Shown here: in pieces, positions 1-56,466 of the stretch
How the letters are laid out: every line of letters starts with the position of its first letter
Numbering within the stretch: position 1 is the stretch's first letter
NCBI GenBank assembly: GCA_913046215.1
Contig: CAJWRJ010000006.1
Coordinates: 1 to 56,466, forward strand
DNA from: an uncultured Legionellales bacterium
GTDB taxonomy: Bacteria > Pseudomonadota > Gammaproteobacteria > Eutrophobiales > Eutrophobiaceae
Length of the DNA: 56,466 nt
Direction of reading: 5' to 3'
Program-made: the position numbers and the translations under genes
Notes under the pieces: generated by a model
Told to the model about the DNA's origin: nothing
What the model saw: the letters and a program-made list of their open reading frames with translations, nothing else
The model's database searches: none

Positions 1-281
1 AATTGAGGGGAAACACCAAAAAATTGCTTAAACATAGGATGTCCGAATACAGAATACCCTTTTTCTTGATATACTTTATTTGCATAGACATTTACGACTG
101 CTGGCGCAGTAGATTCTACTGCGTTGTTAAATGAGTGACGATTTAGCTTAAAAAAAGAAGAAGATGACTTATCAATTAATGAAATATTATTTGACAGCAA
201 TAAGAATAAAAAGGCTAATGCGAGACCATACGCAGAAAATCGTAGAATAAAAAATATAGTTTTTTTAAGATTAAATAGCAT
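1..281 (-). CDS. degS: DegS/AlgW-type periplasmic serine protease, N-terminal part
   Basis: Partial gene, cut by the window edge, read on the minus strand from the ATG at 281. The visible 93 codons are open. They give a short basic start, one hydrophobic segment at about residues 8-30 that would anchor the protein in the inner membrane, and then the motif STAPAVVNVYANK. That motif is typical of the start of the protease domain in HtrA-family proteins (DegS, AlgW, DegQ). A family-like FGHPMFKQFFGVSPQ stretch follows. The catalytic His, Asp and Ser lie outside the window. DegS/AlgW starts sigma-E release by cutting RseA/MucA. The single anchor and the position beside petA favour DegS/AlgW over a soluble DegQ, but this is inference. 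Confidence 0.75.
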   Translation of the reverse strand, partial: MLFNLKKTIFFILRFSAYGLALAFLFLLLSNNISLIDKSSSSFFKLNRHSFNNAVESTAPAVVNVYANKVYQEKGYSVFGHPMFKQFFGVSPQ

Positions 282-402
282 TATAGAGCGTTAGCTTAAG
301 AATTTTTTAATAAAATGTGACCGAATTAATACAGTTTATCATGTTAAACTATACTCATATAATAATTATAAGCATGACTCCATTTTTTATAAGAGGAGAG
401 AA
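282..402. other. Divergent intergenic region, protease/petA
   Basis: 121 bp between the divergent protease and petA genes, very AT-rich. A strong ribosome binding site (AGAGGAGAG) lies just before the petA ATG. A TATACT hexamer at 350-355 could be a -10 for petA, but no good -35 is visible at the right distance, so no promoter is called. Confidence 0.4.
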
Positions 403-1002
403 ATGGAAAATAAAACTTTAAATCAAAGCCGCCGTAGATTTTTGACGACAGCAGCAACTGTGGTTGGTGGTTTTGGAGCTGCTGCTGCAACGGTTCCTTT
501 TGTTTCAAATATGAGCCCTAGCGCAAAAACAAAAGCTATTGGAGCTCCTGTTGAAGTGGATATAAGTAAATTAGAACCGGGTGGTCGATTAATAGAAAAG
601 TGGCAGGGAAAACCAATCTGGATACTCAGAAGGACTAATGAAATGTTACAAGACATTTCTTCTTTAAACGATAAACTTAGTGATCCTCAATCCGATAATA
701 GCGCACAGCCAGATTATGCAAAAAATGAATTTCGTGCTCTTAAAGAAGAATTTCTCGTGGTAATTGGTATTTGCACTCATCTTGGCTGTTCACCGAGTTT
801 TGTTTTAAAAGAAGATGGCGAGAGCATTTCATCTGATTGGATGGGCGGATTCTTTTGTCCATGCCATGGTTCCAGATTTGACTTAGCTGGACGAGTATTT
901 AAAGGAGTTCCAGCGCCAAATAATTTAGTAATACCACCATATAAATTTATTTCAGATACACGTCTTTTAATTGGCGAAGATACGGAGGAAGTCGATGGCT
1001 AA
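403..1002 (+). CDS. petA: Ubiquinol-cytochrome c reductase, Rieske iron-sulfur subunit
   Basis: This 199-residue protein is the Rieske subunit of the cytochrome bc1 complex. It passes electrons from ubiquinol to cytochrome c1 on the periplasmic side. The N-terminus has a twin-arginine motif (SRRRFL, residues 9-14) and a hydrophobic anchor at about 17-35, as expected for a Tat-exported Rieske protein. The two 2Fe-2S binding boxes are intact: CTHLGC at 124-129 and CPCHGS at 152-157. The start has a strong AGAGGAGAG ribosome binding site. The gene overlaps petB by 8 nt and forms a petABC operon. Confidence 0.97.
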   Translation: MENKTLNQSRRRFLTTAATVVGGFGAAAATVPFVSNMSPSAKTKAIGAPVEVDISKLEPGGRLIEKWQGKPIWILRRTNEMLQDISSLNDKLSDPQSDNSAQPDYAKNEFRALKEEFLVVIGICTHLGCSPSFVLKEDGESISSDWMGGFFCPCHGSRFDLAGRVFKGVPAPNNLVIPPYKFISDTRLLIGEDTEEVDG

Positions 1003-2254
1003 GTCAAACGGTACTTTTGTTAGTGTACTGGTTGGAGCTAGAGACTGGGTTGATGCTCGTTTTCCTTTGATGAAAATATGGAACGAGCATCTTGCTAAGT
1101 ATTACGCTCCAAAGAATTTTAATTTCTGGTATTTTTTTGGCGCATTTGCGTTACTAGTTCTTGGCATCCAAGTGGTAACTGGTATTTGGCTAACAATGAA
1201 TTATAAACCTTCAGCTGAAGAGGCCTTTGCTTCGGTGGAATATATCATGCGCGATGTTGAATGGGGCTGGTTAATACGTTACATGCATTCAACAGGTGCT
1301 TCGGCTTTCTTCATAGTAATTTATTTACATATGTTTCGTGCATTGTTATATGGCTCATATAAAAAACCTCGTGAATTATTATGGTTATCAGGCATGGCCT
1401 TATATTTATTACTTATGGGGGAGGCTTTTTTTGGTTACTTATTACCGTGGGGGCAGATGTCCTATTGGGGAGCACAGGTTATCATATCATTATTCGGTGC
1501 TTTACCAATCATTGGTGAAGATCTTTCCTTGTGGATACGTGGTGATTTTGTTGTGTCGGATGTAACATTGAACCGTTTTTTTGCGCTTCATGTCATAGCA
1601 TTTCCATTGTTGATATTGGGTTTAGTTGGATTTCATATTCTCGCTTTACATGAGGTTGGTTCAAATAATCCGGATGGAATTGATATAAAGAAGAATAAAA
1701 ATGCAGATGGGATACCAGTCGACGGCATACCATTCCATCCATATTATACTGTTAAAGATTTAATGGGTGCTGTTGTCTTCCTAATTTTCTTTTTTGCTGT
1801 TGTTTTTTTTACGCCGGAAATGAAGATACCGGGCACCCAAGGTCTTTTTCTTGAAAGTGCTAATTTTATACAAGCAAACCCACTTCAAACTCCAGAGCAT
1901 ATTGCTCCAGTGTGGTATTTCACGCCATTTTACGCAATTTTAAGAGCAGTACCAAGTCAGCTTGGTGGTGTCATTGCTATGGGCTTGGCTGTAAATTTAT
2001 TTTTATTACTTCCATGGCTAGACCGAAGTCCTGTTAGATCTTTTCGTTATAGAGGGAGAAATTATCGTATTGCTCTAGCATTATTTGTTATAAGTTTCAT
2101 AGTTCTTGGATGGTTAGGCTTGCAAGTAGTGACCCCAGTTTATACGTGGATGTCTAGATTTTTTACTGTTATTTATTTCTTATTTTTTCTTTTAATGCCT
2201 TTTTATACCGCACTAGATAAAGATAAAACAGTGCCTGATAGAGTGACTAACTGA
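995..2254 (+). CDS. petB: Ubiquinol-cytochrome c reductase, cytochrome b subunit
   Basis: About 419 residues with multiple membrane helices. This is the cytochrome b core of the bc1 complex, which holds hemes bL and bH and the two quinone sites. Paired histidines expected to bind heme are visible in the helices (HSTGASAFF...YLHMFR and LHVIAFP...GFHILALHE). The Qo-site motif reads PVWY instead of the mitochondrial PEWY, a known beta/gammaproteobacterial variant. The ATG at 995 is preferred because GGAGGAAG lies just upstream; an earlier in-frame TTG (971) only extends into petA. It overlaps petA by 8 nt and petC by 1 nt (TGATG), suggesting translational coupling. Confidence 0.97.
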   Translation: MAKSNGTFVSVLVGARDWVDARFPLMKIWNEHLAKYYAPKNFNFWYFFGAFALLVLGIQVVTGIWLTMNYKPSAEEAFASVEYIMRDVEWGWLIRYMHSTGASAFFIVIYLHMFRALLYGSYKKPRELLWLSGMALYLLLMGEAFFGYLLPWGQMSYWGAQVIISLFGALPIIGEDLSLWIRGDFVVSDVTLNRFFALHVIAFPLLILGLVGFHILALHEVGSNNPDGIDIKKNKNADGIPVDGIPFHPYYTVKDLMGAVVFLIFFFAVVFFTPEMKIPGTQGLFLESANFIQANPLQTPEHIAPVWYFTPFYAILRAVPSQLGGVIAMGLAVNLFLLLPWLDRSPVRSFRYRGRNYRIALALFVISFIVLGWLGLQVVTPVYTWMSRFFTVIYFLFFLLMPFYTALDKDKTVPDRVTN

Positions 2255-3006
2255 TGAATTTTTTTGAGCTTTTTGTAAAACTTGTGTTAGTCATATTCGT
2301 AATACCCTCATATGAGGTTTTTGCCACAAGTAATTCTAAATTAATGCACATGGAAGTTGATCTTTCTAATCAGCAGTCATTACAGCGCGGGGCTAAAGTA
2401 TTTGTTAATTACTGTCAGAGTTGTCATTCAGCCAATTATATGAGGTATAACCGGATTGGTGAAGATTTAGATATTGCAGAAGATATATTAAAAGAAAATT
2501 TAATATTTAGTGAAGATAAGGTTGGCGATGTTATGAGCATCTCAATGAAAAAGAAGGATTCCGCAAATTTTTTTGGTGTTACTCCACCTGACTTATCGGT
2601 GATTGCTCGTTCTCGTGGCCCCGACTGGTTGTATACCTATTTGCATACATTCTACATTGATGAATCTAGACCTTTTGGCGTTAATAATCTCACGTATAAG
2701 GATACAGCAATGCCACATGTTTTATGGGAATTACAAGGTTTTCAACAATTGGTTAATACTGGTAAACGTGGAGCTGTATATTATAAACCAACATATAAGA
2801 ATTCATTAGAATTAATTACTCCTGGGCTACAATCTGAAAAAGAATATGATGCAACTCTTCGCGACTTAGTTAATTATCTAGTTTACATGGGAGAGCCGAT
2901 TAAATTAAAGCGAAAGAAGATTGGTTTTTGGGTTATATTTTATTTATCTATACTTTTTGTAATTACATACATGCTAAAGAGAGATTATTGGCGTGATATC
3001 CATTAG
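2254..3006 (+). CDS. petC: Ubiquinol-cytochrome c reductase, cytochrome c1 subunit
   Basis: This 250-residue protein is the c-type cytochrome of the bc1 complex, anchored in the inner membrane with its heme in the periplasm. It has a signal peptide at about residues 1-24, the heme site CQSCH at 54-58, a likely axial Met in the segment TAMPHVLW, and a C-terminal membrane helix (about 224-242) followed by basic residues. It starts inside the petB stop codon. It is the last gene of petABC; 63 nt separate it from sspA. Confidence 0.95.
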   Translation: MNFFELFVKLVLVIFVIPSYEVFATSNSKLMHMEVDLSNQQSLQRGAKVFVNYCQSCHSANYMRYNRIGEDLDIAEDILKENLIFSEDKVGDVMSISMKKKDSANFFGVTPPDLSVIARSRGPDWLYTYLHTFYIDESRPFGVNNLTYKDTAMPHVLWELQGFQQLVNTGKRGAVYYKPTYKNSLELITPGLQSEKEYDATLRDLVNYLVYMGEPIKLKRKKIGFWVIFYLSILFVITYMLKRDYWRDIH

Positions 3007-3069
3007 AATACACTCCGCTATGAGTACTTTTTAACTATCATTATTTTTTAATTTTTTTTGGAGAAAAAT

Positions 3070-3699
3070 ATGGCAAGTCTAGCCAATCGTCGTTCGTTAA
3101 TGGTTTTATATTCTGATAAAACTAGCCCAATCGGTCATGCTGTACGTATTGTTCTAGCAGAGAAAGATGTTAATGTTGAGATAAATTATGTTGATGAAAA
3201 TGATAAGCCTGAAGTTCTAAATGAACTCAACCCGTATAATACTATTTTAACATTAATTGATAGAGATTTAGTTTTATATGATGCACAAATAATGATGGAA
3301 TATCTTGACGAACGCTTTCCGCATCCACCGCTTACACCTGTTGATCCTGTTAGTCGTGCAGGTAATCGTCAGTTACGATATAGAGTTATGAAAGATTTAT
3401 ATTCAGCCATTGAAGATCTTGAAAGCGAGAATGATATCGCTGCAGCAAATGCCAAGAAAGTGCTTCGTGATAATTTAACATCAATAGCACCAGCTTTTGC
3501 TAACACTTCCTATTTTATGTCAGAGGATTACACGCTAGTGGACTGTTGTATAGCTCCACTCATGTGGCGATTAACACGATATGGCATAAAGTTGCCCCTC
3601 TCAGGTAAGCCGCTTCAACAGTATGCTGATCGATTATTTGAGCGTGATGCGTTCAAAGCTAGCTTATCAAAAGTCGAAGAAGAGTATCATGAGGGATAG
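3070..3699 (+). CDS. sspA: Stringent starvation protein A (GST-fold RNA polymerase-associated protein)
   Basis: About 209 residues with a glutathione-S-transferase fold: a thioredoxin-like N-terminal domain (RRSLMVLYSDKTSPIGHAVR) and a helical C-terminal domain. SspA binds RNA polymerase and acts in stationary-phase and stress transcription. The position right after petC is the usual one in gammaproteobacteria. The ATG at 3070 has GGAG seven bases upstream and matches the family start; an in-frame TTG at 3058 is less likely. Its usual partner sspB is absent: only 59 nt remain before the convergent dolP gene. Confidence 0.93.
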   Translation: MASLANRRSLMVLYSDKTSPIGHAVRIVLAEKDVNVEINYVDENDKPEVLNELNPYNTILTLIDRDLVLYDAQIMMEYLDERFPHPPLTPVDPVSRAGNRQLRYRVMKDLYSAIEDLESENDIAAANAKKVLRDNLTSIAPAFANTSYFMSEDYTLVDCCIAPLMWRLTRYGIKLPLSGKPLQQYADRLFERDAFKASLSKVEEEYHEG

Positions 3700-3758
3700 A
3701 TCTTAATAAAACTATTTTTCCATGGCGTACAATTTGGAATATTTTTTTTAAGTATTAT

Positions 3759-4340
3759 CTAATTAAGATATTCAAAAAGTTTTACAACTTTTTGTACCCC
3801 ACCGGTTTCTCTAGCGATTGTGGTAGCTAGTTCTGCTTCATCACGACTAACTATACCCAATAGGTAAACCACGCCTTTTTCAGTAACAGTTTTTATGATC
3901 AAACCACTTAGTTTCTCATCAGCGATCATTCTAGCTTTAACTTTCGTCGTTATGTAAGTATCACTAGTTCTTGATACCATTGAGCTTGGGGCAGCAATCG
4001 AAACTTCATTATAAACTTGTGAAACTTTATTAATATTACTTACTAAGTCTGTAATCTTTTGCTTCATTTCTGCCAATGGCGCTTCGCCTGTTATCAATAC
4101 TCTACCATTATAGCTAGTTACACTTATGTGCGTCTGCTCGTCTAGTTTTCCATCTTGTTGTATTGCTGCATAAGCCTTCAGCTCTATCGTTTGATCTTCT
4201 ATGATTGCGCCTGCTGTTCTTCTATCAATGGATGCCGTCGCTCCTGCGGCTGCTCCACCAGCTGCAGAAATTGCACAGCCAGATAAAATCGTCATTGCTA
4301 TTCCTAAAACCAATAATCTAGTTTGATTGTTAATTATCAT
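3759..4340 (-). CDS. dolP: BON-domain outer membrane lipoprotein DolP
   Basis: A 193-residue lipoprotein. The N-terminus has a signal peptide ending in a lipobox (ILSGC, Cys at about 21), followed by two BON domains at about residues 48-115 and 125-190, as in DolP (YraP) of enterics. DolP helps outer membrane integrity and the BAM machinery. It stands 3 nt downstream of the SIS-domain gene on the same strand, in the conserved order lpoA, gmhA/diaA, dolP, and converges on sspA. Confidence 0.9.
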   Translation of the reverse strand: MIINNQTRLLVLGIAMTILSGCAISAAGGAAAGATASIDRRTAGAIIEDQTIELKAYAAIQQDGKLDEQTHISVTSYNGRVLITGEAPLAEMKQKITDLVSNINKVSQVYNEVSIAAPSSMVSRTSDTYITTKVKARMIADEKLSGLIIKTVTEKGVVYLLGIVSRDEAELATTIARETGGVQKVVKLFEYLN

Positions 4341-4343
4341 ATG

Positions 4344-4949
<606 letters not shown>

Positions 4950-5024
4950 TCAAAGTGTTAGATTGTATTATGCACTAAATATTGATGGAGTTCATTTTGT
5001 GAGAGCAATCATAACGTTTTTTAG

Positions 5025-6809
5025 TTAATTTAGTAATACTGGTTTTCCCTCAAGAAATTTGGCTTTACGTAAATTACGCTTAATTATATTGTCAGACACT
5101 ATTGATAAATCACCAGTTTCACCAGTCATTATGCTGTTTTTTTCATTAGCAAGACGATTTAACTCAGGAATTATGCGATAAGCATCAATACCAAGTGCGT
5201 AAAAGCGTCGATATTTAGATTTTTCCTGAGACCAGTTTTTATTGAGCTGATCTTGAATAATCGATAATTGCCTTTTTGTATCGAGTATCCATGGTATATC
5301 AACGAATGTGACTCCATTTAGATCAATGTCTTTTTCGCTATCAGCAACACCAGTAAATATGTGTGATGTGGAATATATTGGTAAATTGTCAGCATGATGA
5401 AAACGAATTTGAGGAATTAACTGCCGCGCATTCTTAGCAATATTACCGGCAGTAAATATACAATCTGAATCTTGTCTGCGGCGCACTTCGTTATGAATTT
5501 TTATTTTTAATTTATTTCTAAGATGTTTAGCTCGTTGTTCACTCAAGTCAATATTGAGAAGTTTTTTGACTGGGGAAGAAAAGTCATCTGTGTTATCTGA
5601 ATAACTAGAATGTTCGTTGATCTCGCCTCCAAGCTTTTCCCAATTTTCTTTGAACATTTCAGCGAGAAGAATACCCCAAGGAGTATCAGGCGTTAATACG
5701 AGCGCACGTTTGTGCCCATCATTAAATGCGATTTTAGTTATTTGTTCTATTTCATCTTCTGCAATCAAACCAAATTGAAATAGGTTTTTATTCTCTCTCA
5801 TCTCTTTTTCAATATTTCTTCGAGTTAAAGTAAGTATCTTTATTGAACCATCTGTATTTTCATACAAATGATTTGTTGCCTCTTTTTCTAGCGGACCTAC
5901 GATGTAATCAGCACCATCATCTAAAGCTTGTTGATATACTTCAATAATATTTAAGCTATTTGCATCATATATTTCAACTTCACCTTTTTTTTTCTTATCT
6001 AAATACCACGCAGCAAGAAATCCGTCTCGTACAGCAATGGACGGATTTTTTAATTTTCCTGTTAGAGGTAGTAGCAGCGCAATTTTTTTAGGACGTTTAG
6101 CTAACTCAAAACTATCTTGTATAAGTTTCTCAGTAATCGATAGTTGTGCATAGTGATCTTCGTTAAGTTGTGTCCATCCATAAACTGCATCCTTTAATTT
6201 TTGAGTTTCATATTTATATCTTTTATTTATAATTGCTAGTTCAATCCAACTTTTTAGTAGTTCGGGAGCGTCAGTACGTAAACTTTCTAGTTTTTCGTCT
6301 GGTATTAGCTCAATTATTTTCCATAATCTTAGACTATTATTTTCAAGGGAATCTGGTGAATTTGAATACTTCGTCACTTTCAATTGCTCTATCGCTGCTT
6401 TTAAATAGTTACCATTTTCTAGATTGGCTCTCGCTAGTATTTCATGATATGCAATTATGAAAGTAAAAGGGATTTGATCCTCTGCTATCTTCCTTAGCAG
6501 ATTCAATGCCTCCTCCGTTTTTCCTGATTCTAATTCAAGCTGAGCATTTAATATTTTAATTCTTGATTCAATTTCTATTTCTTCTTGATTGAAGCTGCCA
6601 TTTTCAAAAATTTCTCGTGCTTTACTATATTCTCTAGATCCTACGTGGGCATCAATTGCTCTCAGCAATCTGGCATTTTCCTCTTTTTGTTGTATCTTGG
6701 CATTAATGGTCTCATCAGCTTCACGAGTCGACGTGGGAATGCAGCCCGAAATTAAAGTTAACAAAGTAAGCAAAAATATTAAAAGTCTCATGTATATATT
6801 GTGTAACAT
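5025..6809 (-). CDS. lpoA: LpoA-family penicillin-binding protein activator (lipoprotein)
   Basis: A 594-residue lipoprotein with a lipobox (LISGC) after one hydrophobic segment. It has a helical TPR-like N-terminal domain (about 35-230) and a periplasmic-binding-protein-like C-terminal domain beginning near KKIALLLPLTGKLKNPS. This is the LppC/LpoA layout; LpoA activates PBP1A from the outer membrane. The size fits the family. Two starts are possible, ATG 6809 or ATG 6791; the second gives a shorter, more normal signal peptide. It is divergent from rsmI. The yraN gene usually found between lpoA and gmhA/diaA is missing. Confidence 0.9.
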   Translation of the reverse strand: MLHNIYMRLLIFLLTLLTLISGCIPTSTREADETINAKIQQKEENARLLRAIDAHVGSREYSKAREIFENGSFNQEEIEIESRIKILNAQLELESGKTEEALNLLRKIAEDQIPFTFIIAYHEILARANLENGNYLKAAIEQLKVTKYSNSPDSLENNSLRLWKIIELIPDEKLESLRTDAPELLKSWIELAIINKRYKYETQKLKDAVYGWTQLNEDHYAQLSITEKLIQDSFELAKRPKKIALLLPLTGKLKNPSIAVRDGFLAAWYLDKKKKGEVEIYDANSLNIIEVYQQALDDGADYIVGPLEKEATNHLYENTDGSIKILTLTRRNIEKEMRENKNLFQFGLIAEDEIEQITKIAFNDGHKRALVLTPDTPWGILLAEMFKENWEKLGGEINEHSSYSDNTDDFSSPVKKLLNIDLSEQRAKHLRNKLKIKIHNEVRRRQDSDCIFTAGNIAKNARQLIPQIRFHHADNLPIYSTSHIFTGVADSEKDIDLNGVTFVDIPWILDTKRQLSIIQDQLNKNWSQEKSKYRRFYALGIDAYRIIPELNRLANEKNSIMTGETGDLSIVSDNIIKRNLRKAKFLEGKPVLLN

Positions 6810-6860
6810 AAAGCTAATAATTTCGAGATCAATTTCGTATAAATATGGAAGGGCAATTAA

Positions 6861-7694
6861 TTGAACGGATCTCTATATATCGTGGCAACGCCAATTGGTA
6901 ATTTAGGCGATATTACTCAAAGGGCAATTGATATACTTAAAAAAGTAGACCTTATCGCGGCTGAAGATTCTAGGCGAAGCAGAGTATTATTAGACTATTT
7001 TGCTATTTCTAATAACGTTGTCTCCTATCACGAACATAATGAAGAGAAACAGACGTCTCAATTGATTGAATTTCTTAAAAATGGCAAATCAATTGCTCTT
7101 ATATCTGATGCCGGGACTCCACTAGTTAGCGATCCAGGATATAGATTAGTTTCATCTGCTCATGACGAGGGTATTACAGTAATTCCAATACCCGGTAGCT
7201 CAGCAGTAGTTACGGGCTTATCGGTATCTGGATTGTCATGCAACAAATTCATTTTCGAAGGCTATTTACCAACAAGAACTATATCAAGAAAAAAATATTT
7301 AAAATTATTAGTTTCAGAACCTAGAACTCTGATTTTTTATGAAGCACCTCACCGCATATTAGAATCAATAGAGGATATGCTCACAGTATTTGGTAGTTCA
7401 CGACTTGTATCAATCACTCGTGAATTGACTAAAAAACACGAACAAATATCACGAGGAACACTATCCAGTATCAAGCTAAAAATAGAGACTGGTGAAATAA
7501 AAAACAAAGGTGAATTTGTTATTCTTGTTGAGGGGAACAGTGAGAATCACATTGCTGATTCAGAGATTTTACGAATAAACAGAATCTTAGCAGAAAAAGT
7601 TTCATCCAAAGATGCTATAAAAATGACAGCGAAAATAACTAAAAAGAAAAAAAATGATGTATATAAACTTGTTATGCAAAATGATAAGAAATAA
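6861..7694 (+). CDS. rsmI: 16S rRNA (cytidine1402-2'-O)-methyltransferase RsmI
   Basis: A 277-residue SAM-dependent tetrapyrrole-methylase-fold enzyme that 2'-O-methylates C1402 of 16S rRNA. The N-terminal LYIVATPIGNLGDIT and the internal LISDAGTPLVSDPG motifs identify RsmI clearly. The start is a TTG at 6861: the family begins only a few residues before LYIVATP, no ATG fits, and a GGAAGGG ribosome binding site lies nearby. RsmH, encoded 2.4 kb downstream, modifies the same nucleotide (N4-methyl). Confidence 0.95.
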   Translation: MNGSLYIVATPIGNLGDITQRAIDILKKVDLIAAEDSRRSRVLLDYFAISNNVVSYHEHNEEKQTSQLIEFLKNGKSIALISDAGTPLVSDPGYRLVSSAHDEGITVIPIPGSSAVVTGLSVSGLSCNKFIFEGYLPTRTISRKKYLKLLVSEPRTLIFYEAPHRILESIEDMLTVFGSSRLVSITRELTKKHEQISRGTLSSIKLKIETGEIKNKGEFVILVEGNSENHIADSEILRINRILAEKVSSKDAIKMTAKITKKKKNDVYKLVMQNDKK

Positions 7695-7706
7695 TATCAA
7701 ATAAAC

Positions 7707-7734
7707 TTGCAACTACAATCTATAACAATAAAAT
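7707..7734 (+). promoter_or_regulatory. Probable sigma70 promoter of rnpB
   Basis: TTGCAA (7707-7712), a 16-nt spacer and TAAAAT (7729-7734). The predicted start, about seven bases downstream, falls at 7741-7742, two or three bases from the expected 5' end of the RNase P RNA at 7744. The fit with the RNA end is the main support. Confidence 0.5.
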
Positions 7735-7743
7735 TGGTATCAA

Positions 7744-8084
7744 GAGTCGGCCAGGCAATCGCTATTAAACATTGTATTTAATAGAGGAAAGTCCGGGCTC
7801 CATAGGGCTAGGTGCCAGATAACATCTGGGCGACGTGAGTCGATGGAAAGTGCCACAGAAATTATACCGCCTAATTTATTGGGTAAGGGTGAAATGGTGC
7901 GGTAAGAGCGCACCGCACTGTTAGTAATAACAGTGGCAAGGCAAACCCCGCCAGGAGCAAGACCAAATAGAGGAGCAATGGTGCGGCCCGCACTGCTTCT
8001 GGGTAGGTTGCTAGAGGTGTGTGGCGACATGCACTCGAGATGAATGATTGCCCATGACAGAACCCGGCTTATCGGCCGACTCAC
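7744..8084 (+). ncRNA. rnpB: RNase P RNA (type A)
   Basis: The catalytic RNA of RNase P, which matures tRNA 5' ends. Conserved blocks are present in order: GAGGAAAGTCCGGGCTCC near the 5' end, the CAGGGTGCCA-like region (TAGGTGCCAGATAAC), GGTAAGGGTGAAATGGTGCGGTAAGAGCGCACCG in the middle (7884-7917), GGCAAACCCC, AGAGG and the 3' block ACAGAACCCGGCTTATCGG. Helix P1 is formed by GAGTCGGCC (7744-7752) and GGCCGACTC (8074-8082). The same helix followed by seven Ts (8085-8091) can act as intrinsic terminator. It lies between rsmI and ytoQ on the same strand. Confidence 0.97.
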
Positions 8085-8091
8085 TTTTTTT
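8074..8091 (+). terminator. rnpB 3' end with T-tract
   Basis: The 3' arm of RNase P helix P1 (GGCCGACTC) is followed by AC and seven Ts. Because the 5' arm is 320 nt upstream, this is not a simple local hairpin, but the layout is that of a terminator at an RNA 3' end. The T-tract runs directly into the ribosome binding site of ytoQ. Confidence 0.5.
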
Positions 8092-8104
8092 AGGAGGAAA
8101 TATA

Positions 8105-8545
8105 ATGCAGTGGAATGTTTATTTGTCAGGAGAAATTCATACTGACTGGAGAGAACAAATCAAAGAAGGAACAAAAAAACTTAATTTACCCATAACTTAT
8201 ACATCAGCAGTTCTAGATCACGAATCAAGTGACGCAGCTGGGGATCATTTAGGAAAAGAGGATAATAGTTTTTGGCGCGATCATAAATCATCAAAGGTTA
8301 ATTGTATTAGAACAAAAACACTTATTGAGAAGTGTGATATTGCAATTGTTCGTTTTGGTAGTAAATTCAAACAGTGGAACGCAGCCTTTGATGCCGGGTG
8401 TTGTGCTGCTCTAAGCAAACCATATATTACTTTGCATGATGAAGATATTATTCATCCATTAAAAGAGGTTGATGCAGCTGCATTAGCGTGGGCAAAAACA
8501 CCAGAACAGGTTATAGAAACGTTGCAATATGTCATAAATGCTTAG
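8105..8545 (+). CDS. ytoQ: YtoQ family protein
   Basis: A 146-residue protein starting MQWNVYLSGEIHTDWREQI, characteristic of the YtoQ family. The family resembles nucleoside 2-deoxyribosyltransferase-like folds (SGEIHTDWR loop, DAGCCAALSKPYI loop), but its function is not established. The ATG at 8105 is chosen because AGGAGG (8092-8097) stands seven bases before it; a longer frame from a TTG at 8048 would lie inside rnpB. No space for its own promoter exists between the rnpB end and the ribosome binding site, so expression needs read-through or a promoter inside rnpB. Its placement between rnpB and mraZ is not the usual one. Confidence 0.85.
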   Translation: MQWNVYLSGEIHTDWREQIKEGTKKLNLPITYTSAVLDHESSDAAGDHLGKEDNSFWRDHKSSKVNCIRTKTLIEKCDIAIVRFGSKFKQWNAAFDAGCCAALSKPYITLHDEDIIHPLKEVDAAALAWAKTPEQVIETLQYVINA

Positions 8546-8719
8546 TTTTTTTGAAAAAAATAACAAACTTAAAGTAATTTATGACATAGGTCTCGGAACT
8601 TTATGAAATAAATAATGTTATTATTCAATTTTTTTTCATTTTAGCCTGAAAATTTAAATTATCTAACCTAAGTGATTGTTAAATAAAGAACATTTATAGA
8701 GAAAAAATACAATCAATCC

Positions 8720-8749
8720 TTGACATAGAAGCCTCAAAATCCCTATAGT
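8720..8749 (+). promoter_or_regulatory. Pmra-like sigma70 promoter of the dcw cluster
   Basis: A perfect -35 (TTGACA, 8720-8725), an 18-nt spacer and TATAGT (8744-8749). The predicted start is near 8756, beside the MraZ repeats. It is the best promoter visible upstream of mraZ and would drive the long run of tightly packed dcw genes. Confidence 0.75.
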
Positions 8750-8757
8750 TACCTAAG

Positions 8758-8782
8758 TGGGGTAATGTGGGTAAAAGTGGAA
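8758..8782 (+). promoter_or_regulatory. Triple MraZ-binding repeats
   Basis: Three direct repeats with a 10-nt period: TGGGG (8758), TGGGT (8768) and TGGAA (8778), each separated by exactly 5 nt. This matches the known MraZ operator (TGGGN repeats with N5 spacers) at the start of the mra operon. The third unit departs from TGGG. It supports autoregulation of mraZ and of the genes behind it. Confidence 0.8.
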
Positions 8783-8808
8783 TTTACCAACATATAGAGG
8801 ATAATTTT

Positions 8809-9270
8809 ATGTATAGAGGCTGCAGTAAAATTAGTATTGATAGCAAGGGGCGATTAGCGGTTCCAAGTCGCTACCGTGCTCTTATTTTGGAGCAAGCCCA
8901 AAATAATTTAGTTATCACTTTAAATCCTCTTGATCGTTCTCTTTACCTCTACCCGTTACCTGAGTGGGAAATTATCGAAGATAAATTAGCTGCTCTCTCT
9001 GATTTCGATAAGCAAAGCAGAAGAACAAAACAAATGATGAGAGGTTATGCAAATGACTGTCAGTTAGATAGCCAAGGTCGAATTTTGATACCAAAAGAAT
9101 TACGTGGTCACGCAGAGCTATCACGACAAGCCATAATTTTAGGACAGGGTAATAAATTTGAGATTTGGAATGAAAAGACTTGGGAAAAACAACGAGATGA
9201 CTGGCTAGAGTCGGTCGGCGATGAATCAACCTCCTCCTCCTCTGATTCATTGCGCTCGTTGTCACTATAA
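8809..9270 (+). CDS. mraZ: Transcriptional regulator MraZ
   Basis: About 153 residues with two SpoVT/AbrB-like swapped-hairpin domains. Each carries the family signature: DSKGRLAVPSRYR (domain 1) and DSQGRILIPKELR (domain 2). MraZ forms ring oligomers and binds the repeats upstream of its own gene. The ATG at 8809 gives the standard MYRG start with AGAGG upstream; a GTG at 8767 lies inside the operator and is rejected. The C-terminus ends in a serine-rich tail. Confidence 0.95.
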   Translation: MYRGCSKISIDSKGRLAVPSRYRALILEQAQNNLVITLNPLDRSLYLYPLPEWEIIEDKLAALSDFDKQSRRTKQMMRGYANDCQLDSQGRILIPKELRGHAELSRQAIILGQGNKFEIWNEKTWEKQRDDWLESVGDESTSSSSDSLRSLSL

Positions 9271-9302
9271 ATTGGATGTATAAAAAAAAGGTAAAATAGA
9301 AA

Positions 9303-10229
9303 TTGCATGACAAACATAAGCCAGTTTTATTGGATGAGATTATTAAGGCACTCAATATACAACCTGATGGTTTTTATATTGACGGAACTTTTGGTAGGGG
9401 TGGCCATAGCAGAGAAATTATTAAAAGACTTAGCAGTAAAGGACGCTTACTTGCTTTTGATAAAGACCCAGATGCTGTCATGTCTATTGGCTCAGATCTT
9501 ATACAGGATGATCGATTTGAAATCATCAAGGGGTCATTTACTATGTTAATGAAATGTGCAAAACAATATAAAGTTGCAGGAAAAATTTCCGGAGTTTTAT
9601 TTGATTTTGGCGTTTCGTCTCCTCAACTTAGTGATATAAAACGTGGGTTCAGTTTTAAATATGATGCGCCTTTGGACATGCGAATGAATCCAACAGAAGG
9701 CGAGAGCGTTGCTAATTGGTTAAAAAAAGCAAGTGAATCTGAAATCTCCGATGTAATTTATGAATTTGGAGAAGAGAGAGCTTCAAGAAAAATAGCAAAA
9801 GCAATCATCACTGTTAGAAACCAGACTCCAATAGAAAGCACCACCCAACTTGTAGAAATAATATCCAAAATTAAACCGAGTCGTAAACAAGATATTCATC
9901 CAGCAACAAAAACATTTCAGGCATTTCGTATTTTTATAAATAACGAACTTGAAGAAATAAGACAAGTGCTTCCTCAAGTAACGGATATTTTGTGCAAAGG
10001 AGGAAGATTGGCAGCAATAAGTTTTCATTCATTAGAAGATAGAATCGTGAAGCGTTTTATGCGGAGTCAATCAAAGCCAGAAGAACACCCAATCGAGATT
10101 CCTATAGAGGAAGATCAAAGCAGTATCAAATTAAAAATAATAGGAAAGAAAATACGTCCGACTAATAAAGAGATATCTGAAAATCGTAGAGCTCGAAGCG
10201 CACTTTTACGAATCGCTGAGCGTATGTAG
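9303..10229 (+). CDS. rsmH: 16S rRNA (cytosine1402-N4)-methyltransferase RsmH
   Basis: A 308-residue SAM-dependent methyltransferase (formerly MraW) that modifies C1402 of 16S rRNA together with RsmI. Signature stretches are KPVLLDEII, GTFGRGGHS, FDFGVSSPQL, ATKTFQAFRI and SFHSLEDRIVKRFM. The start is a TTG at 9303: an in-frame TAG stands at 9297, and the nearest ATG (9307) is in another frame. AAGG lies about 11 bases upstream. It follows mraZ by 32 nt and precedes ftsL by 2 nt. Confidence 0.95.
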   Translation: MHDKHKPVLLDEIIKALNIQPDGFYIDGTFGRGGHSREIIKRLSSKGRLLAFDKDPDAVMSIGSDLIQDDRFEIIKGSFTMLMKCAKQYKVAGKISGVLFDFGVSSPQLSDIKRGFSFKYDAPLDMRMNPTEGESVANWLKKASESEISDVIYEFGEERASRKIAKAIITVRNQTPIESTTQLVEIISKIKPSRKQDIHPATKTFQAFRIFINNELEEIRQVLPQVTDILCKGGRLAAISFHSLEDRIVKRFMRSQSKPEEHPIEIPIEEDQSSIKLKIIGKKIRPTNKEISENRRARSALLRIAERM

Positions 10230-10231
10230 AT

Positions 10232-10492
10232 ATGAAGATTATTATACATTTAGGACTTTACATCGCAGTTATTTTTTCAGCGATAGAAGTTGTTAAATCT
10301 CGGCATGATACCCGAGAGCTTTTCAGGGAGAAAAAATCTTTACTAAAAGCGCAAGACCAATTTATTGAACAATGGGGACGATTAAGACTTGAGTATGGCG
10401 CTTGGTCTATAAATGACAGAATTGATCAGCACGCACGAAACCAATTAGGTATGAAAAAACCAATTGGGACAGTAGTGGTACTAACTAAATGA
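10232..10492 (+). CDS. ftsL: Cell division protein FtsL
   Basis: A small 86-residue bitopic membrane protein: one hydrophobic segment at about residues 4-20, then a coiled-coil-like charged region with a leucine pattern, ending in ARNQLGMKKP. This is the FtsL pattern. FtsL forms a complex with FtsB and FtsQ and helps activate FtsWI. It is slightly shorter than the E. coli protein. It lies between rsmH and ftsI and overlaps ftsI by 4 nt (ATGA). Confidence 0.88.
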   Translation: MKIIIHLGLYIAVIFSAIEVVKSRHDTRELFREKKSLLKAQDQFIEQWGRLRLEYGAWSINDRIDQHARNQLGMKKPIGTVVVLTK

Positions 10493-12225
10493 AAAGAAAA
10501 AACAAAATAGAAAGTCCTTTTCGATACTGGTTTATTATTAGCCTGTTCATTTTCATTACTTTCGTTTTGTTTGCCAGAGCAGTTTACATACAAGTTATCA
10601 ATGCTGATTTTTATAAAGAACAAGGCGATATGAGATCAGTACGTTTGATTATTGATTCAGTGCATCGTGGTTCGATTATGGATAGGAATGGAGAAGAATT
10701 GGCAATAAGTACTCCTGTGGAGTCGATATGCGCTGAACCAAGAAAAGTACTCAAAGCTGAAAAGAGTGATTTTATTGCATTAGCTAAGACTCTAGATATA
10801 TCGGAGCAAAAACTTTACAGTCGTTTATCTAAAAATATCAAACGTAATTTTCTCTATCTCGATAGACATGCAAGGATGGATAGAGTAAAAAAAATCAAAG
10901 AACTCTCAATAAAAGGTGTTTATACACAATCTGAATATAAACGTTATTATCCATCAGCTGAAATAACTGCTCATATTATCGGTTTTACTAATATTGATGA
11001 TATGGGCCAAGAGGGAATTGAATTAGCTTATGATAAAATCTTAAAAGGCAATTCAGGAAAAAAACGCGTCCTTAAAGATCGTAAACGCCGTACTGTCCGT
11101 GATATCGAAAGTGTCACTCCATCAAGACCCGGTACAGATATATATCTTAGTATTGATAAACGCATTCAGTATTTAGCCCACCGTGAAATTTCAACAGCTG
11201 TTAAGAAATATGGTGCAAAAGCTGGTTCACTTGTAATGCTCGATGTAAAAACGGGAGAAGTGATTGCAATGGTTGGCCAGCCATCATTCAATCCGAACAA
11301 TCGTAGAGGTATGGATATCAGTACTATTCGTAATCGAAATGTTACTGATAGTTATGAACCAGGGTCGACAATGAAAGTTTTTACAATTGCTGCTGGATTA
11401 GAATCAGAAATTTTTACTCCACTAACAATTATAGATACGTCACCTGGCACTTTTAGAGTTGGTGATAAATCAATAAAAGATCATCGCAATTATGGCTCAA
11501 TAGATCTAACAACCATTATAACGAAGTCGAGTAATATCGGTGCAAGCAAAATTGCTTTGGCACTTAAACCAAAATATTTTTATGATGTTTTGACTAGATT
11601 TGGTTTTGGTCAAACAACTAGTAGTGGATATCCAGGCGAACAGGCCGGTGTTCTAAGATTTTATGATAAATGGTCCGAACAGGATATAGCCGCTTTATCT
11701 TTTGGGTATGGTATACAGATCACTCCATTAAAATTAGCCCAGGCATACTCTGTGATTGCTAACGATGGTATCAAATTACCCGTGTCTTTTATCAAAACAG
11801 ATAAATCCTATAAAGGCGAAAGAGTAATTTCTGAGAATATAGCGCGTCAAATTAGGACTATGTTAGAGAATGTTGTTTCTTCAGGGACTGCAAGAAAAGC
11901 GGCAATTGAAGGTTATCGAGTTTTGGGTAAAACAGGAACAACGCTGAAATATAATTTTGAAGATGGTGAATATCATGATGACCGATATCGTTCTCTTTTT
12001 GTTGGAATAGTCCCCGCAGTTAATCCTAGATTTGTAACGGTAGTTGTAGTTGATGAGCCTGAAAAAAGCTTGGGATATTATGGAGGAGATGTTGCTGCAC
12101 CCATATTTTCCAGAGTTATGGAAGGGGCATTGCGAATTTTAGATGTCCCACCAGATAATCTAAATGGCTTCAATAATTCAATAATAGCAAATGTTGAAAT
12201 AGAACAAGGACTTGAAGAATATTGA
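10489..12225 (+). CDS. ftsI: Septal peptidoglycan transpeptidase FtsI (PBP3)
   Basis: A 578-residue class B penicillin-binding protein that cross-links septal peptidoglycan. It has a short cytoplasmic tail, a membrane anchor at about 13-32, a pedestal domain with the RGSIMDRNG motif (60-68), and a transpeptidase domain with all three active-site motifs: STMK (Ser293), SSN (347-349) and KTG (481-483). It overlaps ftsL by 4 nt and murE slightly. It works with FtsW, also encoded here. Confidence 0.97.
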   Translation: MKRKNKIESPFRYWFIISLFIFITFVLFARAVYIQVINADFYKEQGDMRSVRLIIDSVHRGSIMDRNGEELAISTPVESICAEPRKVLKAEKSDFIALAKTLDISEQKLYSRLSKNIKRNFLYLDRHARMDRVKKIKELSIKGVYTQSEYKRYYPSAEITAHIIGFTNIDDMGQEGIELAYDKILKGNSGKKRVLKDRKRRTVRDIESVTPSRPGTDIYLSIDKRIQYLAHREISTAVKKYGAKAGSLVMLDVKTGEVIAMVGQPSFNPNNRRGMDISTIRNRNVTDSYEPGSTMKVFTIAAGLESEIFTPLTIIDTSPGTFRVGDKSIKDHRNYGSIDLTTIITKSSNIGASKIALALKPKYFYDVLTRFGFGQTTSSGYPGEQAGVLRFYDKWSEQDIAALSFGYGIQITPLKLAQAYSVIANDGIKLPVSFIKTDKSYKGERVISENIARQIRTMLENVVSSGTARKAAIEGYRVLGKTGTTLKYNFEDGEYHDDRYRSLFVGIVPAVNPRFVTVVVVDEPEKSLGYYGGDVAAPIFSRVMEGALRILDVPPDNLNGFNNSIIANVEIEQGLEEY

Positions 12226-12227
12226 TA

Positions 12228-13742
12228 ATGATGGCGCCTGAAAAAATAAACTATGAAACATCACTAAAGCAATTGCTAATGGGATTTTGTGAGATTACAT
12301 CAGCGATTAATGTAACTGGTGTAGCTATAGATAGCAGAAAAGTGGAACCTGGAAATCTATTTATTGCATATAAAGGTTCATTTGATAATGGACTTAATTA
12401 TTTAGGTGAAGCGATTGAGAAAGGAGCGGTTGCAATTGTCATCGATGATAATGAAGAATTTGATATAGAATCCTTTTCTTCAAAGATTTTTAAAGTCACT
12501 GAATTAAGAAAAAGTGCTGGTCATATCATCAGTAGATTTTATGGACATCCATCTAGAAATATAAATATTGTAGGAGTTACCGGAACAAATGGAAAAACAA
12601 CAGTTTCATATATTCTTGGGTTTGCTAATCATAAGCTTAAAAAAAATAGTGCATTTATAGGAACATTAGGCCTTGGACTTTTCGGTCAAATAGAAGCAAG
12701 CAAGACAACAACTCCAGATCCTGTAACTATACATTCATCGCTTTCAACATGGGAAAATGAAGTTGATTCTGTTGCTATGGAGGTTTCTTCTCATGCTTTA
12801 GATCAAGGAAGAGTTGAAGGTGTAGAATTTGACACTGCCGTATTTACGAATTTAAGTAGAGATCATCTCGATTATCATAAAACTACTGAGAATTATATTA
12901 AAGCCAAGTTTTCTTTATTTGAGAAAGCGGGATTGAAGAATGCGGTAATTAATATTAGCGATTCATATGGCGCTCAATTAATAGAGAAGATACCAGAAGA
13001 TGTGAATGTTTTTGCATACTCCTGTAAAAAAAGTAATCTAAAATTTTATAAAAGAGAAGATATCTCATTCACTTATTGTGAGAAGGTAGAAATTGAATCC
13101 TTTAGATCTAAGTTAATAAAAATTAATAGTCCATGGGGAAATGCAAACGTTAGAGTAAACTTGCTCGGTGATTTTAATTTAGAAAATATTCTAGCTGCTT
13201 TCACAGTATTGTGTATTTCAGGACAACCTGTCGATGAGGTTGCAAAGGTTTTGTCGAGTTTCAGTGGTCTCCCCGGCAGGATGGAAGCTTTCTATCTGAA
13301 GGGAAAACCATTAATTGTTGTCGATTATGCACATACACCAGATGCGCTTAAAAAAGCACTAACTTCATTATCTCCTTATTGTAACGGTGAGTTATTTTGC
13401 ATATTTGGATGTGGCGGTGGTCGAGATATTGGAAAACGAGCTCAAATGGGTTCTATTGCTGAGTCTCTCTGTGATCAGATAATTTTAACAAATGATAATC
13501 CACGAGATGAATCATCGGATAAAATTTTTGAGGACATTTTAGAAGGCATAGAAAACAAATCCAACGTGATTATTAAACCGGATCGTTCCGATGCACTTAT
13601 CACAACATTTTTAGAAGCAAAGAAAGGAGATGTAATATTACTCGCTGGCAAGGGACATGAAGTAACACAGCAAATAGGTTTAAATATGTTTCCTTTTTCT
13701 GATCGTGAGTTGGCTAAGCGTCTTACCGAGGAGCATTTATGA
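12228..13742 (+). CDS. murE: UDP-MurNAc-L-Ala-D-Glu: meso-DAP ligase MurE
   Basis: About 504 residues. MurE adds the third amino acid of the peptidoglycan stem peptide in the cytoplasm. The ATP loop is GVTGTNGKTTVSY, and the substrate motif DNPRDE is of the meso-diaminopimelate type, so the wall is DAP-type. The ATG at 12228 (or 12231) is preferred over an in-frame TTG at 12222 inside the ftsI end. It overlaps murF by 4 nt (ATGA). Confidence 0.95.
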   Translation: MMAPEKINYETSLKQLLMGFCEITSAINVTGVAIDSRKVEPGNLFIAYKGSFDNGLNYLGEAIEKGAVAIVIDDNEEFDIESFSSKIFKVTELRKSAGHIISRFYGHPSRNINIVGVTGTNGKTTVSYILGFANHKLKKNSAFIGTLGLGLFGQIEASKTTTPDPVTIHSSLSTWENEVDSVAMEVSSHALDQGRVEGVEFDTAVFTNLSRDHLDYHKTTENYIKAKFSLFEKAGLKNAVINISDSYGAQLIEKIPEDVNVFAYSCKKSNLKFYKREDISFTYCEKVEIESFRSKLIKINSPWGNANVRVNLLGDFNLENILAAFTVLCISGQPVDEVAKVLSSFSGLPGRMEAFYLKGKPLIVVDYAHTPDALKKALTSLSPYCNGELFCIFGCGGGRDIGKRAQMGSIAESLCDQIILTNDNPRDESSDKIFEDILEGIENKSNVIIKPDRSDALITTFLEAKKGDVILLAGKGHEVTQQIGLNMFPFSDRELAKRLTEEHL

Positions 13743-15091
13743 TTAGCATGCTACTTTCTGATGCAGCAAAAACAGTTGGATCTTCTCTGACTGGTAAAGA
13801 TACTTTTTTTTCAGGATGTAGTACAGATAGCCGTACCATTGAAAAAGGCAATTTATTTATCGCGCTAAAAGGCGAATACTTTGATGGACATGAATATATC
13901 TCAGTTGCTGAGAAAAATGGCGCATCTTCACTAATACTTGACCATGACGTTTCAAATACGAAACCTTTTATTAAGGTAAAAGACACGCGAGAAGCGATGG
14001 GATTGCTAGCAAAATCATGGAGAGAAAAGATAACGATACCATTAGTAGCAATTACAGGTAGCAATGGTAAGACAACGGTAAAAGAGATGGTAGCTAGTAT
14101 TTTATCAGTAGTTTCAAAAGTACATGCAACATCTGGTAATTTAAATAATGAAATTGGCGTGCCTAAAACATTATTCGGACTCAATGAAGAGCATAATTAT
14201 GCAGTTGTAGAGATGGGAGCGAACCATTTAGGTGAAATAGAATGGTTAAGTAAAATATCATCTCCAAACGTAGCAGTGATAACTCAGTGTGCACCAGCTC
14301 ATCTCGAAGGATTTAAGAATATCGAAAGCGTCGCTAAAGCTAAGGCTGAAATATACTCAGGATTACAATCATCTGGCGTTGCAGTAATTAATGCTGATGA
14401 TGAATATGCAGATTTTTGGAAAAATAGTAGTAAGAGAACAAAGCAACTTACATTTGGAAAATCAAAAAATTCAGATATACGGGCAGAAAATATTAAATTT
14501 TCAAAAGATAAATTATTTATAAATTTCAGAATAGTTACATTAGACGATTCTATAGAAATTAAATTACCCTTACCAGGTCAGCATAATGTAATGAATGCAT
14601 TAGCCGCGGCAGCATGTTGTCTGAGTCTTGATATATCAATGCAAGCGATAAAAAAAGGACTTGAGAATATGAGACCTATTAAAGGTAGATTAGAAATAAG
14701 ATCAGGAAAAAAGAACGTTCGTATTATTGATGATACATATAATGCCAATCCGACATCACTCGATGCCGCGATAAAAACATTATCCGATATGAAGGGCTCG
14801 CGTTTTATTGTATTAGGCGATATGGGTGAGTTAGGTCAAGACGCAGTCAGGTTTCATGAAGATGTAGGTGTTATTGCTAAACAAAATAATATCGATGGTT
14901 TATTTACGATTGGTGATTTGAGTATGAACGCTACAAAAAGTTTTGGTAAAGGCGCTTTTCACTTCAGTAATTATGATGAACTGGGAGAATCATTAACAAG
15001 AATATTGAATAAGGATACTAATATTTTAGTTAAAGGTTCAAGGGCAATGAAGATGGAGAAAATTGTTGAAATGCTAACGGAGAAAAACTAA
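13739..15091 (+). CDS. murF: UDP-MurNAc-tripeptide: D-Ala-D-Ala ligase MurF
   Basis: A 450-residue Mur ligase that adds D-Ala-D-Ala to the UDP-MurNAc tripeptide, the last cytoplasmic step of stem peptide synthesis. The ATP loop is AITGSNGKTTVKEM, followed by the Mur central-domain motif VVEMGANHLGEI and the C-terminal IDDTYNANPTS motif characteristic of MurF. It overlaps murE by 4 nt, and mraY starts on the next base after its stop. Confidence 0.96.
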   Translation: MISMLLSDAAKTVGSSLTGKDTFFSGCSTDSRTIEKGNLFIALKGEYFDGHEYISVAEKNGASSLILDHDVSNTKPFIKVKDTREAMGLLAKSWREKITIPLVAITGSNGKTTVKEMVASILSVVSKVHATSGNLNNEIGVPKTLFGLNEEHNYAVVEMGANHLGEIEWLSKISSPNVAVITQCAPAHLEGFKNIESVAKAKAEIYSGLQSSGVAVINADDEYADFWKNSSKRTKQLTFGKSKNSDIRAENIKFSKDKLFINFRIVTLDDSIEIKLPLPGQHNVMNALAAAACCLSLDISMQAIKKGLENMRPIKGRLEIRSGKKNVRIIDDTYNANPTSLDAAIKTLSDMKGSRFIVLGDMGELGQDAVRFHEDVGVIAKQNNIDGLFTIGDLSMNATKSFGKGAFHFSNYDELGESLTRILNKDTNILVKGSRAMKMEKIVEMLTEKN

Positions 15092-16174
15092 ATGCTAATT
15101 TGGGTAGCAGATTATTTAGCTCAGTTTGAAAGTGGCTTTGGTGTTTTTAAATATTTAACACTGAGAACAATACTAAGTGTTTTAACCTCTTTATTTATTT
15201 CATTCTTATTAGGACCGTTTCTAATAAATCATCTAACTAATAAACAAATTGCACAAAGTATTAGAGATGATGGTCCAGAAGCGCATTTAAAAAAAATAGG
15301 GACTCCAACAATGGGAGGCCTATTAATTTTGTTGTCTATAATATTTAGCACTCTATGTTGGGCCGATATTAGTAATCGATATATACTAGTCGTTCTAACA
15401 GTAACATTTCTTTTTGGTGTTATAGGTTTAGTCGATGACTATAGAAAGGTAATTCATAATAACCCAAGGGGGCTTCCTGCAAAATATAAATACCTATCAC
15501 AATCAGTTGTTGCAATAGGCGCAGGAATTTATCTTTATCAAACAGCATCTCTTCCTGTTGAAACACAATTATTAATTCCCTTCTTTAAAGACTTTGTTTT
15601 CGATATGAATTGGCTGTACATTATTTTTGCTTATTTTGTAATTGTTGGTTCAAGTAATGCTGTTAATTTAACCGATGGTCTTGATGGTCTCGCGATTCTA
15701 CCAACCGTCTTAGTTGCTGGCGCACTAGCAATTTTTGCCTATCTAACTGGTCATGTACGTTTTTCTGATTACCTTGGTATTCCTTATGTGCCTGGAGTTG
15801 GTGAAGTTGCTGTTTTCTGTGGTGCGATGGTTGGATCGGGACTAGGATTTCTTTGGTTTAATACTTACCCCGCACAAGTTTTTATGGGAGATATTGGAGC
15901 GCTATCACTTGGTGCCGCATTAGGTATTGTTGCCGTAGTTACTAGGCAGGAACTTGTATTATTAATTATGGGAGGCGTTTTCGTTATTGAAACACTTTCT
16001 GTGATTTTGCAGGTTACATCTTTCAAGTTGACTGGAAAAAGAATTTTCAAAATGGCTCCATTACATCATCACTATGAGTTGAAAGGTTGGCCAGAACCAC
16101 GAGTCATAGTTAGATTTTGGATTATTACCGTAATACTAATTTTAATTGGTTTAGCAAGTTTAAAAATACGATGA
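15092..16174 (+). CDS. mraY: Phospho-N-acetylmuramoyl-pentapeptide transferase MraY
   Basis: A 360-residue polytopic membrane enzyme with about ten helices that makes lipid I on undecaprenyl phosphate. Family motifs are present: [32 protein letters not shown] and the histidine loop [11 protein letters not shown]. It starts immediately after the murF stop. murD follows after 9 or 39 nt depending on its start. Confidence 0.97.
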
Positions 16175-16183
16175 GGAAAGAAT

Positions 16184-17554
16184 TTGCTCTGTATTGAAAA
16201 AGAAATAATGACAATGAATGATACTGACTTACATTATGATGCGGTTATTGTTGGTCTTGGTAAAACAGGATTATCATGTTTTCGTTATTTGTTTAACCAG
16301 GGGCTGAGTTTAGCGATTACTGATAGTCGTAAATCTCCTCCAGAGCTTGAAAAACTAAATGCCGAATTTAATGATGTGCATCTCTATCTTGGAGAAATTA
16401 ACAAAGAGATCCTATTAGCATCCGATAAAATAATTATTAGTCCGGGAATATCTTTAGATGAAAAAAATATCAAAGTAGCGATTGAAAAGAAGATTCCCGT
16501 GCTCGGTGATATCGAACTATTTAGCCAAAAAGCATCTGCACCAATACTTGCTATATCAGGGTCAAATGGAAAAAGCACCGTCACGTCTATAGTAGCGGAA
16601 ATGGCGCAAGAAGCAGGTCTAAGAGCTCATACGGGTGGAAATATTGGTACTCCTGTTCTCGATTTATTAAGAGATAATCAACCGGATTTATATATTCTTG
16701 AGTTATCAAGCTTTCAGTTGGAAACAACTTTTTCATTAAATGCCCATGCAAGTGTTGTTTTAAATATTTCGTCTGATCATATGGATCGTTATTCATCTAT
16801 ACAAGATTATGTTAATGCTAAGAGAAGAATTTTTTCAGGCGATGGTCTAATGATTTTAAATAAAGATGAAAAATATAGTAAGTCTATGATTGTACAAAAT
16901 AGAAAAAATATTTATTTCACTTTGAGTGAGCCGGATGAAAAAAGTTTTGGGTTAGTAAAATATAATAATGAAACATGGCTTTGTCATGGTAAAAACAAGA
17001 TTATTACAAAAGATCAATTAAAAATAAAAGGAGACCATAATATCAGTAATGCTCTTGCAGCAATGGCCCTAGCACATTCTGTTAATATTTCCAGTGATGT
17101 GATGTGTAGTGTGCTTAAGAATTTTTCTGGATTAGAGCATAGGTGCCAATTAGTCAAATCTCATAATAATATAAATTGGTATAACGATTCTAAAGCAACA
17201 AATGTTGGAGCTTGCATTGCCTCTATTGAAGGCCTTCATAAATTTGGAAACATAATTCTCATCGCAGGAGGTGACAGTAAAGGCTCTGATTTGTTTGGGC
17301 TTAATAAAGTTATTGAGAAATATGTCAAAAAAGTTTTTTTATTAGGTATTGATGCAAATAAAATATCACAAGTACTAAGCACCAAAGTTGATCAAGAATT
17401 TGTTAGTGATATTAATGAAGCGGTTCAATCCGCTAATAAGCTTGCAGTTCCAGGCGATTTAATTTTACTTGCGCCAGCTTGTTCAAGTCTAGATATGTAT
17501 CAAAATTTCAAAGAACGAGGAGATGCATTTACCGCAGCTGTAAATGCACTTTAA
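16184..17554 (+). CDS. murD: UDP-MurNAc-L-Ala: D-Glu ligase MurD
   Basis: About 446-456 residues. MurD adds D-glutamate to UDP-MurNAc-L-Ala. The N-terminal Rossmann motif is VIVGLGKTGLSC, the ATP loop is ISGSNGKSTVTS and the substrate segment is WYNDSKATNVGA. The start is uncertain: a TTG at 16184 has GAGGA placed well upstream, while ATG 16214 gives the usual family length but has a poor ribosome binding site. Confidence 0.95.
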   Translation: MLCIEKEIMTMNDTDLHYDAVIVGLGKTGLSCFRYLFNQGLSLAITDSRKSPPELEKLNAEFNDVHLYLGEINKEILLASDKIIISPGISLDEKNIKVAIEKKIPVLGDIELFSQKASAPILAISGSNGKSTVTSIVAEMAQEAGLRAHTGGNIGTPVLDLLRDNQPDLYILELSSFQLETTFSLNAHASVVLNISSDHMDRYSSIQDYVNAKRRIFSGDGLMILNKDEKYSKSMIVQNRKNIYFTLSEPDEKSFGLVKYNNETWLCHGKNKIITKDQLKIKGDHNISNALAAMALAHSVNISSDVMCSVLKNFSGLEHRCQLVKSHNNINWYNDSKATNVGACIASIEGLHKFGNIILIAGGDSKGSDLFGLNKVIEKYVKKVFLLGIDANKISQVLSTKVDQEFVSDINEAVQSANKLAVPGDLILLAPACSSLDMYQNFKERGDAFTAAVNAL

Positions 17555-17562
17555 ATGAATTA

Positions 17563-18738
17563 ATGTTAGAGAAAAATAAAAAAGAAATAATGACTTTAGG
17601 CGGTTATGACTATTATTTAGTCGTGCTGTTTTTAATAATGGTTTCTATTGGCTTAGTTATGGTTGCATCAGCATCAATATCTAATGCTGAGGAGGTTTTT
17701 AATAATCCATTTTATTATTTCTTTAATCAAGGAATGTCAGTTTTCTTAGGATTAATTTTTTTATTACTTTTTCTTAAGATACCAACTTCTTATCTACAAA
17801 CATCAAGCAGAGTACTGTTATTTACATCGATCGCATTATTAGTTTTTACACTTATACCTGGTGTTGGTAAAGAGGTGAATGGAAGTACTCGTTGGATAGA
17901 ATTAGGAGGGAAATCATTTCAAGCAGCAGAATTTGTTAAATTTTTTATCGTTACTTACTTTGCCGGCTATCTTGTGAATTTTCGTGAATCAGTACAAAGT
18001 GAATTAAAAGGCTTCCTAAAGCCAATTCTTATTTTATCTCTTATCTCACTGCTGCTTCTAAAACAACCAGATTATGGCTCATGTGCAGTTTTATCCATAA
18101 CCATTCTTGGTATGCTTTTTCTAGCCGGAGTTCCACTATGGCGTTTTATATTATGGCTTCCACTTTTTGCTATTACTTTATTTTCGCTTATTATTTTCTC
18201 GCCATATCGTATGGAACGCTTAATAAGTTTTCTAGATCCATGGCAAGATTGCAATAATATTGGTTACCAGTTATGCCAAGCTTTGATTGGATTCGGCCGT
18301 GGAGACTGGGCTGGTGTTGGTTTAGGTTCAGGCATACAAAAATTATTTTATTTGCCAGAAAATCATACCGATTTTATTTTTTCGGTACTCGCTGAGGAGC
18401 TGGGTTTAATTGGAGCGATTTCAATTATTCTTTTATATTTTTTTCTTGTTTGGCGTACATTTTCAATTGGCAGAATTGCAGAATCAGCTAAAAATTATTT
18501 CTCTGCGTATTTAGCATACGGTATTGGTTTAATCATTGGTATTCAAGCGTATATAAACATTGGTGTAAATATGGGAGCGCTTCCAACAAAAGGGCTAACG
18601 TTACCTTTTATTAGCTATGGTGCAAATAGCATGATTGTATATTGTATATTATTCGGTGTTCTTATGAGAATTGAATATGAGAACAGACATACTGTAAGAA
18701 CTACTAATAGAAAATCGGTACCCGCTTATGCAGAATAA
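17563..18738 (+). CDS. ftsW: Septal peptidoglycan glycosyltransferase FtsW
   Basis: About 391 residues with roughly ten membrane helices. This SEDS-family enzyme polymerises lipid II at the septum with FtsI. Motifs: MVASASISNA in the first helix, VNGSTRWIELGG, KQPDYGS, the long loop with LPENHTDFIFSVLAEELG and the GLTLPFISYG segment. The start is taken at ATG 17563; ATG 17590 is an alternative, and longer frames into murD are rejected. It overlaps murG by 11 nt. Confidence 0.95.
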   Translation: MLEKNKKEIMTLGGYDYYLVVLFLIMVSIGLVMVASASISNAEEVFNNPFYYFFNQGMSVFLGLIFLLLFLKIPTSYLQTSSRVLLFTSIALLVFTLIPGVGKEVNGSTRWIELGGKSFQAAEFVKFFIVTYFAGYLVNFRESVQSELKGFLKPILILSLISLLLLKQPDYGSCAVLSITILGMLFLAGVPLWRFILWLPLFAITLFSLIIFSPYRMERLISFLDPWQDCNNIGYQLCQALIGFGRGDWAGVGLGSGIQKLFYLPENHTDFIFSVLAEELGLIGAISIILLYFFLVWRTFSIGRIAESAKNYFSAYLAYGIGLIIGIQAYINIGVNMGALPTKGLTLPFISYGANSMIVYCILFGVLMRIEYENRHTVRTTNRKSVPAYAE

Positions 18739-19813
18739 AAATATCCTTATTATTGCTGGGGGAACAGGTGGGCATGTGTATCCAGCTCTTGCAGTTGCTG
18801 AAATTTTAAAGCAAAAAGGTTTTAATTTATTTTGGCTAGGAACAAACCATGGTTTAGAGAAAAATATTCTTCCTAAGTATGAATATCCACTTTTTAAAAT
18901 GAACATTATAGGAATTAGAGGAAAAAATATTTTTCATTTATTTTTAGCACCGTTTTTTATTTTTATTTCAGTGTTTCAAGCTTTATTTGTAATGATAAAA
19001 ATACGTCCAGCAGTTGTATTAGGAATGGGTGGATTCGCAAGTGGTCCGGGTGGAATTGCGGCATGGCTTATGCGTATTCCTTTATTGATTCATGAACAAA
19101 ATTCTATTGCTGGTCTAACAAACCGATTACTTAGTCCATTTGCAACTTCTGTTATGACAGCTTTTCCTGATGTTTTTAAAAGCTCAAAAAAAATTATTTT
19201 TACTGGCAATCCAATACGAGATCAAATTAAAAACATATCAGCACCAAATGAAAGATATATTAATCTAAAGTCTAAAGAATTAAAAATACTTATACTTGGC
19301 GGAAGTCTTGGCGCAGAAAAACTTAATAAAATAGTTCCTGCTACATTAAATAGTTTTGATAGCAATTGCACTTTATATGTAAAGCATCAGTGCGGAGAAA
19401 AAAATTTTTTGAATACTCAAGATACATACGAAAAATATGATCTAAACGTAGATCTAACACCATTTATAGATGATATGGTTGGTGCATATACATGGGCAGA
19501 TTTAGTAATTTGTCGAGCAGGTGCATCGACAATTTCTGAGATAGCTGCATGCGGGATTGCTTCAGTACTTGTTCCATATCCATTTGCCGTTGATGATCAT
19601 CAGACAAAAAATGCAAAATATCTCACTAATAATGGTGCTGCAATTCTTATTCAAGAAGATAAATTAACTGTTGAAAAATTAAAGAAAGTCTTATCAGATT
19701 TTTTAAATGCCCCAGAGCTACTTATAGAAATGGCAAAGAAAGCAAGAAGACTTTCAAAACCAGATGCGACCTATGATGTTGCGAAATTATGTATGGAGAC
19801 ACCTTATGCATGA
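18728..19813 (+). CDS. murG: Lipid II-forming GlcNAc transferase MurG
   Basis: A 361-residue GT-B (GT28) enzyme that converts lipid I to lipid II on the cytoplasmic face of the inner membrane. The glycine-rich loops are IIAGGTGGHVYPALAVA (N-terminal) and LILGGSLGAEKLN (domain 2), with the donor-binding stretch ICRAGASTISEIAACG. It overlaps ftsW by 11 nt and murC by 8 nt. Confidence 0.96.
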   Translation: MQNKNILIIAGGTGGHVYPALAVAEILKQKGFNLFWLGTNHGLEKNILPKYEYPLFKMNIIGIRGKNIFHLFLAPFFIFISVFQALFVMIKIRPAVVLGMGGFASGPGGIAAWLMRIPLLIHEQNSIAGLTNRLLSPFATSVMTAFPDVFKSSKKIIFTGNPIRDQIKNISAPNERYINLKSKELKILILGGSLGAEKLNKIVPATLNSFDSNCTLYVKHQCGEKNFLNTQDTYEKYDLNVDLTPFIDDMVGAYTWADLVICRAGASTISEIAACGIASVLVPYPFAVDDHQTKNAKYLTNNGAAILIQEDKLTVEKLKKVLSDFLNAPELLIEMAKKARRLSKPDATYDVAKLCMETPYA

Positions 19814-21239
19814 TACGGAAGCATATTTTTCTCCTCACATAAAAGGAAGAATAAAGCGAATACACTTTATAGGTATTGGTGGTGCTGGAATGGGCGGCAT
19901 AGCCGAGGTTTTAAAAAATTTAGACTACGAAATAAGCGGGTCCGATGTAAAGGAAACATCAATAACAAAAAGACTCAGATCTTTAGGTATAAAAATTTCA
20001 ATAGGACATGATATAGAAAACATACTTAATACCGATGTTGTTGTGTATACAAGTGCGATTAAGGAAAATAATAAAGAACTAGTTGCTGCTAGAAAAAATA
20101 GAATACCCGTTGTACGTCGAGCTGAAATGCTAGCTGAATTAATGCGATTTAGTCAGGGCATTGCTATAGCTGGAACACATGGAAAAACAACCACAACAAG
20201 TTTAGTAACAAGTGTTTTAGCAGAAGGAGGACTAGATCCAACCTATGTTATAGGGGGCCTATTAAATAGCTCTGGAACACACGCGCATCTTGGAAAAGGT
20301 AAATATATTGTTGCAGAAGCAGATGAAAGCGATGCATCTTTTTTACATCTTCATCCAATCATAGCTATTGTAACAAATATTGATGCTGATCATCTTGAGA
20401 ATTATTCCGGCGATTTTTCATCTTTGAGATACAATTTTGTAGAATTTTTACATCAATTGCCATTCTATGGATTAGCAGTTTTATGTATTGATGACGAGGG
20501 CGTAAGAAAAATATTACCGGAAGTAACCAAACCTATAGTTACATATGGTTTAGATTTTGATGCTGATTACAATGCTCAAATCATTAATCAAGAAACAACA
20601 AAGACTTGGTTTAAAGTATCAAGTAAAGAAAAAAAAGATTGGTTAGAAATTGAACTCAATCTACCTGGCAAACATAATGTTTTAAATGCGTTAGCAACAA
20701 TTGCGCTGTCTCATGAATTAGGTGTAAGTGATAATGACATCATTAAGGCCTTGTGTAATTTTCAGGGGATATCTCGTCGTTTTCAAATACGAGGAGAAAT
20801 AGATATCAATGGAATAAATTTATTGTTGATTGATGATTATGCTCATCATCCAACAGAAATAAAGTCAATTTTTGAGGCAATAAGGTCCGGTTGGCCTTCT
20901 AGGCGTTTAGTTGTAATTTATCAACCACATCGTTTTACAAGAATGCGAGATCTGTTCGAGGATTTCACCGAGATTCTATCTCAAACAGATAGATTGCTTG
21001 TTTTTGATGTATACCCTGCAGGAGAAGAGATTATTCCTGGCTCGGATAGTCGTTCTTTATGTCGAGCGATTAGATCGAGAGGAATGGTCGATCCTATTTT
21101 TCTTGAAGATAAAGATTCAGTCTTTGAAATTCTACCTAATGTTGTTGAGGAAAATGATCTGCTCCTAACACTAGGGGCAGGCGATATTGGTTCTTTATCT
21201 GCAAAGTTATATAAGAATTATTCTGCAACTTTTCATTAA
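19806..21239 (+). CDS. murC: UDP-MurNAc: L-Ala ligase MurC
   Basis: About 477 residues. MurC adds L-alanine to UDP-MurNAc, the first Mur ligase step. The N-terminal motif is HFIGIGGAGMGGIAEVL, the ATP loop is AGTHGKTTTTS, and DDYAHHPTEI marks the C-terminal domain. The ATG at 19806 overlaps the end of murG and has GGAGA upstream; an earlier in-frame start at 19764 is inside murG and less likely. Confidence 0.96.
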   Translation: MHDTEAYFSPHIKGRIKRIHFIGIGGAGMGGIAEVLKNLDYEISGSDVKETSITKRLRSLGIKISIGHDIENILNTDVVVYTSAIKENNKELVAARKNRIPVVRRAEMLAELMRFSQGIAIAGTHGKTTTTSLVTSVLAEGGLDPTYVIGGLLNSSGTHAHLGKGKYIVAEADESDASFLHLHPIIAIVTNIDADHLENYSGDFSSLRYNFVEFLHQLPFYGLAVLCIDDEGVRKILPEVTKPIVTYGLDFDADYNAQIINQETTKTWFKVSSKEKKDWLEIELNLPGKHNVLNALATIALSHELGVSDNDIIKALCNFQGISRRFQIRGEIDINGINLLLIDDYAHHPTEIKSIFEAIRSGWPSRRLVVIYQPHRFTRMRDLFEDFTEILSQTDRLLVFDVYPAGEEIIPGSDSRSLCRAIRSRGMVDPIFLEDKDSVFEILPNVVEENDLLLTLGAGDIGSLSAKLYKNYSATFH

Positions 21240-21261
21240 ATATATGAGTACTTTATAAATT

Positions 21262-22185
21262 ATGTCATTTGATTTAAAAAATATGGATTTAAAAGGAGAT
21301 TTAAGGTTGCACGAACCAATGTCAAATCATACGTCTTGGAAAACTGGAGGCAATGTAGACTATTACTATATTGCTGCAGATAAGGATGATTTAGCAAAAT
21401 TTATTTCAGGTTTACCAAATAGTATTTCAATAACTTGGGTTGGATTAGGTAGTAATTTATTAGTACGTGATGGAGGTTTATCTGGTGCAGTTGTATCTGT
21501 AGTTGGTCTTTTTAGTGAGTTAAAAAAATTAAATGAAACAGAAATTTATGTAGGTGCAGGAGTTCCTTGCGCCAAAGCAGCTAATTTCACTGCAAAAAAT
21601 GGGCTCGAGGGAGTTGAATTTTTAGCAGGAATACCCGGAACAATTGGTGGTGCCTTAGCGATGAATGCTGGAGCATATGGCGGTGAAATTTGGTCTTATG
21701 TTAATGAGGTTGAAATAATAAATAGAAAAGGCAAAACAAAAATTTATGAAAAAAAAGAATTTGATATTAGTTATAGAAGTGTATCTATCTCATCTGATGA
21801 GTGGTTTATTTCATGCAAAATGAAATTGGGAATTTCAAAACAAAAAATTGTTAGTGAAAGAATAAAAAACATGCTAAGAGAGCGTGCAAATCAACAACCT
21901 CTTGGTAAATTGAGTTGTGGTTCAGTATTTAGAAATCCTCCAAATCAGTATGCTGCAAAATTAATTGATTTATGTGGCCTTAAAGGAAAAAGAGTTGGGG
22001 GTGCTATTATTTCTGATAAGCACAGTAATTTTATTATTAATACAGGAAATGCTACCTCATCAGATATAGAAAAATTGATTGAGTTTGTACAAGCAACTGT
22101 ATACGAGAAGCATTCTATAAAACTAGTTCCAGAAGTAAGGATTATTGGCAAAAATTTTACAGAGGTAAATGATGCAATTGCCTAA
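21262..22185 (+). CDS. murB: UDP-N-acetylenolpyruvoylglucosamine reductase MurB
   Basis: A 307-residue type II (short) MurB flavoenzyme that makes UDP-MurNAc from the enolpyruvyl intermediate with NADPH. FAD-binding segments are visible: HTSWKTGGNVDYY, GLGSNLLVRDGG and AGIPGTIGGALAMNAGAYGG. The catalytic serine lies in GKLSCGSVFRNP, and the C-terminal EVRIIG contains the conserved glutamate. Its ribosome binding site is weak. ddl starts inside its end. Confidence 0.96.
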   Translation: MSFDLKNMDLKGDLRLHEPMSNHTSWKTGGNVDYYYIAADKDDLAKFISGLPNSISITWVGLGSNLLVRDGGLSGAVVSVVGLFSELKKLNETEIYVGAGVPCAKAANFTAKNGLEGVEFLAGIPGTIGGALAMNAGAYGGEIWSYVNEVEIINRKGKTKIYEKKEFDISYRSVSISSDEWFISCKMKLGISKQKIVSERIKNMLRERANQQPLGKLSCGSVFRNPPNQYAAKLIDLCGLKGKRVGGAIISDKHSNFIINTGNATSSDIEKLIEFVQATVYEKHSIKLVPEVRIIGKNFTEVNDAIA

Positions 22186-23104
22186 GTATTCAGCAAAAGA
22201 TTTTGGAAAAGTCGCTGTATTAATGGGCGGCGAATCTGCTGAAAGAGAAATCTCACTAGAAAGCGGCAAAGCAGTGCATGCAGCATTGACGCAATCTGGT
22301 ATCGATGCTCATGCTATTGATTATAAGCCAGGGCTATGCAATCAATTGGTCGATAATGCTTATGATCGTGTTTTTTTGGCATTACATGGAAGAGGAGGTG
22401 AGGATGGAACTGTTCAAAAAGAATTGGAATTGGTTGGTATTCCGTACACAGGAAGCAGTTCCTCAGCTTCAGCGCTCGCTATGGATAAAGTAAAAAGCAA
22501 ATCAATTTGGCATAAAGCAGGGTTGTCTACACCTGATTCGATTGAAGTTAACGAAAATAGTAACTGGAAAAGTGTAGCTAAAAAAATTGGTTTACCAGTG
22601 ATGATAAAACCAGTTAGAGAAGGTTCAAGTTTTGGCGCAGCAAAAATAGATAGAATTGAAGACTTATTTCAAGCGTGGATTAATGCAAGTCAATTTGATG
22701 ATAGAGTCATGGCGGAGTCTTGGATTACCGGACAGGAATATACTGTTCCTATACTTGATGACAAGGTTTTACCCATTATCAAATTAGAAACCAAAAATAA
22801 GTTTTATGATTACGATGCAAAATATAATGATAGTGACACAAAATATATTTGTCCTTGTGGTTTAGATGAATCATTTGAATCAGATTTAGGAGATGTTTCT
22901 AAGGAGGCATGTCGCCTATTAGGAGTTAGCGGTTGGGCCCGTGTTGACTTACTAGTTGATTCAAATAATCAAGAGTGGCTAATCGAAGTTAATACAATTC
23001 CCGGAATGACAAGTCATAGTCTTGTTCCAATGTCAGCTAAGAAGGCGGGAATTACATTTGAAAATCTAGTCAAAGAAATCTTGTTAACAAGTTTTAAGCA
23101 ATAA
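22169..23104 (+). CDS. ddl: D-alanine: D-alanine ligase
   Basis: A 311-residue ATP-grasp enzyme that makes D-Ala-D-Ala for MurF. The N-terminal motif is VLMGGESAEREISLESG, the ATP-grasp core holds MIKPVREGSSFG, and the metal-binding end is WLIEVNTIPGMTSHS. AGAGG stands six bases before the second of two tandem ATGs (22169, 22172), so 22172 may be the true start. It overlaps murB by 17 nt at most. Confidence 0.95.
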   Translation: MMQLPKYSAKDFGKVAVLMGGESAEREISLESGKAVHAALTQSGIDAHAIDYKPGLCNQLVDNAYDRVFLALHGRGGEDGTVQKELELVGIPYTGSSSSASALAMDKVKSKSIWHKAGLSTPDSIEVNENSNWKSVAKKIGLPVMIKPVREGSSFGAAKIDRIEDLFQAWINASQFDDRVMAESWITGQEYTVPILDDKVLPIIKLETKNKFYDYDAKYNDSDTKYICPCGLDESFESDLGDVSKEACRLLGVSGWARVDLLVDSNNQEWLIEVNTIPGMTSHSLVPMSAKKAGITFENLVKEILLTSFKQ

Positions 23105-23110
23105 AAGATT

Positions 23111-23875
23111 ATGATTAATACTAAAAAATTTAGTACAACTGAGAAAAGAACAAAAAAATCTGTTTTTTCAGATTCATTTGGAGTTTGTTTTTTATTAATT
23201 TTTATTATCTTGTTAATTTATAGTGGTGAATACCTATCGAATCCAAATATATTGCCTATCAAATATATAAAAGTTGAAGGAAAATTAAGTCGTTTATCAC
23301 AAACTGAATTAAAAGATACAGTAGAAAATAATATACGCGGCGGTTTTTTTCATCTTAATGCAAATGAAGTTCGTTTAGCATTGTTAGATATACCTTGGGT
23401 AAGGGAAGTATCTATAAAAAGAATTTGGCCTGACTCATTGAAAGTGATTGTATTTGAGCAGGAGGCATCAGCGAGATGGGGAGATTCAGGTTTATTGAAT
23501 CTTTCAGGCGAATATTTTTCTCCCGATGTGAGCAGTATACCAAATGATTTACCTGTTTTATTTGGGCCAGTTAATTCTGAAGTTAAATTACTAGAAACAT
23601 TTAAAATAATTCAGGATGCACTTCAGTCTTTACCTTTTAGACTTGATGTTGTCTCTGTTACTTTAAATAAGAGACGATCATGGTCCTTCAACTTGAGTAA
23701 CGGTGTCAAAGTAGTATTAGGACGATATGCTTTTGAGGACAGATTCGATAGATTTATAAAATTTATACCAAGTTTTTTCCCAGATCAGATTAATGATATT
23801 AATTCAATTGATTTACGTTACTCAAACGGTCTCTCAGTATTTTGGAAAAATAAATTTAGCATTTCTTCAAATTAA
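23111..23875 (+). CDS. ftsQ: Cell division protein FtsQ
   Basis: A 254-residue bitopic inner-membrane protein: cytoplasmic N-terminus, one helix at about 22-42, a POTRA domain (IKYIKVEGKLSRLS...) and the FtsQ beta domain with WVREVSIKRIWPDSLKV and the NGVKVVLGR stretch. FtsQ links early (FtsA/Z) and late (FtsL/B/W/I) division proteins. Its place between ddl and ftsA is the standard one. Confidence 0.93.
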   Translation: MINTKKFSTTEKRTKKSVFSDSFGVCFLLIFIILLIYSGEYLSNPNILPIKYIKVEGKLSRLSQTELKDTVENNIRGGFFHLNANEVRLALLDIPWVREVSIKRIWPDSLKVIVFEQEASARWGDSGLLNLSGEYFSPDVSSIPNDLPVLFGPVNSEVKLLETFKIIQDALQSLPFRLDVVSVTLNKRRSWSFNLSNGVKVVLGRYAFEDRFDRFIKFIPSFFPDQINDINSIDLRYSNGLSVFWKNKFSISSN

Positions 23876-23881
23876 TTTTGG

Positions 23882-25129
23882 ATGACGAACATGGTTAAAA
23901 AAGAAGATAGAAATAGTATTGTAGCTTTAGACATAGGAACGTCAAAGATAGTCGCGCTAGTTGGTGAATTTTCAAATGATGATGATTCAGTTGAAATTAT
24001 TGGTATTGGGTCATGCCAATCACGCGGCTTAGTCAAAGGTGTTGTTAATGATATAGAGTCTACAACTCAGTCGATTCAGCGAGCAATTGAAGAGGCTGAA
24101 TTAATGTCAGGTCTAGATATTCATGATTGTTTTACTGGAATAGCCGGCAGTCATATACAAAGTTTAAATTCTCACGGAATAGTTGCAATTAGAGATAAAG
24201 AGGTTACTCAATTTGATATAGAGCATGTTACCGATGCAGCAAAGGCTGTTGCGATACCAGCTGACCAGAGGCTTATTCATGTTTTACCACAAGAATTTAT
24301 TATAGATGGGCAGGAAGGAATTAGATTTCCAAAAGGTATGTCAGGCGTTCGTCTTGAAGCCAAGGTCCATCTAGTAACTGGTGCAGTTAGCGCAGCACAA
24401 AACATTACAAAATGCGTTCGTAAGTGTGGGCTTGAAGTTACCGATCTTGTTTTAGAGCAAGTAGCTTCAAGTCAATCAGTTTTAACAGATGATGAAAGAG
24501 ATCTTGGTGTCTGCATGATTGATATAGGTGGAGGAACAACAGATATTGCAGTTTTTAAGAATGGAGAAATATTACACACAGCAGTTATCCCGATTGCGGG
24601 TGATCAAGTTACTAATGACATAGCTGTAGCTCTAAGAACACCAACACCACACGCAGAAGATATAAAAATTAAATATGCCTGCGCACTAACACAACTTACA
24701 AATCATGAAGACTCTATTGAGGTTCCTGGTGTTGGTGATCGTCCTCCACGTCGTTTAGCTCGTAATATTTTAGCCGGAGTTGTTCAGCCAAGATACGAAG
24801 AACTGTTTTCACTTATTCATGCTGAGTTAAGACGAAGCGCTATGGAAGACATTATTGCCGCAGGTATTGTATTAACAGGAGGAAGTTCAAAAATGGAGGG
24901 AGCAATAGAACTTGCTGAAGAGATATTTCATATGCCAGTACGTTTAGGAGTACCTCAGCATGTTACTGGTCTGGCAGAAAACGTGAAAAATCCAATTTAC
25001 GCAACAGCGGTTGGACTATTACTTTATGGCCAGAAGCAGGAGCGTGATGAAATGACGCGAATTGATATGAATAATGGAGTTAAAAGTTTTTTGGTAAGAA
25101 TAAAAAGTTGGTTTCAAGGTCATTTTTAG
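23882..25129 (+). CDS. ftsA: Cell division protein FtsA
   Basis: A 415-residue actin-fold protein that anchors FtsZ to the membrane. Nucleotide-binding motifs are VALDIGTSKIVALVGE and MIDIGGGTTDIAVFKNG, with the late GIVLTGGSSKMEG segment. The C-terminus (VRIKSWFQGHF) is an amphipathic helix typical of the membrane-targeting sequence. Two starts, ATG 23882 and ATG 23891, are possible; neither has a strong ribosome binding site. Confidence 0.97.
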   Translation: MTNMVKKEDRNSIVALDIGTSKIVALVGEFSNDDDSVEIIGIGSCQSRGLVKGVVNDIESTTQSIQRAIEEAELMSGLDIHDCFTGIAGSHIQSLNSHGIVAIRDKEVTQFDIEHVTDAAKAVAIPADQRLIHVLPQEFIIDGQEGIRFPKGMSGVRLEAKVHLVTGAVSAAQNITKCVRKCGLEVTDLVLEQVASSQSVLTDDERDLGVCMIDIGGGTTDIAVFKNGEILHTAVIPIAGDQVTNDIAVALRTPTPHAEDIKIKYACALTQLTNHEDSIEVPGVGDRPPRRLARNILAGVVQPRYEELFSLIHAELRRSAMEDIIAAGIVLTGGSSKMEGAIELAEEIFHMPVRLGVPQHVTGLAENVKNPIYATAVGLLLYGQKQERDEMTRIDMNNGVKSFLVRIKSWFQGHF

Positions 25130-25167
25130 ATTTAAAAATTAATTGTAATTTTTAGGAGGGTAAAGTT

Positions 25168-26403
25168 ATGCCATTTGAATTAGTAAATGCAACTAATCAG
25201 CCTGCGCTTATAAAAGTAATAGGCGTTGGTGGGGGTGGAGGTAATGCAGTAATGCATATGCTCCAGACTAAAATTGAAGGCGTTGAGTTTATTTGTGCAA
25301 ATACAGACGCCCAAGCACTTAAGGAATCGGGTGTTGAACCTGTTTTACAATTAGGTTCCAGTATTACTAAAGGTTTGGGTGCAGGTTCAGATCCTGATGT
25401 TGGAAGACAAGCCGCTTTAGAGGACCGTGATAGCATAATGGCTGTTCTTGAAGGAGCCGATATGATTTTTATTGCAGCAGGCATGGGTGGAGGTACTGGT
25501 ACTGGTGCAGCACCTATCGTTGCTCAAGTTGCAAAAGAAATGGGCATCCTGACTGTGGCAGTTGTTACTCGTCCTTTCAAATTCGAAGGAAAGAAACGTT
25601 CAAATATAGCTGATGAAGGTATCACCGAATTAAAACAATTTGTTGATTCATTAATCACTATACCAAATGAAAAACTAAAGGAAGTTCTTGGTGGAGAGAT
25701 TACTATGACTGATGCTTTTGCTACAGCTGATGATGTATTAACGGGCTCCGTTCAAGGTATTTCTGAATTAATCACTCGTCCTGGTTTAATCAATGTTGAT
25801 TTTGCTGATGTGCAAACAGTGATGAAAGAACAGGGTATGGCAATGGTTGGTTCAGGTGTAGCTGAGGGAGATGAGCGAGCAAAAATTGCTGCCGAAGCTG
25901 CTATAAATAGTCCATTGTTGGAAGATGTTAATCTTTCGGGCGCAAGAGGCATTTTAGTTAATATAACGGCTGGCGAAAACATGACGATTGGAGAGTTTGA
26001 AGAAGTTGGTGCGATAGTCAGAGGTTTTGCCGCGGATGATGCAACTACAATCATCGGGACTTGTACAGACTCTGAAATGTCAGAAAGCATAAGGGTGACA
26101 ATCGTTGCGACTGGTCTTGGAAGTTCGACTGGACCTACGGTAGCTGATTTTGATCCTAGGTCTGAAGGGTTACAGGCAGTTCCGAGAGCTGGGTTTGCGA
26201 CCGACTATCACGACTTGGATAAACCTGCTGTTACTCGTTATGGTCAAGATGCTGATATATCAAGAAATATGGAAATGAATCTTAATGCTGCCGAATCCAT
26301 ATCGGAACAGGAAAATGTCAATTCTGGGGATACAGATAATACCCCTGAGGAAAAGATGGATATTCTTGATATTCCTGCATTTTTAAGAAGACAGGCCGAT
26401 TAA
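25168..26403 (+). CDS. ftsZ: Cell division GTPase FtsZ
   Basis: A 411-residue tubulin homologue that forms the Z ring. The GTP-binding motif is [10 protein letters not shown], with an N-terminal VGGGGGNAV stretch and the T7 loop region [12 protein letters not shown] variable linker is followed by the conserved C-terminal peptide [12 protein letters not shown], the contact site for FtsA, ZipA and probably ZapD (encoded at 33773). The ribosome binding site TAGGAGGG is strong, stronger than that of ftsA just upstream. Confidence 0.98.
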
Positions 26404-26441
26404 GATAATCCAATTATTTTGAATATTACTGTAATAGGAGC

Positions 26442-26480
26442 CAAATTTTGACTAAATAAACGGGTTTAAACTAAAATTTG
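26442..26480. repeat. Inverted repeat between ftsZ and lpxC
   Basis: CAAATTTT at 26442-26449 and AAAATTTG at 26473-26480 form a perfect 8-bp inverted repeat. The 23-nt gap holds the palindrome GTTTAAAC (26464-26471). No T-tract follows, so it does not look like a terminator. It covers the putative lpxC promoter. Confidence 0.5.
26448..26477 (+). promoter_or_regulatory. Possible sigma70 promoter of lpxC
   Basis: TTGACT (26448-26453), an 18-nt spacer and TAAAAT (26472-26477). It would give lpxC a leader of about 65 nt. The two hexamers lie in or beside the arms of the inverted repeat at 26442-26480. Sequence match only. Confidence 0.45.
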
Positions 26481-26550
26481 CCAGGTCATTGCTAAATTAA
26501 TAGAATAGTTCATCAAATAACAAGAACTTATTCAATTTCATGTCAAATTA

Positions 26551-27462
26551 ATGATTAAGCAACGCACATTAAAAAATGTGATCCGAGCAACCGGGGTTGG
26601 TCTACACACGGGTAAAAAAGTATTACTTACTCTTAGACCAGCACCAACAAATACAGGCATCATATTTAGAAGAGTTGATCTTGATCCAGCTGTAGAAATT
26701 CCAGCACAGCCAAAATATGTTGGCGACACTAGCCTTTCAACTACATTAATTAAAGATAGTATTCGTATTTCAACTGTTGAACATTTACTCTCAGCACTCG
26801 CAGGTTTTGGAATTGATAACATATATGTAGATCTCACTGCAGATGAAGTGCCAATAATGGATGGAAGTGCAGGACCATTTGTTTTTCTAATTCAGTCTGC
26901 TGGTATTCAGGAACAAAATGTTGCAAAGAAATTTTTAAGAATAAAAGAGAAAGTTCGTGTCGAAAAAGATGGAAAATGGGCGATGTTTGAACCTTTTGAT
27001 GGTTTTAAAGTAGGTTTTAGCATTGAGTTCGATCATCCTGTTTTCAATCAAAACAACTGTCATGCCGAAATTGATTTTTCTACCACATCTTTTGTTAAAG
27101 AAGTCTCTCGTGCACGCACCTTCGGGTTTATGCGAGATGTTGAATTATTACGGGAAAGGAATCTAGTGTTGGGTGGCAGTCTTGATAATGCAGTAGTTGT
27201 CGATGATTATAGAATCCTTAATGAAGACGGTCTTAGATATGCCGATGAGTGTGTAAAACACAAGATTCTTGACGCGATTGGTGATTTGTATCTATTAGGT
27301 CATAGTTTAATTGGTTCTTTCAAAGGCCACAAATCTGGCCATCATTTAAATAACACTTTAATAAGAGAATTACTCTTGAATGAAAATGCCTGGGAGTTAG
27401 TTAGCTTTGAATCAGAATATAAAACCCCAATCTCTTTTATGCAAACAATGCCCGCTGGCTAG
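26551..27462 (+). CDS. lpxC: UDP-3-O-acyl-N-acetylglucosamine deacetylase LpxC
   Basis: A 303-residue zinc enzyme that catalyses the committed step of lipid A synthesis. Zinc and catalytic motifs are present: TVEHLLSAL (His), [15 protein letters not shown] (HxxxD) and [11 protein letters not shown]. The start MIKQRTLKN is the family start, but no clear ribosome binding site is visible before the ATG at 26551. Its position behind ftsZ is the usual one. Confidence 0.97.
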
Positions 27463-27487
27463 ACTTTGTATTATCAAGCAGGAAAAC

Positions 27488-27790
27488 TTAATTTTTTTTA
27501 ATTTTAATTCTTACTGTTTTAATTTTATTAAAATTTAAATTTGTATTTAAAATTTTTAGTATTTTTGGGATATTATAACGAAGACGAGTTGCCCAAGATG
27601 AAGAATCAACAACAATGGTTGCGACGTCATCACTTAAGTCCGAAAGCCAGTAATGATCTTGCGACCCTAGATTTAAATGTTCTTTTAATTTTTGGTCAAT
27701 TTCAATGAAGGATTTTGCTTTTTGGTATAGCGTTAATATAGGTGATTTTTTTTGATTCAAAATAGAAGCAATGTGTTGAGATTTTTTCAT
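27488..27790 (-). CDS. dciA: DUF721 / DciA-like protein
   Basis: A 100-residue protein with the DUF721 signature (DDVATIVVDSSSWATRLRY), rich in lysine. DciA proteins load or assist the DnaB replicative helicase in bacteria without DnaC. It is convergent with lpxC and divergent from the M23 peptidase, exactly the placement seen in Pseudomonas. It is short compared with DciA proteins that carry a long extra N- or C-terminal tail, so the DciA role is inferred from fold and position. Confidence 0.75.
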   Translation of the reverse strand: MKKSQHIASILNQKKSPILTLYQKAKSFIEIDQKLKEHLNLGSQDHYWLSDLSDDVATIVVDSSSWATRLRYNIPKILKILNTNLNFNKIKTVRIKIKKN

Positions 27791-27833
27791 TAGTATTTTT
27801 TATTTATTTTTTGACTATTTAATCTGATTATAT

Positions 27834-28763
27834 ATGCAATTATTCTTAATAACAAAATTCAGAAACAGAAGCAGATCAATTAGTTTTGGACCACTAACTC
27901 TCTGTGTATGTTTTTTATCCGGGATTATATTTGTAGGTCTTATTTTTCAAGCAGGTAGCGATCATAATATGAGTAAGACACATGGGTCTTTTAAAAATTT
28001 ATATGATCAAACAGCTCCTATGTGGAGCAAAGAAATAGAGATACAACAACAAACACTAAATGAACTCAAAGAAAATGCAGAAAGCAGCCTGGATGCTTTA
28101 GCTATTAAGCTTAGTAATTTACAAGCTAGAATTATGCGGTTAGATGCTCTTGGCTCACGTTTGTCAAATATTATGGATTTTGATGAAATAGTGTTTGATA
28201 TATCTGAAAATCCTGGCATTGGAGGACGAGGACCATCAGATCTTCTCGGTTCCATGGGTGTAAAGGATTTCGTCATTGCGATTGAAAAATTAGAAAATAG
28301 AATCCAAGATCGCGCTGAGAAACTAGCCGCAATGGAATCGATGTTAATTGATAGAACAATTCAGAATCAAATACCTTCAGGTGTTCCAACAGAAAATGGT
28401 TGGGTTTCATCATCATATGGCAAAAGGCTTGACCCAATAACAGGAAAATTGGAATTTCATCATGGTGTAGATTTTGCTGGTAGAAGTGGTTCAGCAATAA
28501 ATTCAGTAGCTTCTGGGTTAGTTACATGGTCAGGATTTCGATATGGCTATGGTAATATGGTGGAAGTTAATCATGGCAATGGCTATCAGACACGTTATGC
28601 GCATCACGAAAAAAACCTCGTTGTTGTTGGCCAAAAGGTTGAGAAAGGTCAGGTTATTGCGCTTATGGGCGAAACGGGTAGAACAACGGGACCACATGTG
28701 CATTTTGAAGTGCTCAAGAACGGGATTCCTGTAAATCCTTTAAAATATACTTCTTCAAAATAA
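27834..28763 (+). CDS. M23-family (LytM) metallopeptidase
   Basis: A 309-residue envelope protein. An N-terminal membrane helix (about 18-42) is followed by a predicted coiled-coil stretch (about 65-115) and a C-terminal LytM domain. Zinc-site motifs are intact: HHGVDFAG (HxxxD) and GPHVHFEV (HxH). It is therefore likely an active peptidoglycan endopeptidase, unlike EnvC/NlpD, which have degenerate sites. The gene stands between dciA and secA, as in Pseudomonas, and is divergent from dciA with 43 nt between them. Confidence 0.88.
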   Translation: MQLFLITKFRNRSRSISFGPLTLCVCFLSGIIFVGLIFQAGSDHNMSKTHGSFKNLYDQTAPMWSKEIEIQQQTLNELKENAESSLDALAIKLSNLQARIMRLDALGSRLSNIMDFDEIVFDISENPGIGGRGPSDLLGSMGVKDFVIAIEKLENRIQDRAEKLAAMESMLIDRTIQNQIPSGVPTENGWVSSSYGKRLDPITGKLEFHHGVDFAGRSGSAINSVASGLVTWSGFRYGYGNMVEVNHGNGYQTRYAHHEKNLVVVGQKVEKGQVIALMGETGRTTGPHVHFEVLKNGIPVNPLKYTSSK

Positions 28764-28800
28764 TTACTTCTCTATTAACTTACCAATTTTAATTTATTGA

Positions 28801-28814
28801 GCGTAGAATTACGC
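28801..28814 (+). repeat. Small hairpin upstream of secA
   Basis: GCGTA, loop GAAT, TACGC: a perfect 5-bp stem in the 87-bp gap before secA, followed by AGAATTTTT. It is too short to be called a terminator with confidence. It could be a weak terminator for the M23 gene or a leader structure of secA. Confidence 0.35.
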
Positions 28815-28850
28815 AGAATTTTTATGTAAGAACTAAACAATAGGAAAAAA

Positions 28851-31547
28851 ATGAATATAAATTTTTTTAAAAAGATATTTGGAAGTCGAAATGAGCGTGT
28901 AATAAAGCGACTACTCAAAACAGTAAATAAAATAAATATACTTGAGGAAAATTTTGGCTCGCTAAATGAGGCTGATTTTCCAATTAAAACAAATGAATTT
29001 AGAAAAAGAGTTGCTGAGGGAGAGAGCTTAGATAGCATATTACCTGAGGCATTCGCTCTAGTTAGAGAAGCAGGAAGACGTGTGTTGGATATGCGCCATT
29101 TCGATGTTCAACTAATTGGAGGTATCGTTCTTGATAATGGCAACATTGCTGAAATGAGAACTGGTGAAGGGAAGACATTGGTAGCTACTCTATCGGCTTA
29201 TTTGAATTCATTATCTGGTGAGGGCGTACATATAATTACAGTTAATGATTATTTAGCAAAACGTGATGCCGAATGGATGGGACAATTATATAGCTTCCTT
29301 GGTTTAAGCACCGGTGTCATTGTATCAGGATTATCAATGGAAGAGAGAAAATCTGCATATTCATGCGATATAACGTATGGAACTAATAATGAATTTGGTT
29401 TTGATTATTTAAGAGACAATATGGCATTTAGTGCTGAGGGGAAAGTACAAAGAAAATTAAATTTTGCTATTGTCGATGAGGTTGATTCAATTTTAATTGA
29501 TGAAGCAAGAACACCATTGATTATTTCTGGTGCTGTGGATGATAAGTCTGAGTTATATTTAAAAATAAATGAATTAATTCCTAAATTAGTATTGCAAGAA
29601 AAAGAAGATGGTCCTGGAGATTTTACTTTAGATGAAAAATCGAAACAGGCTTATTTTACCGAAGCCGGGCATGATAATATTGAAAATCTTCTTAAGGAAA
29701 AAAATATAATAAAAGAAGGACAAGGATTATATGATCCAGTAAATATGGCTATCTTGCATCATTTAAATGCTGCATTGAGAGCACATCATCTATTCAGTAA
29801 TGACGTTGATTATTTGGTTAAAGACAATCAGGTTGTTATTGTAGATGAATTCACGGGACGCTCAATGCCTGGAAGGAGATGGTCTGATGGTTTACACCAG
29901 GCAATTGAAGCAAAAGAAAATGTACCAATACAAAGCGAGAACCAAACACTCGCATCAATAACATATCAAAATTATTTTCGTTTATACTCTAAATTATCCG
30001 GTATGACAGGAACGGCAGATACCGAAGCTTTTGAATTTCAGACAATTTATGACCTTGAAGTTATTGTGATTCCAACACATATGAAAATGATACGTGATGA
30101 TCAAAGTGACGTTATATTTTTAACAGCTAAAGAAAAATTTAGTGCAATAGTAGATGATATAAAAGAATGCTTATCTAAGGAACAGCCCGTCTTGGTTGGA
30201 ACAGCATCAATTGAAGTATCTGAATATTTATCTAATTTACTTAATAAAAGTGATATTAAGCATCAGGTACTAAATGCTAAATTTCATGATAAAGAAGCTG
30301 ATATTATTGCTCAAGCTGGCAGGTTATCAGCAGTAACAATAGCTACTAATATGGCTGGTCGAGGAACAGATATTGTATTAGGTGGAAATTATGAGGCGGA
30401 AATTAAAGCAATGAAAAATGCAACTACCGAAGAGGTAGGAGTTCATAAAAGAGATTGGGAGGAACGACATAAAAAAGTTATTGATAGTGGCGGATTACAC
30501 ATAATTGGCACCGAGAGGCATGAATCAAGACGTATTGATAATCAGCTTCGAGGACGTTCAGGACGACAAGGCGATCCTGGTTCAAGTAGATTTTACCTTT
30601 CTCTAGAAGATAATTTAATGCGCATATTCGCAAATGAATGGGTTTCTACAACTATGGAAAAACTTGGTATGGGAGAGGGAGAAGCCATCGAATCTAGACT
30701 CGTTACCAGAGCAATTGAGAATGCACAAAGGAAAGTCGAAGCGCATAATTTTGATATTCGCAAACATTTACTTGATTTTGATGATGTTGCAAATGATCAG
30801 AGGAAAGTTATTTATGAGCAACGCGACGATCTTCTTAATAGTGAATCTGTAGTAGATGAAGTTGAATTAATGCGTATTGATGTTTTCGATACTATATTAG
30901 ATATTTATGTTCCGCGTGAGAGTATGTATGAAATGTGGAATATCAGTGGACTTCAAGAAGTACTACAAAATGAATTCGGAATCGATTTTGATATAAAATC
31001 ATGGCTATCTAATGATGAGTCTTTAGATGATGAAGGCCTAAGGAATAAGGTTCATGATGAAGTGAAAAACATTTATCTTGAAAGAGAAAAAGATATAACA
31101 CCTGAATTAATGAGAAGAATAGAAAAACAAGTAATGTTAGATGTCTTAGATAGGCACTGGAAAGAAAATCTTGTTAATATGGATCATCTTCGACAAGGAA
31201 TAGGTCTTAGAAGTTTTGCTGCAAAAAACCCCAAACAAGAATACAAAAGAGAATCCTTCGACCTGTTTCTCCAAATGCTAGATAACATAAAACGGGATGT
31301 TATTGTTTTCTTATACAGAGTAAGCGTAAAGACAGAAGAAGATATTGCTTTAGCAGAAAATAGAAAAAATAACCAAAAGATGGATTTTAGACATCCTAGT
31401 GCTGTTAATAGCTTGAATGATAATTCTCAAGAACAAAGTACATCAGGAAAACCATTCGTCAGGGGTAAACCAAAAATAAGACGTAACGAGCCATGTCCTT
31501 GTGGTTCAGGAAAAAAATATAAGCAATGCTGCGGAAGATTAGCTTAA
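28851..31547 (+). CDS. secA: Preprotein translocase ATPase SecA
   Basis: An 898-residue motor that pushes unfolded proteins through SecYEG. Walker A is [12 protein letters not shown], the DEAD-type motif is [16 protein letters not shown], and [10 protein letters not shown] and [11 protein letters not shown] belong to the second nucleotide-binding fold. The C-terminus carries the complete zinc motif [15 protein letters not shown] used for SecB and lipid binding. AGGAAA precedes the start. No SecM-like gene lies upstream. Confidence 0.98.
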
Positions 31548-31594
31548 GTAGTATATAATTCTATTTGTAACTTTAATTAAGAGGAACTTTAGAG

Positions 31595-32815
31595 ATGCCA
31601 ATAGGATTGGAGCAACCTAAATCCCTGCTAAATATAAAGGGCATTCGTCTATCGGCTTGCTCAGCGGGGATCTATGATAAAAAACGTGATGATTTAGCAC
31701 TAATAGAAATTTGCAAGGATAGTATTGTAACCACGGCTTTTACTAAAAATATTTTTTGTGCAGCTCCAGTAAAAATATCAAAAAATAATTTAACCAAAAC
31801 TAGCCCTTTATATTGTTTAATTAATTCAGGTAATGCTAATGCTGGTACAGGTAAAACTGGCCTTTCTAACGCAAAAGCAATATGTAAAGAGCTTGCAAAT
31901 ATAGTAAGTTGTTCAGAAGATGAGATTCTGCCATTTTCCACAGGTGTTATTGGAGAAGATCTTCCAGTTGAAAAAATAAAAAAAACAATACCAGATCTTA
32001 TAAAAAAATTATCAGATGATTCGTGGCTTAGTGCTGCGAAAGCGATTATGACGACAGACACAATACCTAAAGCTATCTCCGATCAAATTAAAATTGGTGA
32101 TACGACAATTAATATCACAGGCATTACCAAGGGCTCTGGTATGATAAAACCAAATATGGCAACAATGCTATCATTTATAGCAACTGATGCGAGAGTAACA
32201 AAAGACGTTCTAGAAAGAATAAAATTAAATGCATTGTCAAAAAGTTTTAATAGGATAACAGTTGATGGCGACACATCAACTAATGACTCATTTATTCTAA
32301 TTGCAACATCCAAAGCTAAGACTCCAATAATAGATAAACTAGATAGTAATGAATTTCTAATTTTAGAAAATGCGATAATGAACATATGTAAGAAATTAGC
32401 TCAGGCTATTGTTAGAGACGGTGAGGGAGCTAATAAATTTATTTCTATTCAAGTTGATGGAGGGGCTAATGAGAGCGAATGTCTATCTGCAGCATATACT
32501 ATTGCAGAATCTCCTCTTGTTAAAACTGCATTTACAGCATCAGATCCAAATTGGGGCAGAATAATAGCTGCATTAGGGAATGCTAAAATACCTAACATAG
32601 ATACGAAAAAAATTAGAATTCATATTAACGATGTGTGTATTTTTGATGATGATAAACGGTCAGATACATATAGCGAGGAAAGCGGACAGAGAGAAATGAG
32701 TAAAGAAGAAATAATATTGAAGGTTGAGCTTAATAGAGGTGATTACAGCGAAGAGATTTGGACAACAGATTTATCCCATGATTATATTAAAATAAATGCT
32801 GAATATCGAAGTTGA
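31595..32815 (+). CDS. argJ: Bifunctional ornithine acetyltransferase / N-acetylglutamate synthase ArgJ
   Basis: A 406-residue enzyme of arginine synthesis that recycles acetyl groups. It is made as a precursor that cuts itself before a threonine in a motif such as KPNMATMLSFIATDA, seen here. TVDGDTSTND and SDPNWGRI are further family motifs. The order secA, argJ, Nudix-ThiE matches Pseudomonas. GAGGAAC precedes the ATG. Confidence 0.95.
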   Translation: MPIGLEQPKSLLNIKGIRLSACSAGIYDKKRDDLALIEICKDSIVTTAFTKNIFCAAPVKISKNNLTKTSPLYCLINSGNANAGTGKTGLSNAKAICKELANIVSCSEDEILPFSTGVIGEDLPVEKIKKTIPDLIKKLSDDSWLSAAKAIMTTDTIPKAISDQIKIGDTTINITGITKGSGMIKPNMATMLSFIATDARVTKDVLERIKLNALSKSFNRITVDGDTSTNDSFILIATSKAKTPIIDKLDSNEFLILENAIMNICKKLAQAIVRDGEGANKFISIQVDGGANESECLSAAYTIAESPLVKTAFTASDPNWGRIIAALGNAKIPNIDTKKIRIHINDVCIFDDDKRSDTYSEESGQREMSKEEIILKVELNRGDYSEEIWTTDLSHDYIKINAEYRS

Positions 32816-32817
32816 AA

Positions 32818-33771
32818 ATGAACTCAAGGATACATGTTGTTGTTGGTATTATTTTTGATGCTAATAAAGACAAAGTTTTAATAAGTAAAAGAACAAAAAA
32901 ACAACACTTAGGCGGTTATTGGGAATTCCCTGGTGGTAAGATTAAAAGTAATGAAAAGCCATTTTTAGCACTAAAGCGTGAATTAGGAGAGGAGTTAGGT
33001 ATAGATGTAAAGGACGCTGTTAGTCTAGTTCAAATTAATCATGATTATACAGATAGAAGAGTATGTCTAGATGTTTGGGTGGTGCAAAAATACACTGGAG
33101 AATTAGTTAGTCAAGAAGGACAAGAAATAAAGTGGCTAAGAAAAAATAATTTATACAATCAAAAGTTTTTAGAAGCAAATAAATACATTATAAAAATACT
33201 TTGCCTTCCAGAAATTTATGGTATTAGTGATAATTATTATAATAATTTTTCAGAAGTATTTTCTCAGGCTAAAAATTATTTTAGTTCAGGATTAAAAATT
33301 TTTCAACTGAGGTTAAAGTTAGAAAAAAATAATGATTTTTTAGAAGGGATAAAGCAATTAAGTGTTGAAGCAAAAAAAAGTGACACAAGATTAATTTTAA
33401 ATGGAAAGGCTTCAGATATCGATTATTTTCCTGTAGATGGCATTCATCTTAAATCAAAAGAATTATTTAAATATACGCATAGACCAATTAGTGAAGATTA
33501 TATTTTAGGGGCATCATGTCATAACAAATCTGAAATTTATCACGCAGTAAAATTAAATATAGATTATATTTTTATTTCACCAGTACTTAGCACAACTAGT
33601 CATCCGATAAGTAACCCAATTGGGTGGGATAATTTTAAAGAACTTTCTAAGTTAGCAAAATTTCCCGTTTATGCATTGGGTGGGTTATCAGCAAATCATC
33701 TAGAAATGGCGAAAAGAAATGGAGCGCATGGAATTGCTATGATAAGTTCCCTAAAAGATTTATTTTCGTAG
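32818..33771 (+). CDS. Nudix hydrolase (MutT-like) fused to ThiE/TenI-like domain
   Basis: About 317 residues in two domains. The N-terminal part (about 1-130) is a MutT-type Nudix hydrolase with an intact Nudix box: GGKIKSNE, then REL and GEELGI, fitting GX5EX7REUXEEXGU. MutT removes 8-oxo-dGTP. The C-terminal part (about 140-317) resembles thiamine phosphate synthase/TenI, with VDGIHLKS, GASCHNKSEI and YALGGLSANHLEMAKRNGAHGIA. The fusion is known in gammaproteobacteria; the role of the second domain is unclear. A TTG at 32812 is possible, but the ATG at 32818 is preferred. Confidence 0.88.
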   Translation: MNSRIHVVVGIIFDANKDKVLISKRTKKQHLGGYWEFPGGKIKSNEKPFLALKRELGEELGIDVKDAVSLVQINHDYTDRRVCLDVWVVQKYTGELVSQEGQEIKWLRKNNLYNQKFLEANKYIIKILCLPEIYGISDNYYNNFSEVFSQAKNYFSSGLKIFQLRLKLEKNNDFLEGIKQLSVEAKKSDTRLILNGKASDIDYFPVDGIHLKSKELFKYTHRPISEDYILGASCHNKSEIYHAVKLNIDYIFISPVLSTTSHPISNPIGWDNFKELSKLAKFPVYALGGLSANHLEMAKRNGAHGIAMISSLKDLFS

Positions 33772-33772
33772 A

Positions 33773-34543
33773 CTATAGATTACAACAGTGTAATTCAAAA
33801 TTTATATTATTTTTTGTTTGTACTTGTTTTTTATTTAAACTTTCAATTTCCATAAATCGCACTGTGAATCTATTTTTTATGCCACTTATATCTGGATAGA
33901 AAGTGCTTGCAGAATCTATTTTTATACGAATAAGTTGGCAGGGTGTGATTGAATCTATTTGTTGATGATAAAACCCTGACTCTGCATTTTGATAAATTGG
34001 GTTGGAGGACTCTCTAATATTATTCAATAAAGTGTGAGTTGATTGACTTATAGGGTTTAGATCAGACGACCAAATATATATATCCTCTTTTTTTTCTTGT
34101 TCTGAACGTTGAAGCCAATGATGCAATCTTGGCAAATCAAAATTACATGTTCCAGCTGGGATACGCATTCTTTGACTAAATATTTTAACAAATTCATTAT
34201 TTTTCAATACATCTCCAGGTTGATACAATGGATTTTGAATAAAGGAAAGTTGATCGTTAATAATATTTTTTACTATATCTAATTTATCGGTATCAATTTC
34301 ATTACTTGCTTTCAAAGCTTCAAAAATATCATTCTGTCTTTTAAGTTCCTTAATAATTTCATTCTTAATATCTGATCTTAATAGGAGATCGCTTATTTGA
34401 ATGAGCGTTGCCAAGACCGTTATGTAATCGGAGTCTCCATCATTGTCTAAGTGATAGTAAATTATTTTATATAGATGTTCTAAACGCAGAAGGCTTCTAA
34501 TACGTTCATTCATTGGGTGTTCGTATACTATTTTATCATTCAT
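33773..34543 (-). CDS. zapD: Cell division protein ZapD
   Basis: A 256-residue protein of the ZapD (YacF) family, which cross-links FtsZ filaments. It begins with the family stretch IVYEHPMNERIRSLLRLEHL and continues in a helical domain followed by a beta-rich C-terminal domain with LPRLHHWL and RIKIDSASTFYPDISG. It stands 28 nt downstream of coaE as in enterics, but yacG, usually next, is absent; its stop lies one base from the stop of the Nudix-ThiE gene. Confidence 0.9.
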   Translation of the reverse strand: MNDKIVYEHPMNERIRSLLRLEHLYKIIYYHLDNDGDSDYITVLATLIQISDLLLRSDIKNEIIKELKRQNDIFEALKASNEIDTDKLDIVKNIINDQLSFIQNPLYQPGDVLKNNEFVKIFSQRMRIPAGTCNFDLPRLHHWLQRSEQEKKEDIYIWSSDLNPISQSTHTLLNNIRESSNPIYQNAESGFYHQQIDSITPCQLIRIKIDSASTFYPDISGIKNRFTVRFMEIESLNKKQVQTKNNINFELHCCNL

Positions 34544-34571
34544 ATGATTGTCGTTTAGTGAGAAATAGTAA

Positions 34572-35183
34572 TTAATTTTTTTTATTGCTAATTTTCAGGT
34601 ACTTTTTATGCAAGAAATCCACAGATTTATTAAGATCATCGATTGTTCCGTTATTATTGATTATATCATCAGCGTGTTTTAATCGCTCAACTCTATTTAC
34701 TTGTATTTTTATAATATTATTTAATAATTCAGGTGAAATTTTATCTCTTTCTAACACTCTTTTTATCTGATTATTTTCCTCAGAATCAATTACTAAGACT
34801 CTATCAAAATTTTTCATTGTTTTTGTTTCAACAAGTAACGGAATAATAACTACGCAGTAGGGGTAATTAATAAGGTCTACTTTTGTTTTAATAGATTTAA
34901 AAATTTCAGGATGCATAATTCCCTCAAGTTTGATTCTTTTTTGTGTATTATTAAAAATAATATTTGCTAATTTTATTCGATCTAATTGTCCGCTATCTGT
35001 TAGAATTTCTTTTCCAAATTCATTGATGATATTTTTAAAAATAGGCATATCTGGCATAGAAATTTCTTTTGCAATTATATCTGTATCTAGTATTGGAACA
35101 CCAAGATTTTCAAAGATAGACGCTACAGATGATTTTCCCGATCCGATTCCACCAGTTAAAGCTATGGTTAGAGTTGTTGTCAT
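34572..35183 (-). CDS. coaE: Dephospho-CoA kinase
   Basis: A 203-residue P-loop kinase, last step of coenzyme A synthesis. The ATP loop is LTGGIGSGKSSVASIF, followed by the DTDIIAKE motif that binds substrate and the lid region KRVLERDKISPELL. It is 4 nt downstream of pilD and 28 nt upstream of zapD on the same strand: the common pilBCD-coaE linkage. Confidence 0.95.
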   Translation of the reverse strand: MTTTLTIALTGGIGSGKSSVASIFENLGVPILDTDIIAKEISMPDMPIFKNIINEFGKEILTDSGQLDRIKLANIIFNNTQKRIKLEGIMHPEIFKSIKTKVDLINYPYCVVIIPLLVETKTMKNFDRVLVIDSEENNQIKRVLERDKISPELLNNIIKIQVNRVERLKHADDIINNNGTIDDLNKSVDFLHKKYLKISNKKN

Positions 35184-35187
35184 TTTT

Positions 35188-36063
35188 TTAAATTATAAAG
35201 TTTAAGTAGGCAGAAATTACATATCCTCCAACTATCATTGATAGCCATCCCGAAAATGCAAGATAAGGACCAAAAGGGATTCCTTTATTTTTATCATAAG
35301 ATTTATTAAAAATTAATATGAGAGCCACAAAGATTCCAATCGCTGATGATAAAATAAGGACAGGTGCTAGGTTTTGCCATCCAAACCATGCACCAAAAAC
35401 AGCAAGTAATTTAAAGTCGCCATGGCCCATACCGACCTTTCCAGTAATTATTCTAAAAAAGAAATTTATAGTCCACAGGATCCCGTAACCAAAAATTGCA
35501 CCAAATATACTTGAATTTATATCAGTAAATATATTGAAAGTGCTTATTAATATTCCAAACCATAATAAGGGAAGTGTTATATTATCGGGTAGATATCTAG
35601 TATCAAAATCAATCACACTTAAAACAATAAGAGACCATGTTAAGCATATTGCAAAGAAAGCTTGTAATGACACTCCAAAAATAAAAGCAGTAAAACACGC
35701 CAAGACAGCACTTGTAAGCTCAATAATTGGGTATCTTGGTGAAATATCTTTTCTACAATTTTTACACTTTCCCTTTAACAGTAAGTAGCTAAATATAGGT
35801 ATGTTTTGAGATATTTTTATTTTATATTTGCAAAGAGGGCAGTGAGATGATGGAAAAATTAAATTAAAAACTTTATCACTATTAATTTTATTTTTTTTTA
35901 TTTCAAGCAGCTCGCAACATTCTTTTTTCCAACCTGCTTCAAGTATTATTGGTAGTCTAATTATTACGACATTTAAAAAACTACCAACTACAAGTCCAAT
36001 TAAGAAAACAGATGATAAATATATAGTAAGATTATTTTGAAAAAATTCTACGAATGTATACAC
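35188..36063 (-). CDS. pilD: Type IV prepilin peptidase / N-methyltransferase PilD
   Basis: A 291-residue membrane aspartyl protease that cuts and N-methylates type IV prepilins. The cytoplasmic domain keeps the four cysteines expected for zinc binding (CPLC and CKNC). The catalytic aspartates are in VIDFDTRYLPD and in GMGHGDFKLLA. Several membrane helices follow. Its substrates probably include the two pilins at 43770 and 44450. It is in a minus-strand run pilB, pilC, pilD, coaE, zapD. Confidence 0.95.
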   Translation of the reverse strand: MYTFVEFFQNNLTIYLSSVFLIGLVVGSFLNVVIIRLPIILEAGWKKECCELLEIKKNKINSDKVFNLIFPSSHCPLCKYKIKISQNIPIFSYLLLKGKCKNCRKDISPRYPIIELTSAVLACFTAFIFGVSLQAFFAICLTWSLIVLSVIDFDTRYLPDNITLPLLWFGILISTFNIFTDINSSIFGAIFGYGILWTINFFFRIITGKVGMGHGDFKLLAVFGAWFGWQNLAPVLILSSAIGIFVALILIFNKSYDKNKGIPFGPYLAFSGWLSMIVGGYVISAYLNFII

Positions 36064-36105
36064 GGGTAATTTCTATAATTTAGTTTTTACCAAATTAATC
36101 GAACG

Positions 36106-37326
36106 TTATACAACTGCACCCATTTTGAAGATCGGCAAATACATTCCTACAACAATACCGCCAATAACAACACCCAAAAAAGCCATAATCATTGGTTCTA
36201 ATAGACTTGTTAAAGCCTCAACTGCATCATCAACTTCTTGCTCATACCAATCAGCAACTTTCCCAAGCATTGTGTCGATAGCACCCGATTCTTCACCAAT
36301 TGCAACCATTTGAACAACCATGTTAGGGAATAAGCCAGTTTCACGCATTGATGCTTGTAATTGAGTACCCGTTGAAATTTCATCTTTCATTTTCATTGTT
36401 GCATCATAATACACAATATTACCAGTAGCCCCAGCAACTGAAGTCATAGCCTCAACTAAGGGTGTTCCAGCTGCAAACATAGTTTCTAATGTACGTGCAA
36501 ATCTGGCAATTGCTGATTTTTCAATTAGGTCGCCAATTACAGGCATTTTAAGTATCGCTCGATCGAGAAAATGTTGCATTGGTACAGAGCGTTTTTTTAT
36601 TTCTAGCGTACCGTAAATTATTATTCCTAATAATCCAAATATTTTCCACCAGTGTGCAACGAAGAAATCAGATGCATCTATTAAAAATTGTGTTAAGCCC
36701 GGAAGATCAGCACCGAAACTACCAAATAATTCTGAAAACTGAGGTATTACAAAGATCATTAAAATAGTCACAACAATAATTGCTGCAACAATCACTGCAG
36801 CTGGATAAAATAAAGCAGATTTAATTTTTGATTTTAATGCTTCTGTCTTTTCTAAGTAGGTTGCTAGTTTGTGTAAAATAGCCTCCAAAATACCCGCATG
36901 TTCGCCCGCCTCAATTAAATTGCAATACAAAGCATTAAAATGTAGCGGATGTTTTCTAAGCGCTTCAACCAAGCTATTTCCAGATTCAACATCTCCCTTG
37001 ATTGCTAAAATCAGACTTTGCATTCCTGGATTATCATGACCACGACCCGTAATTTCAAAGGATTGCACCAAAGGCACACCAGACGACATCATAGTTGCCA
37101 ATTGTCGACTCCACACACAAATATCTTTTGGTATAATTTTTGATTTTCCTGATCCAAAGAGTGGTTTTGGTTTTTTCTTAACTTTGGTTGGATTAATTTT
37201 TTGTCTTCTAAGTATAGCTCTCACAAGTGCTTCACTGTGACCACTAATTTCACCCTTTACTCTCTTACCCGAAGCATCCTTGCCTTCCCATAAAAACATC
37301 TGACTTTTTTTCTTTAATTCTGCCAT
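36106..37326 (-). CDS. pilC: Type IV pilus inner-membrane platform protein PilC
   Basis: A 406-residue GspF/PilC family protein with two repeated cytoplasmic helical domains and three membrane helices (about 173-195, 222-240 and 378-400). The motif SRQLATMMSSGVPLVQSFEI and its repeat FARTLETMFAAGTPLVEAM are characteristic. PilC joins the assembly ATPase PilB to the pilin pool. It lies 10 nt downstream of pilB. Confidence 0.95.
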   Translation of the reverse strand: MAELKKKSQMFLWEGKDASGKRVKGEISGHSEALVRAILRRQKINPTKVKKKPKPLFGSGKSKIIPKDICVWSRQLATMMSSGVPLVQSFEITGRGHDNPGMQSLILAIKGDVESGNSLVEALRKHPLHFNALYCNLIEAGEHAGILEAILHKLATYLEKTEALKSKIKSALFYPAAVIVAAIIVVTILMIFVIPQFSELFGSFGADLPGLTQFLIDASDFFVAHWWKIFGLLGIIIYGTLEIKKRSVPMQHFLDRAILKMPVIGDLIEKSAIARFARTLETMFAAGTPLVEAMTSVAGATGNIVYYDATMKMKDEISTGTQLQASMRETGLFPNMVVQMVAIGEESGAIDTMLGKVADWYEQEVDDAVEALTSLLEPMIMAFLGVVIGGIVVGMYLPIFKMGAVV

Positions 37327-37336
37327 TTTCCTTACT

Positions 37337-39052
37337 CTAATCTAATGTTACGCGGTTAACTTCAGCAAGACTTGTAATCCCATCGGCTGCTTTTTGTAAC
37401 CCGGATCTACGAATATTCCAAGTTCCCTCTTTTTCAGCTTGGTCGCCTAATTGCACTGCATTAGCACCCTCTATAATTAGTCGTTTCATATCTTCGGATA
37501 TTGGCATCACCTGATAGATCCCAGCTCGCCCTTTATATCCAGGGTTATCTTCATTTTCTTCTCCAGGTCCATAAAGTTGAATTCCAGCTTTTATCATATC
37601 TTCTGGAAAGTCTTCCTTTCTTAACGCGTCATCTGGCATATCAATCTCTACGCGATTTTCGGGGTTAAGTCGTCGAAGTAGACGCTGAGCTGTTATTAGG
37701 TTGATACTTGTTGCAACGGCAAAGGCTTGTATGCCCATATCTTGCAAACGTGTAAGTGTTTGGGGCCCATCATTGGTATGCAAGGTAGACATAACCATGT
37801 GACCCGTTTGAGCAGCTTTAACTGCAATACCTCCGGTTGTAATATCTCTTATTTCTCCTACAAGTATAATATCTGGATCTTGTCTTAAGAAAGCTTTAAG
37901 TGCTTTTGGAAAATCCATACCAGTTTTTTCATCTATTTGTACTTGGTTAACACCCGGCAAGTTAATTTCTACAGGATCTTCAGCTGTTGATATATTTATA
38001 TCAGCTTTATTTAGAATATTTATTCCGGTATATAAAGAAACTGTCTTACCTGAACCTGTTGGTCCAGTAACTAAAAACATTCCATACGGTTTAGCAAGAT
38101 TTGTTAGAAATAATTCTTTTTGATGCTCCTCATAACCAAGTTGATCTATTTGTAATGCAGCTGCATCTGAATCCAAGATACGTAGACACGCTTTTTCTCC
38201 AAATAAAGTCGGACATGTACTAACACGAAAATCAATAGACTTTGATTTCGATATCTTTAGTTTAATTCTTCCATCCTGAGGTACTCTTCTTTCCGATACA
38301 TCCAAACGCGACATAACTTTAATTCTAGCAGCAATTTTTCCTGACAAGCTCGTTGGTGGTTTTGCAACTTCTGTCAGAACACCATCAATACGATAACGAA
38401 CTCGATATGTTTTTTCATAGGGTTCAAAGTGAAGGTCAGAAGCACCTTTCTTAATTGCGTCTAATAAGCATTTATTAACAAAACGAACAACTGGAGCATC
38501 ATCAACTTCAGCGTCATCCTGTTCTTGTGGCCCATCTTCAGCAACTTCAAGCTCATCGAGATTTTCAAAATCTCCATCTTCCATATCACCGAGCCCGCCA
38601 TCAGCATCATCAAGAATTTTTTCAATTCTTTTTGTTAATTTGTCAACTTCGACAACTACAGCGTGCGCATTAAGTCCTGTTGCGAATTTTATCTCATCTA
38701 ATGCTTGAATATTTGTTGGATCGGCTACCGCCACAGTAAGTTTTTTACCACGTCTAAAAATCGGAAGAGCATTATGCTTTTTTATTAATTCAGCATTAAC
38801 TAGCTTGACGATTTCAGGGTCTATTTCTATCAAGTCTATTGCTACCATGCACATGCCGAATTCTTGAGCAGCAGCAGATGCAATTGCTGTGCTAGACACT
38901 AATTTGTCTGTAACAACCTGATTAAGAAAATTAGTTTTCTTTTTTCGTGATTCTGTTAAGACACGCTCAGCGCTCTGTTGATCGATATAACCTCCTCGTA
39001 CCAGTGTGCGAGCAAGTCCGCTAAGAGTTACAGTTTGTTCTTGTGTTGCCAT
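37337..39052 (-). CDS. pilB: Type IV pilus assembly ATPase PilB
   Basis: A 571-residue secretion ATPase that drives pilus extension. It has an N-terminal MshEN-type domain, Walker A GPTGSGKTVSLYTG, an Asp box EDPVEINL, Walker B DIILVGEIRD and the His box GHMVMSTLHTNDGP. An acidic linker lies at about 150-180. The usual zinc motif (RLCxxCK then CxxC before GYKGR) is missing: the positions read RRLNPENR (463-466 NPEN) and EENEDNPGYKGR. A 230-bp leader with a hairpin lies upstream. Confidence 0.95.
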   Translation of the reverse strand: MATQEQTVTLSGLARTLVRGGYIDQQSAERVLTESRKKKTNFLNQVVTDKLVSSTAIASAAAQEFGMCMVAIDLIEIDPEIVKLVNAELIKKHNALPIFRRGKKLTVAVADPTNIQALDEIKFATGLNAHAVVVEVDKLTKRIEKILDDADGGLGDMEDGDFENLDELEVAEDGPQEQDDAEVDDAPVVRFVNKCLLDAIKKGASDLHFEPYEKTYRVRYRIDGVLTEVAKPPTSLSGKIAARIKVMSRLDVSERRVPQDGRIKLKISKSKSIDFRVSTCPTLFGEKACLRILDSDAAALQIDQLGYEEHQKELFLTNLAKPYGMFLVTGPTGSGKTVSLYTGINILNKADINISTAEDPVEINLPGVNQVQIDEKTGMDFPKALKAFLRQDPDIILVGEIRDITTGGIAVKAAQTGHMVMSTLHTNDGPQTLTRLQDMGIQAFAVATSINLITAQRLLRRLNPENRVEIDMPDDALRKEDFPEDMIKAGIQLYGPGEENEDNPGYKGRAGIYQVMPISEDMKRLIIEGANAVQLGDQAEKEGTWNIRRSGLQKAADGITSLAEVNRVTLD

Positions 39053-39282
39053 TTGAAAAAACTCTTCAAGATATTTATTAAATTATTAGCATAAATATAG
39101 ATTATATGTTGAAAATAACCAACTTTAAATTATAAGGAAATCAGAAAAATAGCCCAAAAAGACCAGTATTTTGTAGTTTTTTGATGCATCGAGAGGTTAT
39201 AAGGCCTGTTTATGCATTATTAGGCACGCAACCTCCCAAGATAAGAATTTACTATATTTATAGGTTTTGTCCGTTTATTTGG
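39053..39282 (-). other. Intergenic region / probable pilB leader
   Basis: 230 bp between pgeF and pilB, both on the minus strand. It contains no gene that I can support. The most visible structure is the two-stem hairpin at 39191-39237, described separately. The rest is AT-rich, with a TGCAT motif twice (39184-39188, 39212-39216). No promoter is called. Confidence 0.5.
39191..39237 (-). other. Two-stem hairpin in pilB leader
   Basis: On the minus strand: GGGAGGTT, internal loop GCGT, GCCT, a 14-nt loop, AGGC, internal loop CTTAT, AACCTCTC. The outer stem is 8 bp with one G-U pair that exists only in minus-strand RNA (it would be an A-C mismatch in plus-strand RNA). No U-tract follows on either side, so it does not resemble a terminator. 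It lies 139 nt before the pilB start. Confidence 0.5.
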
Positions 39283-40023
39283 CTATTCTATCCAGATCAT
39301 TGTTGCTGTACGCCCTGTTTTTCCATCACGACGATATGAAAAAAATAAGTTATTCATTTCGTATGTACAAAGACCACATTCGTAAATTTCTGTGATATCT
39401 AAATTATTTAAAATAATTTTTACAATTTTACACAAACTACAATACCAGTCTTTACCATTTTTTTTGAATGCATTTTCTAATGAAATTGAGCGTTCAAGAA
39501 AACTACAATAAACCTCTTCACCGACTTGATAATATCTTTGGCTGATTGCAGGACCAATCCAAACAATAATTGATTTAGAAGGAGAAAATATTTTAACCGC
39601 ATCTTCAATTATTCCATTACAAATACCCTTCCATCCTGCATGTATTGCAGCTACTTTATTTTCTTCTGTATCGCAAAACAGAATTGGGACACAATCTGCA
39701 GTTGTCACTACACAAACTTTATTTTTTTGTGCTGTATAACTACCGTCAGCCGTTAAATCAATTGGGGCATTATCAACTGGGAGAATTTTTTTACTGTGTG
39801 TTTGATCAAGCCAAATAGGATCATTAGGTAAATTTAAAAAAGTTTTAAGTTTAAGACGGTTTTTTTCAACATCTTTTATATTATCTCCAACATTAAGTCC
39901 TAAATTTAGTTCATTATACGGGAAGTTACTGTGGCCACCCATTCTAATAGTTGTACCAGCCTTTATATGATTTGGAGCAGGCCAATTTGCTTTTATCCAA
40001 ATTTTATTTTGTTTGTTAGTCAT
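39283..40023 (-). CDS. pgeF: Peptidoglycan editing factor PgeF (YfiH, laccase-domain family)
   Basis: A 246-residue member of the YfiH/multi-copper polyphenol oxidoreductase family. Metal-binding motifs are ADCVPILFCD and AAIHAGWKGI plus CGLCTYE near the C-terminus. PgeF edits wrongly built UDP-MurNAc-L-Ser; related proteins act on purine nucleosides. It overlaps rluD by 8 nt, the conserved pair. clpB, next in Pseudomonas, is not here. Confidence 0.92.
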   Translation of the reverse strand: MTNKQNKIWIKANWPAPNHIKAGTTIRMGGHSNFPYNELNLGLNVGDNIKDVEKNRLKLKTFLNLPNDPIWLDQTHSKKILPVDNAPIDLTADGSYTAQKNKVCVVTTADCVPILFCDTEENKVAAIHAGWKGICNGIIEDAVKIFSPSKSIIVWIGPAISQRYYQVGEEVYCSFLERSISLENAFKKNGKDWYCSLCKIVKIILNNLDITEIYECGLCTYEMNNLFFSYRRDGKTGRTATMIWIE

Positions 40024-40960
40024 TTATATTAAGCATCGTAATTAAATTTTTTATATCATCAGGAAGCTCAGCATCATAACTTACAGCTTTTTTTGTTTTT
40101 GGATGTATTAATTCAAGATTATAAGCATGCAAAGCCTGACGATTAAAATTTTGAACAAAATCACGCAGAGTTGTATCTATATCTTTTTTTAATGAAAGAT
40201 TTTTACCATAAATTTGATCTCCAACAATAGGATATTTCATGTTACTCATTTGAACTCTAATTTGATGCGTTCTTCCAGTATCGAGTGTTATATCAAGATA
40301 AGTATAATGCTTATATTTTTTTATAATTCTATAGTGTGTTATTGCCAATTTACCATTTTCTATAACAGCCATTTTTGTGCGGTTTTTTGGGTGTCTTCCT
40401 ATTTTATTTTCAATTTTCCCACCCGTAAGAAGTTTTCCACAAACTATCGTTTTATAACTACGTTTAATAAGCCTCCTTTGCAGTTGATCAACTAGATAAG
40501 TATGAGATTCAATCGTTCTAGCTATAATCATTAAACCAGTTGTGTCTTTATCAAGACGATGAATAATGCCAGCTCTAGGTAGACGATCTTGATTCATATC
40601 AAAATTTAATAATGCATTAACGAGAGTATGATCTTGATTACCGGCACCAGGATGAACTACCAAGCCAGCCGGTTTATTTACTATTATTATTTCATTATCT
40701 TCATGAATAATATCCAAAGGGATAGATTCCGCCTTATCCTTACCGAAGGTTTTTTGTTCCGTATTAATTTCGACGACATCACCCGCATCAACTAAATCAC
40801 GTTGTCTATAATTTTTCGAATTAACCATCACCGAACCTTCTTTAATCCATGATTGAATCCTTGAGCGAGAGTGCTCGGGAAATAATTCAGAAAGTGCAAA
40901 ATCAAGACGTTTTTTTTTAAGATTCTCTGGTATTACAGTTTTTAGTTCAATTTTTTCCAT
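40016..40960 (-). CDS. rluD: 23S rRNA pseudouridine synthase RluD
   Basis: A 314-residue enzyme that makes pseudouridines 1911, 1915 and 1917 in helix 69 of 23S rRNA. An N-terminal S4 domain (RLDFALSELFPEHSRSRIQ) is followed by the catalytic domain with the signature GIIHRLDKDTTGLM (catalytic Asp) and GRTHQIRVQM. Divergent from bamD with 48 nt between, as in many gammaproteobacteria. Confidence 0.95.
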   Translation of the reverse strand: MEKIELKTVIPENLKKKRLDFALSELFPEHSRSRIQSWIKEGSVMVNSKNYRQRDLVDAGDVVEINTEQKTFGKDKAESIPLDIIHEDNEIIIVNKPAGLVVHPGAGNQDHTLVNALLNFDMNQDRLPRAGIIHRLDKDTTGLMIIARTIESHTYLVDQLQRRLIKRSYKTIVCGKLLTGGKIENKIGRHPKNRTKMAVIENGKLAITHYRIIKKYKHYTYLDITLDTGRTHQIRVQMSNMKYPIVGDQIYGKNLSLKKDIDTTLRDFVQNFNRQALHAYNLELIHPKTKKAVSYDAELPDDIKNLITMLNIND

Positions 40961-41008
40961 TTTTTAGGAGTTTTGCCCTCAAGATAGTATTAGGTTAACC
41001 TAGATACT

Positions 41009-41788
41009 ATGCGTAATTTAGTATTTTTTTTAGTTATTTTTTTACTTTCGAGTTGCTCGTATTTCGAAGAAAAAGAGGATGAGACCAAAGATTGGGATGC
41101 TGATCGTCTGTATTCGGAGGCAAAAGGAAATTTGGATGCAGGTTTTTATAGCGATGCAGTTGATTATTATCAACGATTGGAATCGAGATATCCTTTTGGA
41201 GAACATGCCCAACAAAGTCTTTTAGATTTAGCATATGGTTATTTTAAAAGCGAGGAACATGATGCATCAATTGCAGCTTGTAATCGTTTTATCAAACTGT
41301 ACCCACAAAATATACATGTAGATTATGCGTATTATTTAAAAGGATTAGCAAGCTTCAATAAAGGTAAAGCAAGCGTACAACGCTTCATTCCAAATGAGAT
41401 TGTAGATGAATCGCAAAGAGATACCGGAGCCTCACAAGAGGCCTTTCAATATTTTTCTGAATTAATAAAAAAGTTTCCTAATAGCGAATATGTAGATGAT
41501 GCAGAACAAAGAATGCGTCACCTTAGGAATAATCTTGCATCAAATGAAGTTTTCGTTGCGACCTATTATATGAGACGAGGAGCATTTTTAGCGGCAGCCA
41601 ATAGAGCGAGATATGTTATAGAGAATTATAATCGCACACCTGTTGTTCCCGAGGCTCTTGTGATAATGGCTAGAGCTTATCGTATTTTAGAAATGGAGGA
41701 TTTAGCTAGAGATGCAATTAGGGTCCTTAAATTAAATTATCCTAATCACCCAGGAATTTATGAGATTGAAGATTTAGAAATCAAATAA
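41009..41788 (+). CDS. bamD: Outer membrane assembly lipoprotein BamD
   Basis: A 259-residue lipoprotein with signal peptide and lipobox (LLSSC, Cys at about 16) and five TPR-like repeats beginning KDWDADRLYSEAKGNLDAG. BamD is the essential partner of BamA in outer membrane protein insertion. It is divergent from rluD, the usual arrangement, and ends one base from the end of the convergent nadE. Confidence 0.94.
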   Translation: MRNLVFFLVIFLLSSCSYFEEKEDETKDWDADRLYSEAKGNLDAGFYSDAVDYYQRLESRYPFGEHAQQSLLDLAYGYFKSEEHDASIAACNRFIKLYPQNIHVDYAYYLKGLASFNKGKASVQRFIPNEIVDESQRDTGASQEAFQYFSELIKKFPNSEYVDDAEQRMRHLRNNLASNEVFVATYYMRRGAFLAAANRARYVIENYNRTPVVPEALVIMARAYRILEMEDLARDAIRVLKLNYPNHPGIYEIEDLEIK

Positions 41789-41789
41789 T

Positions 41790-43415
41790 TCATTTTTCTT
41801 CAGTATAACCGGAACTTATCGGGTAACGCCTATCCTTACCAAAGGCCCTATTAGTTATTCTTATACCGGGTGCGGACTGTCTTCGTTTGTATTCATTTTT
41901 ATCTACTAGTTTAGTAACTTTATAAACAGTTTCGGGGTTATAACCGTCCGAAATAATTTTCTCTGGGTGTTGGTCAAGTTCAATATATTTTTCTAGGATT
42001 GGATCCAATATTTCATAGTCTGGCAGAAAATCCTGATCTAGTTGATTATCACGTAATTCAGCAGTTGGCGGCCTATTTATTATACTCTCGGGGATGACAT
42101 TTCCTTGTGTATTGCGCCATTTTGATAATTTATAAACTAAGGTTTTCCAGACGTCTTTTAATGGGGAGAATCCACCTGCCATATCACCATAAAGTGTTGC
42201 ATAACCAACAGACATTTCACTTTTATTGCCAGTTGTTAACACGAGCTTGTTGTATTTGTTTGAAATCGCCATTAGGAGCAATCCTCTGCAACGTGCTTGA
42301 ATATTTTCCTCTGTTGCATCGATTGGCAGATTACCAAAGATTGGTTTTAAGATATCTAGAAATGATGTAAATGGTGGTTCAATCGAGATGATCTCATAAG
42401 AAACATTTAATTTCTTAGCTAACATCGAGGCATCATCAATACTCATCTTAGAGGTATATCGAGATGGCATAATTAGAGCTTTTACATTTTCTGGTCCTAA
42501 TGCATCAGCAGCGATACAAAGTGTTAGTGCTGAATCAATGCCACCAGATAATCCAATTACAACACCTTGAAATTTATTTTTCATAACGTAATCTTTAACA
42601 CCAAGAATTAGTGCATTATAAATATTTTGCTCTACAAAAAATTCTGAACGATTTATATTTATTTTATTTTTTTTATTATTAATATCTAATTCCGCTAAGA
42701 ATAGCTCTTCTTTGAATGATGATGCTTGAAAAATAATTTTTCCATTGTTGTCATAAATTTGTGAGCTACCATCAAAAATAAGTTCATCTTGACCGCCAAC
42801 TAAATTGACATAGACGATATGTATATTGGATTGAGATGCTCTTTTAGAGATTATTTGTTCTCTATCGGTTGTTTTATTTTTCTCATATGGAGAGGCATTG
42901 ATGTTAAATAATATTTTAGCGTTTGCAGAAGCAGCATCCTCTGTAGGTTTTGAAACCCAAATATCCTCGCAAATGCTAAGTGCAGCTATGGAGTCCTTGA
43001 TTTCAAATAAACATGGTTTGTCTCCGGGAGTAAAATATCTTTTTTCATCAAAAACACCATAATTGGGTAAATAACGTTTTGAGTATGTATGTTTGATTTT
43101 TTTATCATGTATGAGGCTACAAGCATTATATAGCTTCTCTTCTTTTTTTAAGGGGTAGCCTAAAATAACGTGGATATCTTTGGCGGCCATTGTTATTTTT
43201 TTTAGTGCAGATTCAATAGATTTATTGAAAGCAGGTCGTAATAGTAGATCTTCGGGCGGATATGAGCAGATCGAAAGTTCAGGAAAAATAATAATATCTG
43301 CTTTATCGTTACTTGCTTTTTCAATTGCGGCAATTATTTTTTTTGTATTTCCGGGTATGTTTCCAACAGCGAGATTTAGCTGTCCGAGTACCATGCGAAT
43401 ACTGCTATTCTTCAT
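41790..43415 (-). CDS. nadE: Glutamine-dependent NAD+ synthetase
   Basis: A 541-residue two-domain enzyme. The N-terminal nitrilase-type glutaminase domain (about 1-255) has the Glu-Lys-Cys triad within FPELSICSYPPEDLL, KRYLPNYGVFDEKRYF and ALSICEDIW. The C-terminal synthetase domain has the ATP-binding loop GLSGGIDSALTLCI. It converts deamido-NAD+ to NAD+ with ammonia from glutamine. It ends one base from the bamD stop. Confidence 0.95.
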   Translation of the reverse strand: MKNSSIRMVLGQLNLAVGNIPGNTKKIIAAIEKASNDKADIIIFPELSICSYPPEDLLLRPAFNKSIESALKKITMAAKDIHVILGYPLKKEEKLYNACSLIHDKKIKHTYSKRYLPNYGVFDEKRYFTPGDKPCLFEIKDSIAALSICEDIWVSKPTEDAASANAKILFNINASPYEKNKTTDREQIISKRASQSNIHIVYVNLVGGQDELIFDGSSQIYDNNGKIIFQASSFKEELFLAELDINNKKNKININRSEFFVEQNIYNALILGVKDYVMKNKFQGVVIGLSGGIDSALTLCIAADALGPENVKALIMPSRYTSKMSIDDASMLAKKLNVSYEIISIEPPFTSFLDILKPIFGNLPIDATEENIQARCRGLLLMAISNKYNKLVLTTGNKSEMSVGYATLYGDMAGGFSPLKDVWKTLVYKLSKWRNTQGNVIPESIINRPPTAELRDNQLDQDFLPDYEILDPILEKYIELDQHPEKIISDGYNPETVYKVTKLVDKNEYKRRQSAPGIRITNRAFGKDRRYPISSGYTEEK

Positions 43416-43590
43416 GTTATTTTCCTATCCATGAATTAAAAATAATACAGAAAAACCGTTTCAAGCAATTTGTTTTTCTAGTGACATTGAATCATGATGT
43501 GAATTTATACGAGTATTAATGTTAACTCAAAAAGATAAAAAAATCATATGGTTATACCAATAAAAACTTACTAAAACAGGAAAAATCAGC

Positions 43591-43644
43591 ATGAAAACAA
43601 CACCACTAGATATGGTTTTTTGAGTAAAATAGACTAGTTTTCAT
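43591..43644. repeat. Inverted repeat upstream of the pilA1 promoter
   Basis: ATGAAAAC (43591-43598) and GTTTTCAT (43637-43644) are exact reverse complements, 38 nt apart, ending 11 bases before the -35 hexamer. A possible regulator site, though such short arms arise by chance in AT-rich DNA. Confidence 0.35.
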
Positions 43645-43655
43645 CAGATAATGTA

Positions 43656-43683
43656 TTGATTTTCTGTAGTTGAAAACTATAAT
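43656..43683 (+). promoter_or_regulatory. Probable sigma70 promoter of pilA1
   Basis: TTGATT (43656-43661), a 16-nt spacer and a perfect TATAAT (43678-43683). It would start RNA near 43690 and give a leader of about 80 nt ending in the AAGGAGAGG ribosome binding site. Confidence 0.6.
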
Positions 43684-43769
43684 CGGATACAAATGGAGAA
43701 GAATTAAACGTTTGATATCAAATTAAATTAAATTAATAAGAGACAAAATCTTCGAAGGAGAGGTAGGGC

Positions 43770-43861
43770 ATGAAAAAGCAACAAGGTTTCACACTAATAG
43801 AATTGATGATCGTGGTTGCGATTATAGGTATTTTAGCTGCCATCGCGATTCCATCATACAA
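43770..43861 (+). repeat. 92-nt direct repeat, copy in pilA1
   Basis: From the ATG through the codon for Tyr30 and two more bases, this stretch is identical base for base to 44450-44541. It encodes the leader and the hydrophobic N-terminal helix. The 680-nt spacing equals one pilin gene plus its leader. Confidence 0.98.
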
Positions 43862-44261
43862 CGATTACACAGCAAGAGCACAAGTCACGGAGGGAGTTAA
43901 TTTAACTGGTGGTTTGAAAACATGTATCGCTGAAGCAATTTCTGATAAAGGTAAAGCACCGAATGCTATTGAAGATTGTGGTAGTGCATATAGCGGCGGG
44001 GATGCTAAAAACTCAAAAGAAAATGTCGGTAAATTTGTCAATAAAATAGAGTGTGACAAATGCGGCGAAGAAGGTACGCCAATTAAAATCATTGCTCACT
44101 TTAAGTCTGATGGTGTGGCGTCAGACATTAAATCGAAAAAGTTTGCTATCGGAACAACCGATGGCGTTAACTGGGCTTGTGGCAAACTTACAACACCAGT
44201 AGATGTTTCCGGGGACACAGATTTGGAAAATAGACATCTTCCAGGGTCTTGTAAACCATAA
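43770..44261 (+). CDS. pilA: Type IVa major pilin-like protein, copy 1
   Basis: A 163-residue type IVa prepilin. The leader MKKQQG is cut before Phe by PilD, followed by [24 protein letters not shown] with Glu5 of the mature protein. The globular part holds six cysteines (52, 70, 95, 98, 137, 161), including a CxxC (CDKC), where classical pilins have one C-terminal pair. The first 92 nt are identical to those of the next gene; the rest of the protein differs a lot but keeps the cysteines. It has a strong ribosome binding site, its own promoter and a terminator. Confidence 0.93.
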
Positions 44262-44280
44262 AATACTGGCTACACAGAGA

Positions 44281-44310
44281 AAAAAAGACCGCAATAGCGG
44301 TCTTTTTTTT
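44281..44310 (+). terminator. Intrinsic terminator of pilA1
   Basis: AAAAAAGACCGC, loop AATA, GCGGTCTTTTTTTT: a 6-bp GC-rich stem (GACCGC/GCGGTC) that can extend through A-T pairs, followed by eight Ts. It lies 20 nt after the pilA1 stop. It would separate pilA1 from pilA2. Confidence 0.92.
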
Positions 44311-44449
44311 GTCATAAGTTATTATATTTTATAAAAATTTCATATATTTCAAGTTTTTATTGCCAATTTCTATAATTTAATTAAAATATGACCAAATATA
44401 TCATTGATATATATACTATTTTAATTTAATTAATAATTGCTGATTAGAT

Positions 44450-44541
44450 ATGAAAAAGCAACAAGGTTTCACACTAATAGAATTGATGATCGTGGTTGCG
44501 ATTATAGGTATTTTAGCTGCCATCGCGATTCCATCATACAA
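44450..44541 (+). repeat. 92-nt direct repeat, copy in pilA2
   Basis: Identical to 43770-43861, including all synonymous positions. Beyond it the genes diverge quickly; only GATTAC follows in both after one mismatch. Confidence 0.98.
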
Positions 44542-44956
44542 GGATTACGTCGCACGCTCTCAGGTAACTGAAGCAGTGAAGTTGACGGGTGGTTTAAAGG
44601 CCTGCATCTCACAGGGCATTAATGAAAAAGGATTAGCGCCGAGTATGTCCAATTGCGGGCACGTGGGACCAATTGATAAAAGATCTCGCTCTGAACTTGG
44701 CAAGTATGTGGATATGCTTGAGTGTGGTATATGTGGCAGCCCTATATCCATCGATAAAAATAATCCCGTCGTTATTATTGCGAAATTTAAAAACTCAGGA
44801 GTTTCAAGTCAAGTTAATGGGGAAACTCTCGCTATAGGAACTATGGATGGTTATAACTGGGTATGCGGATTTAGTCCAAATGCAGAGTTTGGAGCAAAGA
44901 TAAGTGCCAATACAAGTCTCTCAGTTAGATTGTTACCGGGAGCTTGTAAAAATTAG
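44450..44956 (+). CDS. pilA: Type IVa major pilin-like protein, copy 2
   Basis: A 168-residue type IVa prepilin with the same leader and N-terminal helix as copy 1. Six cysteines (52, 69, 92, 95, 139, 166) are in register with copy 1, including a CxxC (CGIC). After about residue 42 the proteins share only scattered blocks (GGLKxCI, the CxxC, AIGTxDGxNWxCG, LPGxCK). No Shine-Dalgarno sequence is visible before the ATG (TTGCTGATTAGAT), in contrast to copy 1, and its promoter is not clear, so it may be weakly expressed or under other conditions. Confidence 0.9.
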
Positions 44957-44994
44957 TTTCTAAAAAATGCTATTTTTAATCTAGGTTTGCTATC

Positions 44995-45765
44995 TCAACT
45001 GACTATCTTCAACATAGCTTTTAGCAGTTTAGGATTTGCAGAGATGATATTTCCACTTTCTAAGTAATCAAGCCCACCCGATAGTTCTGCACTTATGCCT
45101 CCTGCTTCCTGAATAAGCAAGACACCTGCCGCAATATCCCATGGTTTTAAATTGAATTCCCAGAATCCATCAAGACGCCCAGAAGCAACGTAGGCAAGAT
45201 CTAGAGATGCAACGCCGGCACGTCTTATCCCAGCAACTTTTGGGAATAATGCCTTATAACTCTCAATAAATTTTAACATGGCTTTTTCATCGCTATAGGG
45301 AAAGCCTGTACCGAGTAACGCTCCGTCTAGTTCCTTTTTTGAACTCACTCTGATTTTTCTATTATTAAGCTGTGCACCTTTACCTTTTGTTGCAGTAAAT
45401 AATTCTTGTTTCAATGGGTCGTAAACTACTGCCTGATTTAGAATGCCTTTCTGCTTTAATGCTATTGAGACTGCGAAATGAGGAAAGCTATGTAAAAAAT
45501 TAGTCGTGCCATCTAGAGGATCGATTATCCATAAGTAATCACTTTCCCCTCTTTGGCCTGATTCTTCAGCAAGAAACGCGTGATCTGGGTATGATTTTTG
45601 TATGGTGCTAATGATTATCTCCTCAGCATTTTTATCCACTTCAGTAACAAAATCATTTTTGCCTTTATCTTCAATTGGTATATCACAGGCACGATCCATT
45701 TCACGTACAATAGAGTCGCCAGCAGCTCTTGCTGCTCGAATGGCTATGTTGAGCATCGGGTGCAT
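44995..45765 (-). CDS. suhB: Inositol monophosphatase family protein SuhB
   Basis: A 256-residue metal-dependent phosphatase. Metal-site motifs are DPLDGTTNFLHSFPHF and the late WDIAAGVLLIQEAGG; FLAEESG supplies another ligand. SuhB hydrolyses inositol monophosphate in vitro and is also part of rRNA antitermination complexes. It is divergent from trmJ, the usual gammaproteobacterial pair, and convergent with pilA2. Confidence 0.94.
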   Translation of the reverse strand: MHPMLNIAIRAARAAGDSIVREMDRACDIPIEDKGKNDFVTEVDKNAEEIIISTIQKSYPDHAFLAEESGQRGESDYLWIIDPLDGTTNFLHSFPHFAVSIALKQKGILNQAVVYDPLKQELFTATKGKGAQLNNRKIRVSSKKELDGALLGTGFPYSDEKAMLKFIESYKALFPKVAGIRRAGVASLDLAYVASGRLDGFWEFNLKPWDIAAGVLLIQEAGGISAELSGGLDYLESGNIISANPKLLKAMLKIVS

Positions 45766-45830
45766 ATATTACTCCAGTTAGTAAACATGTATTCTACGTT
45801 GTTGGCATTAATGAGTGAAGCGGCAACATA

Positions 45831-46553
45831 ATGAAAAATTTTTTTGAAAAAGTTTGTATAGTTTTGGTTGGCACTACACATCCAGGCAATATTGGTGCAG
45901 CAGCACGTGCCATGAAAACAATGGGACAGCAGAATTTACGTTTAGTTAGCCCATCTAATTTTCCATCAGCAGATGCAAGTGCGCGAGCTGCTGGCGCTGA
46001 TGACCTACTTGCTAAAAGTAAAGAATTCACATCCCTAAAAGAGGCTATAAAAGATTGCGATTTGGTTGTCGGTACGAGTGCTCGTGTAAGAGGAATTCCA
46101 TGGCCCATGTTATCTCCACGCGACTTTGCAAAAAAAATTTCTAAGAATAACTTTTCTTCTATTGCAATAGTTTTTGGTAAAGAAAGCTCTGGGTTATCAA
46201 ATGAAGAATTACAGTTATGTAATATGGTTCTAAAAATACCTACTAATGATGAATATAATTCATTAAATTTAGCAGCTGCAGTACAAATAGTTTGCTATGA
46301 AATTTTTACACAAATAAATAGCAATAATGAAGAAAAGAGTACAGAAGATTCGTTATTGGTAAGTCAGGAAAAAATGGAGCAATTCTACTTGCATTTAGAA
46401 GAATGCCTAATTCAAATTGGCTATCATGATGAAAATAATCCTAAAAAATTGATGCATAGATTACGTCGATTGTTTAATCGAACTCAACTATATGATAGTG
46501 AATGGAGGATATTGCGTGGAATTATTTCCAAAATTCAAGAAAAAAATAAATAG
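45831..46553 (+). CDS. trmJ: tRNA (cytidine32/uridine32-2'-O)-methyltransferase TrmJ
   Basis: A 240-residue SPOUT-class RNA methyltransferase that modifies position 32 of tRNAs. Motifs: VLVGTTHPGNIGAAARAMKT, VFGKESSGLSNEEL and NSLNLAAAVQIVCYE, the last two forming the knot that binds SAM. A C-terminal dimerisation extension is present. It is divergent from suhB. Confidence 0.93.
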   Translation: MKNFFEKVCIVLVGTTHPGNIGAAARAMKTMGQQNLRLVSPSNFPSADASARAAGADDLLAKSKEFTSLKEAIKDCDLVVGTSARVRGIPWPMLSPRDFAKKISKNNFSSIAIVFGKESSGLSNEELQLCNMVLKIPTNDEYNSLNLAAAVQIVCYEIFTQINSNNEEKSTEDSLLVSQEKMEQFYLHLEECLIQIGYHDENNPKKLMHRLRRLFNRTQLYDSEWRILRGIISKIQEKNK

Positions 46554-46592
46554 CTGTTTCTTTAATTAACCGAAGACATTTATAATCACATT

Positions 46593-47543
46593 ATGAGTAA
46601 AAATAAAAAATTATTATCTATTGTTGCACCAGCCTATAATGAAGCTGAAAACATTGACGAGTTTTATTCTAGAATCCTAGAATCTACAAAAGATCTCAAT
46701 CTTGATATTGAAATTATCTATGTTAATGATGGAAGTCTAGATAAAACTATCGATGTTATTTATAAACAAAAAGAAAATAATGACCACATCACAGCAATTG
46801 ATTTGAGTAGAAATTTTGGTAAAGAAATAGCGCTTACAGCAGGACTAGATTATTCATCTGGTGATGCGGTAGTTGTCATTGATACTGATCTGCAAGACCC
46901 ACCCGAATTAATTCCTAAATTGGTAGAGAACTGGAATGATGGTTATGATGTAGTTAATGCAAAACGTATTAAAAGAGAGGGTGAATCATCATTAAAAAAA
47001 ATAACATCATATATTTATTATCGCGTACTCTTTCGTCTTAGTGATATAAGTATTCCTAAGGACATCGGTGATTTTCGTTTATTAGACAGAAAAGCTCTAG
47101 ATGCATTATTGAAATTGAGAGAAAAACATCGCTATATGAAAGGGTTATTTGTTTGGGTTGGCTTTAAACAAAAAGAAATAGAGTATGAAAGAGAAGCGAG
47201 ATTCAAAGGTAAAACTAAATTGAATTTACTTAGTTTGTTTAATTTAGCATTTGATGGTCTAACTTCTTTTTCAATCATGCCATTACGACTAGCATCAATT
47301 ATCGGATTCTTATCCGCAGTCACAGGGTTCTTATACGGAGCTACAATTGTTATTAAAACTATCTTTTTTCATGAGCCAGTAGCCGGTTTTACATCACTTG
47401 TTGTTTTGATCACTTTCTTTGGCGGCATACAATTACTTTCTATCGGTATTATAGGTGAATATATCGGTAGAATTTTTAACGAAACAAAAAATAGACCACT
47501 ATATATAGTAAAAAATATAAAGCATTCTATTTTTTTTAAATAA
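46593..47543 (+). CDS. Polyprenyl-phosphate glycosyltransferase (GT2, GtrB/DPM1-like)
   Basis: A 316-residue family-2 glycosyltransferase. The N-terminal GT-A domain starts SIVAPAYNEAENIDEFY and has the metal-binding DTDLQDPPELIP motif. Two C-terminal membrane helices (about 233-257 and 268-292) end in IGEYIGRIFNE, typical of enzymes that load a sugar onto undecaprenyl phosphate (GtrB, ArnC, dolichol-phosphate mannose synthase). The sugar cannot be told from sequence. It is followed by a GT22-like membrane transferase, a likely user of its product. Confidence 0.88.
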   Translation: MSKNKKLLSIVAPAYNEAENIDEFYSRILESTKDLNLDIEIIYVNDGSLDKTIDVIYKQKENNDHITAIDLSRNFGKEIALTAGLDYSSGDAVVVIDTDLQDPPELIPKLVENWNDGYDVVNAKRIKREGESSLKKITSYIYYRVLFRLSDISIPKDIGDFRLLDRKALDALLKLREKHRYMKGLFVWVGFKQKEIEYEREARFKGKTKLNLLSLFNLAFDGLTSFSIMPLRLASIIGFLSAVTGFLYGATIVIKTIFFHEPVAGFTSLVVLITFFGGIQLLSIGIIGEYIGRIFNETKNRPLYIVKNIKHSIFFK

Positions 47544-47604
47544 GCCATAAGTAATAAATTAATAAAAGTATAAATTTTATATTCTATAATCTGGATAATT
47601 TAGA

Positions 47605-49077
47605 ATGACAATAGCTGAAAAGTATTGGTTTGTCGGCGCCTTCTTAGTTTATTTCATAGCAGCATGGTTTAGTGTCGGGCATTATCATGATGACGAGTAC
47701 TATCAAATACTAGATTTCGCTGCCTATAAGCTAGGCTTTCAGATGCAAAATAGTCTCATGTGGGAACATGAGTCGGCTGTAAGGAGCGGTTTGCAGCCTT
47801 TTATTGCATTCATAGTTGCTAAGCTTTCGATGTTCGCAAATGTAACATCCCCTTTTATCTGGGCATTCTATCTTCGCTTACTAACTTTAATTGTTTCATT
47901 TTTAGCTTTATTTGCTTTTTTTAAAGTTATTAAAGAAGAAAACAGTGTAGATAGATATTTTCCTTGGGTTCTCTTTTTTCTATTATTTTCATGGATACAA
48001 ATCTTTGTAAATATTCGTTTTTCCTCTGAAGGGTGGTCTTCCTCGCTATTTCTTCTTTCATATGCAATTTATTTTTCAAACCAATCATCATATGTAAAAA
48101 AATATTTTTTCGTCGGACTTTTTCTGGGTCTCGCATTCCTATTCAGATTTCAAACCGGATTCCTAATTTTGGGACTCGGACTTTGGATAATATTTCACAG
48201 AAAAGAAACAATAAGGGAGTATATTATTCTTTCACTTGGTTTTATGTGCGCAATACTTCTCGGTTTAATTGTTGATTACTGGTTTTATGAAAAATTTACA
48301 ATTAGTTTCTTGAATTATTTTTCATGGCACATAATTGATGGTTCAATAGATCATATTGTTGAACCATGGTGGTTTTATACTTATTATTCTATGGTTCAGC
48401 TTGTCCCACCTATTACTTTTTTAGTTCCATTTACTATTCTTATTTTCTGGTTTTTGTTCCCAAGGCATCCTATAACATGGATAACCATTCCTTTTATCTT
48501 ATTTCATCATTATTTTGGCCATAAAGAAATGAGATATTTATTCCCAATTTTGCCTTTCATTCCAATAATTTTTTCGATGGCTATTATAAAATTAATAAAT
48601 TACTTTGAATTTTTAAAGAAAAATATGTTTGAGAATTTCTTAAAATTTCTTTTATGCATATCTTTTCTATTGAACATCCCGCTAGTATTTTTAACTATTA
48701 GTTTGCCAGCTAGCAAGGAGGTAGCTCTTTGGCAAAATTGTTTTTCGGAGCATATGCCAGATAATTCAATTTTACTTGTTTATGATCCTGATAACTCAGG
48801 CTCATCAACAGGCGAATTAGAATTAGATTTTTACAATCAAAGAAATATACCGATCCTTTCTGTTAAGGATGAGACTGAAATAAGTAAAAAATTAATAGAA
48901 TTTCCTGATAGAAAATTATTTTATGCTTCAAGAAAAAAAGGAAGGGCATCAATGCTTGTTATTAATGAAATTAAAAGTGAACTTGTATGTCAAGCATTGC
49001 CAGACTGGCTTTTGAAAATTAATATTAATAATTGGACATCAAGAGCAAGTATATGGCAGATTTGGGGAATCAAATGA
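47605..49077 (+). CDS. GT22-family (Alg9/PIG-B-like) membrane mannosyltransferase-like protein
   Basis: A 490-residue polytopic membrane protein with about ten helices and a C-terminal periplasmic domain. GT22 hallmarks are visible: the first loop GHYHDDEYYQILDF (Asp-Asp-Glu, residues 29-31), then WEHESAVRSGLQP, and the late HKEMRYLFPILPF motif. GT22 enzymes are GT-C fold transferases that use lipid-phosphate sugars, in eukaryotes dolichol-phosphate mannose. The acceptor is unknown; lipid, polysaccharide or pilin are possible. It lies 61 nt after the GT2 gene. Confidence 0.75.
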   Translation: MTIAEKYWFVGAFLVYFIAAWFSVGHYHDDEYYQILDFAAYKLGFQMQNSLMWEHESAVRSGLQPFIAFIVAKLSMFANVTSPFIWAFYLRLLTLIVSFLALFAFFKVIKEENSVDRYFPWVLFFLLFSWIQIFVNIRFSSEGWSSSLFLLSYAIYFSNQSSYVKKYFFVGLFLGLAFLFRFQTGFLILGLGLWIIFHRKETIREYIILSLGFMCAILLGLIVDYWFYEKFTISFLNYFSWHIIDGSIDHIVEPWWFYTYYSMVQLVPPITFLVPFTILIFWFLFPRHPITWITIPFILFHHYFGHKEMRYLFPILPFIPIIFSMAIIKLINYFEFLKKNMFENFLKFLLCISFLLNIPLVFLTISLPASKEVALWQNCFSEHMPDNSILLVYDPDNSGSSTGELELDFYNQRNIPILSVKDETEISKKLIEFPDRKLFYASRKKGRASMLVINEIKSELVCQALPDWLLKININNWTSRASIWQIWGIK

Positions 49078-49090
49078 CATTTATATCTTT

Positions 49091-50131
49091 TTATTTGAAT
49101 TGAACCTTCTCTCGTCCATTATTTTCAATTACCTTTCCGACCTTCCATGCAGTTTCATTATTATTAGAGAGAAAATTGATAGTTTTATCTACATCTTTGT
49201 GATTCACACATAATACTAAGCCAATACCACAGTTAAAAGTTCTAAACATTTCATTTTGATTTATATTGCCTTGCTCGGATAACCAATTAAATATAGGAGG
49301 CATATTCCATGTGCCAGTGTCTATCGTAACCGACATGTTTTTTGGCATTGTTCTTGGGATATTTTCAATTATACCGCCACCCGTTATATGAGCTATAGAT
49401 TTAATCTCTATTTTTTGTATTAAATCGAGAATTGTCTTTGTGTATATACGAGTTGGAGTTAATAAATGATCTAAAAGTTTTTTTTCATCAATAACTTGAG
49501 ATAAGTCTGCTTTCGTATCTTTCAGTATTTTTCTAATTAAAGAGTAGCCATTTGAATGAAATCCATCTGATCCGACAGCAATAAGAACATCATCCTCAAT
49601 CACGTCCTCACCTGTAATCATTTTTTCTTTTTCAACAACACCAACACAAAAACCAGCCAAGTCATAATCTTTTGGTTTGTACATGCCCGGCATCTCGGCA
49701 GTTTCCCCACCTATTAAAATACAGTCAGCAATAGAGCAGCCAGTTTTTATACCCTTAATAACAGTTTCCGCGGTGTCTACATTCAGTTTTGAACAGGCGT
49801 AATAGTCAAGAAAAAACAGTGGTTTTGCGCCTTGTACAATTATGTCGTTTACGCACATGGCAACAAGATCTATACCGACTGTCTCATGCACATCATTTTC
49901 AATCGCTACTTTGATTTTTGTGCCAACTCCATCGGTTCCAGATACAAGCACAGGTTTTTTATAGCCCAACTCGCTGAGGTCAAATAATCCTCCAAAACCA
50001 CCAAGTTTGCCAATTGCACCTTTTTGATTATTGTTTACTATTTTTTTCAGCCTTGACACTAACTCGTCTCCTTTCTCAATACTGACTCCGGCGTCCTTGT
50101 AGCTCGTCTCTTTGTTTGTGTTATCGGTCAT
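49091..50131 (-). CDS. purM: Phosphoribosylformylglycinamidine cyclo-ligase (AIR synthetase)
   Basis: A 346-residue enzyme, fifth step of purine synthesis. Family motifs: SYKDAGVSIEKGDELV, VSGTDGVGTKIKVA, GGETAEMPGMY and HITGGGIIENIPR. The divergent DUF2066 gene and the perM-hda pair that follow it are the common neighbourhood. purN, often next to purM, is not downstream; only 13 nt remain before the convergent GT22 gene. Confidence 0.96.
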   Translation of the reverse strand: MTDNTNKETSYKDAGVSIEKGDELVSRLKKIVNNNQKGAIGKLGGFGGLFDLSELGYKKPVLVSGTDGVGTKIKVAIENDVHETVGIDLVAMCVNDIIVQGAKPLFFLDYYACSKLNVDTAETVIKGIKTGCSIADCILIGGETAEMPGMYKPKDYDLAGFCVGVVEKEKMITGEDVIEDDVLIAVGSDGFHSNGYSLIRKILKDTKADLSQVIDEKKLLDHLLTPTRIYTKTILDLIQKIEIKSIAHITGGGIIENIPRTMPKNMSVTIDTGTWNMPPIFNWLSEQGNINQNEMFRTFNCGIGLVLCVNHKDVDKTINFLSNNNETAWKVGKVIENNGREKVQFK

Positions 50132-50205
50132 AGGGGTATGTTATCGATGTCAGTTATTAACCGCAATCCTTGACTTAACCCCAAGTCTTCAATAGCGTAT
50201 TCTCT

Positions 50206-51249
50206 ATGAAATCTCTTATATTATATTTCCTCTATTTTTTGATACTTTTTTTTCAGCCTGCATCTGCAATGAGAGTATCTGGGCTTTATCAGGCAACTAT
50301 TACTGTTAGTGATGAATCTGAATCCAAACGACGTGTCGCTTTGAAACAAGCCTTGGGTAAAGTATTGGTTAAGGTAACTGGAGATCGAAATATCAATAAC
50401 AGCACCACTGCAAACTTACTACATCAGCGTTCAGAGCAGTTTGTTCAACAGTACCGTTATAATCAAAACACTAACGAGTGGGGCCAAGATAAGTCAGCTA
50501 CTGAATTATGGGTTCAATTCGACGAGAATGCATTGGATGCCGCACTAAAAACATACGGGGTGAATGTCTGGGGTAAAGAACGCCCATCAATTCTAGTGTG
50601 GTTAGTTTGTCAGAATGATAAGAATAGGTATTTTGCCAGCTTAGAAAATAGCTCCGAGTATTTGAATATTTTGGAAAAACGAGCTGCCGCTAGAGGCATT
50701 AGATTATTATTTCCTTTACTTGATCTTCAAGACACATCTCAAATTTCTGTAACAGATGTATGGGGAAGTTTTATGGAACCTATAATAAAGGCTTCTAATC
50801 GTTATCAGCCAGATGCAATATTAGCAGGAAAATTTTCACAGATTTTACCAGCTTTGTGGGAATCAAATTGGACTGTTCATATGAATGAAGAAGTCATAAG
50901 CTGGACGACTCAAAGCGAAATTGCTGATATTGCATTAGAAGAGGGTATCGATGAGCTTATTGATAAACTTGTATCTCAATATTCAAATATAGAAAAGCAG
51001 GATTATAAAGCTGTAGATATATCGATTAGTAATATTGATAGTTTAGATAGATATGCTCAAGCTATTTTATATCTAAAATCCTTGAAATCTGTAACAAAGG
51101 TAAGTGTTAAAAGAATCTCATTAAACTATGTAGTCTTTGAGTTGATTGGAGATCAAGGAATAGAGGGAATTCAACAAGCTATTTCACTTGGAAAAAAATT
51201 ACAATTTGTTGAGGGAGGCGATGATATAGAATATCGCTTATTACCATAA
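50206..51249 (+). CDS. DUF2066 domain periplasmic protein
   Basis: A 347-residue protein with a signal peptide (about 1-22, ending PASA) and the DUF2066 pattern RRVALKQALGKVLVKVTG and SEQFVQQYRY. The family is conserved next to perM, hda and purM in gammaproteobacteria, but its function is not established. It overlaps the next gene by 1 nt, indicating a DUF2066-perM-hda operon. Confidence 0.85.
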   Translation: MKSLILYFLYFLILFFQPASAMRVSGLYQATITVSDESESKRRVALKQALGKVLVKVTGDRNINNSTTANLLHQRSEQFVQQYRYNQNTNEWGQDKSATELWVQFDENALDAALKTYGVNVWGKERPSILVWLVCQNDKNRYFASLENSSEYLNILEKRAAARGIRLLFPLLDLQDTSQISVTDVWGSFMEPIIKASNRYQPDAILAGKFSQILPALWESNWTVHMNEEVISWTTQSEIADIALEEGIDELIDKLVSQYSNIEKQDYKAVDISISNIDSLDRYAQAILYLKSLKSVTKVSVKRISLNYVVFELIGDQGIEGIQQAISLGKKLQFVEGGDDIEYRLLP

Positions 51250-52313
51250 TGAATGTAAAAATAAGTGATACACAAAAAATATTATTTTTAGTATCAGCTG
51301 TAATATTTTTCTACATTGTATATATTCTTGCGCCAATTTTAACACCCTTTCTAGTAGCTGGCGTTTTTGCATATTTAGGTGATCCAATTGTTGATAAATT
51401 GGAAGATCTGAGATTTACAAGAACAGCTTCAGTCTTTGTGGTTTTTTTAATTTTCATAATTCTTATATTGTCTTTTGTATTTATTATATTCCCATTAATT
51501 CAAAATCAAATTAGTCATCTATTAAAAAAAATTCCAAGCATAATTGATTGGATTTATATAGAGGTTTCTCCATGGTTATCACAGACTTTTAGTTTGGAAT
51601 CCAATGCTATTAATCTTGATAATATTAAGCAATCATTAATTCAGCACTGGCAATCTTTTGGGAGCTTTTTCGGAACTTTTTTACTAAAGATATTTTCATC
51701 TGCTCAGCTTTTAATTATCTGGCTAAGTTATGCGTTACTAATACCAATTGTTACATTCTATTTATTGAGAGATTGGGACATTTTAATTACAAAAATAAGT
51801 CAATTAATTCCTAGAAAGCATATATCAGTAATAACGAAATTATCATATGAGTGCAATGCTGTATTAGCAGAATTTTTTAGAGGACAGCTTATTGTTATAA
51901 GCGTACAGAGTGTATTCTATAGTTCGGCTCTATGGTTTATTGGATTGGAATTTTCACTTTTGATTGGTTTAATTGCTGGGATTGTCAGTTTCATCCCATA
52001 TCTTGGTGTTTTGGTTGGTATTGTAATTGCCAGTATTGCAGCATTTCTGCAGTTCCATGAAATTTTACCAGTTATTTACGTATTTATTGTTTTTGGCGCT
52101 GGGCAGATTCTAGAGGGCATGATCCTAACCCCGCTTTTAATAGGCGAACGAATCGGTTTGCATCCTATCGCAGTTATCTTTGCAGTGATGGCGGGAGCGC
52201 AATTGCTTGGACTATTCGGTATGATTATCGCGTTACCAGTTGCGGCTATTATTTTAGTTCTTTTAAAATATTATCATAAGCAATATTTGAAAAGCGATTT
52301 ATATAATTTATGA
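51249..52313 (+). CDS. perM: AI-2E family transporter (PerM-like)
   Basis: A 354-residue membrane protein with seven or eight helices, typical of the AI-2E exporter/PerM family. Motifs: ILTPFLVAGVFAYLGDPIVDKLE near the N-terminus (residues split here by the first helices), FIPYLGVLVGIVIAS and GQILEGMILTPLLIGERIGLHP. Substrates of PerM proteins are poorly known; sodium/proton antiport has been shown for some. It overlaps hda by 4 nt. Confidence 0.88.
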   Translation: MNVKISDTQKILFLVSAVIFFYIVYILAPILTPFLVAGVFAYLGDPIVDKLEDLRFTRTASVFVVFLIFIILILSFVFIIFPLIQNQISHLLKKIPSIIDWIYIEVSPWLSQTFSLESNAINLDNIKQSLIQHWQSFGSFFGTFLLKIFSSAQLLIIWLSYALLIPIVTFYLLRDWDILITKISQLIPRKHISVITKLSYECNAVLAEFFRGQLIVISVQSVFYSSALWFIGLEFSLLIGLIAGIVSFIPYLGVLVGIVIASIAAFLQFHEILPVIYVFIVFGAGQILEGMILTPLLIGERIGLHPIAVIFAVMAGAQLLGLFGMIIALPVAAIILVLLKYYHKQYLKSDLYNL

Positions 52314-53017
52314 AATTAAAATATCCTTCATTGACTCAAATACCTTTTAAATTTGATAACTTTAAAAAAAGGGATTTTGATTCTTTTTTTCAGGGAGAAA
52401 ATAAAGATTTATTATATTTTTTAAATACCATGATAAAAACAAAAAGTAATAATTCTATTTACATATGGGGGCCACAAGGAACAGGAAAGACTCACCTACT
52501 TCAAGCAGCATGCAAAAAAGCTAATGAAATGGATTGGCACGTTACATATATACCGCTTGAACAATACAGAGATTTTAGTATTGATATATTGGATGGTTTG
52601 GGAAAGTTAGATCTTGTTTGTATAGATGATCTTGAATTCATAATAGATAATATAGAATGGCAGCAGCGTGTAACTTTGCTCTTCAATGAAATTCGTGATA
52701 ATAAAAATTCAATTATAATAAGTTCAAAAATTTCTCCAAATAATATAAAAATTGATCTAGATGATCTTAAATCTAGGTTAGTATGGGGGCATGTATTTAA
52801 GATTAAAGCAGCAGATGACGAATTAAAAATTAAAATATTAAAAAAAGAGGCGAACGAGCGTTCTTTTAATCTTAATGATGATGTTGTGGAGTTTCTTATA
52901 CGTCGTTCTAATAGAGACTTAACCTCATTAATTGAAATTCTTGATGAAATTGACCGTTCGTCTCTTGCTGCTAAAAGGAAAATAACTGTTCCTTTTGTGA
53001 AAGAATTAATTAGCTAA
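52310..53017 (+). CDS. hda: DnaA regulatory inactivator Hda
   Basis: A 235-residue AAA+ protein related to DnaA domain III. With the DNA-loaded sliding clamp it stimulates ATP hydrolysis by DnaA and so limits replication starts. Walker A is GPQGTGKTHLLQA, Walker B is LVCIDDLEFI. The N-terminal clamp-binding motif, QLSLPL in E. coli, reads TQIPFKF here. It overlaps perM by 4 nt and its end overlaps the convergent wrbA by 12 nt. Confidence 0.9.
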   Translation: MKLKYPSLTQIPFKFDNFKKRDFDSFFQGENKDLLYFLNTMIKTKSNNSIYIWGPQGTGKTHLLQAACKKANEMDWHVTYIPLEQYRDFSIDILDGLGKLDLVCIDDLEFIIDNIEWQQRVTLLFNEIRDNKNSIIISSKISPNNIKIDLDDLKSRLVWGHVFKIKAADDELKIKILKKEANERSFNLNDDVVEFLIRRSNRDLTSLIEILDEIDRSSLAAKRKITVPFVKELIS

Positions 53018-53599
53018 TTTTTTTGATATTTCTGCCAATCTTTTTCCACTAGCGATACAAAGTCGTTTTTCATTTTTACTGATAGGAAGTTTATTGCTAT
53101 CACCAGCCACATGAGTGGCTCCATAGGGAGTGCCGCCCCCTTCATTCGAGAATAAACCTGATTCAGTATAAGGAATTCCGACTATCAACATTCCATGATG
53201 TATTAAAGGTAACATCATCGATATCAATGTTGTCTCTTGACCTCCATGCAGGCTCCCTGTTGAGCTGAAAACAGATGCTGGTTTTCCAACAAGTTCACCT
53301 GATATCCATGTATCAGATGTTGAATCTATGAAATTTTTAAGAGGTGCTGCCATATTTCCAAATCTTGTTGGGCTTCCTAATGCAAGACCATCGCACTTAA
53401 CTAAATCATTGTATGAGACATATGGCGGGCCGTTCTCAGGTATTGCTATCTGAACATCTTTTTTTTGTGATGATATTTTTGGAACAGTACGAAGAATTGC
53501 CTCACAGTTTTCAACTGACTCAACACCTCTCGAGATATATTGCGCCATTTCTGCGACGCTTCCACCACTACTGTAATAGAGAATTAAAATCTGGGTCAT
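53006..53599 (-). CDS. wrbA: NAD(P)H:quinone oxidoreductase WrbA
   Basis: A 197-residue flavodoxin-fold enzyme that reduces quinones with two electrons. FMN-binding motifs: ILYYSSGGSVAEMA, LGSPTRFGNMAAPLKNFID and STGSLHGGQETT. It is 2 nt downstream of the ArsC-family gene and overlaps the end of hda by 12 nt. The same wrbA-arsC-yihY grouping occurs in Pseudomonas. Confidence 0.93.
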   Translation of the reverse strand: MTQILILYYSSGGSVAEMAQYISRGVESVENCEAILRTVPKISSQKKDVQIAIPENGPPYVSYNDLVKCDGLALGSPTRFGNMAAPLKNFIDSTSDTWISGELVGKPASVFSSTGSLHGGQETTLISMMLPLIHHGMLIVGIPYTESGLFSNEGGGTPYGATHVAGDSNKLPISKNEKRLCIASGKRLAEISKKLAN

Positions 53600-53601
53600 T
53601 T

Positions 53602-53949
53602 TTATATTATTTCTAATATTAATTCTGGGGGTCGACCAACAATTGCTTGAGTACCAGATATCACAATTGGGCGTTCAATTAATATAGGATGTTTTACCAT
53701 CGCATTGATTAATAATTGCTTATTATTTATGTGTTTTTCGAGCTCAAGTTTTTTAAAAATATCCTCACCTTTACGCATTATATCAATTGGATTCATATCA
53801 AGCTTTTTTAGAATATTTTCGATATCTTTTTTATCAAGCGGAGTTTTAAGATACTCTATTATTTCTACCTCAACTCCATTTTCACGTAGTATATCTAAAG
53901 CCTTTCTTGATTTAGAACACCGTGTGTTATGAAAAATTTTAACTTTCAT
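53602..53949 (-). CDS. ArsC/Spx-family arsenate reductase-like protein
   Basis: A 115-residue thioredoxin-fold protein of the glutaredoxin-dependent ArsC family. The catalytic cysteine and the CxxxR segment are in HNTRCSKSRKALDIL, and the late region LIERPIVI and GRPPELI is typical. No ars operon genes are nearby, so it may be the general YfgD-like member of the family and not a dedicated arsenate resistance enzyme. Confidence 0.88.
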   Translation of the reverse strand: MKVKIFHNTRCSKSRKALDILRENGVEVEIIEYLKTPLDKKDIENILKKLDMNPIDIMRKGEDIFKKLELEKHINNKQLLINAMVKHPILIERPIVISGTQAIVGRPPELILEII

Positions 53950-53994
53950 GGTCGCTCCAATATAAAATCACTATTTCTTATATTATACTTAACC

Positions 53995-54858
53995 ATGATG
54001 ATGCTTCATATTAAAAATTTTATAGGAAAAATTATTCTTCTTTTTAAACTTGTTATCTCAAAGGCGCTATATATCTTTCATCACTTTTATTCAGCAAAAG
54101 GTTTGCAAGTAGCGTCATCACTTGCGTTTACATCCTTGCTCTCATTAGTTCCGCTTTTAACGGTAACATTTGTACTTTTAAGTAAAATCTCACTATTTGA
54201 AGACTTTTCGTTGTTGATACAAGATTTTATTTTTGCTAATTTTGTTCCCGAATTTGGCCAAGTTGTTCAGCAATACATATTTTTATTTTCAGGAAAAGCA
54301 TCGGAGCTTACAATCAGTGGTGGTCTCATGCTATTTTTGGTTGCTTTGATGTTGTTAGCCACTATTGACAATACTTTTAATCAAATATGGGGTATAAAAA
54401 AACCACGGCATCCTTTAAAACGTATATTTATTTATTTTTCACTTCTGTTATTAGGACCATTATTAATTGGTATAGGAATTGCTTCAACAACATATTTGTT
54501 GTCTTTAGAAGTTATAGCTAATGTTGATACAGTGTTTAATATAAAAAAATATGCATTGAGTTGCCTACCATTTTTAACTACATTCGTTACATTTATTTTA
54601 TTATATATACTTGTGCCGTATTGCTATGTTTCAAAAAGAAATGCCATATTTGCTGGCATACTTTGCACAATGTTGTTTGAGTTAGCCAAGCATGGTTTTG
54701 GAGTTTATATTAAAGAAATGCCAAGCTATGAAAATATTTATGGTGCATTAGCTGTAATACCATTATTTTTTATTTGGATATATATTTCATGGGTGATTAT
54801 CTTATTTGGAGCCCATATTACGTATTGTCTATCTTCGACTAAATTTACTTCAAAATAG
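53995..54858 (+). CDS. yihY: YihY/UPF0761 family membrane protein
   Basis: About 287 residues with six membrane helices. Motifs: GLQVASSLAFTSLLSLVPLLTV and WGIKKPRHPLKRIFIYFSLL. The family was once called RNase BN, but that activity belongs to another protein; its function is unknown. The ATG at 53995 is the first of three tandem ATG codons and fits the family; an upstream in-frame ATG at 53929 would overlap the divergent ArsC gene. Confidence 0.87.
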   Translation: MMMLHIKNFIGKIILLFKLVISKALYIFHHFYSAKGLQVASSLAFTSLLSLVPLLTVTFVLLSKISLFEDFSLLIQDFIFANFVPEFGQVVQQYIFLFSGKASELTISGGLMLFLVALMLLATIDNTFNQIWGIKKPRHPLKRIFIYFSLLLLGPLLIGIGIASTTYLLSLEVIANVDTVFNIKKYALSCLPFLTTFVTFILLYILVPYCYVSKRNAIFAGILCTMLFELAKHGFGVYIKEMPSYENIYGALAVIPLFFIWIYISWVIILFGAHITYCLSSTKFTSK

Positions 54859-54881
54859 AAAAATATAGAGAGAATTTGAAA

Positions 54882-55154
54882 ATGAATCAACGGGCGATCA
54901 ACTGTTTTATTACCGGGAGAGTCCAAGGCGTTGGTTTTAGAATGGCAACAAGCAAAAAGTCTGAGTCACTTGGAATTACTGGTTGGGTTAGAAATCTCGA
55001 TGATGGTCGAGTAGAAGTTTATGCATGTGGTAATAAAGCGATGTTGGGTGAATTTCGTAAGTGGTTGGGGCATGGCCCAGGTATGGCAAAAGTTATAAAT
55101 GTCGAGTGCGCTGCTGCTGATTATAGTGAAACTAAAGATTTTTCTATACGTTAA
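54882..55154 (+). CDS. acyP: Acylphosphatase
   Basis: About 90 residues. A small enzyme that hydrolyses acyl phosphates. The catalytic loop is [14 protein letters not shown] (Arg in the phosphate loop) and the catalytic Asn is in [13 protein letters not shown]. The ATG at 54882 is preferred over an in-frame TTG two codons earlier. Its TAA shares bases with the TAA of the convergent proS. The acyP-proS pairing occurs also in Pseudomonas. Confidence 0.93.
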
Positions 55155-56404
55155 AAACTACTAGTTTTTTCTTTTATGAATGCTATAGCTTTCTCAATTT
55201 TAATATTTTTATTTTCATTGATTGTCCTTTCTTTGTATTCTATCTCTCCCGAATCTAAACCTTTTTCACTAAACACAAATCGGTGAGGCACTCCTATTAA
55301 CTCCATATCAGAGAACATTACCCCAGGTCTTTCGTTTCTGTCATCAAGTATAACTTCAATATTATTATCTAAAAGTTTTTTGTATAGCGAAATTACAGCC
55401 TCGCGTAAACGGACAGATTTATGCATATTTACAGGGATTAGAGCGAGTTGATATGGGGCCATGGCAATGGGCCAAATAATACCTTTTTCATCGTTATTTT
55501 GTTCAATTGCAGCAGCTACGATGCGAGAAACGCCAATACCATAACAACCCATTGTTAGAGTAATTGATTTTCCATGTTCATCGAGACAATTTGTTTTCAT
55601 GCACTTACTATATTTTTTTCCTAGTTGAAAAATATGACCAACCTCTATTCCACGCGCTGATTCTAATTTATGTGCTTCTTCCCCTAAATCTATCAAGGCT
55701 CTCTCTAGATTAGAGGCGTAATCACTATTTTTTGAAAATACAATTTGGTCCTCACCTGATTCTGCTAATACATGGAATTCATGTGATTTGTCTCCGCCGA
55801 TGTTGCCAGAGTCAGCAATAACAGCGCGAAAATTGAGTCCTAAACGATTAAATATTTTTGTATAGGTCGAATACATTTTTTCATATGTCTCTTCAAGTGA
55901 CTGATCATTAAGATGGAAAGAATAGGCATCTTTCATTAAGAACTCTCGAGAACGCATAATTCCAAAGCGCGGGCGTATTTCGTCTCTAAATTTCGTTTGT
56001 ATTTGATACAAAATCAAAGGGAGTTGTTTGTAGCTTCTTACCTCTCTTCTTACTAAATCTGTAATAACTTCCTCATGGGTTGGTCCAAAGCAAAATTCGC
56101 GTTTATGACGGTCATTGATTCTCAGTAACTCAGGTCCGTATTGATCCCAACGTTCAGATTCACGCCATAGTTCAGCCGGTTGAATTGCCGGCATTAATAT
56201 TTCTTGAGCACCAGAATTATTCATTTCTTCCCGGATAACCGCTTCAACTTTTTTTAATACTCGGTAACCAAGCGGCAGCCAAGTATATATGCCAGCAGCC
56301 AACTGCCGAATCATGCCCGCTCGCAACATAAGTTTATGACTTATTATTTCAGCATCTGCTGGTGCCTCTCGTAATGTAGCTGTTAATAGTTGTGATAATT
56401 TCAT
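55151..56404 (-). CDS. proS: Prolyl-tRNA synthetase without INS editing domain
   Basis: A 417-residue class II synthetase that charges tRNA-Pro. Catalytic-core motifs are intact: motif 1 near [12 protein letters not shown], motif 2 [25 protein letters not shown] (as two adjacent blocks) and motif 3 [20 protein letters not shown]; the anticodon domain is at about 317-417. Gammaproteobacterial ProRS usually has about 570 residues because of a 180-residue editing insertion (INS) between motifs 2 and 3. Here SDYA (227-230) is joined to RGIEVGHIF (251-259) by only 20 residues, so the domain is absent. The flanks match the gammaproteobacterial sequence closely. Confidence 0.95.
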
Positions 56405-56466
56405 ATCTAGAGTTGCGTATATTGCGATTTACAAAACAACTTCCCTATATTGTAGTAATATAATGA

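Follow-up and report, generated by a model that had tools for sequence, protein, structure and literature searches.

Glycosyltransferases of family GT22 are known from the eukaryotic assembly of N-glycans and GPI anchors, and its members ALG9, ALG12, PIGB and PIGZ use Dol-P-Man. These four enzymes are named as GT22 in PMC6801728. A described bacterial GT22 enzyme was not found among the papers listed from the open literature. Systems consisting of a synthase, a GT-C glycosyltransferase and a flippase are described as modifying O antigens (PMC11127046) and Gram-positive wall polymers (PMC8035078), and PgfS-PgfM1 of Streptococcus mutans as modifying surface proteins (PMC5856776). The GT-C partners given in these accounts are PMT-2, YfhO, GT136 or serotype Gtr proteins (PMC11127046, PMC8035078, PMC5856776).

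The locus described here lies in the window, that is, the whole stretch of 56,466 nucleotides that was analysed, from a Legionellales genome of 1.40 Mb that is 98.8% complete. The relatives found were metagenome genomes labelled Legionellales, Thiotrichaceae or Gammaproteobacteria. Based on family membership, conservation, predicted-fold likeness and co-occurrence, it was concluded that a GT2 synthase and a GT22 transferase encoded side by side (Table 1) probably form an extracytoplasmic glycosylation module, with a rough probability of 0.72. The pair has the same logic as the known synthase and GT-C systems, with a different transferase.

Table 1. Positions of the gene pair, its motifs and its neighbours in the window
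Feature	Position	Strand	Basis
GT2 polyprenyl-phosphate sugar synthase, GtrB/ArnC/PgfS type, with C-terminal membrane helices	46593-47543	+	PF00535, sll0501, hydropathy; 316 aa
GT22 (Alg9-like) GT-C membrane glycosyltransferase	47605-49077	+	PF03901, invariant motifs, model; 490 aa
First-loop acidic motif GHYHDDEYY, GT22 residues 25-33, proposed catalytic site	47677-47703	+	conservation
GHKEMRYLFP motif, GT22 residues 305-314, proposed donor-phosphate contact	48517-48546	+	invariant in 13 orthologues
trmJ, left neighbour of the (methyltransferase-)GT2 locus	45831-46553	+	TIGR00050 (TrmJ/YjtD family) over cut-off
purM, right neighbour	49091-50131	-	PF00586/PF02769; name purM by eye
Two PilA-like pilins upstream of the pair	43770-44261 and 44450-44956		

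The pair resembles the GtrA/GtrB/Gtr(type) O-antigen glucosylation systems of Shigella and Salmonella in combining a GtrB-type synthase with a GT-C enzyme (PMC11127046). In contrast to those systems, the GT-C enzyme is GT22 and matches no phage record. The flippase GtrA (PF04138) was found in none of the 16 genomes searched, whereas 7 of 14 control genomes gave a match, and the GtrA-family component of a Gtr-like three-component system is thereby apparently missing. A GT-A synthase together with a GT-C enzyme is likewise shared with CsbB/YfhO/GtcA and other multi-component systems of Gram-positive bacteria (PMC8035078). There, however, the GT-C enzyme is YfhO, PMT-2 or a protein with no named domain, and GtrA-type or Wzx-type flippases have been proposed (PMC8035078). 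The PgfS-PgfM1 arrangement, a GT-C-like gene beside a synthase, is similar as well (PMC5856776), and PgfS was the nearest NCBIfam model of the GT2 protein; yet the score of 299.4 bits was under the cut-off of 500, and PgfM1 belongs to the PMT-2 subfamily (PMC5856776). Finally, the window's GT22 protein shares its Pfam family with ALG9, ALG12, PIG-B and PIG-Z, but it is bacterial, was only 10-14% identical to its structural matches, is partnered with a GtrB-type synthase and presumably has a different acceptor.

The synthase and the GT22 transferase

Both open reading frames that had been delineated by the sequence-only reading were recovered exactly at the positions of Table 1. The GT2 protein matched PF00535 in Pfam at 108.8 bits. 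Of the solved structures, Synechocystis sll0501, which we take to be GtrB (the database entry says only glycosyltransferase), was matched at 332 bits, residues 8-309 of 316 aligning with residues 28-329. The ArnC structures gave 167-171 bits, and a dolichol-phosphate-mannose synthase, presumably from Pyrococcus, gave 70.5 bits, far below sll0501. The ArnC equivalog model (PRK10714) scored 203.5 bits, under its cut-off of 529. Hydropathy peaks were located at residues 225-254 and 257-289. With a GT-A domain, C-terminal membrane helices and a GtrB match along its length, the protein appears from its sequence to be a GtrB-type synthase, in line with the GtrB/DPM1-like identity suggested earlier for the first gene.

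The second protein matched PF03901 at 89.6 bits against a cut-off of 23.8, and this was its sole Pfam family at E<=1. Three orthologues also matched PMT_2, in each case more weakly than PF03901 (39.8 versus 118.8 bits in G001, 30.9 versus 115.5 bits in G003 and 21.5 versus 111 bits in G033). An ArnT or PMT family was ruled out for the window's protein, PF03901 being the only Pfam match. The only NCBIfam match at E<=1 was the LA_3751/LA_3752 family putative glycosyltransferase (NF047440) at 22.7 bits, far under the cut-off of 200.

The hallmark motifs quoted earlier for the family (HDDEYYQ, WE...RS...P and HKEMRYLFP) were all present. Residues H26, H28-D29-D30-E31, W53-E54, R60-S61, P65 and H306-K307-E308-M309-R310 were invariant in 13 GT22 orthologues, as were the whole GHKEMRYLFP motif and, save for Y33, the GHYHDDEYY motif. 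When 7 GT22 proteins were aligned, six of which share 18-49% identity with the window's protein, D30, E31, Q34, W53, E54, R60 and H301 were invariant; the HKExR motif was kept in most, with HREYR in L067 and no such motif in L068. An acidic first-loop motif and an HKExR-type late-loop motif, which we take to mark the family, can thus both be recognized in the window's protein. In various GT-C enzymes, a DxD/DD motif that follows the first membrane helix is reported to be essential, and a conserved R or K is described in a late luminal loop (PMC6801728).

An AlphaFold model of the GT22 protein built with 13 sequences was modest (mean pLDDT 59.6, pTM 0.57) and contained an alpha/beta stretch at the C-terminal end. 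When it was compared with solved chains, ALG12 ranked first (Z 20.8, rmsd 5.5, 426 residues aligned), followed by Pmt1-Pmt2 (Z 18.2, 325 residues), ALG9 in third place (17.9, 424) and ArnT (16.5, 415). The second to sixteenth matches fell between Z 18.2 and 16.3; the model therefore indicates a GT-C fold, and the ranking alone does not settle the family. The predicted GT-C fold is considered firm and the ranking inside GT-C less so, given the pLDDT of 59.6. Neither the protein nor its profile matched any sequence of a solved structure at E<=1, which leaves the predicted model as the basis of the structural link. Profile score, motifs and the top rank of ALG12 all point to GT22, as had been assigned to the second gene, and no better match to ArnT or another GT-C family emerged from Pfam or from the structures.

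The family was also uncommon in the genomes searched. Counting the window's genome, PF03901 exceeded its cut-off in 14 of 369 genomes taken as a sample of the class (24 at E<=0.001) and in none of 14 control genomes. The GT22 protein matched no phage record and had no relative in viral contigs, by which phage-borne seroconversion was ruled out.

Co-occurrence and history of the locus

Among the 53 family genomes searched, GT22 was found in 15, the GT2 orthologue in 14 and both in 13 (Fisher P 1.7e-9, a test that ignores kinship). The proposal that the two genes belong together was supported by this co-occurrence in relatives, and the synthase and GT-C components of a Gtr-like three-component system were both found in 13 of the 15 GT22 family genomes. 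The score cut-offs were set from gaps in the lists of matches, at about 500 bits for GT22, 550 for GT2 and 400 for a methyltransferase of the same locus. The next scores below were 339.8 for GT2 and 177.8 for the methyltransferase, and for GT22 the list continued with the second G416 piece and with remnants in G412 and G025. For the Fisher count, G416, in which GT22 is split between two frames, was taken as GT22-positive and G012 as GT2-negative, and two genomes of the window's own genus, G002 and G005, were entered as negatives. In these two, neither the pair nor the neighbouring purM was found, and for this reason the absence was not counted against the pair. Within genus g4 alone, both genes were present in 9 genomes, GT2 only in 1 and neither in 2 (P 0.045).

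The two genes adjoin in five of the 13 genomes (G000, G001, G003 and G004 of genus g1, and G033 of g4) and lie on different contigs in the other eight, so their co-occurrence is more than synteny. Two GT22 genomes carried no full GT2 orthologue. G012 contained a GT2 fragment at a contig end, and G011 encoded a GT2-GtrA fusion of 407 aa that ends about 30 bp before GT22. Among solved structures, this fusion was closest to the Pyrococcus dolichol-phosphate-mannose synthase (192.7 bits versus 39.7 for sll0501); a more distant GtrB-like GT2 (277 bits) was present elsewhere in the same genome. Each of the 15 GT22 family genomes hence shows such a synthase, in one only as a fragment, by two different routes. 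The reverse is not general, since G023 has GT2 and the methyltransferase with no GT22 and no PMT_2 match, and GT2 can therefore exist without GT22. Outside the family, a tblastn search with the window's GT2 gave a GT2 match near GT22 in only one (G144) of the five genomes whose GT22 flanks were examined.

The gene order in g1 and g4 was suhB, trmJ, [methyltransferase], GT2, purM, DUF2066, perM and hda, with local gaps, several of the names being assigned by eye or from BLAST matches to genes of the window. It had been suggested that the pair occupies a place where trmJ is normally followed by other genes. This was corrected: in the sister genus g4 the order is trmJ, methyltransferase, GT2 and purM, so GT2 keeps its customary position and it is GT22 that is located differently. 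In the window, 39 bp separate the end of trmJ from GT2, and 61 bp separate GT2 from GT22. The trmJ and purM genes, whose order is kept in relatives, are regarded as outside the pathway. The methyltransferase (PF13489) was found at 400 bits or more in 11 of the 14 GT2 genomes, always directly upstream of GT2, the gap between the two matches never exceeding 24 bases. At this score it was not found in G000, G001 and G004, and the window is without it.

GT22 follows GT2 in genus g1. In most g4 genomes it stands by itself, with an aminotransferase, an AsmA protein and others as neighbours, and in G033 the methyltransferase, GT2 and GT22 form one block at another site. In the trees, GT22 and the methyltransferase of G033 grouped with g1 (supports 0.965 and 0.996). 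The GT2 tree separated the remaining g4 sequences from a set made up of G033, g1 and the outgroup (1.000), with low support for the precise position of G033 (0.33), and in the purM tree g1 was apart from G033 and the other g4 genomes (0.961). The GT22 tree was made without the split G416 gene and the GT2 tree without the G012 sequence cut by the contig end. These data are compatible with joint movement of the three genes, or with an old block that both g1 and G033 have retained. Loss of the trait is suggested as well, by the split GT22 of G416 and the GT22 remnants in G412 and G025.

The G+C content was 30.6% for GT2, 31.4% for GT22 and 34.5% for the window. It gave no sign of a recent import of the pair, since hda (28.7%) and perM (31.4%) are equally low. 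Promoter prediction gave no excess over shuffled sequences (15 versus 19.8). Three terminator-like sites (1.6 expected), two on the plus and one on the minus strand, all fell within the GT22 frame and were uninformative.

Proposed pathway, acceptor and sugar donor

From its family, GT2 would take a nucleotide sugar in the cytoplasm and form a polyprenyl-phosphate-sugar. The lipid-linked sugar would then reach the periplasmic face of the membrane by a step that involves no GtrA-family flippase. At the periplasmic face, GT22, judged by its family and fold, would move the sugar onto an acceptor, its acidic motif sitting after the first membrane helix. The sugar or the acceptor may be a substrate of the methyltransferase that relatives encode upstream of GT2.

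The first guess for the acceptor, at about even chances, is lipopolysaccharide or another envelope glycan. It was based on lptF- and lptG-like neighbours and on the window's genome, which encodes an O-antigen-ligase-like protein and GT9 heptosyltransferase-type enzymes. The L004 block and the GT22 gene of G011 adjoin open reading frames taken by eye to be pepA, lptF and lptG, and an RDD gene lies in between; this lipopolysaccharide-type neighbourhood was seen at two loci only, and RDD was confirmed in L004 only. A pilin as the acceptor is considered unlikely, and another protein or lipid would take up the rest.

In the pilin explanation, the type IV pilins encoded upstream would receive the sugar from GT22, much as TfpW adds sugar to type IV pilins in some Pseudomonas. 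It is favoured by the two PilA-like pilins of the window and by pilin genes near 7 of 14 GT2 loci (the window, L002, L003, L014, L080, L081 and L082, in the last three at 0.4 to 6 kb from suhB), a count in which two of the other seven loci, L076 and L079, have masked far flanks. However, the ten GT22 loci from other genera (L004-L013) showed no pilin gene in the flanking sequence covered, which spanned 0.1 to 8 kb on either side. The linkage of GT22 to pilins was seen in genus g1 only, and a GT-C gene tied to a pilin across relatives, as in a TfpW-like system, was not observed. Moreover, G023 keeps pilins near GT2 yet has no GT22, and in the window suhB, on the opposite strand, and trmJ stand between the pilins and GT2. 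The link to pilins guessed from the sequence alone was thus not supported, as pilins accompany part of the GT2 loci and none of these ten GT22 loci. Another explanation, thought to be quite improbable, is that the two enzymes belong to separate pathways, GT2 feeding other GT-C enzymes and the adjacency being an accident of synteny in one genus. The small share of adjoining genes (5/13), the solitary GT2 of G023 and the PMT_2 proteins near GT2 in L077 and L078 agree with it. In addition, other PMT_2 proteins are encoded in four g4 genomes (G415, G008, G416 and G033) and could be users of the GT2 product. It is opposed by the GT2 orthologue in 13 of 15 GT22 genomes, including 9 of 9 in g4, and by the different synthase directly upstream of GT22 in G011. 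PMT_2 was also not found in the window's genome, which was searched with PF03901 and PF13231, so GT22 was the only candidate user of a lipid-linked sugar found there.

Within the preferred reading of the pair as one module, the sugar may be mannose, with GT2 as a polyprenyl-phosphate-mannose synthase and GT22 as a mannosyltransferase; this version is tentatively entertained, at somewhat below even chances. It agrees with the characterised GT22 members ALG9, ALG12, PIGB and PIGZ (PMC6801728), with the titles of structures 9s6t and 9s6u, which name Dol25-P-Man, and with the DPMS-type enzyme paired with GT22 in G011. The window's genome has a complete GMP_PMI for GDP-mannose (635 bits) and no GalU over the cut-off. 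On the other side, the GT2 protein is far closer to sll0501 than to DPMS, and GMP_PMI was over the cut-off in 9 of the 13 pair genomes, being missing at that score in G004, G410 and G414 and partial in G003. These four genomes are 80-91% complete, and the absence is therefore not proof. UDP-glucose is an unlikely donor, GalU being over the cut-off in one of the 13 pair genomes (G004). The sister species G410 and G414, so placed by the tree, had neither GMP_PMI nor GalU over the cut-off, and neither the GDP-mannose nor the UDP-glucose route was present in every pair genome. A nucleotidyltransferase match of the size of GlmU, named by eye and size, was found in all six genomes checked, and UDP-GlcNAc is the only one of the three donors considered that every pair genome should make. 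GDP-mannose is accordingly kept as a tentative donor, and a UDP-N-acetylhexosamine as a possible one. A further-reaching idea, which for now seems doubtful, is that the bacterial GT22 left mannose: a GtrB-type synthase would feed it an N-acetylhexosamine, methylated in relatives, for transfer to an envelope glycan, with a flippase of another family.

The family poses testable questions about the sugar, the flippase, the acceptor and whether GT22 can change its donor. A bacterial GT22 may be easier to study for this than the ER enzymes, and the different synthase before GT22 in G011 is a natural experiment on donor choice.

The GT22 gene and its neighbourhoods

In G011, a genome of the window's family, the place of the window's GT2 before GT22 was occupied by a GT2-GtrA fusion, which was nearest to dolichol-phosphate-mannose synthase. 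The GT22 gene was found to be broken across two frames in G416. Only a remnant of 42 residues was left in G412, and a fragment in G025 contained a stop (loci L060 to L063 of the same family); therefore, the gene may have decayed in some species. Outside the family, genes for a GtrA and a GT2 protein were located near GT22 in G144. Locus L064 was a further case of GT22 neighbouring a methyltransferase.

Coordinates of the loci and features
Feature	Position	Content
L070 (G011)	5247-7966	fusion ~30 bp ahead of GT22
L067 (G144, another family of the class)	9041-13067	GtrA and GT2 genes ~0.8-1.2 kb from GT22, same strand
L064	8972-11357	GT22 gene (156 bits) overlapping the beginning of a reading frame for an FkbM-type methyltransferase
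Pilins (window)	43770-44956	two PilA-like genes in tandem
L127 (G000:C21, window's genome)	1702-12264	2-aminoethylphosphonate cluster: PEP mutase-nucleotidyltransferase fusion, phosphonopyruvate decarboxylase, AEP aminotransferase, second nucleotidyltransferase

The suhB side and the pilins

The two pilins of the window shared identical first 30 residues and diverged over the rest, and both C-termini read LPGxCK plus one residue. The suhB side away from trmJ held pilins in genus g1, whereas sugar-nucleotide and glycosyltransferase-like genes, assigned partly by eye, were seen there in several genomes of the sister genus g4 (L072, L073, L077 and L078), with PMT_2 proteins among them. This side may be a variable site for glycan or pilin genes.

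Phosphonate and hopanoid genes

The 2-aminoethylphosphonate cluster was adjoined by the hopanoid genes HpnH and HpnB. Loci L126 and L129, judged by eye, also appeared to contain the fused mutase and the second nucleotidyltransferase.
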